The notes below the pieces were generated by a model. The model saw only the letters and a program-made list of their open reading frames with translations. It did no database searches and had not been told where the DNA came from. A stretch of DNA of 64,000 nt from Vulcanococcus sp. (GTDB lineage Bacteria; Cyanobacteriota; Cyanobacteriia; PCC-6307; Cyanobiaceae). This document shows, one piece after another, positions 1 through 64,000 of this stretch. The position numbers and the translations under genes were made by a program. Position 1 is the first letter of the stretch. Each line of letters begins with the position of its first letter. Where the stretch lies: assembly GCA_019264575.1 (NCBI GenBank), contig JAHUZV010000010.1, forward strand, positions 18,013-82,012. The letters run 5' to 3'.

Positions 1-914
1 GCCAAGCCGTCGTCGATGTCGCGGGTGTCGTCGTCGTCGATCGTGACGCAACGCTGGCCGGTGAGATCGTGGCGCTCCGCATCACCCGGGAGCTCCTGCT
101 CATGCAGCGCCAATAGGCGCTCGGCTTCCGCTTCCAGCTCAGGGCTGAAGCCGAGACTCCAGGTGGTGCCACCCATCGACACCAGGTGGTGCCGGTCCCA
201 CTGGCCCAGATCCACCAGCAAATGGCGCAAGTCGCCGCGGTCGTGGCCCAGATGCAGAGCTGTGAGGCTCTGGCGCAGGGTTGGATCGAGTTGCTCGAGC
301 TCGATCGCACCGGCCGCCAGCTGTTTGAGGGCTTCCAACCGGCGTTGCTGTTCAGGCGGTAGGGCTTCGGTCTGCACCGGCTGGCGGGCGCGTAGCAGCT
401 GTTGCCACTGCTGTTCGCGTTGCTCCGCCAGCTGCTTGAGGCGCCGGTCGCGCCGCAGTGGCTTCAGATCGGCAGCGCTGCGGGGCTGGATTTCCCCCTG
501 CTTAAAGCGGAACCAGAGCTGCGGACCCACCAGCTCGAGCCAGCAGACCGCCAGTTGCGCGGGCTCGGTGCCACCGCACACGAGATCAGCAAACTCGTCA
601 AGCGCAACCGTCTCATCCGATTCCAGAAGAAGCACCCAGGCCTCGCCCCAAGCGCGACGACTGAGACAGGCTTGCTGGAGGGATTCCGGCCTGAGATTCC
701 AAGGCGAAGCCCCCAGCCGCAGCGGTGTATCAGCACCGGAGGGCAGGGGGCAAATCAGCTCCAGCTGGCGCTGGGGCAACACGGATTGTTTGGCGTCGAA
801 GCCAATCCTCAGGCGAGCTTTGCTGCCCTGGATCGCTTCAACAACCGCGAGCTGGGCTCCGCGGGATTCCTGAACACCGACCAGGTCGCCGGGATGGAAC
901 GCCGCGGATGCCAG
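1..914 (-). CDS. rnb: RNase II family 3'-5' exoribonuclease, 5' part (runs off the window)
   Basis: This gene would degrade RNA from the 3' end. Reading the minus strand gives an open frame of about 300 codons that continues past base 1. Its last visible residues, VTIDDDDTRDIDDGL, are the start of the RNB catalytic domain, with the metal-binding Asp cluster. The part before it is the family's variable N-terminal region. No ATG, GTG or TTG lies between the in-frame stop (overlapping the end of rpsR) and the conserved N-terminus (FHPGDLVGV). A CTG at 912-914, eight bases after a GAGG, is the best guess, so the start is uncertain. It lies directly behind rpsR, and the rpmG-rpsR-rnb order is typical of picocyanobacteria. 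Confidence 0.85.
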   Translation of the reverse strand, partial: MASAAFHPGDLVGVQESRGAQLAVVEAIQGSKARLRIGFDAKQSVLPQRQLELICPLPSGADTPLRLGASPWNLRPESLQQACLSRRAWGEAWVLLLESDETVALDEFADLVCGGTEPAQLAVCWLELVGPQLWFRFKQGEIQPRSAADLKPLRRDRRLKQLAEQREQQWQQLLRARQPVQTEALPPEQQRRLEALKQLAAGAIELEQLDPTLRQSLTALHLGHDRGDLRHLLVDLGQWDRHHLVSMGGTTWSLGFSPELEAEAERLLALHEQELPGDAERHDLTGQRCVTIDDDDTRDIDDGL

Positions 915-918
915 GAGA

Positions 919-1140
919 TCAGCCCTCGGGATTCACGAAGGGCAGCAGAGCCACGATGCGCGCGCGCTTCACCGCATTGGTGAGATCACGCTGCTGCTTG
1001 GCGGTGAGGCCTGTGAGGCGGCGGGGAAGGATTTTGCCGCGCTCGGTGATGAACTTCTTGAGCAGATCGACATCCTTGTAGTCGATCGGATCGCCGGGTT
1101 TGATCGGCGAAAGGCGCTTCTTGAAGAAGGAACTAGCCAT
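919..1140 (-). CDS. rpsR: 30S ribosomal protein S18
   Basis: This is the small-subunit protein S18, which sits on the platform of the 30S subunit next to S6. At 73 residues it has the normal family length. The core ([20 protein letters not shown], then [14 protein letters not shown] and a basic KRAR segment) is the S18 signature. The ATG start opens with MASSFFKKR, and no better start exists upstream. It lies 65 bases downstream of rpmG and just ahead of the RNase II gene on the same strand, so all three are probably co-transcribed. Confidence 0.98.
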
Positions 1141-1205
1141 GGCAGAACGGAGAAGGAAAAAAGCAGAAGGCGCTGACTACACAGCTGACGTTGAAGCCGC
1201 TGAGA

Positions 1206-1400
1206 TCACTTGATCTCTTTGTGGACCGTCGACTTGTTGCAGTGCGGGCAGAACTTCTTCAGTTCGATCCGTTCAGTGGTGTTGCGGCGGTTCTTCTGGG
1301 TGGTGTAACGGGACACACCAGGAGACCGCTTGGCGGGGTTGGACCGGCATTCGGTGCACTCGAGAGTGATCACGATCCGGACGCCCTTGTTCTTAGCCAT
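1206..1400 (-). CDS. rpmG: 50S ribosomal protein L33
   Basis: This is the large-subunit protein L33, 64 residues, the normal length for cyanobacteria. It contains the TLECTEC and FCPHCNK cysteine pairs that would bind zinc, and the typical middle section [11 protein letters not shown]. It starts at ATG with MAKNKGVR. It is the first gene of a minus-strand group with rpsR and the RNase II gene. The 117-base gap to pheT, which runs the other way, must hold both promoters. Confidence 0.98.
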
Positions 1401-1517
1401 AAAGGACGTTGCCTCGCTTGGGCGATGCGTGTTGGACAGCGATCAACCATACCGTGTCGCCTGACCTCTCCCTCCAGGCCCGGTCTTTAGAGTCGGCCGA
1501 TTGCGAACGGTTCTGAC

Positions 1518-3980
1518 ATGCGGGTCTCGCTCCAATGGCTGCGGGAGCTGGTGGCCTGTGATCTGCCCGCCGAAGAGCTGGGTGAGCGTCTGTCAGTGGC
1601 CGGCTTTGAAGTGGAGGAGATCGAGGATCTCGCCGCCCGCGCCGCCGGTGTGGTGGTGGGCCATGTGCAGAACCGAGATCAACATCCCAATGCCGACAAG
1701 CTGAGCGTCTGCACGGTGGACATCGGCGCCGCCGAGCCGCTGCAGATTGTCTGCGGCGCCAAGAATGTGCGGGCCGGAATTCATGTGGCTGTGGCCACGG
1801 TGGGGTCTTACCTGCCCGCAGTGGATCTCACGATCAAACCAGCAGAACTGCGCGGCGTGGCCAGCAGCGGCATGATCTGTTCCCTCTCGGAGCTGGGCCT
1901 GGCCGATAGCTCCGACGGCATCGTGATCCTCGATGAGGCACTGGAGAGCGTGCCGGCCCTGGGCACCCCGGTGGGTCCGTTGTTCGGTCTCGATGATCAG
2001 GTGCTGGAGCTGGCGATCACCGCCAACCGGCCCGATGGCCTCTCGATGCAAGGCATCGCCCGCGAGGTGGCAGCCCTCAGCGGCGGGGCACTCACCCTGC
2101 TGGCCGCTGCCCCTGCCATTGCGTCCAAGGCCCTGCCCGTGGATGCGGCGGTGCAGGAACGCATCGAAGCCGGTGGTTTGTTCAGCGTCACCGCACTCAA
2201 CGGTCTCAAGGTGGCTCCCTCGCCCCAGTGGCTCCAGAGCCGGCTGGAGCGCGCTGGCCTGCGCCCCATCAACAACGTGGTCGACATCACCAATCTGGTG
2301 ATGCTCGAGTTCGGCCAGCCCCTGCATGCGTTTGATGCCGACAAGCTGGCGGCCCTGAGTGGCAGCAATACCGATCCAGCTCGCCTCGATCTGCGCAGCG
2401 GCCGCGCCGCCGAAGCGTTCAAGGCCCTCGATGCCAGTGAGCACAGCCTCAGCGAAGAAGCCTGGGTGGTGAGCTACGCCGATCAAGCCATCGCCTTGGC
2501 GGGCGTGATCGGTGGCGACAACAGCTGCGTGGATGACACCACCACCAGCATCTGGCTTGAGGCGGCGATGTTCGCCCCCCAAACCGTGCGCCGCAGTGCC
2601 CGCAGTGTGGGCCTGCGCACCGATGCCAGCAGCCGGTTCGAGAAGGGACTGCCGCGCGAAGTGACCCTCACGGCTGCCGACCGCGCCGTGCAACTGCTGC
2701 AGGAACTCTGTGGTGCTGAGGTTGAAGGTCGCTGGTGCCATGAGCGCCAGGATGCGGCTCGCCCTGCCCTGAGCCTGCGCAGCGATGCGCTGCACAACCT
2801 GCTCGGCCCCGTGGTGGATGCCGACGGCAACGAGAGTGACCTACCCGACGCCGAGATCGAGCAGATCCTCACCGCCCTGGGCTGCAGCCTCAGCCCAGAC
2901 GATGAGGGTTGGCAGGTGCAGGTGCCCCCCTCCCGCGCCATGGATCTGCAGCGCGAGGTGGACCTAATCGAAGAGGTGGCCCGCCTGGTGGGCTACGACC
3001 GCTTTGCCAGCCATCTGCCCGATCCGATCGAGCCCGGTGGCCTCAGCGAGGAACAACAAGCCGAGCGACGTCTACGCCGGATGTTGGCTGCCGCCGGTCT
3101 CCAGGAGACCTGCAGTCTCTCGCTCGGTCCGGCTCAATCAGAGCGGCCTGGCGCGGATCCCGCCAAGCGGGTGCCCCTCGCTAACCCTTTGCTGGCTGAT
3201 TACAGCCACCTGCGCGACAGCCTCGTGGATGAGCTGCTTACAGCAGCCCAACGCAACCTGCAGGCCGGCCGCAACGGCTTCTGGGCCTTCGAGCTAGGCA
3301 ACGTGTTTGACGCCACCGCCAAAGACGGCGGTCAGCGGTTGCAGCTGGCTGGTGTGATCTGTGGTGCCCGCCAGGCGGAGCTGTGGAGCAGCAGCGGCAA
3401 ACCCCAGCCGCTCGATTACTTCCAGGCTCGCGGCGTGCTGCAGCAAGCCCTCGAGAGCCTGAAGCTGCCCGTGGAGGATCGCCGCCTCAGCGATGAGCCA
3501 CTGCTGCATCCCGGTCGTGCGGCCCAGGTGGTGGTGGAAGGGCGGCCCGCCGGCTGGTTCGGCCAGGTTCACCCAGAACTGGCTGAGCGCTACGACCTGC
3601 CCGCCGCCACCTATCTCTTCCAGCTGGATGTGCCCCAGCTGCTCGGTGCAGCCACCCGCCGCAACCGCTGGCAGCCGGCCTTCGCACCCTTCGCCACCGT
3701 GCCCGCTTCCGAGCGGGACCTGGCCCTTGTGGTGCCCAGCAGCACCGCCAGTGGCCAGCTGCTGCAGGCGATCCGCAAGTCGGGCAAGCCGTTGCTCGAG
3801 CAGGCCGAACTGGTGGACCGGTACGAGGGCGAGCAGGTAGCCGCCGGCAGTTGCAGCCAGGCCTTCCGCCTGCGCTATCGCGATCCGAAGCGCACCCTCA
3901 CCGATGCGGAAGTGGATGGCGCCCACGAGAAGATCCGCGCCGCATTGGAGAAGCAGTTCGGCGCGCAGCTGCGGGCCTGA
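1518..3980 (+). CDS. pheT: phenylalanyl-tRNA synthetase beta subunit
   Basis: This is the beta chain of the alpha2-beta2 enzyme that charges tRNA-Phe. At 820 residues it matches the bacterial family. In order it shows an N-terminal tRNA-binding (EMAP-like) domain at about residues 40-150 (DKLSVCTVD, IVCGAKNVR), the B3/B4 editing region with RPINNVVDITN and GQPLHAFDADK, the B5 domain, the catalytic-like core, and a C-terminal ferredoxin-like anticodon-binding domain (FATVPASERDLALVV, RDPKRTLTDAEVDGAH). It starts at ATG with MRVSLQWLREL. The gene for the alpha subunit is not in the window, as is usual in cyanobacteria. It converges on the rRNA methyltransferase gene with a 10-base gap. Confidence 0.98.
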   Translation: MRVSLQWLRELVACDLPAEELGERLSVAGFEVEEIEDLAARAAGVVVGHVQNRDQHPNADKLSVCTVDIGAAEPLQIVCGAKNVRAGIHVAVATVGSYLPAVDLTIKPAELRGVASSGMICSLSELGLADSSDGIVILDEALESVPALGTPVGPLFGLDDQVLELAITANRPDGLSMQGIAREVAALSGGALTLLAAAPAIASKALPVDAAVQERIEAGGLFSVTALNGLKVAPSPQWLQSRLERAGLRPINNVVDITNLVMLEFGQPLHAFDADKLAALSGSNTDPARLDLRSGRAAEAFKALDASEHSLSEEAWVVSYADQAIALAGVIGGDNSCVDDTTTSIWLEAAMFAPQTVRRSARSVGLRTDASSRFEKGLPREVTLTAADRAVQLLQELCGAEVEGRWCHERQDAARPALSLRSDALHNLLGPVVDADGNESDLPDAEIEQILTALGCSLSPDDEGWQVQVPPSRAMDLQREVDLIEEVARLVGYDRFASHLPDPIEPGGLSEEQQAERRLRRMLAAAGLQETCSLSLGPAQSERPGADPAKRVPLANPLLADYSHLRDSLVDELLTAAQRNLQAGRNGFWAFELGNVFDATAKDGGQRLQLAGVICGARQAELWSSSGKPQPLDYFQARGVLQQALESLKLPVEDRRLSDEPLLHPGRAAQVVVEGRPAGWFGQVHPELAERYDLPAATYLFQLDVPQLLGAATRRNRWQPAFAPFATVPASERDLALVVPSSTASGQLLQAIRKSGKPLLEQAELVDRYEGEQVAAGSCSQAFRLRYRDPKRTLTDAEVDGAHEKIRAALEKQFGAQLRA

Positions 3981-3990
3981 GCACTCCGGT

Positions 3991-5376
3991 TTAGTCGCGC
4001 TCCAACAGAGCCACGCATTCCACGTGGCTGGTCTGCGGGAAGAAATCCACCGGCTGCACGGGCCGCAACCGGTAGCCGGCTTCGCTGGTAAGCCGGCCTA
4101 GGTCGCGCGCCAGGGTGGCGGGGTTGCAGCTGATGTAGGCGAGTCGCTTCGGCGGTGCCTGCAGGATGGCCTCCATCACCTCCGGCGTGAGTCCCTTACG
4201 CGGTGGGTCCACCAGCAGTGAGGCGGCCCAGGTGAGGTGTTCCGCCAGGGAAGCGGCCACATCCGCCTGTTCAAAGCGTGCGCGCGGCAAGGCGTTGCGC
4301 TCGGCATTGGAGCGGGCCTGCTGCACGGATCCCGGATGCAGCTCCAAACCGAGCACATCTAGGCCTGCAGCCGCCAGGGGCAACGAGAACGTACCGATGC
4401 CGCTGTAGGCCTCCAACACCTGGGTGCCGGGCGTTTCTGAGAAGAACGCTGTCAGCAGTGGCACCACCCGTTCGGCCTGGGCCGTGTTCACCTGAAAGAA
4501 CGTGTCGGCAGCAATGTGCAGCTCCTGCCCGGCGAAACGCTCCAGCAACCAGGACCGGCCTGCCACCTGATGGGTTTCGGGGCCGAGCACCACATTGCTG
4601 GCGATCGGCTGGATGTTGAGGTTCACCCCCACAACCTCCGGCCAGCGCTGCATCCATTTGTTGGCGAGCGCTTCCAGTCCGGGCAGGTTGTTGTGGCCGC
4701 TGACCAGGGTGATCAGCACTTCGCCGCTGTGGTGACCCACGCGCAGGGCTAGATGCCTCAGACCGCCACCGCTGCTGAGATTCACATCCACCGGCCAGCG
4801 GGTGGCTTCCAGATCGGCCTTGAGCGGAGCAATCAGCGCGTCGATGCGCGGATCGAGCACCGGACAGCGGTTCATGTTCACGATCTTGTGGCTGCCGCGC
4901 CGGTAATAGCCCGCACGCAGCTGACCTTCCGGGGCGCGTTCCAGGGGGATCAAAGCCCGGTTGCGGTAACCAAGGCCGCTGGCGGCGCTGAAGATCGGCA
5001 ACACCTCCACCTGCAGATGGCCCACGCGCTGCAGCGCCTGTCGCACCAGATCGGTCTTCAGCTCGGCCTGAGCATCATCCGCGCAGTGCTGCAGAGAACA
5101 CCCCCCGCAACGCTCCGCCAGGATGCAGGGAGGCTTGATGCGACTGGGGGATGGCTCCTCAACCCCCACCAGGTCGGCCTCGAGATGCCTCTTGGCCTGA
5201 CGCCGCAACCGAGCCACGACGCGCTCACCCGGAAGGGCACCCGGAACGAAGACCACTAAGTCTTTAAAGCGCCCAACACCCTGGCCGTCATGGCCGAGGC
5301 CCTGGATGGTGAGCTCAAAGATTTGCCCCAGCCGCAGTGCAGTTGGTGTGGCCATGGCACGCGCCGGTCTGTTCAC
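3991..5376 (-). CDS. rlmD: 23S rRNA (uracil-C5)-methyltransferase, RlmD/RumA type
   Basis: This is an S-adenosylmethionine-dependent RNA (uracil-5) methyltransferase of the TrmA/RlmD family; 23S U1939 is the usual target, which is inferred here. The 461 residues show an N-terminal TRAM domain (about 15-70), a cysteine cluster ending CGGCSLQHC that would hold a 4Fe-4S cluster, and a C-terminal Rossmann domain with AYSGIGTFSLPLA, the DPPRKGL motif and the catalytic-cysteine motif YISCNPATLARDL. The GTG start at 5376 has an AGGG five bases upstream; an internal ATG at 5355 is the alternative. It is divergent from apcD, with about 90 bases between them. Confidence 0.93.
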   Translation of the reverse strand: MNRPARAMATPTALRLGQIFELTIQGLGHDGQGVGRFKDLVVFVPGALPGERVVARLRRQAKRHLEADLVGVEEPSPSRIKPPCILAERCGGCSLQHCADDAQAELKTDLVRQALQRVGHLQVEVLPIFSAASGLGYRNRALIPLERAPEGQLRAGYYRRGSHKIVNMNRCPVLDPRIDALIAPLKADLEATRWPVDVNLSSGGGLRHLALRVGHHSGEVLITLVSGHNNLPGLEALANKWMQRWPEVVGVNLNIQPIASNVVLGPETHQVAGRSWLLERFAGQELHIAADTFFQVNTAQAERVVPLLTAFFSETPGTQVLEAYSGIGTFSLPLAAAGLDVLGLELHPGSVQQARSNAERNALPRARFEQADVAASLAEHLTWAASLLVDPPRKGLTPEVMEAILQAPPKRLAYISCNPATLARDLGRLTSEAGYRLRPVQPVDFFPQTSHVECVALLERD

Positions 5377-5437
5377 TCGACCCTATCGGTGCGTAAACAC
5401 CTGGCCATCGCAGCAATGATCAGGCCTTCAGTCTCGA

Positions 5438-5459
5438 TAAGATAGCGGGGCACCAGGTG
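5438..5459 (+). promoter_or_regulatory. candidate -10 element and ribosome binding site of apcD
   Basis: TAAGAT at 5438-5443 is a plausible -10 hexamer about 22 bases upstream of the apcD start, but no clear -35 hexamer accompanies it. AGGTGG at 5454-5459 is a Shine-Dalgarno sequence six bases before the ATG at 5466. This favours that ATG over the in-frame GTG at 5457. The -10 call is weak. Confidence 0.35.
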
Positions 5460-5465
5460 GTTTCG

Positions 5466-5960
5466 ATGAGCGTCGTACGCGATCTGATCCTGCAGGCCGA
5501 CGATCAGCTGCGCTATCCCACCGGCGGTGAGCTGCGTTCGATGGTGGAATTCCTCTCCACCGGCGCCAGCCGCATGGTGGTGGTGAAGGCTCTCACCGAG
5601 AACGAGAAAAAGATCGTCGACGAAGCAGCCAAGCAGCTGTTCAGCCGCAAGCCCGAATACGTTGCCCCAGGCGGCAACGCCTACGGCCAAAAGCAACGTG
5701 CCCAGTGCCTGCGCGACTTCGGCTGGTACCTGCGCCTCGTGACCTACGGCGTGCTGGCCGGCAGCACCGAGATGATCCAGAAGATCGGTCTCGAAGGCGC
5801 CCGCGAGATGTACAACAGCCTCGGCGTTCCCATGCCTGGCATGGTCGAGTCGATGCGCTGCCTGAAAGAAGCCTCGCTCGTGCTCCTCAGCGGCGAAGAT
5901 GCTGCTCTGGCTGCTCCTTACTTCGACTTCCTGATCCAGGGGATGCAAACACCCTGCTGA
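5466..5960 (+). CDS. apcD: allophycocyanin alpha-B subunit (phycobilisome terminal emitter)
   Basis: ApcD is one of the two low-energy terminal emitters of the phycobilisome core and passes excitation to the photosystems. The 164 residues begin [19 protein letters not shown], the ApcD N-terminus that separates it from ApcA, ApcB and ApcF. The chromophore-binding cysteine lies in [14 protein letters not shown]. The conserved end EEASL-like region and [11 protein letters not shown] are also present. I chose the ATG at 5466 because of its Shine-Dalgarno and conserved N-terminus. It stands alone, divergent from the rRNA methyltransferase gene, and is closed by a strong terminator, so it is probably monocistronic. 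Confidence 0.96.
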
Positions 5961-5991
5961 TCGCAGGTTTTGATCATCCAAAACATCTCGC

Positions 5992-6024
5992 AAAAGCCGG
6001 CAGCCACGTCTGCCGGCTTTTTTT
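5992..6024 (+). terminator. rho-independent terminator of apcD
   Basis: An uninterrupted hairpin pairs AAAAGCCGGCAG with CTGCCGGCTTTT around a six-base loop (CCACGT) and runs into a T-tract (TTTTTTT in total). It begins 31 bases after the apcD stop codon and is the clearest intrinsic terminator in the window. Confidence 0.9.
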
Positions 6025-7126
6025 GTGACTCAGTGCTTGCGACCAGGCATTGCCTTGCCCAGCCTTAGCGAACTGGAATGGGTCTCACTTGGACAGCTCA
6101 GGCCACAACATGGGTCCCAGGCCGTGTCTTGCCTCAGGCGCCTGGGATTTGATGTGCCTACACGCTGACACCAAGAGCTCGACTCGCATAAAAACCAGCG
6201 CAACAAAACCGACACGACCAAGGCCTGGGAAATCCAGCGCAACCTCGAGTCAAGCCTTAAGAGATGTTCAGAAGTCGCGGGTGCGTCGCATCTCCAGAAC
6301 TAATACAGATCGCAGGCAAGACGACTGCAGCAATGCCCGCATCTTTGCTTTCTTGACGACACATCCGGATGCCGACCACCAATGAACACGCCTTGTTCGT
6401 GCTTGCTGTTGAGCTGGTGAGAGGCGTGCCGGAACAGGCGCACGTTCGACACGACGATGCGCCACCCTCACCACAGCTCGTAGTCGCGCCTAGACCTGAG
6501 AAAACCCGATTCGGGACCAATTCCAATCGCGTACCTGTGTCTACAGCAGGTACGCACTAGCAAGAGCTCCCTTTTCACAGGCTATTTGGAGTGGTCCAAC
6601 AGAGCTGGACATGACGTTGCATCGCATGGACAGCAGCGCGGAGACCGACTGACTCCGATTCAGCCTCCACCCCAGTCGAAGCGACTTGGAAATTGAGAGA
6701 ACGGCGTTGAGACCGCGTCAAAAACTCTGGACGAATAAGCGGAAGGCCGATGCACGCAGAATTCACGAAAAAAGCCAGATCGAACAGAAAGCGACGGAGA
6801 CTTTTTGCTCGTCCGGTGTGCCTGGCCTGATTGGTTCAACTCAGCACATGTCGAGGGGGCCGACGATGAATAGGATTAATGGTCCTGTCCAAGTCTCAGG
6901 TGAGGACTCATGACTAGACGCAAACAACCATAGCGAGACATTTTCAGTGGATGCCGCATTGCCTGACTGGTTGCTGTGAACGATCCATCGACCTGAAGCC
7001 TTCGAGCCTCCAGGCCCGACTCAGCCCCGCGGACATGCTGCCGAAAAACGAGACCAGATAGCGAATCATTAGTCCATTAGGCGTCTCGGCACAGGAATCA
7101 AGTCGCGACCAGAATGAGACCACTGA
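6025..7126. other. 1.1 kb region without a convincing gene
   Basis: Between the apcD terminator and the RHH/J-domain gene I see no protein with family features. Short open frames exist at 6369-6560 (+), 6686-6913 (+) and 6257-6526 (-), but none has a good ribosome binding site, a recognisable motif or the codon pattern of its neighbours. The sequence is visibly less GC-biased at third positions than the genes around it. No tRNA or rRNA was recognised. It may hold gene remnants or a non-coding RNA, but I cannot show either. Confidence 0.6.
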
Positions 7127-8329
7127 TTACGCTGCCTGGCGGTATCGCTCCTTCAGGAACTGATAGGCCTCGTTCAAGCGACGCATCGCATCGGCGGAGC
7201 CGCCGGCATCGGGGTGGTGGCTTTGAGCCTGTTCCCGGTAGGCCTCGCGAATTTCCTTGAGCGTGTAGGGGCGATCCGCAATGGTGGGGAGCTGCAGCAA
7301 GCGCAGTGCGCCATGCACAGTCATCGATTGATCGATGGCCTCAAAGGAGGTGCTGCGTTTTTGCTTGCTGCGTTGACGCTGCACAAAACGCGTGATCAAG
7401 GTGGGCACGCGGACCGCGAGGCTGCTGCCGCCAAAGGGGTCCTCGAGGATGCCCGCGGCGGTAATCACGCGATCGAGGCTTGGATCTCCCACCGTCCAGC
7501 CAGGAGCAAAACCAAGCAGAACCTGCTGGGCTAGCCCCCAGCTGAACGGACGGCCATCACTGTGATCCGACTGGGGCCAGATGTCCCGAGCCAACCAGGT
7601 GAGCGCTGCATCCTGGGCCGCATCGCTGGGCGGAGTTCCGTAAATCTCTAACCAGTGCTGCTGGGCCCTGACCAACGCCTCCTGAAGAGCCTCCGCCGGA
7701 ATCAGCGCCAGTCCGGTATTGCGATCTTCACTGATTGGCCTGGCCTGTTCGGCCAAGCTGCGCTTCACCGCCCTGGCCTGCCGACGAACAAATCCAGGCA
7801 GCTGAATGCCAACTCCGAGGGCCGCACCAGCCCGTGCAGCAGCGTCGTCAGTAGTCCTGGATGAGTCTCGTCTCTGGTCCAGCTTTGAGATCTCTCCAGA
7901 TCCAATGAGAACAATCGCGGTGTTGTCGTCGAGCTCGCCGGGCCCAACTCGGTTGCCCAACTCAGAGCCGCTGGTCAGCTCTTGTGCCGGAGCGCGCGTC
8001 GCAGCTCCACGGGCCGAAGCCTGACTGCTCTCGGCGGCGGCTACTGCTTGCTTGGGCTCGGCGTCGAGGCTCCCATCAACAAGGAAAGGAGCCTCATCGG
8101 ATCGTGCATCAGCATCGACCAGTCGATCTCCGTTGAGGCTGCCAGCTGAGACATCCGGTTGGGCCTCAGCCTCGTCGTCGAGGTCTGGAACCAGCTCGCG
8201 CAGCAACTGTTCAACGATGAGCCCGCGGTTGCGGAAGCCCATCTGCGACTTCAAACCATCGATCCAGCGCAGCAGGTCTTCGCTGAGTTCCAGGGTGATG
8301 CGCCGCTTATCGGATCCGCTCTCCCCCAC
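7127..8329 (-). CDS. ribbon-helix-helix / J-domain fusion protein
   Basis: The 400-residue protein has two recognisable ends. Residues about 8-50 (RRITLELSEDLLRWIDGLK, then MGFRNRGLIVEQLLRELV) look like a ribbon-helix-helix or CopG-like segment. Residues about 335-398 form a DnaJ J-domain with the HPD motif in AQSHHPDAGG, followed by RRLNEAYQFLKERY. The middle is low-complexity acidic sequence, then a helical part. A J-domain stimulates an Hsp70 (DnaK) partner; the N-terminal part could bind DNA or mediate dimerisation. There are no Gly/Phe or zinc-finger regions, so it is not a canonical DnaJ. It starts at GTG and lies 25 bases behind the DUF3370 gene. Confidence 0.8.
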   Translation of the reverse strand: MGESGSDKRRITLELSEDLLRWIDGLKSQMGFRNRGLIVEQLLRELVPDLDDEAEAQPDVSAGSLNGDRLVDADARSDEAPFLVDGSLDAEPKQAVAAAESSQASARGAATRAPAQELTSGSELGNRVGPGELDDNTAIVLIGSGEISKLDQRRDSSRTTDDAAARAGAALGVGIQLPGFVRRQARAVKRSLAEQARPISEDRNTGLALIPAEALQEALVRAQQHWLEIYGTPPSDAAQDAALTWLARDIWPQSDHSDGRPFSWGLAQQVLLGFAPGWTVGDPSLDRVITAAGILEDPFGGSSLAVRVPTLITRFVQRQRSKQKRSTSFEAIDQSMTVHGALRLLQLPTIADRPYTLKEIREAYREQAQSHHPDAGGSADAMRRLNEAYQFLKERYRQAA

Positions 8330-8354
8330 GCCCCGCTGCTGATGCCCCCTGAGG

Positions 8355-9962
8355 TTATCGGCCCATCAGGGAATTCATCAGCTGCTGCTGGGCCTGAACG
8401 GCTTGCTGATAACGCTCCATCAGGCTCTGGCTCATGCGCGTGGGTGTGATCACCGCCGGTGGCAGGCCCTGCAGCACAGGGACAGGAGGAAGCGGCTGAA
8501 TCCAGCCTGGATTCATCACCACCGCCGGCGCAGCCGGCTTGGCTTTGGGGGCTGGCTTGGCAGCCGCTGGTTTGGCGGGCCTGGGCGCCGGTGCGGCAGC
8601 CGGTGCAGCGGCCACATCGGCCAGAGGCGGAGCAGCGGGCGCGGCCTTGGGTTTGCTGGCTTGCGCAGCGGCCAGCAGGTCTTCCCGCTGACGCAGCTGA
8701 GCGAGTTGCTGGTCGGGAACCACGCTGAGCAGGTGGCCGGGAGTGGCATCGGCCGGGTACACCAGGCTCACCTTCACTGGATTGTTCCGACCAGGCTTGA
8801 GGTTGAGGGAAGCGATCGGAAGGCTCTGGCCAGAACGCATGCCCACATGCACTTCGCGATAGCCCTCGTCGGTATCAATGCCGATCGAGCCGCGGAAGGC
8901 GGTGAAGTGTTTTCCGTTTGGAGTCGGGTGGCTGAACACCAACTGGTGCGGCCCTGAACCCTGCAGATTGAGCTGAACGTCGAAGCGAACGCCGTAGGTG
9001 CCGACGTTGTCGAGCGATGAATCGACCATGCGCGACGCCAACTGATTCACCTGCACCTCACGGGTGCCGAAGTGGTGGCGGTTTGTGCTGGTTAAGGGCA
9101 CGTGCAGTGCCCCTTGATTGAGGTCGTGGCTGAGGCTGGCGGTGTAGGTGTCGCCAAGGGCCACGCCACCCACCCTGGAGAACACCGTGCCGTCTTGGAT
9201 CTGGTGCACACGGCTTAGGTAGATGCGGCCTGGAGCCAGGCGGTTGCTATCGAGCACCCGGAAGATATCGGTGTCGTTCTGGGGATCACGGGCAGCCACG
9301 ACGGCCATCTGGAACGGGCCATCACTGCGGCCACGCAGCAAGCCATTGGCGATGCCAAGTGCCGGCAGAGCGGTACTGAAGAGCACAATCCGGCTGTAGG
9401 GCGGGATCGTGATTTCATCCTCGAGGCGACGATCCAGCTGACCGCGCAGCATCTGGATGGCAGTGGCATCGCCAGGGCCGGTATTCCACGGACGGGGGCC
9501 CAGTGGTTTCACCCCCATCAGGTTGTTGGCCAGGTAGGGCGCTTCAAAGCTGTTGCGCACCGCCCCCTTCTTGAAACGGATGTGGACGGGGGTCGACCCA
9601 GGGTTAATCAGGATCGTCGCCAGGGTGAGCTCACCGCGCCGGCCGTTGGTCCCACGGATGCGGCTGCGATCTTCCGGGTAGTACTTGTGGTGGACGTGTA
9701 GGCCGAATTCACCATTGAAGGTGTAGGTGGCATTGGCCAGGGGCTGGTTGGTTTCAGCCGCAATGGCAGATCCAGGCCTTGTATCCACCAGGACTCCAGG
9801 CCCCAGCACCTCTTCCGGCTGGTTGGAGTGGAGCACCGGCACGTTGTTGAACGTGCCGTTAAGCGGGCGTGCACTTTGGCCAGCCATCAGTGCCACATAG
9901 GCCTGAGACGGCATGGGGGCGACAATCACGCTGCCGAGCAGCGCCAGAAGCGTGGCTTTCAT
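8355..9962 (-). CDS. DUF3370 family secreted protein
   Basis: The protein (535 residues) opens with a clear signal peptide, MKATLLALLGSVIVAPMPSQA, so it is exported, probably to the periplasm or cell surface. The body (PVLHSNQPEEVLGPGVLVDT, FGLHVHHKYYP, GELTLATILINPG) matches the cyanobacterial DUF3370 family, whose function is unknown to me. A long Ala/Pro/Lys-rich stretch follows at about residues 440-500, which may span the wall. The start at 9962 is chosen because it gives the signal peptide; nine further codons upstream do not improve it. It lies just upstream of the RHH/J-domain gene in the same direction. Confidence 0.85.
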   Translation of the reverse strand: MKATLLALLGSVIVAPMPSQAYVALMAGQSARPLNGTFNNVPVLHSNQPEEVLGPGVLVDTRPGSAIAAETNQPLANATYTFNGEFGLHVHHKYYPEDRSRIRGTNGRRGELTLATILINPGSTPVHIRFKKGAVRNSFEAPYLANNLMGVKPLGPRPWNTGPGDATAIQMLRGQLDRRLEDEITIPPYSRIVLFSTALPALGIANGLLRGRSDGPFQMAVVAARDPQNDTDIFRVLDSNRLAPGRIYLSRVHQIQDGTVFSRVGGVALGDTYTASLSHDLNQGALHVPLTSTNRHHFGTREVQVNQLASRMVDSSLDNVGTYGVRFDVQLNLQGSGPHQLVFSHPTPNGKHFTAFRGSIGIDTDEGYREVHVGMRSGQSLPIASLNLKPGRNNPVKVSLVYPADATPGHLLSVVPDQQLAQLRQREDLLAAAQASKPKAAPAAPPLADVAAAPAAAPAPRPAKPAAAKPAPKAKPAAPAVVMNPGWIQPLPPVPVLQGLPPAVITPTRMSQSLMERYQQAVQAQQQLMNSLMGR

Positions 9963-10168
9963 CGGAGCTCTGGGACCCACTGCTCTCACCCTGCGATCAA
10001 ACGAGCCTGAGGTCGCCGAGGCTGCGGAATTGCTTTAGCTCTCTCAGCATGAAAATCAGTCAAGGCAAAGGGTTCTGACCTCGCGGACGAGGCGGCGTGG
10101 CCCTGTCGATCCATTCCCGCGGTCGGCCGTCATCGACCGCTAGAACAACAACTGGTGACTATTTTCCC

Positions 10169-10351
10169 ATGTTCCCGCCATTCTTTGGCTGCGGAGACAG
10201 CTCCACCCCCGAGCAGTGCCGCCGGCGCCATCAGGAGCGCAAGCTGCACACCCTCACCTTCTGGCGCGATGGCCTCGAGCGTCAGCTGGCTGCGATCAAC
10301 GCCGCCATCAGCACGCTGGAGCGCCAGATGAAGGACTCAGCTGACGCCTGA
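10169..10351 (+). CDS. small hypothetical protein, C-terminal helix
   Basis: This is a 60-residue protein with a Cys-containing start (MFPPFFGCGDSSTPEQCRRR) and a C-terminal amphipathic helix (LERQLAAINAAISTLERQM). I chose the ATG at 10169 over an upstream frame extension, whose 24 residues look like non-coding sequence. Its end overlaps the end of the sigma factor gene on the other strand by 44 bases. No function is recognised. Confidence 0.55.
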   Translation: MFPPFFGCGDSSTPEQCRRRHQERKLHTLTFWRDGLERQLAAINAAISTLERQMKDSADA

Positions 10352-10982
10352 GTTCTTCCAACGCTTGGTGCAACACGCGATGCACGGTGGCGGCGCTGAT
10401 GCCAAGGCTTCGCCCCACCGTGCGCAGGGTCTGTCCGCGCAGAACCACCGCTTCCACCACCTGGCGTTGGCGCTGGTTCAAGCGTCTGAGCGCCGCCATG
10501 GCGTTGTCGCGTTCCTCGGCGGTCTCCCGTTCGGTCAGGCCGTCTCGACTGAAGAGTTCGTGACCCAGAGCTGGGGTGTTTTGCAGGAGCCACGGCGGTA
10601 GCAGTTCCACGCGTCGCTCCCGCTCAAAACCCTCCAGCTCCGCCAACAGAGGAGCCGGCAGGGCCTCACGGCACTGGCGGTTCAGCTGTTGAGCCCGCTC
10701 CTGCATCCGCCGCGACATCCGCAGCAACGGCGCCACGTCCCGCAGGTAGTGCAACACCGCTCCACGGATATGGGGGCGCGCAAAGGCTGCAAATGGCACC
10801 TGGCTGGAGTTGTCGTAGCGCTCAGCGGCGCGAATCAAGCCGAGTGCTGCCACCTGCTGGAGGTCATCGCGGCGCTCCCGCGTGCAGGCGGCGTAGTGCC
10901 TGGCCACGCTCTGTACCAGCGAGAAGTGTTCGGCCACCCGCTGATTGCGCAGCTGAAGGGGATCGGGAGAACGGTGCGGCAT
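10308..10982 (-). CDS. alternative sigma-70 family RNA polymerase sigma factor
   Basis: The 224-residue protein would direct RNA polymerase to a special promoter set. Region 2 is clear: DDLQQVAALGLIRAAERYD followed by FAAFARPHIRGAVLHYLRD. The C-terminal region 4 is a helix-turn-helix (TLRTVGRSLGISAATVHRV). There is no region 1.1 and the size is small, which fits a group 3 (SigF/SigB-like) factor rather than the main SigA type. It lies 69 bases downstream of the Ap4A phosphorylase gene on the same strand. No anti-sigma factor gene is visible nearby. Confidence 0.88.
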   Translation of the reverse strand: MPHRSPDPLQLRNQRVAEHFSLVQSVARHYAACTRERRDDLQQVAALGLIRAAERYDNSSQVPFAAFARPHIRGAVLHYLRDVAPLLRMSRRMQERAQQLNRQCREALPAPLLAELEGFERERRVELLPPWLLQNTPALGHELFSRDGLTERETAEERDNAMAALRRLNQRQRQVVEAVVLRGQTLRTVGRSLGISAATVHRVLHQALEELRRQLSPSSGAPAC

Positions 10983-11051
10983 GCGCTGGATCGTTGGGCT
11001 CTCTCAGCCAAACCGCCATCAGCACACGGGCGCATCCGGGAAAGCACGCAA

Positions 11052-11897
11052 TCAAATGGGTTGGATCGCCACCGCAGCCAGCAACGCCAGGGGGCCATGG
11101 CGCTGCAGCCAGGCCGTATCGGATTCCGGTGTGATCAACAGGCAGCCGGCAAAGCCCAAGGCATTGATGCTCATGCCAGCCAAATGCTCTTGGCTGCGCA
11201 CCACCGTCATGAACCAGGTGGGTTCAGTCACCAGGTTGTAGGGCTGCAGCGGTTGGGGCTGTTGCTGCGGTGAGCCGAGCCCTAACTCCCATTGATGGCG
11301 CTCGTACAACTCCTGCAACTCAGCGGCCGCCTGCCGGGTACCGGAGTGTTTGCGGGGGCTGAGCCGGTAGTGCCATGGCCAGGAGGGCTCGCTGCCCTGC
11401 AATTGCGCGCTGCAGGCGGCGGCCAACGGACAGCTCGGTTCGCCATCCACCCGTGGGAGGAGCTGCAGATGCCGGTGGGGTTGGCTGGCACCCGCGGCAG
11501 CGCAGCTGTTGAAAAACCACAGACCGGGCGTATCGGCCTCCACATCGGCCAGGGTTTGCCAATCCAGGGCACTGAGCCAGCCGGACTGCGGCTGCCAGCG
11601 CTGGGGAATCAGCAGCACATGCCCGCGTTGTACGGGGAACTTGTTGAGGATGAGCACGTGCTCATCGCTGAGGCGCTCCACCTCCAACGCTGGATCCCAG
11701 GGCAGAAACGGGTTGGGCTTTGGCCCCGCGCTGCGCAGATGTTTCGGCGTTTCAGAGAGCAGCCGCCGCAGCACGAAGGGCTCGCATCCCGGCACAGGAA
11801 CGATCTCCGTCTCCAAGGGCACCAGAGCACCGCAACGCTCGGCTTCCTCGGAACGGAGCAAGGCTGCATCCAGCAACCGCCACTTGGAGCTCACCAT
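11052..11897 (-). CDS. ATP adenylyltransferase (Ap4A phosphorylase)
   Basis: This enzyme splits diadenosine tetraphosphate with phosphate into ADP and ATP. The 281 residues start MVSSKWRLLDAALLRSEEAE. The core has NPFLPWDPALEVERL, the loop HVLILNKFPVQRGHVLLIP and the HIT-like catalytic motif ASQPHRHLQLLP. A C-terminal Apa-type domain follows (PYNLVTEPTWFMTVV, SINALGFAG). The true ATG at 11897 overlaps the SpoIID stop by one base (TGATG); a longer frame upstream is an antisense-like extension in SpoIID. It is the last tightly coupled gene of the gpsA-PhzF-SpoIID run. Confidence 0.93.
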   Translation of the reverse strand: MVSSKWRLLDAALLRSEEAERCGALVPLETEIVPVPGCEPFVLRRLLSETPKHLRSAGPKPNPFLPWDPALEVERLSDEHVLILNKFPVQRGHVLLIPQRWQPQSGWLSALDWQTLADVEADTPGLWFFNSCAAAGASQPHRHLQLLPRVDGEPSCPLAAACSAQLQGSEPSWPWHYRLSPRKHSGTRQAAAELQELYERHQWELGLGSPQQQPQPLQPYNLVTEPTWFMTVVRSQEHLAGMSINALGFAGCLLITPESDTAWLQRHGPLALLAAVAIQPI

Positions 11898-12856
11898 CAA
11901 CCGGAACCCTGCCGCAACCGAGCCAGCGAGGCTCCGCTGTAGTAGTGGCCCAGGATCTCGTTGTAACGCTGGCCGCTGCTCGCCAGAGCCTGGGCGCCGT
12001 GCTGACTCATTGACGCTCCCAAGTGACCATGGGCCTCCATGCTGATCTCGCTGGTGGCGGCGTAGAGGCTTTCCACGATGCCGCCCTGGTAACTGAGGAT
12101 CAGCCCACGGGTGTCGGCGGCTGCCTGACGGGTGCGAGGGTGACTGCTGGCCAACCCTCGATAAGCCTGCCACCGGGTGGTGTTGCCCAGATGCCAATGG
12201 CGATTGGCCGGGCGAGCCATGTGAGCCAGGGCGTAGGAGCGGGCCGCCACCGCCTGGGCTTTCAACGCCTCCAGGCTCCAGGAGCTCGGCATTTCAGCGC
12301 CCACCACCGAAGCCACGTAAGCCTCCAGCGGCAGATGATTCACCGCCAGCAGCCCGCCGCTGTCGCGCAGCACCCGCACGCGACCGTCATAGCCCTGGCC
12401 ATTCACGCGCACAGCGTGCCCGGCTGACGTTTCCAGCCACAGCTCTGCCGGCAAGGTCTCGGAAGCGCTCAGGTTGATCGCGTCTGTAGCCGATCCCTGG
12501 CGCAGCACGCTGCCATCAGCTTTGCGCAACCACCAGTGGCCGGAGGCGGAGAGCTGCAGCTGATCGCCCTCGCGCACCACAGCCACGCGAATTTCCAGCT
12601 CCAGTGGTGTGCCCTTGGCTGGTTCCGCCAGGGCATAGCCGCCACCCGCGGTGGCTGTACGTTCAGCGGCAACACCCTGCAGGTCGTCGCGGGCTGAATC
12701 TTTGGGCACCGCATGGGGCGGTGGGCTGGCCAGCATGGCCTCAAGCAGCGGGCCGTTGATCCCCGAGCTCCCCGGCAGCACTGCCTGAGCCCAGAACCCA
12801 AGGCCCATGGCACCCAAGCCCATCGGAGCGCCGAGCATCCAGCGGCGCCAGTTCAC
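11897..12856 (-). CDS. SpoIID/LytB-domain protein (probable cell-wall enzyme)
   Basis: SpoIID/LytB proteins are amidase-enhancing or lytic transglycosylase-type wall enzymes. Residues from about 170 on carry the family core: GGLLAVNHLPLEAYVASVV, GAEMPSSWSLEALKAQAVAA (which includes the catalytic-type Glu), RSYALAH and RGLILSYQGGIVESLY. An N-terminal RR-W-hydrophobic stretch (MLGAPMGLGAMGLGFWAQAV) is a signal anchor. I chose the GTG at 12856, which overlaps the PhzF stop by four bases (GTGA), giving 319 residues. Starts further upstream would overlap PhzF by 73 bases or more. Its own stop overlaps the next start by one base. Confidence 0.85.
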   Translation of the reverse strand: MNWRRWMLGAPMGLGAMGLGFWAQAVLPGSSGINGPLLEAMLASPPPHAVPKDSARDDLQGVAAERTATAGGGYALAEPAKGTPLELEIRVAVVREGDQLQLSASGHWWLRKADGSVLRQGSATDAINLSASETLPAELWLETSAGHAVRVNGQGYDGRVRVLRDSGGLLAVNHLPLEAYVASVVGAEMPSSWSLEALKAQAVAARSYALAHMARPANRHWHLGNTTRWQAYRGLASSHPRTRQAAADTRGLILSYQGGIVESLYAATSEISMEAHGHLGASMSQHGAQALASSGQRYNEILGHYYSGASLARLRQGSG

Positions 12857-13734
12857 AGCCGCACAGCTTGCTGCCAGCCTGCGGGGTCGCAACCGGCTCC
12901 AGAACTGTTGATCTGCCCGTCCCATAGGAGCTGCGCGGCGCCTGTGAGCCGGACCTGACCCGGACCGACTGACTCGCACAGCATTCCACCATGACGAGCG
13001 GAGGCTTGCCAGCCGCGCACTTGGTTGCGTTGCAGCTGCTCCATCCACCACGGTGCCACCAGCGCGTGGGCGGATCCGGTCACTGGGTCTTCGTCGATGC
13101 CGAGCCCTGGGGCAAAGAAGCGCAGTTGGTAATCACAGGGGGCACCCATCAGCTGGGGAGCAGCACCCACCAGCGGCTGCATCAGCACCAAGCCATTCCG
13201 ATCGGGCCCCTCGAGCTGTGGCGAGGGGTTGTCCATCGCCGCCAAGGGTGCATCCGCCGCTAGCAATGCCACCCGATAGCCCAGGGGTGAATCCCAATAG
13301 CGCTCGATCGGTTGGCCAAGGATGGCTTGCAGCGGAGCAGGCACGTCCAACGGGATCAAGCCCGAGCTGGGCAGCACCAGATGGGCCACGCTGGCCTCGG
13401 AGCGATCCAATCCCACCTGCAGCGCTCCACTGCGGGTGGCCAGCGGCAGTGATGCGCCGACTTCCAAGAGGCCCCAATGGGCCAAGGCGAAGGTGGCGGC
13501 CAAGGTGGCGTGACCGCAAAGCGGCACTTCGCAGGTGGGCGTGAACCAACGCAGACGCCAGGGGCCTGTGGAATCGCGGTGGAGAAAGGCGGTTTCCGAT
13601 TGCTTGAAGCTGCCGGCCAGACGCTGCATCCAATCGGCAGTGGCGGGCTGATCGAGCAGCACAACCGCCGCTCCATTGCCCTGAAGAGGCTGATCGGTGA
13701 AAGTTTCCACCAACAGTGCGGGGCTTGTGGTCAT
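12853..13734 (-). CDS. PhzF family isomerase/epimerase-like protein
   Basis: The 293 residues follow the PhzF (diaminopimelate epimerase-like) fold: VETFTDQPLQGNGAAVVLLD, FKQSETAFL with the family's acidic residue, then RWFTPTCEVPLCGHATLAA and near the end GIDEDPVTGSAHALVAPWW. PhzF proteins isomerise small carboxylated metabolites; no phenazine genes are present, so the substrate is unknown. Its ATG shares one base with the gpsA stop (TGATG), and its stop overlaps the SpoIID start by four bases. Confidence 0.93.
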   Translation of the reverse strand: MTTSPALLVETFTDQPLQGNGAAVVLLDQPATADWMQRLAGSFKQSETAFLHRDSTGPWRLRWFTPTCEVPLCGHATLAATFALAHWGLLEVGASLPLATRSGALQVGLDRSEASVAHLVLPSSGLIPLDVPAPLQAILGQPIERYWDSPLGYRVALLAADAPLAAMDNPSPQLEGPDRNGLVLMQPLVGAAPQLMGAPCDYQLRFFAPGLGIDEDPVTGSAHALVAPWWMEQLQRNQVRGWQASARHGGMLCESVGPGQVRLTGAAQLLWDGQINSSGAGCDPAGWQQAVRL

Positions 13735-14660
13735 CAGGCGAAGGCCAATTCCTCAGGCCGCAAGCCACGGCCCATCAACTGCCGCACAGCTGCTTCGGGC
13801 TGAATCGTGCCAGCCATCAGGGCTCCCACCTGTTCGCAGATGGGCAGCCGCCAGCTGTGGCGCTCCGCCAGGGCGAGCACAGCCATGGCCGTCTGCGCTC
13901 CTTCCACGGTGGCGCCAACGCGGGTGAGGGCGGCTTCACGGTCGAGCCCCTCGGCCAACGCCAACCCGAAGCGGTAGTTGCGGCTGAGGGTGCTGTTGGC
14001 TGTAGCCAGCAAATCCCCCAGACCCGCCAGCCCGTAGAGGCTGGGTGCCTCACCGCCCAAGCCCTGAATCACCAAACCCATTTCCACCAGGCCACGGCAC
14101 AGCAGTGACGCCTTGGCGTTGGCTCCCAGATTGAGACCGTCGCAGACACCAGCCGCGATCGCCATCACGTTTTTGAGGGCGCCGGCCACCTCAGTGCCAA
14201 CTGGGTCGTTATTGGTGTAGAGCCGCAGGCGCTCACTGCTTAGGGCCTGCTGCAATCGCGTTGCCAGCGCCTGATCGTGACTTGCGAGCACGCTGGCGGC
14301 AGGCAGGCCCGCGGCAAGTTCCGTGGCCAGATTGGGACCACTGAGCACCACCAGGGGGATGGCGCTCAACTGCTGCTGCCAGAGCTGACTTGGGGTGCAC
14401 TGCTGGTCCAGGTCGATGCCTTTGCTGCAACTGAGCAAGGGCAGACCAGAAGGCCAGTGGGGAGCCAACTGCTGCGCAAGCTCGCGCACACCCTGAAGCG
14501 CGGTGGCCATCACCACCAGTTCGGCATCAGCCAGCAAAGGGATGGGATCGCCCCCCTGACGGCGACTCCAGCCTTGAACCTGGTGGCCCTGCTCCTCGAA
14601 CAGGCCAGCCAGAGTGGAGCCCCAGGCCCCCAGACCGATCACCGCGATGCGCAGGCTCAT
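13734..14660 (-). CDS. gpsA: NAD(P)H-dependent glycerol-3-phosphate dehydrogenase
   Basis: GpsA reduces dihydroxyacetone phosphate to sn-glycerol-3-phosphate for phospholipid synthesis. The 308 residues begin with the Rossmann motif IAVIGLGAWGSTLA. The catalytic lysine lies in GALKNVMAIAAGVCDGLNLG, and the C-terminal domain has NSTLSRNYRFG and VEGAQTAMAV. The length is near that of other cyanobacterial GpsA. It follows the DUF2237 gene by seven bases and is coupled to the PhzF gene. Confidence 0.97.
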   Translation of the reverse strand: MSLRIAVIGLGAWGSTLAGLFEEQGHQVQGWSRRQGGDPIPLLADAELVVMATALQGVRELAQQLAPHWPSGLPLLSCSKGIDLDQQCTPSQLWQQQLSAIPLVVLSGPNLATELAAGLPAASVLASHDQALATRLQQALSSERLRLYTNNDPVGTEVAGALKNVMAIAAGVCDGLNLGANAKASLLCRGLVEMGLVIQGLGGEAPSLYGLAGLGDLLATANSTLSRNYRFGLALAEGLDREAALTRVGATVEGAQTAMAVLALAERHSWRLPICEQVGALMAGTIQPEAAVRQLMGRGLRPEELAFA

Positions 14661-14667
14661 CGCGCCA

Positions 14668-15051
14668 TCATGCGGCAGCGCTGGCGTGCTCCTGCAACAG
14701 CTCGAGCGGAATCACCTCTAACGCACTTTGCTCGCAGGCCTCCAGCCGCACCGGCGGTGCCATGCCGTCTTCATAGGCCTCCAGCCAGCGGCCGGCGCAG
14801 ACGCACCAGTGATCACCGGGCTTCAACCCAGGGAAGCCGTACTGGGGCATGGGCGTGCTCAGGTCGTTCCCCTGGGCGCGTGTGTAGGACAGAAACCGTT
14901 CATCCACCACGCAACACACCGTGTGGCGGCCGAGATCAGCGCCGTCGGTGCGGCAATAGCCATCGCGGTACCAACCGGTCATCGGCTGGCAGCCGCACAA
15001 CGCCAACGGTTGCCCCAACACGTTCAGGGCTACTGAATCGGGGGAGGTCAC
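14668..15051 (-). CDS. DUF2237 family protein
   Basis: The protein matches DUF2237: NVLGQPLALCGCQPMTGWYR, GRHTVCCVVDERFLSY, GNDLSTPMPQYGFPGLKPGD and WCVCAGRWLEAYEDG. It is a small soluble protein with conserved cysteines; its function is unknown to me. I chose the GTG at 15051 (127 residues) because family members begin shortly before NVLG; a TTG at 15102 would add 17 residues without family support. It is the first gene of the minus-strand group leading to gpsA. Confidence 0.85.
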   Translation of the reverse strand: MTSPDSVALNVLGQPLALCGCQPMTGWYRDGYCRTDGADLGRHTVCCVVDERFLSYTRAQGNDLSTPMPQYGFPGLKPGDHWCVCAGRWLEAYEDGMAPPVRLEACEQSALEVIPLELLQEHASAAA

Positions 15052-15169
15052 AGGGGCGAACAACGCTCTGGTGAGCGGCAGTCTGACGACGGAGTGGCAC
15101 AAATCGCGATCAGACAGTTGACGGACCCTGGGGGGCAGGCGTTAAAGGTCTTTCAGCAGACCCCCCTAC

Positions 15170-15397
15170 ATGAGCTGGGACTTCACCGAAGACGGCGCCT
15201 TCCTGGCCCTGTGCGATGCCTTCAAGGAAAGCGGCGAGAGCTCGGCGATCGAGTTCCTGGCCAATGGTGAAGGTGCCTTCCACTTCCAGGAGCTGGCTCA
15301 GAACGCCGCCGGTGAGGGCATCGATCTCTCCGACTCCACCGATCTCGAGGAGTTCCAACAGGAAGTGATCGAAACCCTCGAAGACCTCTGCGGCTAA
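15170..15397 (+). CDS. small acidic conserved protein
   Basis: This is a 75-residue, very acidic protein (MSWDFTEDGAFLALCDAFKE, ending EEFQQEVIETLEDLCG) with no membrane segment or catalytic motif. Codon use and the clean ATG argue that it is real. It is divergent from the DUF2237 gene, and it converges on the next small minus-strand gene. I recognise no function. Confidence 0.6.
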   Translation: MSWDFTEDGAFLALCDAFKESGESSAIEFLANGEGAFHFQELAQNAAGEGIDLSDSTDLEEFQQEVIETLEDLCG

Positions 15398-15464
15398 ACG
15401 CACAACGGAGCGGAGGGCCCCACAGCTCAGGCCGCAGGGCTTCTCGCTCAACAGGAGAACGGCG

Positions 15465-15740
15465 TCAGGCGCCGTAGAAGAAGGCGATCTCCTTGTCCTT
15501 CAGACCCTCCCAACCGGCGGCCTTGAGGCGCGCATCGAGGGTTTGCTGGTCGAAATGCTTCGAGCCGGTTTTCACGATGCGGTTGCGCATCGATTTCTTC
15601 ACGCCGCTGCGAGCCCGCTGGCTTTCCAGATCCATCACCTCGTTGTAGAGGCTGAGCATCTCGGGCGGGATGGGGGTGCCATCGAGATCGAGGCCTGCAG
15701 CGATGGCGTCATCAACGCCGCCGGGTCCGGCAATGGCCAT
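15465..15740 (-). CDS. conserved hypothetical protein, 91 residues
   Basis: The protein has a middle segment PPEMLSLYNEVMDLESQRAR and an end SGVKKSMRNRIVKTGSKHFD followed by GWEGLKDKEIAFFYGA. It looks like a small soluble cyanobacterial protein, but I cannot name a family. It starts 57 bases after the metH stop on the same strand and may be the third gene of the ilvE-metH transcript. Confidence 0.65.
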   Translation of the reverse strand: MAIAGPGGVDDAIAAGLDLDGTPIPPEMLSLYNEVMDLESQRARSGVKKSMRNRIVKTGSKHFDQQTLDARLKAAGWEGLKDKEIAFFYGA

Positions 15741-15797
15741 GCAGGGGAGGGAATTAGGGCCAGCTGACCCTAGTTCCAGCCCCTGGCAGAACGGTTC

Positions 15798-18700
15798 TCA
15801 GGCCGAGAAGTAACGCGCCTGGCTGTGCAAGGCCACAAGCGCCGTGGTGCTTTGCTCGGGCTCGAGCTGATCGCTCTCATCCATCGAGAGGCCGATTCGA
15901 TCGGTGTGCAGCCAGGCGAGTTGCTGGCGGGAATCGGCCACGTTGGGGCAGGCTGGGTAGCCGAAGGAGTAGCGACTTCCGCGGTAGCGCTGGGCGAGCA
16001 CATCCCGCAGCGGCATCTCAGCGGGATCGGCGAAGCCCAGCTCGCTGCGGATGCGGGCATGCACCCACTCGGCCAGGGCCTCGGCCATCTGCACGCCCAG
16101 GCCGTGGAAGTAGAGGTAGTCGCTGTACTGATCGCCCTTGAACAGCTCCTGGGCGAATGCGCTGGCCTTCTCGCCCATGGTCACCGCCTGCATCGGCAGC
16201 ACATCGGTGGGCTGGCCGCCGGCGAGGTCTTGATAGAAGTCGGCGATGCAGTAGCGGTTGCCGGAGCGTTGCCGCGGTAGGGCGAAACGGCCGAGCTCAC
16301 GGCTGCGTTGCTCGGGATCGAACACCACCACGCTGTTGCCCTCGCGGCCGCAGGGGAAGTAGCCGTAGGCCACCCGCGGCGTGAGCAGCTGCTCCTCAAG
16401 GCAGCGCGCCATCCACTGCTGCAGCACCGGCTCGGCCTTCTCGGCGAGCATCGCTTCGTAGTCCTCTCGCGATTGGCCCTGGGCTTTGCGCAGTTGCCAC
16501 TGGCCGGCAAACAACGCGTTGCGATCGAGGTAGGCAAACACCTGCTCGAGTTGGATGTCGGCCTCGGTGAGCACCCGGCTGCCCCAGAAGGGAGGTTTGA
16601 GCGCCGGTTCGGCGGGCACCGCTTCGGAGCGGTGGTCGTTGGGTTCGGTAGGTGCGGGGGCCGCTTCAATGGCGGCTGCGGCCTCGGGAGCCGTTCCGGC
16701 GGCATCACCGGCCGGTTCAGCCGCAGCCTCGGCCTCTACGGCCGTCTCGAGCCCAAGGCCCTCAGGTGCACCGGCGAGGAAGCCACGCCCGTTGTCCCAC
16801 TGGTCGGCATCACGGGCTGCCACGTAGGCATCCATGAAGCGCAGGTCGGCGAAGGCATCGCGGCCGTAGATCACCTGGCCCTGGTACACCTCACGGCAGT
16901 CCTTATTCACGAAGCGCGGGGTCAGCGCCGCACCGCCGAGGATCACGGGAACGTTGATGCCGGCTTCGTTGAAGGCCGCCAGGTTGTCCTTCATGAACGC
17001 GGTCGACTTCACCAGCAGGCCGCTCATGGCGATGCAATCGGCCTGGTGCTTGTGCTGGGCCTCGATGATCGCCTCGACGGGCTGCTTGATGCCGAGGTTG
17101 ATCACCTCGTAGCCGTTGTTGGTGAGAATGATGTCGACCAGGTTTTTGCCAATGTCGTGAACATCGCCCTTCACGGTGGCGATCAGGAACTTGGCTTTGG
17201 CGGAGCTCTCGCCTTCCACCTTGTCCATCAGCGGCTCGAGGAAGGCCACGGCCGATTTCATCGTTTCAGCGCTCTGCAGCACAAAGGGAAGCTGCATCTG
17301 GCCGGAGCCGAACAGCTCACCCACCACCTTCATGCCGTCGAGCAGGAAGGTGTTGATGATCTCCAGCGGCTTGTAGCGCTCAAGCGCGATCTTGAGCGCG
17401 TCTTCCAGGCCGATGCGCTCGCCATCGATGATGTGCTGCTTGAGCCGCTCCTCGATTGGCAGGTCGCTGAGCTGTGGGCCTGAGGCGCGCGCCTCTTTCG
17501 CGCTCACCCCTTCGAACAGCTTGGTGAGTTCGGTGAGTGGGTCGTAGATACACACGCCGTTGTCGAAGCGGCGGTTGTCGTTGATCAGATCACGGCACAC
17601 CTGTTGGTGCTCCTCGCTGATCTTCACCAGCGGCAGGATCTTGGCCGGGCTCACGATCGCCGCATCCATGCCGGCTTCGCAGCAGTCGTGCAGGAACACC
17701 GAATTGAGCACGATCCGCGCCGCCGACGAGAGACCAAAGCTCACGTTGCTCACACCGAGCACCACGTGCACGCCGGGCAGGTTCTGGCGAATCAGACGGA
17801 TGGCCTCCACCGTGGCCAGGCCGTTCTCGCGGTCTTCCTCGATGCCGGTGGAGATCGGCAGGGCGAGGGGGTCATAGAAGATCTCGTGGGCGGGGATGCC
17901 GAATTCGAGTGCATCGCGGTAGGCGCGCTGGGCGATCGCGAACTTGCGCGCCGCCGTGCGGGCCATGCCCTCTTCATCGATGGTGCCCACCACCACACCG
18001 GCGCCATAAGCGCGGGCGAGCTCCAGCACCTTGAAGAAGCGTTCGTCGCCGTCTTCGTAGTTGGTGGAGTTGAGGATGCACTTGCCGCCGGCCATCTTCA
18101 GGCCGGCCTCCATCTTCTGCCACTCGGTGGAATCGAGCATCAGCGGCAGGTTCACGTTGGTGACCAGCCGGCTCACCAGCTCGCGCATATCGCGCTCGCC
18201 ATCGCGCCCCACGTAGTCGACGTTCACGTCGAGCACGTGGGCGTTTTCCTTCACCTGGCCGCGGGCCACGGCCACCAGGCCATCCCAGTCTTCTTCGGCC
18301 AGGAGATCGCGCACCTTCTTGGAGCCGCTGGCATTGAGCCGCTCGCCAATGATCAGGAAAGAGTTGTCCTGTAGGTAAGGCGTGGTGCCGTAGAGGGAGG
18401 CGGCCGCCGGCTCGTAGGTCAGTGCTGGGCGCGGATCTTCGGCGCTCTGGCGCAACTCCGGTGTGCGCACCTGGCGCTGGGCCGGCTTGAGCTCGGCTGC
18501 CAGTTCGGCCAGGGCACCGATATGGGCGGGGGTGGTGCCGCAGCAGCCACCGATCACCTGTACGCCGAGGTCTTCCACGAAGTGCATCAGCTGCATCTTC
18601 ATCTCCACCGGCGTGAGCCGGTAGTGGGCCACACCGCCGATGTTTTCGGGCAAGCCGGCGTTGGGGATGCAGCTCACCACAAAGGGGCTGTGCTCGCTCA

Positions 18701-19436
18701 GATAGCGCACGTGCTCCTTCATCTGCTCCGGGCCCGTGGCGCAGTTGAGCCCGAGCACATCGATCGGGAACGGCTCCAGGATCGCCACCACCGCGGCGAT
18801 GTCGGAGCCCACCAGCATCGTGCCGGTGGTTTCCATCGTCACGCTCACCATCAAGGGCCGGCGCTGACCGGTTTTGGCGAAGGCCTGCTCGATCCCCTGC
18901 AGGGCTGCCTTGATCTGCAGCACGTCCTGGCAGGTTTCGACGATGAACAGATCCACATCGCCGGCAATCAGGCCCTCAGCCTGCTCGGCGAAGGCATCGC
19001 GCAGTTCATCGAAGCCGATGTGTCCCAGGGTGGGCAGTTTGGTGGTGGGGCCCATGGAGCCCGCCACGAAACGCGGTTTCTCTGGCGTGCTGTAGGCATC
19101 CGCCATTTCGCGGGCTAGCTCGGCCGCGCGCTTGTTGATGGCGAAGGCCTGATCCTGCAGGTCGTATTCCACGAGCACGGTGGAGGCCGCACCGAAGGTG
19201 TCGGTCTCGATCACATCGCAGCCCACCTCGAGGAACTGCCGGTGCACCGCCTGCACGGCGTCGGGGCGGGTAAACACCAGGTTCTCGTTGCAGCCCTCCA
19301 GGGCGGCACCGCCGAAGTCCTCGGCGGTGAGATCCATCTGTTGCAGCGAAGTGCCCGTCGCGCCGTCAAACACCAGCACCGGGTGCTCCGGGCTGTGCAA
19401 ACGCTCGAGGAAACCGATCCGTTGGGTGGCCAGCAT
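15798..19436 (-). CDS. metH: cobalamin-dependent methionine synthase
   Basis: MetH transfers a methyl group from methyltetrahydrofolate to homocysteine through B12. The 1212 residues show all four modules. The homocysteine domain carries zinc ligands in GLNCATG (about residue 230) and GGCCGTT (about 297). The folate (pterin) domain follows with [11 protein letters not shown]. The B12 domain has the base-off motif [10 protein letters not shown] (about 755). The reactivation domain lies at the end ([18 protein letters not shown]). An Ala/Glu/Pro-rich linker at about residues 882-952 separates B12 and reactivation domains. The ATG at 19436 overlaps the ilvE stop by one base; an upstream TTG is less likely. 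Confidence 0.98.
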
Positions 19437-20353
19437 CAACCGTTCAGACGCACACGGGTGACCCAGTGATCAAAGGCCGGATCGCGGCCTTCAGTGATCG
19501 CGGTGAGGCGATCGCGGATGGCATCCATCACCGGACGGCTTGCACTCAGGTCGGTGTTCTCCACGCGGCGCACCGGTGTGACCTTGGCGGCCGTGCCGCT
19601 GAGGAACACCTCATCAGCAATGAACAGCTCGCTCTTGTCCACCGGGCGCTCCAGGGTGGGAATGTCCATGGTCTTAGCGAGTTCGAGCACGCTGGCGCGG
19701 GTGATGCCCTCGAGGATGTCCTGATCCACGCCAGGGGTGATCAGCACGCCATCGCGCACGATGAACAGGTTCATGCCGCTGGCCTCGCTCACCTTGCCGC
19801 GACTGTTGAGCAGCAGGGCTTCATCGAAGCCGCTCTTCACGGCTTCAGTTTTGGCCAGGGAGCTGGTGATGTAGGCGCCGCTGATCTTGCCGCGCAGGGG
19901 CAGGGAGCGATCTTCCTGGCGGGTCCAGGAGCTGATGCGGCAGCTCACGCCCTCCGGTGAGAGGTAGTCACCCAGCTCGAGGCCATAGATCAGGAAATCG
20001 GTCTCGATGTTGTGCAGACGCGGCGCAATACCCAGATCGCTGGTGTAAACGAAAGGCCGCAGATACACCGGGCAGGTGGGCTTGTTCGCCTGCAGGAATT
20101 GATGGATGGCGCTGTGAATCGTGTCTTCGCTCAGCTCGGTGAGCAGCAGCCGGGCGCTCTGGCTCAGCCGGCGAGCATGGCGATCGGCCCGGAACAGCAG
20201 GATCTCGTTGGAATCAGCCGGGTTGGGCAGCGCCCGCATGCCGCCAAACGCACCGGTGCCGTAGTGCAAGGCGTGGGTTGCCACCGACAGCGTGGCTTCA
20301 GCAAAGGGAACGCACTTGCCACCGAACCAGGCGTAGGGCAGAAACTGATGCAT
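19436..20353 (-). CDS. ilvE: branched-chain amino acid aminotransferase
   Basis: This PLP enzyme performs the last step of valine, leucine and isoleucine synthesis. The 305 residues begin [17 protein letters not shown], and the family motifs [16 protein letters not shown], the [17 protein letters not shown] region and [19 protein letters not shown], and [15 protein letters not shown] are all present. It is the first gene of a transcript with metH, coupled by a one-base overlap, and is divergent from cobN across 93 bases. Confidence 0.96.
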
Positions 20354-20446
20354 GGGGTCGGTGGGGCGTGGCGGCCACAGCTGAATGTGATCTTCTCATC
20401 GGCGGGGTCCTGCCTGTGAGTTGCCAGCTGCCGACAAGATGGTGGG

Positions 20447-23400
20447 ATGCATCGCCTCGCCGCCGTTCCGGGCAGCAGCAGCCCTGCCGATGGGGTGCTG
20501 TTCATCGAACAACCAGCCGCAACGGCGGTGCTGCTCACCAGCGCCGACACCGACCTCACCGCCCTGGCGGCTGAACTCGATCGCAAACCCGAGCTGCTTG
20601 GCCCCAACCGCAGCATCCGGGCCCTGAACTTGGCGGCGCTGCAGTACCCTGCGGTGCTCGATCACTACATCCGCACCAGCCTCCAGCACACCGAACTGGT
20701 GGTTGTGCGTTTGCTGGGGGGGCGCGGACACTGGAGCTACGGCCTTGAGCAGCTGCGGCAGTGGGCGCAGGCGAAGCAAAGGCGCCACCTCATGGTTTTG
20801 GCCGGCACGGCTGAGGAAGACGACAACATGGTGGAGCTGGGCACGGTGGCAGCTCCGTTGGCCCTGGCCTGCAGTCGCTGTCTGCGTGAAGGCGGGCCCG
20901 CCAACTGGCGGGCTGTGTTCACCAGCCTGCGGGCATTGCTGGATGGCACCGAGCCGCCCACACCAGAAGTGCAGGCTCTGGCCGATCCTCAGCCCCACGA
21001 CTGGCGCGCCGAGCCCGGTCCCCGCGTGGGGGTGGTGCTGTACCGGGCTTTGCTCCAGGCGGGGGATCTTGGCTTGGCGGAGAGCCTGCTGCAAGCCCTG
21101 CGCGCCGCTGGTCTGGCGCCACGGGCCCTGTGGCTGAGCAGCTTGCGGGATCCGGCGGTGCAGAAGGGCGTGGCCGATCTACTGCAACGGGAGCAGGTGC
21201 AAGCGGTGCTCTGCACTACCTCCTTCGCCTCAGTGCAGATGAGTGAGGCGGGCCTGGGTGCTCCCCTCTGGGATCAGCTGGCGGTGCCGGTGCTGCAGCT
21301 GCTCTGCAGCACCCAGAGCGAAGCCAGCTGGCTGGAGAGCTCCGTGGGATTAGCGCCCTTGGATCTCACCCTCCAGATCGCCCTGCCGGAACTCGATGGC
21401 CGCATCACCACGCGGGTTGGTGCCTTCAAAGAGATGGACGTGTCTGATCCGCGCCTCTCCACGGCGCTTCAGCGCTACCAGCCCCAACCGGAGCGGCTCG
21501 CCTGGGTGGCTGAGCTGCTGAGGCGGTGGTGCGAGCTGCGCAGCACCCCCGCGGCCGAACGCCGCCTGGCGCTGGTGCTGGCCAATTACCCCACCCGCAA
21601 CGCTCGCTTAGCCAATGGCGTGGGGCTCGATACACCAGCCAGCGCCGCCGCCATGCTGCATTGGCTAGCTGAGGCCGGCTACGCGCTCGGCTCGCAGGAG
21701 CTGCCGGCCGATGGCGATGAACTGATTCAGCTGCTACTCGCCGGCCGCAGCAATGACCCCGAGAGCCTGCACCGGCCCGCCCTGGCTCATCTGCCGCTGG
21801 CGAGCTACGAAGCCTGGTACGGCCAGCTTCCGCTGGAGGGGCGCCAGAAGCTCGACCAGCGCTGGGGCAGCCCGCAGCAGGATCCGCTGCTGGAAGCGCA
21901 GGGGTTTCCGATCCAAGCGCTGCGCTTCGGGAACGTGACGCTGCTGATCCAGCCGGAACGCGGTTATGACCGCGACCCGAGCCTGAGTTATCACTGCCCG
22001 GATTTACCGCCACCGCACCACTACCTGGCCCAATACCTCTGGCTGCGCCAGGAGGCTGGTGTGCAGCTGATCTGCCATGTGGGCAAGCACGGCAACCTCG
22101 AATGGCTGCCGGGCAAAGGCTTGGGGCTCTCCAGCAGCTGCTACCCCGAATGGGCTGTGGGGCCCATGCCCCACATCTATCCCTTCATCGTTAACGACCC
22201 CGGTGAGGGCTCGCAGGCAAAACGCCGCGCCCAGGCCGTGATCCTCGATCACCTCACGCCACCGCTGGGCCGCGCCGGACTGCACGGTGATTTGCGGGAT
22301 CTTGAGGCCCTGATCGACGAGTACTGGGAAGCCGTTCAACTCGGCAGTGCTCGTAGTGATCAACTGCGCCAGAGCGTGTTGGAGCGCTTGGCGGCGTTGG
22401 AGCTACCGGATCTGCTCAGCGGGAACGCCAATGGCGATCCCCTCGATGCCGCCGATGGCTATCTGTGCGAACTGAAGGAAGCCCAGGTGCGCACCGGCTT
22501 GCACCGCTTCGGCAGCCTGCCGGAGGGTTCAGCCCTGGCCGAACTGCTCACGTGCCTGGCCCGGCCACCGCAGCAGCAAGGGCTCGGCCTGACGCAAGCC
22601 CTAGCGCGTGATCTCGAGCTGGAGCTGGATCCCTGGAGTGATCCCGAGGAGCAAGCACTAAGCGCCGCGGATCAACAGCGTTTGCTGGAACTGGGCGCCG
22701 AGCAGCCCCGGCTGGTGGGGGACGCGGTGGCTTGGATCGAGGCCACAGCTGAGCAGCACTGCCAGGCCTTGCTCGACAACCCGGGAGCCGTACCAGCCGC
22801 GGGGGAGCACACCAAAGCGGTGCTGCAACGGCTGGCCTCGGGGCTGGTGCCCAACCTGCTGCAGTGCGGCACAGCCGAACGCCAGGCGTTTCTCACCGCA
22901 GTGGCCGGTGGACGGATCGCCGCCGGGCCGTCGGGTGCGCCAACGCGCGGACGGCCCGATCTGCTGCCCACCGGCCGCAACTTCTACAGCGTGGATTTAC
23001 GGGCTCTACCTACGGAGGCGGCCTGGGATCTGGGGCGGCGCAGCGCCGAACTGCTGCTGGAGCAGCACTGGATGGAGGAAGGCGAACCGCTGCAACAGCT
23101 GGCCCTCTCGGTATGGGGCACCAGCACCATGCGCAATGGCGGCGAAGACATCGCCCAGGCCCTGGCGCTGCTGGGGGTGCGGCCGATTTGGGATGGCCCC
23201 AGCCGGCGACTTGTCGACCTGGAACTGATCCCTGTGCGGGAGCTGGGCCGGCCGCGGGTGGATGTGACCCTGCGCATTTCCGGATTGTTCCGCGATGCCT
23301 TCCCGCAACTGGTGGCCTGGGTGAACCGCGCCACAGCCATGGTGGCGGCGGCGGACGAACCTGATGCCGACAATCCCCTCGCGTCAGCGGCACGGCGTGA

Positions 23401-24154
23401 TGGCCATGCCTGGCGGGTGTACGGCTCGGCGCCGGGCGCCTACGGAGCGGGGCTGCAGGGGTTGATCGACAGCGGCGAATGGGAGGAACGGGCAGATCTG
23501 GCGGCGGCTTATCTGAACTGGAGCAGTTGGCGCTACGAGGGCCTCGGCGGCAGCGATGGCTCAGGCGGCCGGCTGGAGGTGCACGCCGATCGGGAAGGGT
23601 TGGAAGCGCGTCTGCGCGAAGTGCAGGTGGTGCTGCACAACCAGGACAACCGCGAACACGACGTCTTCGATTCCGACGACTACTACCAGTTCCAGGGGGG
23701 TCTGGCGGCGGCCGTGGAGGCGGTGTCCGGCCGGGCACCGCAGCTGTGGTTTGGCGACCACTCCCGCCAGCAACGCCCGCGCGTGCATCGGCTTGAGCGT
23801 GAGTTCGACAAGGTGTTGCGCTCGCGCGTGCTCAACCCACGCTGGATCGAGGGGATGCAGCAACACGGCTACAAGGGCGGCTTCGAGATGGCGGCCAGCC
23901 TCGACTACCTCTTCGCCTACGACGCCAGCACCGGCCGCGTGCCCGACTGGAGCTACGGCGCCATCACCGAGCAGTGGCTGGGTGATGAGCAGGTGCTGGA
24001 GTTTCTGCGCCGCGCCAACCCCTGGGCCCTACGCGACATGGCCGAACGATTGCTGGAAGCCCACAACCGCGGCCTCTGGAGCGGCGCACAAAAAAACCAG
24101 CTGGAGCAGTTGCGCCAGCTGGTGCTTGAAGCAGAACAACTTGTGGAGGGGTAA
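20447..24154 (+). CDS. cobN: cobaltochelatase subunit CobN
   Basis: CobN is the large subunit of the ATP-dependent enzyme that inserts cobalt during B12 synthesis and is homologous to the magnesium chelatase H subunit. At 1235 residues it has the full family length. Landmarks are CHVGKHGNLEWLPGKGLGLS, GPMPHIYPFIVNDPGEGSQ, LPTGRNFYSVDLRALPTEAA, WGTSTMRNGGEDIAQALALL, and near the end the NREHDVFDSDDYYQFQGG and GYKGGFEMAASLDYLFAYD segments. It lies back to back with ilvE-metH, whose MetH needs the B12 product. I saw no cobalamin riboswitch in front of it. Confidence 0.96.
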   Translation: MHRLAAVPGSSSPADGVLFIEQPAATAVLLTSADTDLTALAAELDRKPELLGPNRSIRALNLAALQYPAVLDHYIRTSLQHTELVVVRLLGGRGHWSYGLEQLRQWAQAKQRRHLMVLAGTAEEDDNMVELGTVAAPLALACSRCLREGGPANWRAVFTSLRALLDGTEPPTPEVQALADPQPHDWRAEPGPRVGVVLYRALLQAGDLGLAESLLQALRAAGLAPRALWLSSLRDPAVQKGVADLLQREQVQAVLCTTSFASVQMSEAGLGAPLWDQLAVPVLQLLCSTQSEASWLESSVGLAPLDLTLQIALPELDGRITTRVGAFKEMDVSDPRLSTALQRYQPQPERLAWVAELLRRWCELRSTPAAERRLALVLANYPTRNARLANGVGLDTPASAAAMLHWLAEAGYALGSQELPADGDELIQLLLAGRSNDPESLHRPALAHLPLASYEAWYGQLPLEGRQKLDQRWGSPQQDPLLEAQGFPIQALRFGNVTLLIQPERGYDRDPSLSYHCPDLPPPHHYLAQYLWLRQEAGVQLICHVGKHGNLEWLPGKGLGLSSSCYPEWAVGPMPHIYPFIVNDPGEGSQAKRRAQAVILDHLTPPLGRAGLHGDLRDLEALIDEYWEAVQLGSARSDQLRQSVLERLAALELPDLLSGNANGDPLDAADGYLCELKEAQVRTGLHRFGSLPEGSALAELLTCLARPPQQQGLGLTQALARDLELELDPWSDPEEQALSAADQQRLLELGAEQPRLVGDAVAWIEATAEQHCQALLDNPGAVPAAGEHTKAVLQRLASGLVPNLLQCGTAERQAFLTAVAGGRIAAGPSGAPTRGRPDLLPTGRNFYSVDLRALPTEAAWDLGRRSAELLLEQHWMEEGEPLQQLALSVWGTSTMRNGGEDIAQALALLGVRPIWDGPSRRLVDLELIPVRELGRPRVDVTLRISGLFRDAFPQLVAWVNRATAMVAAADEPDADNPLASAARRDGHAWRVYGSAPGAYGAGLQGLIDSGEWEERADLAAAYLNWSSWRYEGLGGSDGSGGRLEVHADREGLEARLREVQVVLHNQDNREHDVFDSDDYYQFQGGLAAAVEAVSGRAPQLWFGDHSRQQRPRVHRLEREFDKVLRSRVLNPRWIEGMQQHGYKGGFEMAASLDYLFAYDASTGRVPDWSYGAITEQWLGDEQVLEFLRRANPWALRDMAERLLEAHNRGLWSGAQKNQLEQLRQLVLEAEQLVEG

Positions 24155-24168
24155 ACCCCCTTAGGTGA

Positions 24169-24687
24169 TCAGAGATCTTTCACCCAACCCTTGAAGGCAC
24201 CGATGTCGCCGGGCTTGCTGGTGGGCTGCTGGGTGGTGATCTGAGGCTGCGCTTCGGTGGGTGTCTGCAGCTTGGCGTTGGCCTGGCCAGGGGTGTTCAC
24301 GCCCACGGCAGAACCCTTCATGCGCTGATCGAGCTCGGCCTTGCTCATCTGCTCGGCGAAGGTCTTCTTCACCGGCTTGGGGATACCGCCGGTGAGGTTG
24401 ATCTCTTCCTGCTTCTCTTCAACACCACCGAGGCCGGGGGTGGCTTTCTCGCGGCGCATTTCCATCGAGGCCACTTCCTCCACCAGCTCCTTATCGCCAG
24501 GGCTGCTGGCCGTACCGGGGAAGGTGTGGCGGATGGTGTTCGAGCGACGCATGAACTCCACGTTGCCCATGCTGCTGGAAGCATCGGCATCCAGGAAGAA
24601 GGCTTCCTCTTGCTTCTTGGCGGGCTTCGCTGCGCCGGTGACGCTCACCGGCTTGTTGCCACCGAGCAGACGATCAAACAGGCCCAT
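24169..24687 (-). CDS. conserved hypothetical protein, 172 residues
   Basis: The protein starts MGLFDRLLGGNKPVSV and ends KPGDIGAFKGWVKDL, with a charged, mostly disordered-looking middle (KKQEEAFFLDADASSSMGN, FMRRSNTIRHTFP). There is no signal peptide or membrane segment. It may be a soluble or membrane-associated accessory protein; no function is recognised. It sits 27 bases after the PHP gene on the same strand and could be the last gene of the uvrC-hemJ run. It converges on cobN. Confidence 0.75.
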   Translation of the reverse strand: MGLFDRLLGGNKPVSVTGAAKPAKKQEEAFFLDADASSSMGNVEFMRRSNTIRHTFPGTASSPGDKELVEEVASMEMRREKATPGLGGVEEKQEEINLTGGIPKPVKKTFAEQMSKAELDQRMKGSAVGVNTPGQANAKLQTPTEAQPQITTQQPTSKPGDIGAFKGWVKDL

Positions 24688-24714
24688 CGGCAGGGGATGA
24701 ATGCTCCGGGAACC

Positions 24715-25365
24715 CTAGCGGCCACAGAGCTCGAGGCCATGGGTATCGGTACCGCAACTTCGCAGAAGTGCGTGATCGTCTAAGAGTCGTGCAATCGCAT
24801 CACACACCACTGGCGTCGGTTCCCAGCGGGGCTGCATGGCGTAGTCGTAATAGGCCTCACCGCCATCGAAGCCGAGCGCGGCGGCGGCGGGGATCAAGCG
24901 CTGAAAGCTGAGCCGGTAGCGGCCGGGATGGGCCAGCAACGCCAATCCGCCGGCCGCGTGAATGCGCTCCACCACCGTGGCGGCCTGGAGCTCGTCGCCG
25001 ATCGGGGCCTGGCCCTGCCTGTAGGGCTCGAGAGCCTCATGGCCGGGTTCAAAGCCGAGCGCGAGCACATGTACCAGGCAGCTCTCCAGCAGGCAACTGA
25101 TCTCCACGCCGCTCCAGAAGGTGGGCACTGGAGATCCCTGGTCGGCCTTGCTGGCGAACCATTGCTGCAGAGGGTCGAAAGCGACGGTGCTGTGGTGATC
25201 GGTCACCGCCAGGTGCTCCAGCCCCAAGGCCAAGGCCTGCTGGCCTAACTGCTCCGGCCGGAGGCTGCCATCGCTGTGGATGGTGTGGCAGTGGAAGTTG
25301 AGCCGGCCTGGGCAGCTGCTTGCCTCCACTTGCTCCAGAACGGCACGCAGTGGATGGCTGGCCAT
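24715..25365 (-). CDS. PHP-domain metal-dependent phosphoesterase
   Basis: The 216-residue protein has the PHP metal-binding motifs in order: NFHCHTIHSDGSL, LAVTDHHSTVAF, SCLVHVLALGF, ALLAHPGRY and SCGTDTHG. This is a small stand-alone PHP protein, like those that hydrolyse nucleotide 3',5'-bisphosphates or RNA 5' ends; the substrate is unproven. I chose the ATG at 25365 (MASHPLRAVLEQ) because the upstream 39 codons are a hemJ antisense-like extension. It begins four bases after the hemJ stop. Confidence 0.9.
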   Translation of the reverse strand: MASHPLRAVLEQVEASSCPGRLNFHCHTIHSDGSLRPEQLGQQALALGLEHLAVTDHHSTVAFDPLQQWFASKADQGSPVPTFWSGVEISCLLESCLVHVLALGFEPGHEALEPYRQGQAPIGDELQAATVVERIHAAGGLALLAHPGRYRLSFQRLIPAAAALGFDGGEAYYDYAMQPRWEPTPVVCDAIARLLDDHALLRSCGTDTHGLELCGR

Positions 25366-25369
25366 GGGC

Positions 25370-25963
25370 TTAAGCGGCTGCGGCCGCTTCACGTTCAGCC
25401 CGCAGACGCCGCCAGCGCGCATAGAACTGAATCGAAGCGGCCATGAACACCACCAACGCCACGATGAACCACGTGGCCGCACCCGTGGGGAACTGGTTCT
25501 TGAACACCACCAGCATCACCACGATCACCAACAGCAAGGTGGGCAGCTCATTGAGCGCGCGCAGCTGCTTGGGGCTCCAACCGCAGCTGCCGTTCTGCAG
25601 CTGGCCCATAAGCCGGTAACAAAACGCGTGGTAGGCCAGCAAAGCCGCCACAAAGGCCAGCTTGGCGTGCATCCACCCCTGGTGCAGCCAGGCTGGATTG
25701 CTCACCAGCAGGCCGATGGCCATGCTCACGGCCACCACCATCCCGGGTGTGGTGATGATGTTGGCCAGGCGCTTTTCCATCAGCGCGTACTGGGCCTGAA
25801 ACGGAGCCCGCAGGGCCGGCTCCAGCTCTTCCGCCTCGCGGTGATAGATGAACAGCCGCACCAGATAGAACAACCCGGCAAACCACACCACCACCCCCAC
25901 GATGTGGAGGGTTTTGAACCAGAGGTAAGCCTCAGGCGGAAGGGCTGCCAGGGGAGCGATCAC
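25370..25963 (-). CDS. hemJ: protoporphyrinogen IX oxidase, HemJ type
   Basis: HemJ is the membrane enzyme that oxidises protoporphyrinogen IX for haem and chlorophyll synthesis in most cyanobacteria. The 197 residues show several membrane helices and the family motifs WFKTLHIVGVVVWFAGLFYL, with the conserved His, then HREAEELEPALRA, LMEKRLANIITTPGM, HQGWMHAKLAFV and RALNELPTLLLVIVV. It starts at GTG, which overlaps the DUF2811 stop by four bases (GTGA), and is followed closely by the PHP gene. Confidence 0.94.
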   Translation of the reverse strand: MIAPLAALPPEAYLWFKTLHIVGVVVWFAGLFYLVRLFIYHREAEELEPALRAPFQAQYALMEKRLANIITTPGMVVAVSMAIGLLVSNPAWLHQGWMHAKLAFVAALLAYHAFCYRLMGQLQNGSCGWSPKQLRALNELPTLLLVIVVMLVVFKNQFPTGAATWFIVALVVFMAASIQFYARWRRLRAEREAAAAA

Positions 25964-26193
25964 AGACCGGTGCCGAACAGGCCATCAAGGTAAAGCTCGC
26001 GCACCTCAGGCCGGGCACCACCCTGCTGCACCAGGAACTGGGCCAAGGCGGTCTGCAACAGACGGGCCGGATCGAGCCCAGGGCGCTGCGCCACGTAGCC
26101 CTCCACAGCCCGGGCCAGATCCACCGGCAGCTCCACGTCGAGAGCATGCACCTCAACCGCTTGAGCACTAGTGGTGGTGGCGCCTTGGCTCAT
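25960..26193 (-). CDS. DUF2811 family small protein
   Basis: The 77-residue protein contains LDVELPVDLARAVEGYVAQR, then LDPARLLQTALAQFLVQQG and YLDGLFG, the layout of cyanobacterial DUF2811 proteins. Function unknown; the helical core resembles small dimerising proteins. I chose the ATG at 26193 (MSQGATTTS) rather than the upstream GTG-type extension. It is coupled to hemJ by a four-base overlap and lies 48 bases behind the photolyase-like gene. Confidence 0.8.
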   Translation of the reverse strand: MSQGATTTSAQAVEVHALDVELPVDLARAVEGYVAQRPGLDPARLLQTALAQFLVQQGGARPEVRELYLDGLFGTGL

Positions 26194-26241
26194 GAACCCA
26201 GATCTGGTGGATGCCAAGGATCCGCTGCGCCGCTGCGCCTG

Positions 26242-27792
26242 TCAAGCAACCGTTGCAACCATTTGGCGGCGATGCTGCTGAGCCGCCTCGCGGATCTGCT
26301 CCAGTTCCGCTTCGGGCAGCTTCTCCAGCTGCTTCATCACCAGGCCCATCCGCGGGTTGCGGCGCAGGCTTTCGGCGTGGCGATCAAGGAAATCCCAGTA
26401 GAGGCTGTTGAACGGGCAGGCCTTGGGGCCAGTGCGCTGTTTCACGTCGTAGCGGCAGCCCTTGCAGTAGGTGCTCATCCGCCTGATGTAGTTGCCGCTG
26501 GCGGCATAGGGCTTGCTGGCCAGACGGCCGCCGTCGGCAAAGAGGCCCATTCCGATCACATTGGTCTGCATCACCCAGTCGTGGCCGTCGATGAACATGC
26601 GGTGGAACCAGGTGGTGAGGGCCTGGGGATTCAGCCCGGCAATCAGGCCGTAGTTGGCCAGCACCATCAGACGCTGGATGTGGTGGGCGTAGCCATTGCT
26701 GCGCAGCTCGGCGAACACGCTGTCAAGGCAGTTGAGGCCGCTGCCGCCCAGCTGCTCGAAGCTCAGCGGCAACGGCTGCTCCGCCGCGAAGTGGTTGAGG
26801 GCCGGGTAGTCGGTTCCGAACCAGTGGTACAGACCGTGGGTGTATTCCCGCCAACCCAGGATCTGCCGGATCACCCCTTCCAGGCCGGCCAGCGGCACCT
26901 GCTGCTCCAGCCCCGCCTGCTCCAGGCGCTGGATCACCTCCAGCGGATGCAGCAGCCCCAGGTTCAGGTAGGGCGAGAGCAGGGCATGCCACAGGGTGGG
27001 CTCACCGCTCACCATCGCGTCTTGATAGGGGCCGAAGCCATCCAGGCGCGTTGCAATGAAGTGCTCCAGCACCGCCAACGCCTGATCACGGGTCACAGCC
27101 CAATGGAAGGGCTCTAGATCGCCAGGCAAAGGCGCCAGGCCCGCCTCGGCCCGCTGCTGATCGATTCGCTGCAGATTGGCGATCACCGCCTGCGTGATCG
27201 CATCCGGCTCAAACCAGAGCGGCTTCGGACCCTGCAAGCCCTTCGGTGGCGGCTTGCGGTTTTCGGCATCGAAGTTCCACTGGCCACCGAGTGGCTGGGC
27301 CGCCTTGCCCTCGCCCTCCATCAGCACACCGAAGCGGCGGCGGCCCTCCCGGTAGAAGAGCTCCAGGCGCAGCTGCTTGTAGCCCTGGGCCCAGGCAGCG
27401 AACTCTTCGCGGCTCCAAAGGAAGGCATTGCTGGGGATCCACTGCAGCGGTACCTGCAGCTGCAGGGCCTCGATCGCCTGGCGGAATCCGCGATCGGCCG
27501 GCTCCATCACGCACAGTTCGCTGATCCCGGCAGTGGCGATCCAGTCGCGCACCGCTGCGCCAAAGCTCTCGCTTTCCACGTGGTCCACCGTCCAGCCGGC
27601 GCCGCGCAGCTCCTCGGCGAAGTGGCGCATGGCGCTCCACACCAGCACCAGCTTCTGGCGGTGATAAGCGCGGCGCTGCAACACCGAAGTGCTTTCCACC
27701 AGCAGCACTCGGGCCGTCGAAGGATCCGCTCCAACCAGAGCGCTCTGGGCCGCATTGAGCTGATCCCCGAGCACCCAGATGCCAACCGTCAT
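26242..27792 (-). CDS. FeS-type cryptochrome/(6-4) photolyase-like protein
   Basis: This is a flavoprotein of the bacterial photolyase-related family (FeS-BCP/PhrB-like), which repairs UV photoproducts or senses light. The 516 residues start [19 protein letters not shown]. The C-terminal flavin domain has REYTHGLYHWFG, HHIQRLMVLANYGLIAGLN, FIDGHDWVMQTNVIGMG and ASGNYIRRMSTYCKGCRYD, followed by KACPFNSLYWDFL. The cysteines in those last segments would be 4Fe-4S ligands. Its ATG overlaps the stop of the small secreted gene by four bases (ATGA). Together with uvrC upstream it suggests a UV-repair operon. Confidence 0.92.
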   Translation of the reverse strand: MTVGIWVLGDQLNAAQSALVGADPSTARVLLVESTSVLQRRAYHRQKLVLVWSAMRHFAEELRGAGWTVDHVESESFGAAVRDWIATAGISELCVMEPADRGFRQAIEALQLQVPLQWIPSNAFLWSREEFAAWAQGYKQLRLELFYREGRRRFGVLMEGEGKAAQPLGGQWNFDAENRKPPPKGLQGPKPLWFEPDAITQAVIANLQRIDQQRAEAGLAPLPGDLEPFHWAVTRDQALAVLEHFIATRLDGFGPYQDAMVSGEPTLWHALLSPYLNLGLLHPLEVIQRLEQAGLEQQVPLAGLEGVIRQILGWREYTHGLYHWFGTDYPALNHFAAEQPLPLSFEQLGGSGLNCLDSVFAELRSNGYAHHIQRLMVLANYGLIAGLNPQALTTWFHRMFIDGHDWVMQTNVIGMGLFADGGRLASKPYAASGNYIRRMSTYCKGCRYDVKQRTGPKACPFNSLYWDFLDRHAESLRRNPRMGLVMKQLEKLPEAELEQIREAAQQHRRQMVATVA

Positions 27793-28094
27793 GCCGGGGC
27801 CTCCCCAGCCAGCCGGCAGGCCTTGCGGGCCACGGCCGCGGCATACCCGCGCTCCACCAGGCCCGCGGCGGGGCTGAGGGAGCCGTTGCGGCAATCAACG
27901 GTGAGCCGCTCGCGATGGCCGAGCTGATCGCTCACCCGCATGCGCAGCTGAAAGTGATGCTTGGCGCTGCGGGTGATCTCATCGCCGCAGATCGGCCCCA
28001 CGCACAAACCCGGCGCCGCAGCCACCGGCAGCACCCAGGCCAACAGGGCAATCAGTAGCGCCAGGGCACAAGCCAGGGCAGGCATTCTCTTCAA
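27789..28094 (-). CDS. small secreted Cys-containing protein
   Basis: The 101-residue protein opens with a signal peptide ([20 protein letters not shown], cut near AAA). The mature part has cysteines in [20 protein letters not shown] and RKACRLAG, which may form disulfides. No family recognised. The start could be a TTG at 28094 (overlapping the uvrC stop as TTGA) or the ATG at 28085. Its stop overlaps the photolyase-like start by four bases, so translation of the three genes is coupled. Confidence 0.75.
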
Positions 28095-30124
28095 CCGGCC
28101 AGCTCCAGCGTTGGTTCATTGTCCAGCTCCGGCGGTGCCTCCAGCTCCTGCGGGTGGAAGTACTCCCACACCACCTTGGCCATGCCCGGCCCCATGCCCG
28201 GTGCGGCCGCCAGGGTTTCCACGCTCGCGAGCTGGATCGCATCGATCGAGCGGAAATGAGCCAGCAGCTCCTTGATCCGCTTCGGACCCATGCCCGGGAT
28301 ATCGGAGAGGCGTGAGCGCTTCATCCGTTCGCCCCGTTGCTGGCGATGGAAACTCACGGCAAAGCGGTGCGCCTCATCCCGCAGACGCCGCAACAGTTGC
28401 ACCCCCAGTTGCTCCGGTTCGCTCTCCAGTGGATCCTTCGCCCCGGGGATGAACACCTCCTCGCGTTGCTTGGCCAGCGAGCACACCACCAGCTCTTCAT
28501 CGAGGTTGAGCTCTCGCAGGGCCTCCATCACGGCGGAGAGCTGGCCCTTGCCGCCATCGATCATCACCACATCCGGCCAGTCATTCAGCCCACCGGTGTG
28601 CAGAGCGCTGCCGGCGGAGCGGCGTAGCTCACGCAGGTCTGCCCCCTCCGCTTTGGCCTGGGCCCAGCGGCGGAAGCGGCGACGAATCACCTCGGCCATG
28701 CTCATGAAATCGTCCGAGTGGCCCGCTCGAACGCTGCTGCTCTGGATCTTGTATTTGCGGTAGTGCTGCTTGGCCGGCAGGCCATCGATGAACACCACCT
28801 GCGAGGCCACCGCATCACTGCCCTGGATGTGGCTGATGTCGTAGCCCTCAATTCGGCGCGGCGCACTGGGCAGCTCGAGCAGCTGGGCCAGATCCTCCGT
28901 GGCCAGCAGGTTCTGCTCACTGGCGCGGCGGGCGCGCTCCAGCTCGTAGCTGGCATTGCGCTGCACCAGTTCGATCAGATCCGCCTTTTGCGAGCGTTGC
29001 GGTACCGCCAGCTTCACCTTGCGGCCGCGCAGCTCGGACAGCCACTCCTCGATCAGCTCCTGCTGAGGCAGCGGTACCTGCAAGAGCAGTTCCGGCGGAA
29101 TCTCCACGGGCTCCACCTGGCTGTAGTGCTCCTCCACCACGGTCTGCAGCACGCGGCCGAGGGCTGCAGACCGCTCGGGGGAGGGCGGCAGCTCACCGCC
29201 GGCCCCCTCTTCCGCCGGGGGCATCCCGATCGCATCGGCGGTGAAACCGAGCCGGCCCACCAGCTTGCCGGCGCGCATCTGAAACAACTGCACCGCCGCC
29301 ACCCGTTCGTCGGCCGCCAGAGCCAACACATCCCGGCTGACGGAGCTATCGCCGATGCTCATTTTCTGATCGGCCGTAAGCGTGTCGATGCCCTGCAGCT
29401 GATCGCGCACCCTCGCAGCACTTTCAAAATCGAGGCGCTCGGCGTAGCGCTCCATCTGCTCCTGCAGCAGCTGCAGCAACTCCTCGTTACGGCCCTGGAA
29501 CACCATCGCCACCTGCCTGAGGGTGCGGTGGTAGTCGTCTGAGCTGATCTTTTCCTGGCACACGCCGGGGCAGCGACCGATGTCGTAGTTGAGGCACGTG
29601 CGGTCTTTATGCAGCGGCTGGGGCCGCTGGCGGAGCGGAAACACCCGTTTCACCAGCCCCAGGGTGCGGCGCAACAGGCCCACATCCACATAGGGCCCAT
29701 AGAAGCGATCGAGTGGTGAGCGAAACCTTCGCTTGCGCGTGATGAAGATGCGCGGGTAGGCCTCGCTCCAGGTGACGCAGAGATAGGGGTATTTCTTGTC
29801 GTCCTTCAGCAGCACATTGAAGTGCGGCTGGTGGTTCTTGATCAGGTTGGATTCCAGCGCCAGCGCTTCCGCTTCGCTGTCGGTGACGATGAATTCGATC
29901 TCGCACACCTGCCGCACCATCAGGGCGATGCGAGGCGAGTGGCCATGGCCGCTGCCGCTTTGGAAATAGCTGCGCACGCGGTTGCGCAGCACCTTGGCCT
30001 TGCCGATGTAGAGGATGCGGTCCTCGCCATCGCGCATCAAATAACAACCGGGCTCAGCGGGCACCTCCTTCAGGCGTGCCCGCAGCCGGTCCCGGTCCTG
30101 AAGGAGGGGCTGGATGGTGCTCAA
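28091..30124 (-). CDS. uvrC: UvrABC excinuclease subunit C
   Basis: UvrC makes both cuts in nucleotide excision repair. The 677 residues show the GIY-YIG nuclease ([20 protein letters not shown]), a cysteine cluster near residues 180-200 ([19 protein letters not shown]), the UVR motif that contacts UvrB ([18 protein letters not shown]), the RNase H-like nuclease ([29 protein letters not shown]) and two C-terminal helix-hairpin-helix units ([27 protein letters not shown]). It starts at TTG; the next upstream gene ends ten bases before it. It is followed by two genes with overlapping ends. Confidence 0.97.
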
Positions 30125-30134
30125 CGGCCGAGGC

Positions 30135-30617
30135 TCAGCCGCCGTACTGCCAGCCGGTGCTGCTCAATTCCAGGGCGGCGCCATCGCGATGCAGCACCGC
30201 GCTCTTCACCTCACCCACGAACACGGTGTGATCACCATGGGCCACCTGACCCACCAGCTCGCATTCCACGGCGCCGAGGGCATCGTTGAGCACCGGCAGG
30301 CCCAGCTCACCCAGCTGATAGGGCGCGGCGTCGAAGCGGCCACCCACACCCTTTTGGGGCTTGAAGAACACGGCGGCCAGGTCTTTCTGATCGGCGGCGA
30401 GCACGTTCAGAGAGAAGCGGCCGGTGCGCTGGATCATGCCGTTGCTGGTGCTGTCGGAGCGCACCGCCATCACCACCAGGGGCGGTTCAAAGGAACCCTG
30501 GGTCACCCAGCTGGCGGTGAAACCATTCACCTCTTCGCCCTCGGCCACGCCGCAGATGAACACCCCGTGGGGGATCTTGCGCAGGAGGGTCTTCTTGGCT
30601 TCAGCGTTGAGGGCCAT
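30135..30617 (-). CDS. flavin reductase-like FMN-binding protein
   Basis: The 160 residues fit the flavin reductase domain family: [54 protein letters not shown] and [10 protein letters not shown]. Such proteins reduce or bind FMN; in cyanobacteria similar domains form the end of flavodiiron proteins, but here it is stand-alone. I chose the ATG at 30617 ([14 protein letters not shown]) because the upstream 37 codons are not family sequence. It leads the minus-strand run to uvrC and is divergent from coaD. Confidence 0.88.
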
Positions 30618-30726
30618 GGGCGAAGCAGCGGGGGAACGGAAACCTGCTTGAACTCTAGAAACGCCTCTGGGCAGGGGGCTGGCCGGATGCCCGCCCCCGC
30701 AGAGCTCGCTCCATAGGATCGGGCCC

Positions 30727-31212
30727 ATGCAGGCGCTCTATCCCGGCAGTTTCGACCCGCTCACCCTCGGTCACCTGGATGTGATCGAGCGGGGGGCCAA
30801 CCTGTTTCAGGGCCTCACGGTGGCGGTGCTGCGCAACCCGAGCAAAAACCCCTGCTTCAGCGTGGAGCAACGGCTCGAGCAGATCCACCAGGCCACCAGC
30901 CACCTCAGCAACGTGCAGGTGGCCGCCTTCGATGGCCTCACGGTGGACTTTGCCCAGCGCTGCGGCGCCGGGGTGATTTTGCGGGGTTTGCGCGCCCTCA
31001 GCGACTTCGAATACGAGCTGCAGATCGCGCACACCAACAAGAGCCTGGCGCCCCAGCTGGAAACCTTGTTTCTCGCTACAGCCACCACCCACAGCTTTCT
31101 CAGCAGCTCGGTGGTGAAAGAGGTGGCTCGCTTCGGCGGCAGCGTGGGTCACATGGTGCCCACAGGAGTGGCAGAAGACCTGGCCAGGCTTTTTAATCAG
31201 TCATTCCCTTGA
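30727..31212 (+). CDS. coaD: phosphopantetheine adenylyltransferase
   Basis: CoaD performs the penultimate step of coenzyme A synthesis, joining AMP to 4'-phosphopantetheine. The 161 residues begin [20 protein letters not shown], which includes the nucleotidyltransferase HxGH-type motif (TLGH). Later landmarks are [20 protein letters not shown] and the C-terminal [19 protein letters not shown]. The length is normal. It is followed after nine bases by the Cdv3-like gene. Confidence 0.97.
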
Positions 31213-31221
31213 TCGTTTCCC

Positions 31222-32160
31222 ATGGCTGAGGCGCAGCTCACGTCCGTGCTCGACCAGCTCGATCAACTGGAGGAAATCGTTCTTGATGGCACCCGGGTGC
31301 CCTTCAGTGGCGGCCGCCTGGTGAACGAGCAGGACGCCATCGAACTGATGGATGCGGTGCGCGAAGCCCTGCCGCAGCAGTTGGCCCAGGCCGAAGAACT
31401 GGTGGCCAAAAAAGATGAGTTCATCAGTCAGGCAAGGCAACAAACGGAAGAAATCCTCAACCAGGCGCGGCAGCAGCGCGAGCAACTGATCAACAGCCAG
31501 GCGATTCGCCAGGAAGCGGAGCGTCAAGGAGCCGAGCTACGCGAACAGGGGCGTCAACAGGGGGAACAGCTGCTCACCCAGGCCCGCCAGCAATTGGCGA
31601 AAACCGAGCAAGACCATCAAGCCCGTATGGCGCAGATGGAGCAGCAATTCAGCCAGCGGCGTCAACAACTGGAGCAGGAAGCACTGCAGCGCCGCCAGCA
31701 GCTGGATCAAGAAGCGCTCGAACTGAAGCGGCAGTTGGCGGAACAGCACGAGCAAGCGCGGCAGCAAAGCCTGGTGGAACTGGAGAAGATCCGCCAGGAA
31801 GCGGTGCGGGTGCAGCAGAGCAGCCAGGCCGAGGCGGAGCGGGTGCAAAGCGATGCCCTGCAGTTCCGCCAACAAACGCAGCAGCAGTGCGAAGCGTTGA
31901 TCAGCCGCAGCCGCCAGGAGGCCGCCACGATCCAGGAAGGCGCCAACCGCTACGCCGAACAGGTGCTCACCGAACTCGAGGGCCGGCTCAAGGAGATGGG
32001 GCAGGTGGTGGTGGCTGGCCGGCGTGAGCTGGTGCGCCTGCAGGCCGTCGACCCCACCACCCTGGTGCAGCAGGGCCGCTCAGCTGAGGAGCAAGCCGTA
32101 CCGATCAGCCGTGCCCGCCGGGCGGCTGATCGCCTCAAGCGCGCCGCCGGTCAGCGCTAG
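31222..32160 (+). CDS. Cdv3/DivIVA-like coiled-coil protein
   Basis: The 312-residue protein is mostly one long Gln/Glu/Arg-rich coiled coil. Its N-terminus (LDQLDQLEEIVLDGTRVPFS, GGRLVNEQDAIELMDAVREA) resembles the start of cyanobacterial DivIVA-like Cdv3, which takes part in cell division-site control. After the coil there is a helical tail (AEQVLTELEGRLKEMGQVVV) and a basic C-terminus. No membrane segment. The Cdv3 link is my reading of the N-terminus; a generic ATP synthase b-like coil is the alternative. Its end overlaps the end of the PBP4-type gene by four bases. Confidence 0.75.
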   Translation: MAEAQLTSVLDQLDQLEEIVLDGTRVPFSGGRLVNEQDAIELMDAVREALPQQLAQAEELVAKKDEFISQARQQTEEILNQARQQREQLINSQAIRQEAERQGAELREQGRQQGEQLLTQARQQLAKTEQDHQARMAQMEQQFSQRRQQLEQEALQRRQQLDQEALELKRQLAEQHEQARQQSLVELEKIRQEAVRVQQSSQAEAERVQSDALQFRQQTQQQCEALISRSRQEAATIQEGANRYAEQVLTELEGRLKEMGQVVVAGRRELVRLQAVDPTTLVQQGRSAEEQAVPISRARRAADRLKRAAGQR

Positions 32161-33452
32161 AGCGGCTGAGCCGTTGGGGCCTGCGCAGGACACAGGCCTG
32201 CCACACGGCTCTGACGCAGGATTTCCCCGATGGTGCTGTTGGGCGAGCCGGCGCCATTCGACACCATGCTCACGTAGCGCACCCCATCCGGGGCCTCGAG
32301 CACACCGCTGATCGAGCGCACGCCGCTGATCGTGCCGGTTTTGCCGCGGAAGCGGCCATCGAGTTCGGTGCCACGCCAAAGACTGCGCAAGGTGCCGCGC
32401 TGGCCGGCGATGGCCATCGAGGCCCAGTAGTTGTTGGCGTAGGGGTGCTGGGCCATCCGCAGCATCAGGGCCGTGAGCAGACGGCTGGTGACCTTGTTGC
32501 CGCGATCCAGTCCGCTGCCATCCACCACTGACACCCCCGCCATCGGCAGACCCTGAGCGGACAGCCACTGCATGGCGCGTTGGCGGGCTTGGTTGAGATC
32601 CCAGCTGCCCGTGCCCTGGCGCAGCAGCACCTCGGAGGTGAAGTTGTGGCTGTCAGTGTTGGCCAGGCTGAGCAAGCCGTGCATGCTCACCGACCGCTCC
32701 TCATGCAAGAGCGTGGCCGTATCGGTGTTGGCGGTGGTGACGGGCACCAGCCGGATCGCAGCACTGCCGCCCTGACGTTTGATCTCCTGCCCCAGCAGCT
32801 TCTGCATGCGGCTGGGGGGATTGCTCACCGCCATATCGAGGGCATTGCTGGTGAGCGCCAAGCGAGTGATCGGCGCGCCATAGGCTTCGGCGCGATCGGC
32901 CCAGTGCCAGCCCTGGGGCCACCAGCGCTGCTGCGGTTCCTCCACCAGCTGGATCGCCACAGGCCCACTGGCCTGACCACTGCTGCCGCCTGAGCCCAGG
33001 GCGAGCTTGGCAAAGCGCTGCAGTTGCGCCAGATCCAGATCGGGATCGCCTTCACCGGTGATCTGCAAGGTGCCATCAGGCTGACGCCACAGGCGGGTTG
33101 TGAGGCGGTAATCGGGGCCGAGGCGATCCAGGGCGATCGCCGTGCTGATCAGCTTCTGATTCGAGGCGGGGATGCGGGCTCTGGTGCCATTCACATCGGC
33201 CAGGAGCCGGCCATTGGCATCGGCCACGCTCACGCTCCACACCGCCGCCTCGCCGCCCACCACCGAGCGGATGCGCTGTTGCAGCGCTGGGCAGCTCACC
33301 TGCTGCTGGAGCTGCGGCAGCCCCACCGGCGGTGGCGCAGCAGGGAAGCTGCTGGCTGCCACCGTGGGCACATCGCTCGGCACCTCCAGCGCTTGGAGGG
33401 GGAGGCTGATGCTCAGGGGCAACAGCGCTGCGATCAGCAGGCGTGCCGTCAT
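32157..33452 (-). CDS. dacB: D-alanyl-D-alanine carboxypeptidase/endopeptidase, PBP4 (S13) type
   Basis: This penicillin-binding protein trims peptidoglycan side chains in the periplasm. The 431 residues start with a signal peptide (MTARLLIAALLPLSISLPLQ, cut after LQA). The three active-site motifs are present: IPASNQKLIST (SxxK, about residue 96), DSHNFTSEVLLR (SxN, with the serine before HN), and RGKTGTISGVRS (KTG, about 371). It lies one base behind the DUF4330 gene in the same direction and is the last of the dapF-led run. Confidence 0.95.
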   Translation of the reverse strand: MTARLLIAALLPLSISLPLQALEVPSDVPTVAASSFPAAPPPVGLPQLQQQVSCPALQQRIRSVVGGEAAVWSVSVADANGRLLADVNGTRARIPASNQKLISTAIALDRLGPDYRLTTRLWRQPDGTLQITGEGDPDLDLAQLQRFAKLALGSGGSSGQASGPVAIQLVEEPQQRWWPQGWHWADRAEAYGAPITRLALTSNALDMAVSNPPSRMQKLLGQEIKRQGGSAAIRLVPVTTANTDTATLLHEERSVSMHGLLSLANTDSHNFTSEVLLRQGTGSWDLNQARQRAMQWLSAQGLPMAGVSVVDGSGLDRGNKVTSRLLTALMLRMAQHPYANNYWASMAIAGQRGTLRSLWRGTELDGRFRGKTGTISGVRSISGVLEAPDGVRYVSMVSNGAGSPNSTIGEILRQSRVAGLCPAQAPTAQPL

Positions 33453-33453
33453 C

Positions 33454-33966
33454 TCAGGAGCCCACCTTGAGGCCGGTCACCGAACCCGTCACGCGGAAAT
33501 CGGTGCCTTCCAGCTCAATCGGCGCTCCGATCTTGAGGTTTTGATTGCCGAAGACCACCCCATCGGCCCCCTTGCGACCTTCACCGCGGAGCACAAAGCG
33601 GGCATCCAGGCTGGGGAACTGATCCTGGTTGGGATCGGGAGCACTCACCACCTTTCCATCCGGCAGCACAGCTGCCAAACGCCGCTGGAGCGGAATCACC
33701 TGTTCCACAGGCACGCTGCCGTGCGGCTGGTTGCGGATCACGATCGCCACCTTGCCCCCCTCCCGCGCAGCGGTGATCAGAGCGGCGGGATCAGCCACCG
33801 GCACACCGCGCACATCCACCATCACAGTCACCGGCACCAAACCGCCGGTGGCCCGTGCCACCGCGCCGCTGAGCTTGGGGCTCCAGATCACCCCCGCCGC
33901 AGCCAACAGAACAGCCGCTGCTGCGCCCGCATCCACCAGGGAGAAACGACGGGAGTTTTCAGCCAT
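33454..33966 (-). CDS. DUF4330 family membrane-anchored protein
   Basis: The 170-residue protein has a single N-terminal membrane anchor (FSLVDAGAAAAVLLAAAGVI) and a soluble part ending in beta-rich sequence (NQNLKIGAPIELEGTDFRVT, GSVTGLKVGS) that fits the cyanobacterial DUF4330 family. Function unknown. It is followed by the PBP4-type gene after one base, so a role at the cell envelope is plausible but inferred. Confidence 0.85.
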   Translation of the reverse strand: MAENSRRFSLVDAGAAAAVLLAAAGVIWSPKLSGAVARATGGLVPVTVMVDVRGVPVADPAALITAAREGGKVAIVIRNQPHGSVPVEQVIPLQRRLAAVLPDGKVVSAPDPNQDQFPSLDARFVLRGEGRKGADGVVFGNQNLKIGAPIELEGTDFRVTGSVTGLKVGS

Positions 33967-34017
33967 GGAGCAACAGCAGACACCGAACTGTAAGGAGCGT
34001 GTTCGGGCTGCACAAGG

Positions 34018-34653
34018 TCAACGGGCGGCCTCTTCCAGGGCTTCCAACTGCGCCTCGCGATCCGGGCGTTGCTCGAAGCTGCAGACGCTGCGGTAGCCAT
34101 CGGGATCGCGGCGATAGAGCTGCCAGTCACCCGGGTAAGCGCGGCGGAGGGCACCCTCTGCCGTGGGGATGAGGCCGTAGGCGCTTTGCCATTCCGCCAG
34201 GAAGCCTTTGCGCCGCTCCCGGGCGACCGTGCCGATACCGATGGCGGCATCTTCGAGGCGCCCATTGAGCATCACCAGCGAACCGCGATGCTGCGCGCAG
34301 AGCGATTCCACCTCCTCGTAGTCAGCGGGAGTGGGGGCCGCCAGCAACACCATGCCGTCACTGCCGCCATCGGCCTGCTGGAGGCGCAGCAGATCGCCCA
34401 GCCCCAGCAACTGAGCCGCTTGATCGGGCGCATCGCGTTTGGCCAACGCCGTCGCTCCCGCATCGGGAAACAGCAGCCGTGCTTCAGGGTGCTGGGGGGT
34501 GAGGGCGGCCAACAGGCGCAGCGCCACCGGCAAGATCCGCAACCCCTCAAACCGGAACTCCACGGTCCACAGACCCTTGCTCTGGCTCGCCAAAGCCGCC
34601 TGCACGCTGGCCAGGGCCTCCAGTTCGGCTTGGCGCAGGTCGGCGGGGAGCAT
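34018..34653 (-). CDS. DUF1995 family protein
   Basis: The 211 residues match DUF1995: MLPADLRQAELEALASVQAA, GLWTVEFRFEGLRILPVALR, LLFPDAGATALAKRDAP and VMLNGRLEDAAIGIG, ending in a segment with YRRDPDGYRSVCSFEQRPD. The family occurs in cyanobacteria and chloroplasts; its function is unknown to me. It begins 24 bases after the cysteine desulfurase gene. Confidence 0.9.
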   Translation of the reverse strand: MLPADLRQAELEALASVQAALASQSKGLWTVEFRFEGLRILPVALRLLAALTPQHPEARLLFPDAGATALAKRDAPDQAAQLLGLGDLLRLQQADGGSDGMVLLAAPTPADYEEVESLCAQHRGSLVMLNGRLEDAAIGIGTVARERRKGFLAEWQSAYGLIPTAEGALRRAYPGDWQLYRRDPDGYRSVCSFEQRPDREAQLEALEEAAR

Positions 34654-34677
34654 GGCTGTGGATCGGATCGGCCGACC

Positions 34678-35874
34678 CTAAAGCGCTGCTCGGGCCCGCT
34701 CGAGTGCCTGCGGGAACTGCTCGAGCAGCTCAGAGCCATGCCAGGGGCCCAGGCTGATCCGCAGGCCCGCAGCCGCAGCGGACGGCTCGTAGCCCATGGC
34801 CAACAACACGGCACTGGCGGCTGAGCCGCTGCTGCTGCAAGCAGAGCCACTGCTGCAGGCAAAGCCTTCCCGCCAAAGGGTCTGCACCAGCTGGCGACCA
34901 TTCAGCCAATCGCCTCTGCCTGCATGCACCAACAGGCTGAGGTGGTGGGGCAACCGCGCGGGATGGCCGGCCTGGCGCGGATCCGGCCCCGTGAGCTCCA
35001 CCCCAGGGATCGCCAACAGCTCTGCAGCCAAGGCATCCCGGAGTGGCGCCACCGGATCACGGCCGCCATGGGCCACCAAGCGATCCGTGGCCAGCTGCAA
35101 CGCCGCTTCAAAACCGGCCACCAGGGCCACCGCTTCCGTGCCGGAGCGCAAACCGCCTTCTTGCCCGCCCCCGCCAATAAAGGGTTGCAACTGAATTCCT
35201 GGCTTCACCACGAGGGCGCCAACGCCGCGAGGTCCCTGGATTTTGTGTGCCGCAAAGCTCAACAGATCCACCGGCATCTCGGCGATCCGCAGGGGTTGAT
35301 GCCCCAGCACTTGCACGGCATCGAGATGCAGCAACACCCCGGCGCTGCGGCAGAGCGCCGCGATCCGCTCCACCGGCTGAATCGTGCCCACTTCGCTCTG
35401 ACCCCAGATCAACGACACCAGCCGCGTGGGCGGCGCCAGCAGAAGCTCGAACGCCTCAAGGTCGATGACACCCAGGCGATCCACCGGAACCTCCTGCACC
35501 AGCCAGCCCCGGCGCTGCAGAGCCGCCGCCGCCGCCCGGCTGGCTGGATGTTCCACCGCCGAGATCAAGAGACGTGGGGCGTCGCCGCTGGTGTTGGTCA
35601 GCTCAAGGGGCGGGGCGCTGCCCAGCAGGGCCAGATGGATGGATTCGCTGCCGCCGGAGGTGAAGACCAACCGCTCCTGCTGGCAGCCAAGCAGCGCCGC
35701 CATGGCTTGGCGTGAGCGCTCCAGCTGCTCAGCCGCTGCGAAACCAAACCCATGCAGGCTGGAGGGGTTTCCCCAGGCTTCCGCCTGAACCACCGCCATC
35801 CGTTCAGCCACCTCAGGCGCCAGCGGAGTGGTGGCGCAGCAATCGAGATACTGGCTGAGGGACGGCGGCGCCAT
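34678..35874 (-). CDS. cysteine desulfurase family protein (NifS/IscS-like)
   Basis: This PLP enzyme takes sulfur from cysteine for Fe-S clusters and other uses. The 398 residues start MAPPSLSQYLDCCATTPLAP, with the family motifs GNPSSLHGFG, FTSGGSESIHLAL, SLIWGQSEVGTIQPV, HLDAVQVLGH, and the lysine region LSFAAHKIQGPRGVGAL. The catalytic loop FACSSGSACSSSGSAASAVL carries cysteines typical of the class. It begins four bases after the dapF stop. Which sulfur pathway it feeds cannot be told from the sequence. Confidence 0.93.
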   Translation of the reverse strand: MAPPSLSQYLDCCATTPLAPEVAERMAVVQAEAWGNPSSLHGFGFAAAEQLERSRQAMAALLGCQQERLVFTSGGSESIHLALLGSAPPLELTNTSGDAPRLLISAVEHPASRAAAAALQRRGWLVQEVPVDRLGVIDLEAFELLLAPPTRLVSLIWGQSEVGTIQPVERIAALCRSAGVLLHLDAVQVLGHQPLRIAEMPVDLLSFAAHKIQGPRGVGALVVKPGIQLQPFIGGGGQEGGLRSGTEAVALVAGFEAALQLATDRLVAHGGRDPVAPLRDALAAELLAIPGVELTGPDPRQAGHPARLPHHLSLLVHAGRGDWLNGRQLVQTLWREGFACSSGSACSSSGSAASAVLLAMGYEPSAAAAGLRISLGPWHGSELLEQFPQALERARAAL

Positions 35875-35878
35875 CGCC

Positions 35879-37048
35879 TCAGCTGCCCAGGCCGGTGTCG
35901 CGCTCGAAGCGCGCGCGGGTGCGGGATTCGAGCGTGTTGGTGGCCAGTGTGACCAGGTCGTCGAGGGAGCTGCCGCTCAGCAGTGCTGCCACCCGAGCGC
36001 GGGCCTCAGCGCTGGGGCAGTTGTCGGGACGGATGCAGCCATTGGTGCACACCGTGGCGCAATCGATCTCGGGTGCGGCAACAGGGGCGCTGGACGGAGT
36101 TGCCGCTGCAGGTGCCGCCGCAACGGATTGGCTGCGGGCTTCGGCCACGGCGCGGGGGTCGGGGATCACGGCGTCAAACACGTGCTCCGCCGGTCCATCC
36201 ATAAACACCTTGCCGCTTTTGGCATCCCAGTGAATCTGCAGCGGACCGCCGGGCAGATCGAGGCGAGCCCGCCGCTCACACAGCCCAAGGCTGTGGCAGG
36301 CCACGAGGGTGGCGCAGGCGCCGGTGCCGCAAGCCAGGGTGGGGCCAGCACCGCGTTCCCACACCCGCATCACCAGGTGATCGGGAGCGAGCACCTGCAC
36401 AAAGTGCACGTTGGTTTTGGCCGGGAAGGCGGGATGCACCTCGAGCAGAGCGCCGAAGCGCTCCAGATCGATCTCCTCCACCAGCGGCACGGGGATCACC
36501 GCATGGGGATTGCCCATGCCGGCGGCCGCCACCGCGAAGGATTCACCGTCCACCTCCAAGTCGCCCTGGGGTAGGCCGGCAGAGCTTTTCTCCAGGGTCG
36601 TGGGCACCTCGGTGGGTTCGAGGAAGGGAGCGCCCATGTCCACACGAATGGTGCCGTCGGGCAGGAGCTCCGGCACGATTCGTCCTGCCAAGGTGTCGAT
36701 CTGCCAGGTGCGGCCGGGGCCATCGCCGTCGCGATCGGCGAGGAAACGGGCCAGGCAGCGGATGCCGTTGCCGCACATCTCCGGCTCGGTGCCATCGGCG
36801 TTGAAGATGCGCATGCGCAGCTCGCCGCCGTTGTTGGGGGGCAGAGCCAGGATCACGCCATCACCGCCCACACCGAAGCGGCGATCGCAAAGCTCCACCA
36901 CGAGCTCTGGCGTCAGACCAAACACAAAGTTGGGATCGCTGGCCGCGCGGCCATCCAGCATCAGAAAGTCGTTGCCCAGCCCCTGGTACTTGCTGAAGCT
37001 CAGTTCAGCCTGAAGCGAGCTGAACGGGGTCTTGCTGGGGGACGACAC
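35879..37048 (-). CDS. dapF: diaminopimelate epimerase with a Cys-rich C-terminal extension
   Basis: DapF interconverts LL- and meso-diaminopimelate for lysine and peptidoglycan. The core has both catalytic cysteines, in EPEMCGNGIRCLARF and PTLACGTGACATLV, and the start FSKYQGLGNDFLMLDG. Unlike typical DapF of about 280 residues, this protein continues for roughly 100 residues through an Ala/Pro-rich linker into DCATVCTNGCIRPDNCP and a helical tail (LLSGSSLDDLVTLATNTLES). I chose the GTG at 37048; a TTG at 37087 is possible. It leads the minus-strand run to dacB and is divergent from hfq. Confidence 0.92.
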   Translation of the reverse strand: MSSPSKTPFSSLQAELSFSKYQGLGNDFLMLDGRAASDPNFVFGLTPELVVELCDRRFGVGGDGVILALPPNNGGELRMRIFNADGTEPEMCGNGIRCLARFLADRDGDGPGRTWQIDTLAGRIVPELLPDGTIRVDMGAPFLEPTEVPTTLEKSSAGLPQGDLEVDGESFAVAAAGMGNPHAVIPVPLVEEIDLERFGALLEVHPAFPAKTNVHFVQVLAPDHLVMRVWERGAGPTLACGTGACATLVACHSLGLCERRARLDLPGGPLQIHWDAKSGKVFMDGPAEHVFDAVIPDPRAVAEARSQSVAAAPAAATPSSAPVAAPEIDCATVCTNGCIRPDNCPSAEARARVAALLSGSSLDDLVTLATNTLESRTRARFERDTGLGS

Positions 37049-37104
37049 GCGCGGCAGCCTGCCTGGGCAGGCATGAGGTTGAGGCAAATCCTATGGGGAG
37101 CGGC

Positions 37105-37332
37105 ATGGACAACCGGGCTGCGCAGTTCGACACCTCCCAGCCCGGAATCCGGCAGCTGCAGAGCTGGATTCGCAGCCGCTCCAACCTGGCCGTACAGCTC
37201 CTCGATGGCACCAGCCTCACGGGGATCCCCCGCTGGGTGGATGCCGATTTCGTCGCCCTGGAGCCAGCCCATGGCGGTGAGTTGATGCTGGTGAACCGGC
37301 ATGCCATTGCCTTGCTCAGAGCCCTGGTCTGA
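37105..37332 (+). CDS. hfq: Hfq, cyanobacterial type
   Basis: Hfq is an Sm-like hexamer; in cyanobacteria it works with the pilus machinery more than as a classical sRNA chaperone. The 75 residues carry QPGIRQLQSWIRSRSNLAVQ, LLDGTSLTGIPRWVDADFVA and NRHAIALLRAL, the divergent cyanobacterial Sm1/Sm2 pattern. GGGGAG at 37095-37100 lies four bases before the ATG at 37105 and favours it over the ATG at 37093. It is divergent from dapF, and leuS follows after 48 bases. Confidence 0.88.
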   Translation: MDNRAAQFDTSQPGIRQLQSWIRSRSNLAVQLLDGTSLTGIPRWVDADFVALEPAHGGELMLVNRHAIALLRALV

Positions 37333-37380
37333 GGGCTGTGGGAGCATCGCCCCCACGCCCCACTTGCCCCCAGCCCGTCC

Positions 37381-40026
37381 GTGAGCGAGAGCAGCCGCTA
37401 CCAACCCCAGGCGATCGAGACCGGCTGGCAACGGGCCTGGCAGGACAACGGCCTACACGACACGCCGGAGCTCAAACCCGGTGACGACGCCTTCTACGCG
37501 CTCTCGATGTTCCCTTATCCCTCGGGGAACCTGCACATGGGCCATGTGCGCAATTACGTGATCACGGATGTGGTGGCGCGGGTGCAGCGGCTGCGGGGCA
37601 GAAAGGTGCTGCATCCGATGGGCTGGGATGCCTTCGGCCTGCCGGCGGAGAACGCAGCCATCGAGCGGGGTGTGGACCCCGGCGCCTGGACCGATCAGAA
37701 CATCGCTTCGATGCGGGAGCAGCTGAATCAGCTGGGCCTCTCGATCGATTGGCAGCGCGAGGTGGCCACCTGCCACGCCGATTACTACCGCTGGACCCAG
37801 TGGCTGTTCCTCCAGTTCCTCGAGTCCGGGCTGGCTTACCAAAAAGACGCCACGGTCAACTGGGACCCCATTGATCAGACCGTGCTCGCCAATGAGCAGG
37901 TGGACAGCGAGGGACGCTCCTGGCGCTCCGGTGCCTTGGTGGAGAAGCGCAAGCTGCGCCAGTGGTTCCTCAAGATCACCGATTACGCCCAGCAACTCCT
38001 CGACGACCTGAGCAAGCTCGAAGGCTGGCCGGAGCGCGTGCGCACGATGCAGGCCAACTGGATCGGCCGCAGCACTGGCGCCGAGCTGCAGTTCAGCGTT
38101 GTGGATGCCGCCGGCAATGACACACCCGAGCGCATCACCGTGTTCACCACCCGGCCGGACACGATCTTCGGCGCCTCCTATGTGGTGTTGGCACCGGAGC
38201 ATCCGCTGGTGGCGCAGCTCACCACGCCCGAGCAGGAGATCGCCGTGGAAGCCTTCTGCGATCTGGTGTCGCGCCAGAGCGAGCAGGAGCGCACGGCGGA
38301 GGACAAGCCCAAGCGCGGCGTGCCGATCGGCGCCCAGGTGCGCAACCCCGCCAACGGCGAGCTAATTCCGATCTGGATCGCCGACTACGTGCTCGCCGAG
38401 TACGGCACCGGCGCTGTGATGGGTGTGCCCGCCCACGACCAGCGCGATTTTCTGTTCGCCCGCCAGTACGAACTGCCGGTGCAGCAGGTGATCATTCCCG
38501 AAGGCAGCGATGAGCACGCCTTTGAGGGCGGCGCCTGGACCGAAGCCGGTGTGCTAATTCACTCTGGCCGCTTTGATGGCCTGCCCAGCCGCGAGGCCAA
38601 GCAGGTAATCACCGCCGCCGCCGAAACCGAGGGCTGGGGCCGCGAGAAGGTTCAGTTCCGTCTGCGCGACTGGCTGATCTCCCGCCAGCGCTACTGGGGC
38701 TGCCCGATCCCTGTGATCCACTGCGAGAGCTGCGGCGTGGTGCCCGTGCCCTCCGATCAGCTGCCGGTGGAACTGCCAAAAGGCGCCAGCCTCGCCGGCA
38801 AGGGGGGCTCACCCCTGGCGCAGCTGGAGAGTTGGGTGAACGTGAGCTGCCCCTGCTGCGGCAAACCCGCCAAGCGCGAGACCGACACCATGGACACGTT
38901 CATGTGCTCCAGCTGGTACTACCTGCGCTACAGCGACGCCAAGAACACCGCGCTTCCGTTCAGCAGCGAGGCGGTGAACAGCTGGCTTCCCGTGGATCAA
39001 TACGTGGGCGGCATCGAGCACGCGATCCTGCACCTGCTCTACTCGCGCTTCTTCACCAAGGTGCTGCGCGACCGGGGCCTGCTCGGCTTCGATGAACCCT
39101 TCCAGCGCCTGCTTACTCAGGGCATGGTGCAGGGGATCACCTACAAGAACCCCCACACCGGCAAATACATCGCCCCGGCCGATGTGGCCGATCCCACCGA
39201 TCCGCGTGATCCAGCCAGTGGAGACGTGTTGGAGACGTTCTACGAAAAGATGTCGAAGTCGAAGTACAACGGCGTGGATCCTGCTGTTGTGATCGACAAG
39301 TACGGCGCCGATACCGCCCGGATGTTCATCCTGTTCAAGGCGCCGCCGGAGAAGGATCTCGAGTGGGATGACGCTGATGTGGAGGGGCAGTTCCGCTTCC
39401 TGCAACGAATCTGGCGTCTGGTGGATGCGGCCTGCGAGCGCGGTCTGAGCCTGGAAGCGGGCGCCGGTGGCCCTGAGGCTGTGGCCCAGGCCCTGGCCGC
39501 CGGATCACTGAACCCAGCCGAGCAGGAGCTGCGGCGGGCGGTGCACACCGCCATCACCGAGATCAGCGACGACCTCGATGGCGACTATCAGTTCAACACC
39601 GCCGTGTCGGAGCTGATGAAACTCAGCAATGCGATGGGAAGCCACCTGGAAGCCAGCAGTGAGGTGTTCGCCTGCGAAGCGCTGCGCAATCTGTTGATCC
39701 TGCTGGCCCCCTTCGCGCCTCACTTGGCCGAGGAGCTCTGGCTGAAGCTCGGCGGCCGCAACGCAGGCGATGCCCTGGGCAGCAGCAGCATCCACGCCCA
39801 GCGTTGGCCAGCAGCCGATGCCAGCGCCCTGGTGCGCGACACGGTGCCCCTGGTAATTCAGATCAAGGGCAAGGTGCGCGGCAACCTCGAGGTGCCCGCC
39901 GATGCGGACAAGGCCACCCTGGAAAAGCTGGCTCTCGAGAGCGACATCGCCGCCAAGTGGCTGGAGGGCAAAGCCCCCAGCCGCGTGATCGTGGTGCCGG
40001 GCAAGCTCGTGAACCTGGTGCCCTGA
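37381..40026 (+). CDS. leuS: leucyl-tRNA synthetase
   Basis: This class I synthetase charges tRNA-Leu. The 881 residues show the HIGH-type motif in [16 protein letters not shown] (about residue 50), the CP1 editing domain ([20 protein letters not shown]), the zinc-binding cysteines around PVIHCESCG and SCPCCGKPA, the KMSKS loop [13 protein letters not shown] (about 623) and the C-terminal [16 protein letters not shown]. It starts at GTG. It converges on pgi with a nine-base gap. Confidence 0.98.
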
Positions 40027-40035
40027 GGCCGGGCC

Positions 40036-41640
40036 TCAGTCGTGAATGAACACGAGCGATTCCGGCTGACCCCAATCGCCGCGCGCATCAATGTGGCGGC
40101 GGTTGGCGCAGAGGTGGCGCAGGATCCAGTAGAGCGGCTCGGGTGAAGGCAGGCCCATCAGCTGCTGGAGCTCGGCCAGGGTGTGTTCACGCTTGTCGGC
40201 CATCGCTTGCTCCAGCCGCGCCTGCAGATCGAGCAGGGCCGCCGCCGCTTTCTTGCCGGCTTCGACGCCGGGCTGGTGGTAGGCGTTGATGTTCACCAGC
40301 TCGCCGTAATACCCCACAGCACGCTCAAACAGAGCGATGAGGGCGCCGAGGCTGCGGGCATCAAGCTTCTGCATCGTGATGCTGAGGTTGTAGCGACCCT
40401 CATCGGTGAGAGCGGAGCGGGTGCCCTGCAGGAAACCATCGAGGAAATCACCAGGGTTCTCGCCCTCGAGCGGCGGAATGTCGCCCGGATCTTCGAGCAC
40501 TTCGATGAAAGTCACGAAGTAGTTATCCACGCCATCGCGCAGCTGCTGCACGTAGGCGTGCTGATCGGTGGAGCCCTTGTTGCCGTACACGGCAATGCCC
40601 TGGTGCACCACGTTGCCCTGGCGATCGAGCTTCTTGCCCAGGCTCTCCATCACCAGCTGCTGCAGGTAGCGGCTGAACACCTCCAGCCGGTCGCGGTAGG
40701 GCAGCACCACCATGTCCCGCTGGCCGCGACCACCACCGGCCTGGAACCAGGCAGCCGCCAAGAGGGCCGCCGGATTGGTGTCCAGAGTGTTGGCGGAGCG
40801 GGTCAGCGCATCCATCTCGGCTGCACCGGCCAGGAAGGCGCGGATATCGGAGCCGATCAGCACACCGGGCAGCAAGCCAACGGCGCTGGTGATGCTGGTG
40901 CGGCCGCCCACCCAATCGAACATGTCGAAGCGGGCCAGCCAATCGCCCTGCTCCGCTTCTTGATCGAGCCGGCTGCCGAGCATGGTCACAGCCACGGCTT
41001 GCTTGATCCAGTTGCCACCGGCGGCCTCCACAGCGCGGCGGGCCTGGAGCATGCCGATGTGCGGCTCCGGCGTACCGCCGGACTTACTCACCACGATCAC
41101 CAGGGTGGTCTTGAGCCGATCACCCAGGGAGGCCAGGGTGCGGCGCATGCCGTCGGGATCGACGTTGTCGAAGAAGTGGAACGGCAGGCCGGCGCCGGGA
41201 TCCTGCAGGGCCCGGATCATCAGCAGCGGGCCGAGGCCTGAGCCACCGATACCGATCCACAGCACATCGGTGAAGCGGCTGCCACTATCCGGGTGGATGG
41301 CGCCGCTGAGCACATCGCGGCCGAACGCCTCGATCCGGTCAATCTCCGCCTGGATGTGCTGGCCGCTGGCGGGATCAGGTGCCAGAGAGGGGTTGCGCAG
41401 CCAGTAGTGCCCCACCTGGCGCTGCTCATCTGCATTAGCAATTGCCCCACCTTCCAGGGCTGCCATGGCCTTGAAGGCTTCTTGAAAGCGCGGCCGGAGG
41501 CTGGAGAGCACAGCCTCATCGAGGCCCATACGGCTCACATCCAGCCAAAAACCGAGGCTCGGGTTATGCCAGAGCTGGCTGCAGAACCGCTGCCACTGGC
41601 TGTTGGCGTCAACGCCGGGAGCGGAAGCGGTGGGAGTCAT
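40036..41640 (-). CDS. pgi: glucose-6-phosphate isomerase
   Basis: Pgi interconverts glucose-6-phosphate and fructose-6-phosphate. The 534 residues contain the family signatures DVLWIGIGGSGLGPLLMIRA, SKSGGTPEPHIGML, DWVGGRTSITSAVGLLPGVL, GKKLDRQGNVVHQGIAVYGN and, near the end, YGELVNINAYHQPGVEAGKK. It starts at ATG with MTPTASAPGVDANSQ. The length is in the range of cyanobacterial Pgi. It is divergent from the transglycosylase-like gene across about 180 bases. Confidence 0.98.
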   Translation of the reverse strand: MTPTASAPGVDANSQWQRFCSQLWHNPSLGFWLDVSRMGLDEAVLSSLRPRFQEAFKAMAALEGGAIANADEQRQVGHYWLRNPSLAPDPASGQHIQAEIDRIEAFGRDVLSGAIHPDSGSRFTDVLWIGIGGSGLGPLLMIRALQDPGAGLPFHFFDNVDPDGMRRTLASLGDRLKTTLVIVVSKSGGTPEPHIGMLQARRAVEAAGGNWIKQAVAVTMLGSRLDQEAEQGDWLARFDMFDWVGGRTSITSAVGLLPGVLIGSDIRAFLAGAAEMDALTRSANTLDTNPAALLAAAWFQAGGGRGQRDMVVLPYRDRLEVFSRYLQQLVMESLGKKLDRQGNVVHQGIAVYGNKGSTDQHAYVQQLRDGVDNYFVTFIEVLEDPGDIPPLEGENPGDFLDGFLQGTRSALTDEGRYNLSITMQKLDARSLGALIALFERAVGYYGELVNINAYHQPGVEAGKKAAAALLDLQARLEQAMADKREHTLAELQQLMGLPSPEPLYWILRHLCANRRHIDARGDWGQPESLVFIHD

Positions 41641-41821
41641 CGAGAGGCCGGATCAAGCGGGCGCCAGGCGAACCTATCTGCGAAGTCCCAGTTGGCAAAG
41701 CCTTTTTGAGGTTGAGCCCGAGAAATTACAAGACTGATGCGCGACGGTGTGGACAAGCACACAGCTGCACCCTGACCCATCTGTCGAATTGAGCAAGGCT
41801 TCGTAAGATTTGGTTAATTCG

Positions 41822-42628
41822 GTGACACCCCTGGGTCGCGCCTCCGGCTACCGCAGCTCCCGCACGGCTCTCTGGGCTGGGGTGGTGGGGTTCGGCCTGC
41901 TGACCTTGGGGGGGATCGACTGGTCGGCGCACGTCGATCACGGTCGCTCGCAATTGGACGCCAATCTTTCGGGCCGGGCCGAGCCCGATCCAACCACCTT
42001 CACGGCAAGCGAACTTCAGGAGCTGCAGCGGCGTTTCGGGGTGCACGGCCCGCAGCCCAAGCTCGCCCAGCTGTTCACCCGTGGGGTTGATCAGCTCACA
42101 CCGTTGCGCAACCACACGGTGACCCGGCTCGAATCCCTGCGGCCTGTGGTGTGGCGGGAGAGCCGGCGCACCGGGATCAACCCGATGTTGCTGGCGGCGA
42201 TTCTTTTTGATGAGATGCAGCACGCCAAACCAGGAGAGGATCTCCCCTTGGCGGCCCACTCCGGCCTGTTCAGCACCCATGGCCCCGCCCAGCTCGGCCT
42301 GAGCGAAATGGTGAAGCAGGGCCTGCTGCGGGAAGACGCCACACCGGAGGAACTGGCCGAGGCGCGCAACCAACTGCTCGATCCCGAGCGCAACGTGGAG
42401 CTCTTAGCCGGAAAGATGGCTCGCATCCTGACGGTTCTTGAGCAGTCACCGGCCTCCACCTTCAACGTGAGCGAGAGCCGCAGCCGCGCCAAAACCGTGG
42501 CCACGCTCGCCTACCTCCACAACGGCAAGCTCGACTACCCCGCCCGGATCCTGCGCTACATGCAAGATCCCGAGCTGCATGGCTTGCTGTTCAAGATCAT
42601 GAAAAAACCCGCAGCGCAATTGATCTAA
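41822..42628 (+). CDS. membrane-anchored lysozyme-fold-like hypothetical protein
   Basis: The roughly 268-residue protein has one N-terminal membrane anchor (TALWAGVVGFGLLTLGGIDW) and an outside domain. The segment VWRESRRTGINPMLLAAILF, then DEMQHAKPGE and THGPAQLGLSEMVKQGLL, resembles lytic transglycosylase/lysozyme-like folds (a catalytic-type Glu after a hydrophobic helix, then a G-P-Q-x-G turn). This is inference; I cannot name the exact family. The GTG at 41822 is preferred over a TTG at 41810, but neither has a strong ribosome binding site. Confidence 0.7.
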   Translation: MTPLGRASGYRSSRTALWAGVVGFGLLTLGGIDWSAHVDHGRSQLDANLSGRAEPDPTTFTASELQELQRRFGVHGPQPKLAQLFTRGVDQLTPLRNHTVTRLESLRPVVWRESRRTGINPMLLAAILFDEMQHAKPGEDLPLAAHSGLFSTHGPAQLGLSEMVKQGLLREDATPEELAEARNQLLDPERNVELLAGKMARILTVLEQSPASTFNVSESRSRAKTVATLAYLHNGKLDYPARILRYMQDPELHGLLFKIMKKPAAQLI

Positions 42629-43046
42629 GAGTTGCCACTGTGTAGCTTCCAAAATTGCCTGCGGTTGCCTGATGTCAACGGATGCCAGCGTGAGACCAGT
42701 GGCGACCGTAGGTAGGCGTTCAGATACCCAGTGCCGAGATCGTTGAAGACATGAGAATAAGCACCTGCCACGTCAGCAGCATCAACTTCATAGACGCCTT
42801 CAGATCGTCTGTACCTCGTACTCGATCGCAAAGTGTTTTCAGTTGTCATGTTCGGTTGTTTGGCGCCTGTAACGACCTGGCATGTCGTGGTTTTGCAGAG
42901 GCGAACAGAACTGGGCCCACCGTGGATGCCGATGCCATCATTTTCTGACAGCCATGCTTCAACTCATCCACGCAATGAACGATGTGAAATAGAACGTCCA
43001 CTACACAGCTCCAAACTGGGCTCCAGCGGTCTCAGGAACTCAGCGC
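42629..43046. other. 0.4 kb gap without a convincing gene
   Basis: The stretch between the transglycosylase-like gene and the methyltransferase is AT-richer than its neighbours. A 74-codon frame on the minus strand (42625-42849) and a 65-codon frame on the plus strand (42751-42948) are open, but neither has a motif or good codon use. It marks the switch from housekeeping to accessory sequence. No tRNA was found, so an integration site is not shown. Confidence 0.5.
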
Positions 43047-44603
43047 ATGACTCTCCGCCACGGCTATTTCACGGGAGCCGGCTACACCTTTGACGCCCAA
43101 AGCGAGCCATCCCCGGAACGGCTGGCCTTCCTGGCGCTGCTCCACCGGCATCGGCCCCCCGAGATTTGCGGACCCTTCCAGCTGCTGGAGCTCGGCTGCG
43201 GCCAGGGCTTCAACCTCTGCCTGCAAGCGGCGAATTATCCCCAGGCCCGCTTCGTGGGCATCGATTTCAACCCCGAGCACATCGCCCATGCCCGCTCCTT
43301 GGCGGCGGCGGCCGGCCTGAGCAATATCCGCTTTGAACAGGCCGATTTCCTGGAGCTGATTCAGGCCGATGGCGGCGGCATTGCGTGGGGCGAGGTGGAT
43401 TTCACCGTGGCCCACGGGATCCTGAGCTGGGTCTCCCCGGAGGTACGCCGCAGCCTGATGCAGCTGGCAGAGCGAGCCCTGCGTCCCGGCGGCCTCTTCT
43501 ACCTCTCGTACAACACCCTGCCCGGCTGGCTACCGCTTCTGCCGTTTCAGCACTGCGTGAGCAGCCTGCAGAACCCGCGCGGTGATGGACAGCCAGCGCT
43601 TGACGCTGCCCGTGAGCTGTTCCAGGGCTTACGCCAGGCGAATGCCCTGGTGTTCAGCTCCCAGCCGCAGCTGGCGGCACGACTGGAGGGCTTGGGCCAC
43701 TACGACCCCACCTACCTGCTGCACGAATACAACAACAGCCACTGGCAGCCGCTCTATGCCAACCAGGTGATCGAACCGCTGCGCGAGTTGGGCTTGCGGT
43801 TCCTCGGTAGCGCCACTCTGGCCGAGAATTTTGAGGGGTTGCTGCCGGTGCCTGTCCAGCAGCAGATCCAGCGCCAGAGCGATCCCGGCTTGCGGGAGCT
43901 GGTTCGCGACCTGGCCACCAACCAGTCGTTCCGCCGCGATGTTTACGTGAAGGGGCTCGATCCCCTCTGGCCCCTCGAGGCTTCAGCCGCCCTTGAGCAG
44001 GTGCGCGTGTGCGGCCTGCTGAATCAGGACGCCCTCGACGACGAGAGCAGCTACCGCTTTGCCCTGGGTTGGGGCGAGATCCAGGGCAAGCGCGACTGGA
44101 TTGTGGCGCTGATGGAGGGCCTGCGGGATGGCACCCGCTCCCTGGCCGAGCTGCGTCAGGTGATCCCCGCCGACACGCCCCAGCTCTCGCTGCTGCAGAA
44201 CCTGGGCCTGCTTCTGGGCAGCAAAGCCATTGCGCTTGTGCCCGGCGAGCGCGATCGAGGCCCCAGCCAGCGCTTCAACGCCCACATCGGCGCCAGCGTG
44301 ACTGCCGGTGCGAACTACAGCGCCGTGGCCTGCCCCCTGAGCGGCAACCTCCACAAGCTCTCTGGGATCGAGTTCCTCGCCTTCAACGCCCTGAACCAAG
44401 GCTGCAACGAAGCCGACATCGCTGGGGCGATCGATGCCGGCCTCAGGAACCTCAATCAAAACCTGTTGCGCGATGGGCAGCCCGTGCCCGAGAGCCAACG
44501 CCCAGACGAACTGGAGCGCTTGGCGAACGATTTTCGCCGCCGCTGCCTGCCGCTGCTGCGCCGTCTGGGGGTGCTGGGATCCGCAGCGCTCCAAGCAAAC
44601 TGA
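43047..44603 (+). CDS. SAM-dependent methyltransferase with regulatory domain
   Basis: The 518-residue protein has an N-terminal Rossmann methyltransferase (LLELGCGQGFNLCL, FVGIDFNPEHIAHARSLAAA, VAHGILSWVSPEVRRSL) at about residues 40-170. The middle part (YLLHEYNNSHWQPLYANQVI, LGLRFLGSATLAENF) matches the methyltransferase regulatory domain (MethyTransf_Reg). A further C-terminal part with winged-helix-like pieces (GTRSLAELRQVIPADTPQLS) follows. Proteins of this build often lie in surface-polysaccharide or accessory regions; the substrate is unknown. ATG start. It is followed by the HicBA pair after 39 bases. Confidence 0.88.
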   Translation: MTLRHGYFTGAGYTFDAQSEPSPERLAFLALLHRHRPPEICGPFQLLELGCGQGFNLCLQAANYPQARFVGIDFNPEHIAHARSLAAAAGLSNIRFEQADFLELIQADGGGIAWGEVDFTVAHGILSWVSPEVRRSLMQLAERALRPGGLFYLSYNTLPGWLPLLPFQHCVSSLQNPRGDGQPALDAARELFQGLRQANALVFSSQPQLAARLEGLGHYDPTYLLHEYNNSHWQPLYANQVIEPLRELGLRFLGSATLAENFEGLLPVPVQQQIQRQSDPGLRELVRDLATNQSFRRDVYVKGLDPLWPLEASAALEQVRVCGLLNQDALDDESSYRFALGWGEIQGKRDWIVALMEGLRDGTRSLAELRQVIPADTPQLSLLQNLGLLLGSKAIALVPGERDRGPSQRFNAHIGASVTAGANYSAVACPLSGNLHKLSGIEFLAFNALNQGCNEADIAGAIDAGLRNLNQNLLRDGQPVPESQRPDELERLANDFRRRCLPLLRRLGVLGSAALQAN

Positions 44604-44642
44604 TCCGGGCAACCCCAGACTGAGAGCATCTCACCAGCGCCG

Positions 44643-44849
44643 ATGGAACTCACTGCTGTGCTCACCCCCGCTGAGGAAGGCGGGTATATGGCCTTTAACC
44701 CCGAGACAGGCACGACAACCGAGGGAGACTCCATCGAGGAGGCCCTCGCCAATCTGCGCGAAGCCACGTCGCTCTACCTCGAGGAGTTCCCTGCTGGTGT
44801 GAAGGGCCATCCCCTGGTGACCCTGTTCAGCGTTGCTGCCCATGCCTAA
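44643..44849 (+). CDS. hicB: HicB-like antitoxin
   Basis: The 68-residue protein (MELTAVLTPAEEGGYMAFNP, TTTEGDSIEEALANLREATS, LYLEEFP) has the HicB partial RNase H-like fold: a beta-strand pair around a GGYMAFNP turn, then the TEGDSIEEAL helix. It lacks a C-terminal DNA-binding domain, which makes it a short antitoxin. It overlaps the HicA start by eight bases, so the pair is translationally coupled. The antitoxin comes first here. Confidence 0.9.
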   Translation: MELTAVLTPAEEGGYMAFNPETGTTTEGDSIEEALANLREATSLYLEEFPAGVKGHPLVTLFSVAAHA

Positions 44850-45057
44850 GCTGCCGCACCTCTCTGGACGGGAGATCATCCGGGCATTGGAACGGCTGGG
44901 ATTTCAGACGGTTCGCCAGAACGGCAGCCACGTGGTGATGCGATCTGGCAGTCGCGGCTGCGTTGTCCCTTTACACAAGCCCGTCAAGGTGGGCACCTTG
45001 TCCGGCTTGCTGCGGCAGGCTCAAGTAGATGTGCGGGAGTTCCTGGATTGTCTTTGA
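44842..45057 (+). CDS. hicA: HicA-like mRNA interferase toxin
   Basis: The 71-residue protein (MPKLPHLSGREIIRALERLG, FQTVRQNGSHVVMR) has the HicA dsRBD-like fold with the catalytic His in QNGSHVVM, and ends GTLSGLLRQAQVDVREFLD. HicA cleaves mRNA and is neutralised by HicB. I chose the ATG at 44842; the frame opens three codons earlier at a TTG. Both proteins look intact, so the system may be functional. Confidence 0.9.
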   Translation: MPKLPHLSGREIIRALERLGFQTVRQNGSHVVMRSGSRGCVVPLHKPVKVGTLSGLLRQAQVDVREFLDCL

Positions 45058-45155
45058 GCCTTCGCTGATTCCAACGACTGCGATCAACCGGAAAAAGATT
45101 GCGGCTGATGTCAATTCCGCGCGGAGGTTTGTTCAGAATTGATGCGCCTGAGAGC

Positions 45156-45373
45156 TCACCCGCCCCCACTCCGCTCGTCCCACGCCTGGCGGTACAGATC
45201 TTCCAGCTCCCGGGTGACGCCGGCGCCATCCCTCAACGGCGAGGCCTGCAGCTCGGCCCGCAAGCCGCTGCGGATCACCGCCAGCTGCTGAGGGTCGGCG
45301 GCGAGGTGTTGGGCAATGGCGATGTACTCCTCGGGGCTGCGGGCGATCCACTCAGGCAGCCCCAGAGTGGGTT
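45156..45373 (-). pseudogene. duplicated 3' fragment of the TPR/O-GlcNAc transferase gene
   Basis: Minus-strand reading gives LGLPEWIARSPEEYIAIAQ, then HLAADPQQLAVIRSGLRAE and ELEDLYRQAWDERSGG before a TGA. This is almost the same as the last 70 residues of the TPR gene at 46869-49388 (LGRPEWIARSPEEYIAIAQR and on), and the nucleotide match is high. Upstream the similarity stops abruptly at about 45373 with no start codon or domain. It is a truncated copy, not a gene. Confidence 0.85.
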
Positions 45374-45845
45374 GCCAGCACCAGGTTCACCATCTGAGTT
45401 CCATCGCTCCAGAGAGGCACATTGCGGAAGCAACGGCATTCACCGCGCTGGAAACGCAATCAGCGCCAGGTGCGCCGATTGCGCTCAGGAGCTGCTCCGC
45501 CTTCTCCAGCAAGGCGATCGAAACCGACGCCGCTGACGCTGGCACTGGGATGCTCGAGCGATCTGCATCAACATTGGAATTGTCCGGCCGTGGGCGACCA
45601 CAAAGAGCACTACCACGCAGAAGCGGTTCCAGAGCATCGTGGTATCGATGGCCAGATGCAAGGTGTGGCCTGGGTTTTGCCAGTGCTGTATCGCCCAGAG
45701 AATCAACGGCTACACAGCGCCTCTACGTCAATACGGCTGTTGGCCAACCAGCATTGCCAGCGGCGTTGCCAGCTGGCCACCATCCAGGCCAAGAGCACCA
45801 GATGACACTGATCGACAACGAGGCAGTGTCAAAAGAGGTAAGCGA
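45374..45845 (-). pseudogene. degraded IS4-like transposase remnant
   Basis: Minus-strand frames between about 45480 and 45810 give pieces of a transposase: LLAWMVASWQRRWQ, NSRIDVEAL, ILWAIQHWQNPGHTLH, TLHLAIDTTMLWNRFCVVV, VAHGRTIPM, LEHPSASVS and SIALLEKAEQLLS. They lie in more than one frame, so at least two frameshifts are present, and both ends are missing. The AIDTT-LWN segment followed by HGR-IP resembles IS4-type (DDE) transposases. No inverted repeats were found. It lies between the copied fragment and the glycosyltransferase-like gene. Confidence 0.75.
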
Positions 45846-46856
45846 TCACCTCAGCATGGAGCCGGGCACGGGATGCCACGGGGACTTAGTTTGGTCTGAC
45901 AGGCCGACGCTCTCATGGCTACCTGCCCACCCAATGCGATGAGACCCGTCCTGTTGCAAGGGGTCTCGGACTTGTATCGAGCAGCCAGGGGGCAACGTGT
46001 TGATGTAGCGCAGGAAGGAAGGGTGGCCATGTTCCACCCTGAGGAACTTCCAGCAGTTCAGGCTTGGCTTCATCACGGGATAGCGATGCAGCACGGTGAG
46101 GGTGGCTGCTGTTTCGAGCGGGCCCACAAAACCATCGCGGGGTAGTTCAGCCGCTTGCAACTGCTGCGCCTGCTCCCGGCTCACGCAGAAGGTACCGGAG
46201 TGGGGGTTGCTGGCCACGTCGAACGACACGTTCTCGACGTCGCGGAACTGGCCATGGGCCACGTTGGTCTGAGGTTGGGCGAACTTGCTGATGAAGCTTG
46301 GATCCAGAGGGCCATCCACCATCAGGGTTTCCATAGATCCCGCATCCACACGTTCATAGCGATGGGGCATCAGCGAAAACTGATGGTTGGTATAGGCGTG
46401 GAACCACAGCTGCTTATCGAAGTACAGCTTGTCGTGGATCACCAAGTCATCTTCCAGATAGCTCAGCAGATCGGCTTCTGGATGGTTGCGGATCAGATGA
46501 TCGCGGCATGCCAACGGCAGATCGCGCGGATTGTCCAGAGGCAGATCGATCACCTGGATACTGTTCGTGTAGAGATCGAGAACTTCCTGCAACCCGTTGG
46601 TTCCATCGGTGCAGAGACTGATCTGCACCTCAAGCGGTGTCTCGCTGTTGGCAATGTGATCGATGCTGCAGCTGCTCATGTTGAGCAGGCATGTTTCGGG
46701 TCTGCGTTGGAGATCCAGCAACGATGTGATGCAGCGTGACAGGGCAATGGAGCGCGCCAGCCGTGCTCCACTGCGCAGCGATCCATAGCCGTTGGGGTTT
46801 TCGCCCGGATCGGCGTGCTCTCGGAAGTAGTGCGGGATGCAGACCTGTACTCGCAT
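45846..46856 (-). CDS. glycosyltransferase-like hypothetical protein
   Basis: The 336-residue protein starts MRVQVCIPHYFRE and has LLSYLEDDLVIHDKLYF at about residue 135, with an acidic EDD cluster like the metal site of GT-A glycosyltransferases. GTFCVSREQAQQLQAAELPR and GFVGPLETAATLTVLH follow. I cannot name the exact family. It starts 12 bases after the TPR gene on the same strand. Its C-terminus runs into the transposase scar, so the last 20-30 residues may not be original. Confidence 0.65.
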   Translation of the reverse strand: MRVQVCIPHYFREHADPGENPNGYGSLRSGARLARSIALSRCITSLLDLQRRPETCLLNMSSCSIDHIANSETPLEVQISLCTDGTNGLQEVLDLYTNSIQVIDLPLDNPRDLPLACRDHLIRNHPEADLLSYLEDDLVIHDKLYFDKQLWFHAYTNHQFSLMPHRYERVDAGSMETLMVDGPLDPSFISKFAQPQTNVAHGQFRDVENVSFDVASNPHSGTFCVSREQAQQLQAAELPRDGFVGPLETAATLTVLHRYPVMKPSLNCWKFLRVEHGHPSFLRYINTLPPGCSIQVRDPLQQDGSHRIGWAGSHESVGLSDQTKSPWHPVPGSMLR

Positions 46857-46868
46857 CAAACCAGCGCC

Positions 46869-49388
46869 TCAGTGCCCTGCGCCTGATGCTGCACCGCGCC
46901 GACTCCCCCGCTCCCATGCCTGGCGGTAAAGATCTTCCAGCTCCCGGGTGAAGCCGGCGCAGTCCATCAACGGCGAGGCCTGCAGTTCGGCGCGCAGGCC
47001 GCTGCGGATCGCCGCCAGCTGCTGAGGGTCGGCGGCGAGGCGTTGGGCGATGGCGATGTACTCCTCGGGGCTGCGGGCGATCCACTCAGGCCGGCCCAGG
47101 CTGGTGAGGATGCTGGCGCCGCCGCGGCTGGAGCTGCGCTCGCCGGCCAGGGTCACCAGCGGCACCCCCATCCACAGGGCATCGAAGCTGGTGGTGCCGC
47201 CGGCGAAGGGTGCGGTGTCGAGGGCGATATCGATCTGGCCGTAGGTGGCCATGTAATCCGGCCCGTTCTGATAGCCGATCAGGCTGATCCGATCGCTGGC
47301 CACACCGCGTTCGGCAAAGAACTCCAGCAATCCCTGGCGGGCTCGGGTTTCCTTGATATGGAGCACCAGGCGCGAGCCGGGCACGCTGGCCACCAGCTGG
47401 GCCCACAGCTCCCGCACCCCTTCGTTCACCTTCACGAAGTTGTTCAGGCTGCCAAAGCTGATCACCCCGCTGCTCAGGCAGGGGGGCGGCGCCACTAGGG
47501 GGATGGACACCACCGGCGGCGGCACGGCAAAACTCCACCAGCACCGCGGCAGGCGCAGCGGTTGTTCGCTGAAGGGCAGCGGCGAACCCTCGGGCGGATC
47601 GAGCACCCCATCGGTGATGCGGTAATCCATGGCGGCCAGGCCGGTGGTGCCCACATAGGCCAGATAGGTGATCTGCACCGGTGCCGGCTTGCGGGCAAAC
47701 AGCCCAGGCCGGCAGTCCCGGGCGTACATCGTTAGATCGACCAGCAGGTCGATTCCGTCGGCGCGGATCAGATCGGCCAGGGCCGCATCATTGAGCTGAT
47801 GTACCTCGCGCCACTGCTCCACGCGCTTGGCGATCTCGGTAGTCATCCCATCCTTGAGATAACGCGAGGAGTAGGCAAACACCTCAAAACGGCTGCGGTC
47901 GTGGTGTTCCAGTACCGGCAGCAGGAACCGCGCCACCGGATGCATCCAGAGATCAGGCGACACATAACCCACCCGTAGCCGCCGCGCAGCGGGATCACGG
48001 GCAACGGGATCACTGCGTAGGTCATCGAATTTGGCCTGGCAGAGGCGCCGTGTCTCGGCGGCCAGATCAGCATCACTGGCGCTGGGGCTGTAGTTGAGTG
48101 CGAACAAGTAGTTGGGCACAAAGTCGCGATCGTCCTGGCCCAGTTCGATGCCGCGGCGATAACTGGCGAGGGCCAGATCCACCTTGCCCTGATCGAAATA
48201 GGCGTTGCCGAGGTTCGAGTGGGCGGCGGCGAAATCGGGTCTGATCCGAATCGCTTCCTGCAGCGCTTGTTCTGCCAGGTCGGGATAACTGGCCTCGCGC
48301 TGGGCATTGGCCAGATTGGCCAGGGCCTCGGCGTAATCCGTGCGTTGGGCGATGGCCCGCTCAAAGATGGCGATGCTTTCGCTGTGGCGCCGCAGGTTGA
48401 GCAGGATGTTGCCCAGGTTGTTGAGCGCCTCTGGAAAGTCGGGTTGCAGTTCAAGCGCCAGGCGCAAGGCCGTTGCTGCCGGCTCGTACTGACCCAAAGC
48501 GTTGAGCACGTTGCCCTGGGTGAACTGCACTTGGGCGTTGCCGGGATCCAAGGCCAACGCCCGGGCGCTCCACTGCTGGGCGGCCTCGAGGTGGTAGGCG
48601 TCAAGTTCAAATTGCGCCAAGTTGGCGCAGGTTTCGGCCGCCATCGAAGCGTTGCCCGGATCGCTCGGCGGTGCCTGCTGCAGGGCGGCCTCAAAGGCCG
48701 CCATGGCCCCATCCAGATCGCCTTGGTTCTTGCGCGCTAGCCCCAGGTTGTTCCACGCCTCGGGAAACTGCGGTTGCAGGGCAAGGCAGCGCTCTAGCGC
48801 TTGCTTGGAGTCGGTCCAGCGGCCGAATCGCCCCAGGGCATCCGCCAGGTGAAACCAGCCCGGGGCATCACCTGGTGCCAGGGCCACCGCCTGTTCGGCC
48901 GCCGCCAGGGCCTGCTCGCGGCGGTTGCTGCGCAGCTCCATGGCGGCGAGCTTTTGCCAGGCGGGCACAAAATCGTTCTGGGCGCCCACCGCTTGGGCAA
49001 AGGTGGCCGCCGCATCGCTCCAGCGGCCATAGAGCTGGTAGAGATGCCCCAGGTTGTAGAGCGCCAACGCATCGCCTGGCTCCTGAGCCAAAGCGCGCTG
49101 GTACGCCTCCTCGGCCTCCTGGGGTCGCTGCAGATCCTTGAGGAGGTTCCCCAGGTTCACCCAATAAAACGGCTGAGCGCCTTCGCTCTGCGCAGCTCTG
49201 CGCAAGTGCTGGAGCGCGGCACTGGTATTCCCGCACTGGTGCTCCAGCAAGCCCAGGTAGTGAAGGGCCGCAGCGCTGCTGGGATCAGTCGCCAGGATCG
49301 CTTCATAGCCCTGCCGGGCCTGCTCCAGCTGACCCTGCTGATGCAGGGCAATCACTTCGGCCAGAGGGCCGCTCGGAACGAAAGCCAT
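46869..49388 (-). CDS. TPR protein with SPINDLY/O-GlcNAc transferase-type catalytic domain
   Basis: The 839 residues have about 12 tetratricopeptide repeats (NLGNLLKDLQRPQEAEEAYQ, ALYNLGHLYQLYGRWSDAA, NNLGNILLNLRRHSESIAIF and others) up to about residue 430. They are followed by a GT41-type catalytic domain (RLRVGYVSPDLWMHPVARFL, LVDLTMYARDCRPGLFARKP, PVQITYLAYVGTTGLAAMDY, APFAGGTTSFDALWMGVPLV). Such enzymes glycosylate Ser/Thr of proteins. I chose the ATG at 49388, ten bases after the methyltransferase stop. Its C-terminal end is copied in the fragment at 45156. Confidence 0.93.
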   Translation of the reverse strand: MAFVPSGPLAEVIALHQQGQLEQARQGYEAILATDPSSAAALHYLGLLEHQCGNTSAALQHLRRAAQSEGAQPFYWVNLGNLLKDLQRPQEAEEAYQRALAQEPGDALALYNLGHLYQLYGRWSDAAATFAQAVGAQNDFVPAWQKLAAMELRSNRREQALAAAEQAVALAPGDAPGWFHLADALGRFGRWTDSKQALERCLALQPQFPEAWNNLGLARKNQGDLDGAMAAFEAALQQAPPSDPGNASMAAETCANLAQFELDAYHLEAAQQWSARALALDPGNAQVQFTQGNVLNALGQYEPAATALRLALELQPDFPEALNNLGNILLNLRRHSESIAIFERAIAQRTDYAEALANLANAQREASYPDLAEQALQEAIRIRPDFAAAHSNLGNAYFDQGKVDLALASYRRGIELGQDDRDFVPNYLFALNYSPSASDADLAAETRRLCQAKFDDLRSDPVARDPAARRLRVGYVSPDLWMHPVARFLLPVLEHHDRSRFEVFAYSSRYLKDGMTTEIAKRVEQWREVHQLNDAALADLIRADGIDLLVDLTMYARDCRPGLFARKPAPVQITYLAYVGTTGLAAMDYRITDGVLDPPEGSPLPFSEQPLRLPRCWWSFAVPPPVVSIPLVAPPPCLSSGVISFGSLNNFVKVNEGVRELWAQLVASVPGSRLVLHIKETRARQGLLEFFAERGVASDRISLIGYQNGPDYMATYGQIDIALDTAPFAGGTTSFDALWMGVPLVTLAGERSSSRGGASILTSLGRPEWIARSPEEYIAIAQRLAADPQQLAAIRSGLRAELQASPLMDCAGFTRELEDLYRQAWERGSRRGAASGAGH

Positions 49389-49398
49389 GCCGCGTGGC

Positions 49399-50031
49399 CT
49401 AGGAGGCTGCGGCTGGGTCTGTCCCGTCGAGAGGGAGATCAAACAGAGCGGCCAACTCGGGGTCTGGGTTGCCGTTGAAGGTGATCAGATTGAGCTCAAG
49501 GTTGCCTTGCTGGCAGAACATTGGGCTGAAGCCGCTGGCTTCCACCACATTGGCCAGGGTGCGGCGGCTGAAGCCGGTGCGAGGGGCATAACCATCCTGG
49601 CCACTTTGCGCGATGATGCCGCCGTGGCCATACAGCACATCAAGCGGTGTAATCGGACCCATCGGTGATTCGTAAAGCAGGCCATCCAGATCGATCCCCT
49701 GCTGCACGCAGACGAGCATCAGCTCCTGCAGATCGGGCACGATGATGTGGGCCAACCCCCCTGGCTTGAGCACATGACGAAAGCCAGCAAGAACACCAGG
49801 CACTTCATGCTGGCGCACGTGTTCAAGGTTGTGAGAGCAATACACAGCATCGAATTGCTGAGGCTCTAAAGATGTGAGTTCTCTGACATCCAGAACGAGA
49901 TCAGCTCCAACATCTGGATTGAGACCAAGCAATACATGCTCAAAGGTGCCGTAGGCCCCAGGCAGCGGGATACCGCCAGAGTGACCACCAACATTGAGGA
50001 CGCGCCTCTGCCGCTCCGTTCCTTCCGACAT
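49399..50031 (-). CDS. class I SAM-dependent methyltransferase
   Basis: The 210-residue protein reads VLNVGGHSGGIPLPGAYGTF, LVLDVRELTSLEPQQFDAVY, CSHNLEHVRQHEVPGVLAGF and HVLKPGGLAHIIVPDLQELM, the layout of small methyltransferases that act on sugars or surface glycans. Further on, GFSRRTLANVVEASGFSP is typical of the same group. It starts the minus-strand group with the TPR/OGT and glycosyltransferase-like genes and is divergent from the giant gene. Confidence 0.88.
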   Translation of the reverse strand: MSEGTERQRRVLNVGGHSGGIPLPGAYGTFEHVLLGLNPDVGADLVLDVRELTSLEPQQFDAVYCSHNLEHVRQHEVPGVLAGFRHVLKPGGLAHIIVPDLQELMLVCVQQGIDLDGLLYESPMGPITPLDVLYGHGGIIAQSGQDGYAPRTGFSRRTLANVVEASGFSPMFCQQGNLELNLITFNGNPDPELAALFDLPLDGTDPAAAS

Positions 50032-50268
50032 CAGCTTTCAATACCCAAGGCATGCTTTGTTCATGTTATCGGATTCCTGGCACTTGGGCCACAGCACCCA
50101 ACCAGAATCATAGACAGAAATATTGAACTGCAAAAGCTCTTCATGGAACGACCTACCCAGATGGGTAGTGCACAGAACAAACAGATCTGCCAGAGTGGAA
50201 AAGCATGCAGACGAGTGCCGTTAACTTCGGATTTCGCCTGCTGATATCTGATTCGATCCCCCCTGGCG

Positions 50269-53200
50269 ATGCCTGCAACCGTTGCGACTCTCATCGCCAG
50301 CCTGAGCAGCGTGGGCCTGGGCGGATCGAGGCCTTGCAAGGACCCCTGTAGCAGCCCACCTAGTACGGCAGCGGCGCTTGCGCCCGACTTGGTGGTGTTG
50401 AGCCCCGAGCTCGTGGCTTCGGTGCCGCAAGAGGAGCTCGCCGGCGCGCGGGTGGTTGTTCTCGATACGGCCCAGGAGGTGATGGGCCAGATCGGGGCTG
50501 CCCTCCAGGCCCATCCGGGCACCACCGTGGTCCGCGTGATCAGCCACGGCGAACCGGGTGCGCTGTTCTTGGCGGGCCAGCGGTTGAGCCGCGAAACGTT
50601 GCGGCTGCAGTCCGCAGCCATGGCCGGCTGGCGGCAGCACCTGGCTCCGGGTGCCGAGATCTTGCTTTACGGCTGCTGCGTGGCAGCAACGCCCGAGGGG
50701 CGGAGCTTTGTTCACCTGATCGCGGAGCTCACGGGAGCCGAGGTGGCCGCCAGCGCAAGCCTCACCGGTTCGGCCGCCAAGGGCGGCGATTTGTCGCTTG
50801 GCTACACAACCGGGCCGATTGGGGCGATCACCGAGCGCTTCTTGCAGGCGTGGGATCAATCCGGCCTGATCTTGGTGGCTCCGGTGTTCACCAGCGCTGC
50901 CAGCGCCAATTTCAGCCGCACCGTGGCCGGATCGTTTGCTGTGGCCGCCTCGGGGCTGCCGACGTATTCGATCGCTCCAGCGACCTTATTTGAAAGCAGT
51001 TTCATCACCCTGCCATCGGATTGGGTGCTGAGCAATGCCCAAATCAGCGGTGGTTCGGTTGCGCTCAACCCGGCCACCCCTGACACCAACGGCACGCTCA
51101 TCCTGCCCAAACTGGGAACCACCAGCCCCGGCTCTTTCACCGCATCGTTTGACTACACCGCTGGCAATGTCACCGTCGGCGGTACCAAGGCAAGCGGAAC
51201 CAGCTTCAACTACGGCGCGCTCAGCGCTAGCACAGCCAGCGCGCTCGGCATGGTCGGCAGCAATGGCCTCGCGGTCAGCTTCCTTGAGGCCTATACCAAG
51301 GCGGGGGCTGTCACCACAACAGTGCCCTCGTCCGTTGAGGTGCGCTGGAACGGCACGCCCATCGCCTCGGCACCCGTCAGTTTTGGCAGCGGGGCCAAGC
51401 CGGTGCAGATCAAGCTCGATGCGGCCAATCTGCTCATGGTCAGCTATGACCACGCCCAGGTTTTAAACACGAACCTGAGCGGCCTGGTGAACGCCGCCGA
51501 CCGCTCCAACTGGCAGTTCGCCCTGGGCTCGGCCAACACCAGCCAGAACGCCAGCAGTCACAGCATCGACAACCTCGCGATCGTGACCAACGGGGGGTTG
51601 CCCGCTGGTCTTTCGCTCAATCCAACGACTGGAGAGATCTCCGGTACACCCACCGCGGCGGCGAGCGCGGGCCAGCACGTGTTCAACCTGGTGGCCACCA
51701 ATGCCGATGGCGCCACCTCGCAACCCTTCAGGCTGAACCTGGCCTCTGGTGCGCCGGTTTTCAGCAGCTCCTCCACCCAGGCAACGCTACCTGGAGTGCC
51801 CACCACGATTGCCATCACGGCCGCAGGGAGCGCCGGCCCCACCACCTACAGCGTGGCGCCCCAGACCCTGATCAGCACCACGCTGGCGAACGCTGCTGCC
51901 CTGCCCGCCGGCGCCTACATCAATGGCACTAGCCGATTCAATAGCGGTGCGATTGAACTCACCCAGAATAAGAACAATCAAACCAGCTGGGTTCAATTCC
52001 TGGGCCAGGGTGATCAGAACCCCACGCCATTTACGGCCAGCTTCAACTACAAGGTGGGCGGCGGCACCACGGTTGGCGGCGGCGGCATCAGCTTCAACTA
52101 TGGCAACCCCGGCGATCACAGCAAGGGCCTGCGTGTTGTTATCACTGAACTGCCAACCAGCGCCACCAGCAATGCCAACCTGGAGGTGGCTGTTTGGCTG
52201 AATGGCCTGCGGGTTTCTGGTACCACTGTCGCCAACCCCTTTACCGGCGCCCTTTATTCAAGCAATACCTACTTACCCGTCAAGCTGGCAATGAGCGCCG
52301 AGGGGCGCCTGCAGGTGTCGGTCAACAATGTGTTGGCCTCTGACACAACCAATGTCACTGGTTGGCAGACCACCGATAAGTCGTTGTGGGCCTTCGGCTT
52401 CACGGGCACCACCGGCGCTAGCAACAACAACTTCCACACCATTAAGGATGTGGTGATCGGCACCAATGGGGTGCTGCCGCCGGGTCTGACCCTCGACCCC
52501 GCCACCGGGGTGATCAGCGGCCAGCTGGGCATCGGCACCGCGGTGGACCCCTACGTCCATGTCACGGCCACCAATGCCGCGGGCAGCACCACCCAGCTCG
52601 TGAAGCTGGATGTGAGCGCCAGCAACACCCTGCCCGGCCAGCGCCCGGGCACCGGCACCAGCCTCGGCGGCCCCGATGGCCTTGGCGCCACGGGCGAGCA
52701 GTTCCGCAACCTGAGCGCCTTCGCGGCGCTCACCACCGACGGCCAGGTGAAGGTGTGGGGCAACACCCTCAACGGCGGCCTCCAGGCCGAGGCCCCCACC
52801 GGCACCGGCTACACCGTGATCACCTCCAACGAGAGGGCCTTCGCCGCGTTGAAAAACGACGGTTCGATCGTCTCCTGGGGCTTTGGCGCCAACGGCGCCA
52901 CGGGCGAGCCCACGGGCACCGGCTACCAGATGATTTCGGCCAGCCGAGACGCCTTTGCCGCCATCAAAAACGACGGCAGCATCGTCGCCTGGGGCAACAC
53001 CGCCAACGGTGGCTCCTTTGGCACCATCAGCACCAGCTCGCCCACCGGCACCGGCTACCTGCGCATCTTCGCCAACGGTGGCGGCTTCACGGCCCAAAAG
53101 AGTGACGGCACGATCCGAGCTTGGGGCAACAGCAGCAGCATCGGCTCGGGCGCGCCTCCCGTGCCGCCCACAACGAATTTCACCCGCGTCACGGCCAACG

Positions 53201-56200
53201 GCTACCAGGCGAGCACCAACTCCTTCGGCGCGTTCGCGGGCCTCGACAGCAAGGGCTCCATCATCACCTGGGGTTCGACAGCTACTGCCCCCACCGCGGG
53301 CAAACCCGGCAGCTCTGGCTGGCAGGACATCGTCCCCACTGCCAAGGCCTTCGCGGCGATCGACAGCAACGGCACCATCGCTGCCTGGGGCGATTCGGCT
53401 TTCGGCGGCGGTAGCACCTCAACGTCACCGACCCTCACCTACCTCAAGGCCCCCACCGACAGCGGCTACCGCCAGCTGTACGGCAACAGCTCGGCCTTTG
53501 TGGCGGTCCGCCAGGACGGCTCCCTGGCCGCCTGGGGCAACTCGATTAATGGCGGCTCCGGCGCCCCCACCGGCACGGGCTACACCCAGGTGTACTCCAC
53601 GCTCAATTCGTTTGCGGCCCTGAAGGCCGACGGCAGCATCAGCGTTTGGGGCAGCGCCCTAGAGGGCGGCAACATCAAGGTGGCCCCACTGGCCACGGCT
53701 ACCGGTTACACCAACCTGTTCAGTAGCCAGGGCGCCTTTGCGGCCCTCAAGGGCGACGGCTCGGTCACCGTGTGGGGTGACACCAGCATGGGCGGCACGG
53801 GCGGCCCCACCGGCACCGGCTGGACTGAGATCACCAGCTCGGGCACGGCGTTTGCCGCCCGCAAAACCGATGGCAGCCTCTATTCATGGGGCTCCTCGCT
53901 CACCGGAGGCACCGGCGCCCCCACGGGCAGCAACTACCTCACGGTGCAGTCGCCCACCTTGGCGAAGCCCTATTTCCCGCAGGCCGCCGGCGCCCCGGTG
54001 AACCTCGCCATGAACCAGACGGTGCCCTCGCAACTGTTCCTGGGCATCCAGGGCGATGGCCTCAACTTCACGATCACCAACGGCAAGCTCCCCGGCGGCT
54101 TGAAGCTCGATGCCGCCACCGGCTGGATCCATGGCAACCCGGCCGAGCCAGGCACCTTTCCGCTCACGATTAACGCCACCAGCGCGGCCGGCAGCGTTAC
54201 CCAGAACTACACCCTGCGGGTGGAAAGTTCGCTGTTGCCCAACCAGCGCCAGGGCACGGGCGCCGTTTACAGCATCGGCTCGGGCACGGAAGTCGTCAAC
54301 ACGAACGCCTATGCCGGCCTCACCGCCAACGGCAGCATCTACGCCTGGGGCCAAGGCCTGGTTGGCGGCACGGGTGCGCCCACCGGCACCGGCTACACCC
54401 AAATCACCTCCAATGCCGATGCTTACGCCGCGCTGAAAGTTGACGGCAGCATCAGCGCCTGGGGTAAGAGCACCTCCGGTGGCACCGGTAGTAGCGGTGT
54501 GCCCACCGGTACCGGCTACACCAAGATCTACGCCTCACGGTCAGCCTTCGCTGCCCTGAAGACCGATGGCAGCATCACCGCCTGGGGCAACACCGTAACG
54601 GGCGGCAGCGGGGCGCCCAGCGGCACCGGCTTCACCAAGATCTACACCACCACCGAAAGCTTTGCCGCGCAAAAGGCCGACGGCAGCATCACGGTGTGGG
54701 GCGATACCGCCAATCTGGGAGGTAAGACCCCAACAGGCACCGGCTACACCAGCATTACCCCCAATGCCGGCGCCTATGCGGCCCTCACAAGCAACGGCAG
54801 CATCACCGCCTGGGGCAACACCGGTACGGGCGGCAGCGGCGCGCCTGCGGGCACCGGCTACACCAAGATTTTTGCCAGCCCCAATGCCTACGCGGCGCTC
54901 AAAAACGATGGCAGCATCGCCGTGTGGGGCGCCACCGCCACCGGTGGAACCAACGCCCCAACCGGAACCGGCTTTGTCGATATCTGGTCTTCGGGCACCG
55001 GCTTCGCCGCGCTGAAGACCGATGGGTCCCTCGCTTCGTGGGGCGCTTCGGGCGCCAATGGCACCGCTACACCCACGGGCACCGGCTACACCCAGGTTTT
55101 TTCAACCCAAGGATCCTTCGCAGCCCTGAAAGCCGATGGATCCATCGTGTCGTGGGGCGCCACCCTCAATGACGCTGGCTCCGGCGCGCCCACGGGCACC
55201 GGCTACACCACCATCTACAGCAGCCAAAAAGCCTTCGCCGCCCTGAAGGCCGATGGCAGCATCACCACCTGGGGCCATTCCGACTCTGGGGGCAGCGGCG
55301 CGCCCGCAGGCACGGGCTACACCCAGATCTTCAGCCGCTCAAGCTCCTTTGCCGCCATGAAGGCGGACGGCACCGTTTCCGTCTGGGGCCAGTTAACTCA
55401 AACCTCAAAATGGTCGAGCCTGGTGCCGTTTGGCTCGATCCAAAACGCCACCGCGGTGGTGCCCGCCCGCGAATTCGGCCTCACCGGCAACCTGCCCGCC
55501 GCCCGAAACGGCACCTCGCTGGCCACCCAGGCCCTGGGGATGAACGGCACGGCGGCCTACCAGGTGGGCGCCAACAATGGCCTTGGCCTGGGCAGTGCCA
55601 TCACCGCCGGCAGTTTGCCGGACGGACTCAGCCTCAATGTGGCCACTGGCTATTTGGAAGGCACGGCCACCAAGAGCGGCACCTCCAACTTCACGGTCAC
55701 CACCTACAACGGCAGCGGCCAATCGAGCCAGGCCTATTCACTCACGGTGACGGGTTCCAGCACCTCCACCGCCGCGCCCACGTTCAGCACGGCCAAACCG
55801 ATCGGCTACGCCAACTACGCCATCGGCAAACCGGCCAGCTACGACCTGAGCGCGGTTGCGACTCCAACAACTGTCCCGCTGAACTATTCGCGGATCGCCG
55901 GCACCCTGCCCCCCGGCATGACGCTGCAAACCAACGGCACAGTGGCCGGTACCCCCACCACACCCGGCACCTACCAGTTCACCCTGGCCGCCAGCGACAG
56001 CAAGGGCGTTGCAACGCAGACCTTCACCATCGAGGTGAGCGGCGACACCCCCAACCAGCGCCCAGGCCAGTACTCGGCCATCGCGGCTGGTAGCAGCGGC
56101 AGTCAGGGCATCAACGAGTCCGCCTTCGCCGCCCTTAGGCCCAACGGCAGCATCGTGACCTGGGGCGACAGCGCCGCTGGTGGCGCCGGTGCGACCGGCG

Positions 56201-59200
56201 TGCCGACCGATCTGGGCTATGTGCAGATCGCCCAAACCAACAAAGCCTTTGCGGGCCTGCGCTACGACGGCGCCATCCAGTCTTGGGGACACACCGCTTC
56301 GGGCGGACTGGGTGCGCCCACCGACAGCGGCTACACCCGGCTGTTCTCCAATGGCTCTGCCTTCGCCGCCCTCAAGGCCAACGGCAGCATTGTCTCCTGG
56401 GGAGCCGACAACGCCGGCGGCAGCGGCGAACCCACGGACACGGGCTACAGCCAGATCTTCACCAACAGCGAGAGCATGGTGGCCTTGAAGACCGACGGCA
56501 GCCTGGTTGCCTGGGGCAACTCGGCGACCGGTGGCTCCAGCGCCCCCACCGGCACCGGCTACGTCACCATCACCGCCAACGCCACCGCCTTCGCCGCCCT
56601 GAAGGGTGATGGATCGCTCTGGGCCTGGGGCAACAGCACCAATGGCGGCCTGCAGCCCACCCTGCCCACCAACAACAGCTACACCGCCATCTATTCCAAT
56701 CCCAACGGCTTCGCGGCGCTGCGAGCCGATGGCACCATCGCCACCTGGGGCAACACGCTCGCGGGCGATGTGCTCTTCACCGGCGGCAACAACTTCGTCA
56801 GCATTGCGTCTAACAGTGGGGCCTTCGCGGCGCTGCGGGCCGATGGCACCGTCACGGCGTGGGGCAATTCATTCAAGGGCGGCACCGGCACCACCGGCAC
56901 CGGCTTCACCGCCCTCTATTCCACCGATAGCGCCTTTACGGGCCTAAAGGCCGATAGCTCGATGGCCTCATGGGGCAACAAAGTCGCTGGCGGCGATAGC
57001 ACGCCCGCTGGGACAGGTTATATCACGATCGTTTCCAACCCCCAGGCGTTCACCGCCCTCAAGAACGATGGCACGGTCGTCTCGTGGGGGAACGCCAGCT
57101 TCGGCGGCAAGGCCAAGGCGCCCGCGGGCAGCCTTTTCACGCAGGTCTTCTCAACCTCTTCGGCGTTCGTCGCCCAAAAAACCGATGGCAGCCTGGTGGC
57201 CTGGGGCAACTCCACCTCCGGCGGCTCAGGCGTGCCCACGGCCACGGGCCTGACAGTCAGCTCGGCCCGGGCGGCGATCCCCTATCAGCCAGCGGGCACC
57301 AGCGGCGAACTGCCCACCGCCTACCTGGGCAAGCCGATCGGTCCGGACGGCGGCGCCGGCCCCGCGGCCTATCAGGTGGGTGCCTACAGCCAGGGGTCCT
57401 ACTCCCGCATCACCGCCGGCGCCTTGCCGGGAGGATTGGCCCTCGACGCAGCCACCGGGTTCCTGTTCGGCACGCCCGCAGGCCTGGCGGGCACCTACAC
57501 GTTCACCATCACCACCACCAGCGCGGTGGATTCAACGGTCCAGGCGTACACGCTGGATGTGAAAGATCCGCTGGCGGTGATTGCGCCCAACCAGCGGGTG
57601 GGCAGCGGGGCGAGTTTTAGTAACGGGACGGGCCAATCCGCCAGAAACCAAACCGCGTTTGCCGCGTTAAAAACCGACGGGTCGATCACCGCGTGGGGTG
57701 ACAGCACTGCGGGTGGCAGTGGCGCGCCGACCGGCACGGGCTTCACCCAGATTTATTCCTCCGGCTCTGCCTTTGCCGCCCTGAAAGCCGACGGCTCGAT
57801 CACCGCCTGGGGAAGCACCAGTGCCGGTGGCAGCAACGCACCAACCGGCACGGGCTACACCCAGATTTATTCCACGGGCAGTGCGTTTGCCGCGTTAAAA
57901 GCCGACGGCTCGATCACCACCTGGGGCGATGCCACTTACGGAGGCACCGGCGGTGCAACCGGCACCGGTTTCACGCAGATGTATTCCTCCGGTCGTGCGT
58001 TTGCCGCTTTGCAGGCTGACGGTGCCATCACCGCGTGGGGCGATGCCAATTACGGCGGCACCGGCGCTCCCACCGGCACGGGTTATACGCAGGTTTATTC
58101 CACGGGTTCAGCGTTTACCGCCCTGAAAGCCGACGGCTCGCTGACCGCGTGGGGCAGCAACAGTTCCGGTGGCACCGGCGCACCCACCGGCACGGGTTAC
58201 ACGCAGGTTTATTCCACTGGCTCAGCCTTTACCGCCTTAAAAGCCGACGGCTCAATCACCGCCTGGGGCAATACAGCGAATGGTGGCAGCGGCGCTCCAG
58301 TTGCCGCAGGCTTTAAGCAGGTGTTTTCCAACACCAATGCATTCGCGGCATTGAATGGAAACGGGACGATTACAGCTTGGGGCTCTAGCCTGCATGGAGG
58401 CAAAGGTGCACCAACCACCTCGGGCTATAAGGAGATTTATTCCACCGGCAACGCGTTTGCCGCGTTGAAAGCCGACGGGTCAATCACCGCCTGGGGTGAT
58501 AGCAGTTCGGGTGGCACAGGCGCGCCAGCGCCCACGGCCACAGGCTTCACCAAGATTTATTCCAGCGAAGGTGCGTTTGCCGCATTGACAGCCGATGGCT
58601 CGATCACGGCATGGGGCGGTAGCGGTTTTGGTGGCAGCGGAGCGCCTGCCGGCACGGGCTTCACGCAGATCTATTCCACAAATAGTGCTTTTGCCGCGCA
58701 GAAAGCCGACGGGTCGATCACCGTCTGGGGCAGTGCCGCTAACGGTGGCAGCGGCGCGCCAGCCGGAAGTTTCGCCACCGTGCAATCGGCCCTGGTGAGC
58801 GATCCCGAGTTCGCCGCCTTCCCGGCCAACTCCGCCCTATCCACCAAAGCGAACCTGCCCTTTTTCGCCAACCTGGGGGCCCAGGGCGTGGGCTCTCGCT
58901 ACGAGATCGCGGTAGGCAACCTGCCAACCGGCCTCACGCTGGATCCCACCACCGGAGTGCTGAGCGGTATTCCCACGGCTTCAGGCAACTACTCGTTCAT
59001 TTTGGCGGCCTCCAATCCTGCTGGCGTTGACACGCAAGTCTTCAACTTGGCGGTGGATGCAAATGCCACTGCCCCAGTGTTCGTTAGTGCCAAAACAACC
59101 ACTGCCAAGGTAGGCACATCAAGCCAGTTCCAAGTCAGCGCTCAAGGCACTGGCGTGAGTTATGCCCTTTCAAAAGGCACGTTGCCCTCGGGGCTCACAC

Positions 59201-62200
59201 TGAATGCCTCCACGGGTCTGATCTCCGGAACACCGGCAAACGTCACCAACGGAACCCCGAGCGGTGGTATTCACACGCTGGTGATCACGGCCACCAACAA
59301 CGCTGGCAGCACCACACAGGATTTCACGCTCACACTGAATCAAGCGCCAGAGATCACCAGCACGGCCTCGCTCAACGGCACACCCGGGGCGTCGGTGAAC
59401 ATCAAGCTGGACGCAACCGGTTTTCCTAAACCAACCTTCAAGGTCGTCTCTGGAAGCCTGCCAAATGGCCTCAGTCTGTCCACCAGTGGTGAGCTGAGCG
59501 GTATTGCCAATGCCGCATCGCTTGGCTCAACAACATTAATCATCGAGGCCTCAAACAACATTGGCACCGCTGCCAATAAGACCTTCACCCTCACCATGGC
59601 CGCGATGGCGGCCACGGCGTTGAAGATCGTGGCCCCGTCTGCTGTGGTGAGCGGCAAAGCCAATACTGTCGAGGTTCAAGCTGTCGATGCCTACGGCAAC
59701 GTCGACAAAAACGCCACCGGCACGGTGACGCTCCAGCCGACAGGTGCGGGCAGCCTGGAACTCACGGGCAGCGGCGGCCTCACCGCCAACCTGATCAACG
59801 GCGTGGCCACCTTCCAGGGGCTGGTTTACAAGGCTTCGGCCGATAACGAAGAGTTCAAGTTAGGTGCCTCCGCCACCGGCTTGAGCAGCGCACCCACGCA
59901 GGTGATCGGCGCCGATGTTGTGGCAACCGAGTTCCAAATTCTTGGCACTCCCAGCGCCTCCACGTTGGAGTCAGGCGTCGCCAACAGCCTCAGCGGTCTG
60001 CGTCTGGTGGCCGTCGATGCCGCTGGACGCATTGACACCCAGTGGCTGGGCAGTGGTCAAACCGTCAAGCTCACCCTGACGAAGCCAAACGGCACATCAC
60101 TGCTTGGGTCCGTCAACGCACTGGCGCTCGCCAGCGGCAACGCCCTGAGCGATACAGACACCAACGCCACCACGATCACCCTGGGCAGCAATGCCATCCG
60201 CGCCGATGGAAGCATCGATCTGGGCGCGCTGCAGCTGCAATACACCAATCCAAGCGGCACGACCACCGAGGCCCTGGCGCTGAAGGCCGAACGCATCGGT
60301 GGCAGTGACCCAGTGCTCACAGGAGTGCTGTCATCGAGCCTCACGAGCAGCAGCACGGTTGCTACCAACAGTGCTCCTCAGCTCAATCTGGATCTAGCGA
60401 ATGCGCCAGCGGCATACAGCGAAAACGGCACGGCCATCGCGGTTGTTGGTTCTGGCGCCAGCGTCAGCGACGCTGACACCACCCTGCAATCGCTGCAGGT
60501 GGCGATCACGAATGTACAAGTGGGTGATCTGCTGGCGTTGGCGACCACACCCAGCGGATTAACGGCGAATTACGACACATCCAGTGGCTTGCTGTTGATC
60601 AAGGCGTCTGCCAACGCATCACCAACGCTGGACGACTTCACCAGCGCCCTGAAGGAGGTGCGCTACTCCAACAGTTCCGAGAACCCCAACACCACGCCGC
60701 GCCAGATCACGGTGACGGCCAATGACGGCAGCGGCCTCTCCAGTGCAACCGGCACGGCTACCCGCACCCTCACGGTGAGTGCAGTCGATGATCCAACGAC
60801 CCTCACCAACCTGCCGGGCTCGATCAACGCAACGGAAGACACCCAGGCGCCGCTGAATCTGGGCTCTCTGGTGCTGAGCGATCTCGATAGTGGCGATACA
60901 CAGCAAACGCTGACCCTGTCAGTCACAAAGAACGCCGCGCCCAGTGGCAGCCTCAGCGCCAGCAACGGCCCAGGCGTCACCGTCACCGGCAGTAACAGTG
61001 CTCAAGTCAGCCTCGAGGGCACGATTAGTGATCTCAATAACTATCTGAGAACCAGTGGAGTTCTGAACTTCACGCCCGCCAGCAACGCCAATGGCAGCCA
61101 TGCATTGAGCTTTGCCGTGGTTACTGGCGGTAGCAGCCAGAGCCTCGGCAGCACGACGATCAACGTGGCGCCAGTGAACGATCCAGGGGTGTTCAGTGGT
61201 GTTCCAGCCGCCGGCAGTGTGGCGAGCCTGCGCCATGGCGTGGCCACAACCCTGCAGAGCTTGATCGGCAATACACCGATCAGCGTGGCTGATTTAGACG
61301 TCGATCAACACGCCAACCGAGGTGCTGCCGGCCGCACGGATCTCACCCTCACCGTCACCAACGCCAGCCTGGCTGGCCTGAGCGATGGTGTTCAGAACGG
61401 CGGCGCCACGCTCACGATCAACAGCGCCACGAGCTGGCTGGTGAATGGCACATTGGCGCAGATCAATGCGGTGTTGGCCGCTCCAACAATCACGCTGCAA
61501 TCGGCAACGGCCGGTGCAGTGAACTTGAGCCTGCAGCTGAACGATGGCTCAAACGTCACTGGATCCACCACCACTGCAGCTGTTCAGTTCCTGGCAGCCA
61601 GCGATCCCATTCTCATCAACAGCGCCAGCAGTTCGGCCCGTTCGATCAGTGCAGGTTTTGACGAAAGCCTGAGCTTCCTAACGATCACCGATCCCGATGC
61701 CGGCAGCAATCCGCAAACCTTCACGCTGTCGATCAGTGATCCCGGCAATGCAGCCACACTCTCAGGCTTAACGGATGCCAATAGCGGAACCAGTGGCATT
61801 CAGCTCACTGGAACCGCAGCCCAGATCAATGCCCAGCTGGCTGATGGCCGCTACAAGGCATCAGCACTGGGGAGCTCCAGCCTGCAACTGAGCCTCAGCA
61901 ATGGTCTGGCACCAGCGATCAACAGCACCGCCAACTTCACGGGGAGCAATCCGCTTCCCACCCTCACCCAGATCAGCAACCTCACGGGAGCCAAGGAAGA
62001 TCAACCGTTTGCGATCTCCTTCTCCGATCTTGCAGCCGTCGCCAATGACGCTGATCAGGGCGGCAGCGTCGAAGGCTTCGTCGTCAAGGCTGTCAGCAGC
62101 GGCACCCTCAAGATCGGCACCACAGAGCAGCTTGCCACGCCTTGGGCAGCGAACACGAACGACAAGATCACACCGATCCTCAACGCCTATTGGAACGCAG

Positions 62201-63585
62201 CTGCCAACGCCAACGGAACTGGCGGCAGTGCAATCACGGCCTTCACCGTGACAGCGCTGGACAACAGCAATGGCGAATCCACCACACCTGTTGCCGTGAA
62301 AGTGGAGGTGAGCCCGGTGAATGACACACCGAGCATTGCTGGCCTTCCCGTTGGTGGCAGTTCTGTAAGCACCGGTATCAGCAGCGCCCTGGCCGATTTC
62401 ACCGTTGCCGATATTGACAGCAACGCTCTGACGCTGACTCTGCGGCCAGTGAACGGCAGCATCGGTGGCTTGACTGATGCCGAAAACAACCGCGAAGGCA
62501 TTCAGCTCAGCGGCACTGCAGCGCAGATCAACACAGCTATTGCCGCTGCAACATTCACGGCTGCAACCAGTGGGGCGGCCTCAATCAAGTTGCAGCTTGA
62601 GGATGGTGGTAGCGAAACCGTCTCAGACGTCTACAACCTCACGGCCACTGCAGTTAATAATCCGCCGACCCTGAGCACCCCTGGCTCCACGCGCAACATC
62701 ACCACGGGCGTGAGCGATGCGCTGAGCTACATCACCGCCAGTGATAGCGACGCGGGTCAGTCATTGACATTGACCCTCACGGCAACTGGCGGAACGTTCC
62801 GCAACGTTGCCGATGCCGATCTCAACAGCGCCGGCTTTCAGCTGAACGGAACTGCCAGTGCGATCAACGCCGCACTGGCGGCGGGTTCGTTTGTAGCCAG
62901 TGCTGATGGAGCAGCCAACATCACTGCCAGTGTCACTGATGGGGTGATCACGACCCCTGTCAGTGCCACTTACAACCTGAACGCCAGCAACGCGGCCCCA
63001 ACCCTCACCACGGTGTCAGCGCTGAGTGGTGCAAAAGAGGATCTGGCGTTCACGATCACGGCTGCTGATCTGATGTCAGCAGCAAACGAGGCAGATCCGG
63101 GCGGCAACGTCGCCGGTTTTGTGGTCACAAGTGTGGATACCAACAAAGGCACGCTAAGGATCAACGGCAGTGTTTACGACGCTGCCAACAACAACCTGAT
63201 CAATGCTGACCGCAAGGCGGAGTGGACCTCGGCGGTTGCCAATAGCAACGGAGCGATTAGCGGCGCCTTTATGATCAAGGCGATCGACGATAGCAATCAG
63301 ACCTCAAGCTCTGCCGTAGCTGTCACGATCAATGTGGCGGCGGTGAATGATGCGCCGGCAGCGAATGGGTCGAACTACAGCATCTCAACCAACGAACTTA
63401 CCCCCACAGCAGGCGTAGTCGTCAGCACACTGCTGTCGTCTGGTCGCGGCACAGATATAGACAACGCCAATCTCGGCGTTGCTGTCACGGCCTTCAACGG
63501 GCGAGGCGCCTGGCAAGTTTCAACCACCAACGGCTCCAGCAGGACTGCACTTGGAACCTGTCAACCAGCAGCGCCCTGCTGTTGA
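50269..63585 (+). CDS. giant DUF4347 / RCC1-like repeat / cadherin-like surface protein, frame broken at its 3' end
   Basis: The open frame codes for 4438 residues. Residues about 38-200 are a DUF4347 domain (ARVVVLDTAQEVMGQIGAAL, VVRVISHGEPGALFLAGQ, ILLYGCCVAATPEGRSFV), typical of cyanobacterial giant extracellular proteins; no signal peptide is seen, which fits type I secretion. Two beta-sandwich lectin-like segments follow (about 235-440 and 530-740), with Ig-like domains. Then four modules start at about residues 788, 1322, 1927 and 2439, each with ten RCC1-like repeats and a closing Ig-like domain. After residue 2840 come further Ig-like and cadherin/VCBS-like repeats (TLTLTVTNASLAGLSDG, GAKEDQPFAISFSDLAAVAN). 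The frame stops early because of a frameshift near 63555. The role is probably adhesion or surface structure. Confidence 0.9.
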   Translation: MPATVATLIASLSSVGLGGSRPCKDPCSSPPSTAAALAPDLVVLSPELVASVPQEELAGARVVVLDTAQEVMGQIGAALQAHPGTTVVRVISHGEPGALFLAGQRLSRETLRLQSAAMAGWRQHLAPGAEILLYGCCVAATPEGRSFVHLIAELTGAEVAASASLTGSAAKGGDLSLGYTTGPIGAITERFLQAWDQSGLILVAPVFTSAASANFSRTVAGSFAVAASGLPTYSIAPATLFESSFITLPSDWVLSNAQISGGSVALNPATPDTNGTLILPKLGTTSPGSFTASFDYTAGNVTVGGTKASGTSFNYGALSASTASALGMVGSNGLAVSFLEAYTKAGAVTTTVPSSVEVRWNGTPIASAPVSFGSGAKPVQIKLDAANLLMVSYDHAQVLNTNLSGLVNAADRSNWQFALGSANTSQNASSHSIDNLAIVTNGGLPAGLSLNPTTGEISGTPTAAASAGQHVFNLVATNADGATSQPFRLNLASGAPVFSSSSTQATLPGVPTTIAITAAGSAGPTTYSVAPQTLISTTLANAAALPAGAYINGTSRFNSGAIELTQNKNNQTSWVQFLGQGDQNPTPFTASFNYKVGGGTTVGGGGISFNYGNPGDHSKGLRVVITELPTSATSNANLEVAVWLNGLRVSGTTVANPFTGALYSSNTYLPVKLAMSAEGRLQVSVNNVLASDTTNVTGWQTTDKSLWAFGFTGTTGASNNNFHTIKDVVIGTNGVLPPGLTLDPATGVISGQLGIGTAVDPYVHVTATNAAGSTTQLVKLDVSASNTLPGQRPGTGTSLGGPDGLGATGEQFRNLSAFAALTTDGQVKVWGNTLNGGLQAEAPTGTGYTVITSNERAFAALKNDGSIVSWGFGANGATGEPTGTGYQMISASRDAFAAIKNDGSIVAWGNTANGGSFGTISTSSPTGTGYLRIFANGGGFTAQKSDGTIRAWGNSSSIGSGAPPVPPTTNFTRVTANGYQASTNSFGAFAGLDSKGSIITWGSTATAPTAGKPGSSGWQDIVPTAKAFAAIDSNGTIAAWGDSAFGGGSTSTSPTLTYLKAPTDSGYRQLYGNSSAFVAVRQDGSLAAWGNSINGGSGAPTGTGYTQVYSTLNSFAALKADGSISVWGSALEGGNIKVAPLATATGYTNLFSSQGAFAALKGDGSVTVWGDTSMGGTGGPTGTGWTEITSSGTAFAARKTDGSLYSWGSSLTGGTGAPTGSNYLTVQSPTLAKPYFPQAAGAPVNLAMNQTVPSQLFLGIQGDGLNFTITNGKLPGGLKLDAATGWIHGNPAEPGTFPLTINATSAAGSVTQNYTLRVESSLLPNQRQGTGAVYSIGSGTEVVNTNAYAGLTANGSIYAWGQGLVGGTGAPTGTGYTQITSNADAYAALKVDGSISAWGKSTSGGTGSSGVPTGTGYTKIYASRSAFAALKTDGSITAWGNTVTGGSGAPSGTGFTKIYTTTESFAAQKADGSITVWGDTANLGGKTPTGTGYTSITPNAGAYAALTSNGSITAWGNTGTGGSGAPAGTGYTKIFASPNAYAALKNDGSIAVWGATATGGTNAPTGTGFVDIWSSGTGFAALKTDGSLASWGASGANGTATPTGTGYTQVFSTQGSFAALKADGSIVSWGATLNDAGSGAPTGTGYTTIYSSQKAFAALKADGSITTWGHSDSGGSGAPAGTGYTQIFSRSSSFAAMKADGTVSVWGQLTQTSKWSSLVPFGSIQNATAVVPAREFGLTGNLPAARNGTSLATQALGMNGTAAYQVGANNGLGLGSAITAGSLPDGLSLNVATGYLEGTATKSGTSNFTVTTYNGSGQSSQAYSLTVTGSSTSTAAPTFSTAKPIGYANYAIGKPASYDLSAVATPTTVPLNYSRIAGTLPPGMTLQTNGTVAGTPTTPGTYQFTLAASDSKGVATQTFTIEVSGDTPNQRPGQYSAIAAGSSGSQGINESAFAALRPNGSIVTWGDSAAGGAGATGVPTDLGYVQIAQTNKAFAGLRYDGAIQSWGHTASGGLGAPTDSGYTRLFSNGSAFAALKANGSIVSWGADNAGGSGEPTDTGYSQIFTNSESMVALKTDGSLVAWGNSATGGSSAPTGTGYVTITANATAFAALKGDGSLWAWGNSTNGGLQPTLPTNNSYTAIYSNPNGFAALRADGTIATWGNTLAGDVLFTGGNNFVSIASNSGAFAALRADGTVTAWGNSFKGGTGTTGTGFTALYSTDSAFTGLKADSSMASWGNKVAGGDSTPAGTGYITIVSNPQAFTALKNDGTVVSWGNASFGGKAKAPAGSLFTQVFSTSSAFVAQKTDGSLVAWGNSTSGGSGVPTATGLTVSSARAAIPYQPAGTSGELPTAYLGKPIGPDGGAGPAAYQVGAYSQGSYSRITAGALPGGLALDAATGFLFGTPAGLAGTYTFTITTTSAVDSTVQAYTLDVKDPLAVIAPNQRVGSGASFSNGTGQSARNQTAFAALKTDGSITAWGDSTAGGSGAPTGTGFTQIYSSGSAFAALKADGSITAWGSTSAGGSNAPTGTGYTQIYSTGSAFAALKADGSITTWGDATYGGTGGATGTGFTQMYSSGRAFAALQADGAITAWGDANYGGTGAPTGTGYTQVYSTGSAFTALKADGSLTAWGSNSSGGTGAPTGTGYTQVYSTGSAFTALKADGSITAWGNTANGGSGAPVAAGFKQVFSNTNAFAALNGNGTITAWGSSLHGGKGAPTTSGYKEIYSTGNAFAALKADGSITAWGDSSSGGTGAPAPTATGFTKIYSSEGAFAALTADGSITAWGGSGFGGSGAPAGTGFTQIYSTNSAFAAQKADGSITVWGSAANGGSGAPAGSFATVQSALVSDPEFAAFPANSALSTKANLPFFANLGAQGVGSRYEIAVGNLPTGLTLDPTTGVLSGIPTASGNYSFILAASNPAGVDTQVFNLAVDANATAPVFVSAKTTTAKVGTSSQFQVSAQGTGVSYALSKGTLPSGLTLNASTGLISGTPANVTNGTPSGGIHTLVITATNNAGSTTQDFTLTLNQAPEITSTASLNGTPGASVNIKLDATGFPKPTFKVVSGSLPNGLSLSTSGELSGIANAASLGSTTLIIEASNNIGTAANKTFTLTMAAMAATALKIVAPSAVVSGKANTVEVQAVDAYGNVDKNATGTVTLQPTGAGSLELTGSGGLTANLINGVATFQGLVYKASADNEEFKLGASATGLSSAPTQVIGADVVATEFQILGTPSASTLESGVANSLSGLRLVAVDAAGRIDTQWLGSGQTVKLTLTKPNGTSLLGSVNALALASGNALSDTDTNATTITLGSNAIRADGSIDLGALQLQYTNPSGTTTEALALKAERIGGSDPVLTGVLSSSLTSSSTVATNSAPQLNLDLANAPAAYSENGTAIAVVGSGASVSDADTTLQSLQVAITNVQVGDLLALATTPSGLTANYDTSSGLLLIKASANASPTLDDFTSALKEVRYSNSSENPNTTPRQITVTANDGSGLSSATGTATRTLTVSAVDDPTTLTNLPGSINATEDTQAPLNLGSLVLSDLDSGDTQQTLTLSVTKNAAPSGSLSASNGPGVTVTGSNSAQVSLEGTISDLNNYLRTSGVLNFTPASNANGSHALSFAVVTGGSSQSLGSTTINVAPVNDPGVFSGVPAAGSVASLRHGVATTLQSLIGNTPISVADLDVDQHANRGAAGRTDLTLTVTNASLAGLSDGVQNGGATLTINSATSWLVNGTLAQINAVLAAPTITLQSATAGAVNLSLQLNDGSNVTGSTTTAAVQFLAASDPILINSASSSARSISAGFDESLSFLTITDPDAGSNPQTFTLSISDPGNAATLSGLTDANSGTSGIQLTGTAAQINAQLADGRYKASALGSSSLQLSLSNGLAPAINSTANFTGSNPLPTLTQISNLTGAKEDQPFAISFSDLAAVANDADQGGSVEGFVVKAVSSGTLKIGTTEQLATPWAANTNDKITPILNAYWNAAANANGTGGSAITAFTVTALDNSNGESTTPVAVKVEVSPVNDTPSIAGLPVGGSSVSTGISSALADFTVADIDSNALTLTLRPVNGSIGGLTDAENNREGIQLSGTAAQINTAIAAATFTAATSGAASIKLQLEDGGSETVSDVYNLTATAVNNPPTLSTPGSTRNITTGVSDALSYITASDSDAGQSLTLTLTATGGTFRNVADADLNSAGFQLNGTASAINAALAAGSFVASADGAANITASVTDGVITTPVSATYNLNASNAAPTLTTVSALSGAKEDLAFTITAADLMSAANEADPGGNVAGFVVTSVDTNKGTLRINGSVYDAANNNLINADRKAEWTSAVANSNGAISGAFMIKAIDDSNQTSSSAVAVTINVAAVNDAPAANGSNYSISTNELTPTAGVVVSTLLSSGRGTDIDNANLGVAVTAFNGRGAWQVSTTNGSSRTALGTCQPAAPCC
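52695..53947 (+). repeat. RCC1-like repeat module 1 (ten repeats)
   Basis: Ten tandem coding repeats, each with the core FAALK-x-DGSI-x-x-WG and a PTGTGY-type link, follow the opener LPGQRPGTGTSLGG. Unit length is about 36-45 codons and varies most here (repeats 3-6). The WG motifs read VKVWG, IVSWG, IVAWG, IRAWG, IITWG, IAAWG, LAAWG, ISVWG, VTVWG and LYSWG. Confidence 0.9.
54283..55440 (+). repeat. RCC1-like repeat module 2 (ten repeats)
   Basis: Ten repeats follow the opener LPNQRQGTGAVYSIG. The WG motifs read IYAWG, ISAWG, ITAWG, ITVWG, ITAWG, IAVWG, LASWG, IVSWG, ITTWG and VSVWG. The module closes with an Ig-like domain (AITAGSLPDGLSLNVATGYL) and one further Ig-like domain before module 3. 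Confidence 0.9.
56098..57264 (+). repeat. RCC1-like repeat module 3 (ten repeats)
   Basis: Ten repeats follow the opener TPNQRPGQYSAIAAG. The WG motifs read IVTWG, IQSWG, IVSWG, LVAWG, LWAWG, IATWG, VTAWG, MASWG, VVSWG and LVAWG. The closing domain is Ig-like (RITAGALPGGLALDAATGFL). Confidence 0.9.
57631..58785 (+). repeat. RCC1-like repeat module 4 (ten near-identical repeats)
   Basis: Ten repeats follow the opener APNQRVGSGASFSNG. The WG motifs read ITAWG, ITAWG, ITTWG, ITAWG, LTAWG, ITAWG, ITAWG, ITAWG, ITAWG and ITVWG. Neighbouring units are much more alike in DNA than in modules 1-3, for example the two adjacent units at about 58060-58270, and codons such as TTA, AAA and TTT are more frequent. 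This suggests recent expansion or gene conversion. Confidence 0.9.
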
Positions 63586-63864
63586 GCAGCAGCACCCAGG
63601 TGCGTTATGTGCCTGACGGCACTGGCAGCGAAAGTGGAGCCTCGATCAGCTATCTCGCCTGGGATGGCAGTGATAGCAATACCGCAGGCAGCAGGGTTGA
63701 CACCACGTTCAACGGTGGTGCCAGCGCTTTTTCCAGTGCCACCAATACGGCCTCGGTGACCGTGAGTATTGCCGATGATCCTCTAACCCTGAGCTTATCC
63801 CAGCCAGCCGCAGTTACTTATATTGAAAATGATCAGTATCTTCTCGATACTGGATTCATACTAG
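63558..63864 (+). pseudogene. continuation of the giant gene in a shifted frame
   Basis: From 63558 the sequence continues the giant protein in another frame: LSTSSALLLSSSTQVRYVPD, then GASISYLAWDGSDSNTAGSR and VTVSIADDPLTLSLSQPAAV, ending in TYIENDQYLLDTGFIL. This is typical cadherin/VCBS-like sequence. Adding one A in the GGAAC at 63553-63557 (to GGAAAC) would join the frames. It ends where the IS5-like element starts. Confidence 0.85.
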
Positions 63865-64000
63865 GGAGACTCTGGAAAACCCAAGCCTTCCGCGCGACAA
63901 TGGAGCCGTGATCGCAGGCCAGGACTGAGGTGATGGGCGGCAAGCAGCTCGGCTTCTCGGATTACGAGCTCACCACCGCCAAGAAGCAGACCAAACGCGA
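63861..64000 (+). mobile_element. IS5-family insertion sequence, left end
   Basis: CTAG at 63861-63864 followed by GGGAGACTCTGGAAAACCC looks like a target site and the left terminal repeat of an IS5-type element. A transposase start follows at 63933. The right end is outside the window, so the target duplication and the partner repeat cannot be checked. It interrupts the giant gene. Confidence 0.75.
63933..64000 (+). CDS. IS5-family transposase, 5' end only
   Basis: The first 22 residues (MGGKQLGFSDYELTTAKKQT) match the conserved N-terminus of IS5-type DDE transposases, which start K-Q-x-F-x-D-x-E-x-x-x-A-K-K-x-T. A GTG at 63930 is an alternative start. The gene runs off the window. Confidence 0.85.
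   Translation, partial: MGGKQLGFSDYELTTAKKQTKR

Follow-up and report, generated by a model that had tools for sequence, protein, structure and literature searches.

In the window (the whole stretch of 64,000 nucleotides of Vulcanococcus sp. DNA that was analysed), one open reading frame on the forward strand (50269-63585) encodes 4438 aa and carries four repeat modules; its 3' end, which was read in three frames, is broken by a frame change and then by the end of the contig, which stops at the window end. At the N-terminus lies a DUF4347 domain (PF14252; aa 57-196, 50437-50856; Pfam E 9.8e-36), as in giant DUF4347 surface-type proteins. Module 1 (52636-53946, delimited with AlphaFold) consists of a GQRPG linker, ten units at a spacing of 38-49 residues and a closing strand, and is followed by a He_PIG Ig-like domain (53977-54222; E 1.8e-15). 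Module 2 (NQRQG linker, ten units; 54241-55449) is followed by two He_PIG domains (55555-55752, E 3.9e-11; 55798-56040, E 2.6e-13), and module 3 (NQRPG linker, ten units; 56053-57264) by one (57319-57561; E 3.1e-10); the ends given for modules 2 and 3 are those of closing strands predicted from sequence. Module 4 (NQRVG linker; 57589-58785) has ten units at a spacing of 38, with one of 40, and its closing strand lies at aa 2835-2839. Behind it came a He_PIG domain (58879-59055; E 1.1e-11) and then more He_PIG, the next segment matching at E 7.5e-23 in 2 stretches. All of these features lie on the forward strand.

The open reading frame contains 40 WG dipeptides, none of them outside the four ten-unit runs, whose W residues span aa 830-1207, 1360-1706, 1965-2312 and 2476-2820 (nt 52756 for the first W and 58726 for the last). 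The motif (N/G)QRxG occurs 4 times in the whole protein, once ahead of each run (aa 790, 1325, 1929 and 2441). Ten units per module and a linker opening every module, both proposed in the first-pass annotation, were therefore borne out. An Ig-like domain had also been proposed to close each module; He_PIG (PF05345) was found behind all four and in 5/5 tested segments between or behind modules, with the amendment that module 2 has two. The unit length of 36-40 residues given earlier has to be corrected, since core-to-core spacing in the four modules was 37-49 residues, with a mode of 38. A unit profile built from the 40 units returned 10+10+10+10, a count that is not independent because the same units built it. 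Module 4 was the most homogeneous, with 67% identity among its own units. A search for anti-phage defence gave no PADLOC family at E 0.01.

The repeat unit and its predicted fold

The repeats matched Pfam RCC1_2 (PF13540) at E 2.9e-45 and WD40_RLD (PF25390) at E 3.5e-43 (148.7 bits, just under the cut-off of 150), and a ten-unit-module profile searched against PDB sequences found BLIP-II, over its length, at E 7e-25. Judged by sequence, the match to RCC1-type families is far from chance, and the units are of the RCC1 type with an xWG core, as in the RCC1/BLIP-II superfamily. In the module 4 model, each blade was assigned three strands and one short helix by DSSP, which fits the description of BLIP-II in PMC10817188; the BLIP-II subtype has seven blades, whereas ten units were counted in each of the four modules. 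The classical RCC1 type, with blades of 50 residues, was rejected on the mode of 38 residues and the three strands. PF00415 was absent from the Pfam scan of the protein at E up to 1, and a search of the Vulcanococcus genome with PF00415 gave no match, as did the control genomes, so that this search was uninformative. The sortilin/Vps10 type was also rejected, with no Asp-box, BNR or Vps10 among the 7 families in the Pfam scan (E up to 1). In the first-pass annotation the unit had been compared with RCC1 blades; it is indeed shorter than these, but the apt comparison is with the ~39-residue, three-strand blade of BLIP-II. Sequence and model agree in assigning the units to the ~38-residue three-strand blade of BLIP-II and not to the 50-residue RCC1 blade.

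AlphaFold models were obtained from alignments in which every row was a ten-unit module. The model of module 4 had a pLDDT of 89.8 and a pTM of 0.87, with 363/427 residues at 90 or more, and that of module 1 with its Ig-like domain had values of 80.2 and 0.76. In module 4, 9 A, 10 B and 10 C strands were predicted, together with 1 lone A-type strand past unit 10; unit 1 has no strand A, and the divergent module 1 repeated this layout. The closing strand (model residues 438-441 in module 1) sits where confidence drops, from block means of 89 to 54 in module 4 and of 85 to 49 in module 1. The closing-strand pattern does not extend to all relatives: some (e.g. L064, L069, L077, L079 and L155) begin with a unit that carries a canonical strand A and end in a short tail.

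For both models, the best PDB matches in Foldseek were BLIP-II (E 5e-11 for module 4, 2e-11 for module 1). Aligned with five BLIP-II chains, module 4 gave rmsd values of 5.8-7.4 and TM(target) of 0.55-0.60 over 235-278 columns. When idealised arrays were compared with a seven-fold ring, a ten-fold ring gave rmsd 5.5-7.4 and TM 0.59-0.61, an eight-fold ring rmsd 2.3-3.1 and TM 0.76-0.83, and a straight array rmsd 15-20 and TM 0.32-0.33; in this toy geometry, nine- and eleven-fold rings came close to the ten-fold one, and the five-fold ring (TM 0.53-0.55) stacked blades on each other. Strand order in the two models and Foldseek curvature fit a closed ring, into which each module probably folds. 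Prediction of one module had been set earlier as a test of a defined fold, either a ten-bladed ring or a closed solenoid; the outcome was regular and confident instead of an open, irregular repeat, and the models support such a fold.

Variable loops on one face

Within modules, variation was highest in six columns, 6, 7 and 23-26, which form two loops, the A-B loop (columns 6-7) and the loop after WG (columns 23-26). These loops, absent from the first-pass annotation, are new here and are the feature that points to function. They hold 42/268 residues of BLIP-II, yet 20/22 of the BLIP-II residues listed as contacting TEM-1/Bla1 fall in them (hypergeometric p 1.4e-16), and the contact data played no part in choosing the columns. 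Thus the binding residues of BLIP-II occupy loop positions that are variable in the present modules. The relatives retain ten for the most part and vary the face with which they probably grip other molecules.

Among modules with at least 65% unit identity, pN in the six columns exceeded overall pS in 36/39, a value inflated because the columns were picked as the most variable, and in the remaining columns of the same modules this was the case in 0/39. We consider it unlikely that the propeller is real while the loop variation reflects relaxed constraint or a mutational hot spot and not selected binding diversity. The choice of columns after the fact would suit that account, as would the synonymous change, which was raised in the same columns (median pS 0.41 vs 0.28). 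In the variable columns, pN(HV) exceeded pS(HV) in only 46/91 modules and, with change near saturation, in 1/4 of the window's own. The relaxed-constraint account fits poorly with the array L135, where 33/42 codons are identical across 17 regular units, pN in the variable columns is 0.40-0.43 against an overall pS of 0.03-0.05, and variable-column codons commonly differ by two or more bases, and with the agreement between variable columns and BLIP-II contacts, which is independent of column choice. A diversity-generating retroelement was not supported as the source of codon variation: RVT_1 (PF00078) gave 0 matches in the Vulcanococcus genome, and the genome containing L135 had one, 0.7 Mb from the array.

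Unit number among relatives

With a ten-unit query (first set), 70/95 complete runs had ten units, 5 had 20 and 1 had 30, and 19 had other numbers. With a one-unit query of 291 Cyanobacteriia genomes, our own genome being left out, 10/12 runs were of ten. In Bdellovibrionota (the name used here for the phylum to which the Oligoflexia MAG G326 belongs, since a contig of Bdellovibrionaceae UBA3535 falls in it), 11 regions yielded 14 complete runs, of which 6 were tens; the other 8 (18, 19, 12, 7, 5 and three of 4) make this phylum the main source of non-ten counts. Other counts outside ten were 8, 9 and 11. Ten is the strongly preferred unit number and is not invariant. The earlier proposal that ten is kept therefore holds for most runs of the first set, with 6/95 at 20 or 30, and fails for the runs of 8, 9 and 11 and for those of 12-19 in Bdellovibrionota; free variation of the count among homologues, which would have spoken against a defined fold, was not seen.

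By database record names, the relatives are spread over many phyla. The one-unit profile at E 1e-10 matched 9/191 genomes in the phylum of G326 and, in the class to which the Shewanella genome G327 belongs, 1/369, namely G327 itself, so that this class provides no unbiased count. Module 4 as the query matched 3/60 genomes, and the four-module profile 3/25 genomes of the genus, our own included in both.

Tallies omit runs of one or two units; runs cut by the source end were tallied apart (10, 1, 1 and 1 in four groups), and the choice of profile shifts the unit counts somewhat. An iterated profile gave 90 complete runs in the first set, of which 65 were tens when hits alone were counted and 67 once gaps were filled, and merged some adjacent tens (L012, L028); in the second set it turned the former eleven runs of 10 into nine, with two of 11 (L137, L138). 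L137 and L138 duplicate each other, and L131 is close to L133, so the second set has fewer independent cases than runs. On hand reading, split counts resolved to one ten in L087 (4+6), ten in L089 (6+3, four units having lost WG) and 20 in L061 (7+14, one unit being split by a frame change). L059 showed ten WG cores and flanking partial units. Nine units were read in the third run of L028, L032, L039 and L031, eight in L034 and a true 11 in L049; both tails of L157 carry an additional WG unit (11 and 20), and L154 and L070 have 18 with degenerate tails that may hold two more. L021, L031 and L073, which are interrupted by TGA, were excluded from the main tally; with TGA read as Gly, they gave 10, 9, and 10 plus one cut run of 4.

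For units 2-10, identity between modules was 52.5% at the same index and 52.2% at different indices (4278 module pairs), and register 0 scored best among the cyclic registers in 18% of module pairs vs 10% by chance. At the sequence level, some positional memory exists between modules, to which orthologues and the atypical first unit contribute. Since units that share an index resemble each other no more closely than units that do not, the ten seem not to have been passed down as a fixed set; with almost no memory of position, ten seems to be kept or re-made via homogenisation.

Proposed ring closure and binding scaffold

Taken together, these data make it quite probable, in our judgement, that the modules are ten-bladed propellers of the BLIP-II type with a count held by closure and a diversified putative binding face. 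Each module would be one closed ring of ~38-residue blades, each of three strands and a short helix, in which the C-terminal strand would provide the strand A absent from unit 1. On one face, two loops per blade would together form a putative binding surface of ~60 residues that runs round the whole ring; diversifying selection may act on this surface, with the blade core staying uniform, and closure of the ring may hold the blade number at ten. Four such rings, spaced by Ig-like domains, would give a giant DUF4347 surface-type protein with several different putative grips. For a broader proposal we see about even chances: that this widespread bacterial ten-bladed-ring family is a variable-receptor scaffold, its blade backbone repeatedly homogenised and its count reset to ten while short face-loop codon cassettes are kept different, with ~60 variable putative contact residues per ring.

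Ten-repeat RCC1 proteins had already been suggested in print before this analysis. They are credited to Stevens and Paoli 2008, as cited in PMC2716378, and may be akin to the present modules; the citing sentence gives no count survey, structure or variable face. PMC2716378 also carries the proposal that ten repeats form two five-bladed propellers in tandem, which is topologically possible because units 2-10 each have a strand A able to close a five-bladed ring. We regard that arrangement as very improbable here. The Foldseek alignments place 6 to 7 blades of module 4 on one BLIP-II ring, which would be unexpected for separate rings, and the spacing in that module is unchanged between units 5 and 6. 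Moreover, only 1/123 complete runs in three sets had five units (L159, ahead of a longer run; three further five-unit runs were cut by the source end), and the contiguous arrays of 20 and 30 fit tens, although 12, 14, 17, 18 and 19 also occur. Slightly less credible still is a beta-solenoid, open or helical, whose ten units would be due to common descent and nothing else, for although the regular three-strand units and the weak register-0 excess would suit it, the sequence homology is to a closed seven-bladed ring, the lone A-type strand past unit 10 answers a unit 1 that has none, and same-index units carry no added likeness.

For the proposed closed ten-bladed ring, BLIP-II is the closest known system and the best fold match. 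It differs in being one small secreted protein, whereas four putative rings lie in one chain here, and it inhibits class A beta-lactamase, a ligand that nothing in the present analysis suggests for these modules; according to PMC6121496, its affinity for its target reaches picomolar Ki values. In 2009 and 2013, sortilin Vps10 (Asp-box) was said to be the sole ten-bladed propeller observed or known (PMC2716378, PMC3797127); it belongs to the Asp-box family and was absent from the 50 PDB matches listed for either model. As reported in PMC6805158, a five-bladed WRAP fragment did not pair into a ten-bladed ring. The freshly amplified propellers of PMC9218822, 10% of which are RCC1/BLIP-II, resemble the present modules in having near-identical blades amplified from one. 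In that account, they often exceed the median blade number of their lineage and vary in blade number after amplification (3, 4, 6 and 9 in one chitinase group), whereas ten recurs in the present family. Ten is mostly kept in nature here while blades are homogenised, and the question of what sets blade number can therefore be put to the test on near-identical repeats. Should the face prove truly diversified, the family would amount to a naturally occurring library of large ring-shaped binders built on a BLIP-II-related scaffold. As separate observations, the units of L135, an extreme case, are nearly identical in DNA outside the variable codons, and the best match in a BFVD search was a Megaviridae RCC1-repeat protein (TMq 0.68).

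Layout of the giant protein and identity of its unit

The giant ORF (50269-63585, + strand; 4438 aa) encodes a protein in which Pfam recognised an N-terminal DUF4347, He_PIG Ig-like domains and RCC1_2 repeats. The first-pass annotation had described four modules of ten x-x-WG cores, each opened by an (N/G)QR-x-G linker and closed by an Ig-like domain, and this layout was borne out with one amendment: all 40 WG dipeptides of the whole protein fell within four runs of ten, the four occurrences of (N/G)QRxG stood one ahead of every run, and He_PIG followed every run, but module 2 had two copies rather than one. The suggested unit length of 36-40 residues needed correcting: core-to-core spacing ranged from 37 to 49 residues, with a mode of 38. 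Module searches found ten-unit modules at a single place in the 2.67-Mb host genome. Ahead of module 1, 51589-52635 showed weak L-type lectin-like similarity (E 4e-5, under the Pfam cut-off). The 3' end of the ORF is broken, the frame being lost near 63585 and the coding pattern continuing in another frame (63381-64000); the contig stops at the window end, just past this break. The last bases of the window resemble the beginning of an IS-type transposase.

A profile was built from 56 ten-unit modules, comprising the window's four and 52 of 69 from relatives. Among PDB sequences, it matched BLIP-II (beta-lactamase inhibitory protein II, a seven-bladed propeller) first (E 7e-25), with HERC, UVR8 and RCC1 behind. 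In the AlphaFold model of module 4, the unit consisted of strands of 6, 6 and 5 residues plus a three-residue helix; BLIP-II blades are described as three-stranded in PMC6121496. Homologous sequence and a three-strand blade are common to BLIP-II and the modules. Given the top match and the three-strand unit, the short RCC1-like unit noticed earlier is real, but it is a BLIP-II blade and not a shortened RCC1 blade.

Unit number in relatives

Relatives were searched with the window's four modules, yielding 78 loci from the best 80 of 146 candidates. Units were counted by unit profile in complete runs of at least 3 units at 75 loci, three loci with in-frame TGA being set apart. Among 95 complete runs, 70 had ten units, five had 20 and one had 30; the other 19 had 3, 4, 6, 7, 8, 9, 11, 14, 17 or 18. 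A ten-unit query may under-represent short runs, but it carries no bias against runs longer than ten. To counter the query bias, a one-unit profile (33 units) was run against 291 Cyanobacteriia genomes (E 1e-6) and was present in 11, the window's own among them. Seventeen cyanobacterial regions (14 from the ten other genomes, and three of genomes G008 and G018 from earlier searches) held 14 complete runs, 11 of them of ten units. G018, of the same genus as the window, adds one run of ten, and G008 one degenerate run of 3; without these genomes, ten units were found in 10 of 12 runs, the remaining two being a run of 9 that starts close to the beginning of its contig and a run of 4 close to a contig end. 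In Bdellovibrionota, the figure was 6 of 14. The earlier claim that ten is kept therefore stands as a strong preference with exceptions. A ten-repeat class is already in print as a suggestion: PMC2716378, with reference to Stevens and Paoli 2008, mentions RCC1 superfamily proteins made of ten highly conserved repeats and considers it likely that these build either one propeller of ten blades or a pair with five blades each.

The three loci with in-frame TGA (L021, L031 and L073) had runs of 10, 9 and 10 when TGA was read as Gly; L021 is filed as a Flavobacteriaceae MAG, so its contig may really belong to a recoded lineage and have been misplaced in binning. In Lampropedia hyalina (L089), four units lack WG and the run is still ten by hand reading, and a 20-unit array of Psychromonas (L061) has a frame change inside one unit.

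Units 2-10 (first 31 columns) were compared across 93 ten-unit modules, including the window's four (4278 module pairs). Between modules, identity was 52.5% at the same unit position versus 52.2% at different positions, whereas within modules it had a median of 62% and reached 85%; in 65% of pairs, both members were more self-similar inside than similar to each other. Of all cyclic registers, register 0 gave the best match for 18% of pairs versus 10% by chance, which counts against total memory loss. The excess partly reflects plain orthology, since window modules 1-3 match modules of L036, L040 and L033 unit for unit, at 64-76%. The MAGs that hold those three loci are assigned to Opitutae and Kuenenia, by either misbinning or transfer across phyla. 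Units have thus undergone homogenisation inside their modules, through either fresh amplification or gene conversion, while their number stayed at ten. A structural constraint on the number predicts this pattern; homogenised units are by themselves also compatible with gene conversion that never alters the unit count.

Variable columns and BLIP-II contacts

Within modules, variation clustered in two stretches of the ~38-residue unit, columns 6-7, which link strand A to strand B, and columns 23-26, which follow WG; W was invariant, and G16, G22 and F9 nearly so. In a meander, the A-B and post-WG loops would share one face, opposite the conserved B-C turn (DGS). BLIP-II residues contacting TEM-1/Bla1 were taken from PMC10817188 ('Tyr19' taken as Tyr191); one fixed numbering offset fitted 21 of 21 contacts checked against the BLIP-II chain, four of which set the offset, and contacts were placed onto unit columns by the WG and ALK anchors. 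Among the contacts so obtained, 20 of 22 fell in the six variable columns, which make up 42 of 268 residues (p 1.4e-16). Nearly all of these BLIP-II contacts with beta-lactamase thus lie where the ten-unit modules vary.

Codons were counted over 91 modules, two TGA-recoded modules being excluded. With the caveats that the six columns were picked for their variability and that unit pairs are non-independent, pN of the variable columns exceeded overall pS in 65 of 91 modules, and pN elsewhere in none (medians: pS 0.30, pN variable 0.54, pN other 0.09); for modules with at least 65% identity (n = 39), the counts were 36 and none. However, pS was also raised in the variable columns, where pN exceeded pS in 46 of 91 modules. 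The window's modules are near saturation (pN variable above overall pS in 4/4, above same-column pS in 1/4). In the 17 regular units of the two arrays at L135 (G175:C1:3297000-3316900), 33 of 42 codons were invariant in DNA; the nine varying codons, with up to six forms often at least 2 bases apart, were the six variable columns, two just ahead of columns 6-7 and one after GG. These arrays lie inside an open frame of 36883 aa. Literature on RCC1, ten-bladed propellers and diversifying selection, covered mostly at abstract level with few subscription journals, yielded no account of a variable face or a unit-count survey; nor, with few subscription journals covered, did we find RCC1 together with Bathymodiolus.

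Probable ring closure and proposed working

Structure prediction, proposed earlier as a check, gave a confident three-strand blade, whereas closure of the ring is suggested by strand order. In the module 4 model, strands A, B and C were present in units 2-10 and only B and C in unit 1, with an extra type-A strand (398-402) behind unit 10. Module 1, which is divergent with long insertions, had the same layout (closing strand 438-441) at lower confidence (pLDDT 80.2, pTM 0.76); in both models the closing strand sits at the confidence fall-off. In propellers, strand A pairs with strand B of its own blade; the lone strand after unit 10 should therefore pair with unit 1, and this topology suggests that it closes the ring. 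Many relatives agree, having a first unit without canonical strand A plus a tail (GVVSFADPF-like in cyanobacterial modules). The tail is less clear in Bathymodiolus symbiont modules, and some other loci (such as L064, L069, L077, L079 and L155) have a canonical strand A in the first unit and a short tail.

Foldseek superposed module 4 on BLIP-II at rmsd 5.8-7.4 and TM(target) 0.55-0.60 (235-278 columns), and module 1 at 7.3-9.0 and 0.54-0.56 (290-331 columns). In an idealised symmetry calculation, with blade spacing from general propeller knowledge, a ten-fold ring gave rmsd 5.5-7.4 and TM 0.59-0.61; nine- and eleven-fold rings were also near the Foldseek values, and seven-fold, eight-fold and straight arrays were far from them. 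The five-fold case came out at rmsd 7.2-9.0 and TM 0.53-0.55, but it places blades on top of one another and is no real model.

Taking together the ten units, the BLIP-II homology, the confident three-strand blade, the preference for ten and the variation at BLIP-II contact positions, we propose that each module would close into a ring whose variable loops may form one putative binding face, on which diversifying selection would act. DUF4347 and Ig-like repeats occur in giant surface proteins, and the giant protein may likewise be displayed at the surface, where several rings in one chain would provide several putative grips. Near the giant ORF, on the opposite strand, lies a TPR protein with Glyco_transf_41 (46869-49442, - strand), presumably of the O-GlcNAc-transferase type, for which the giant protein might be a substrate.
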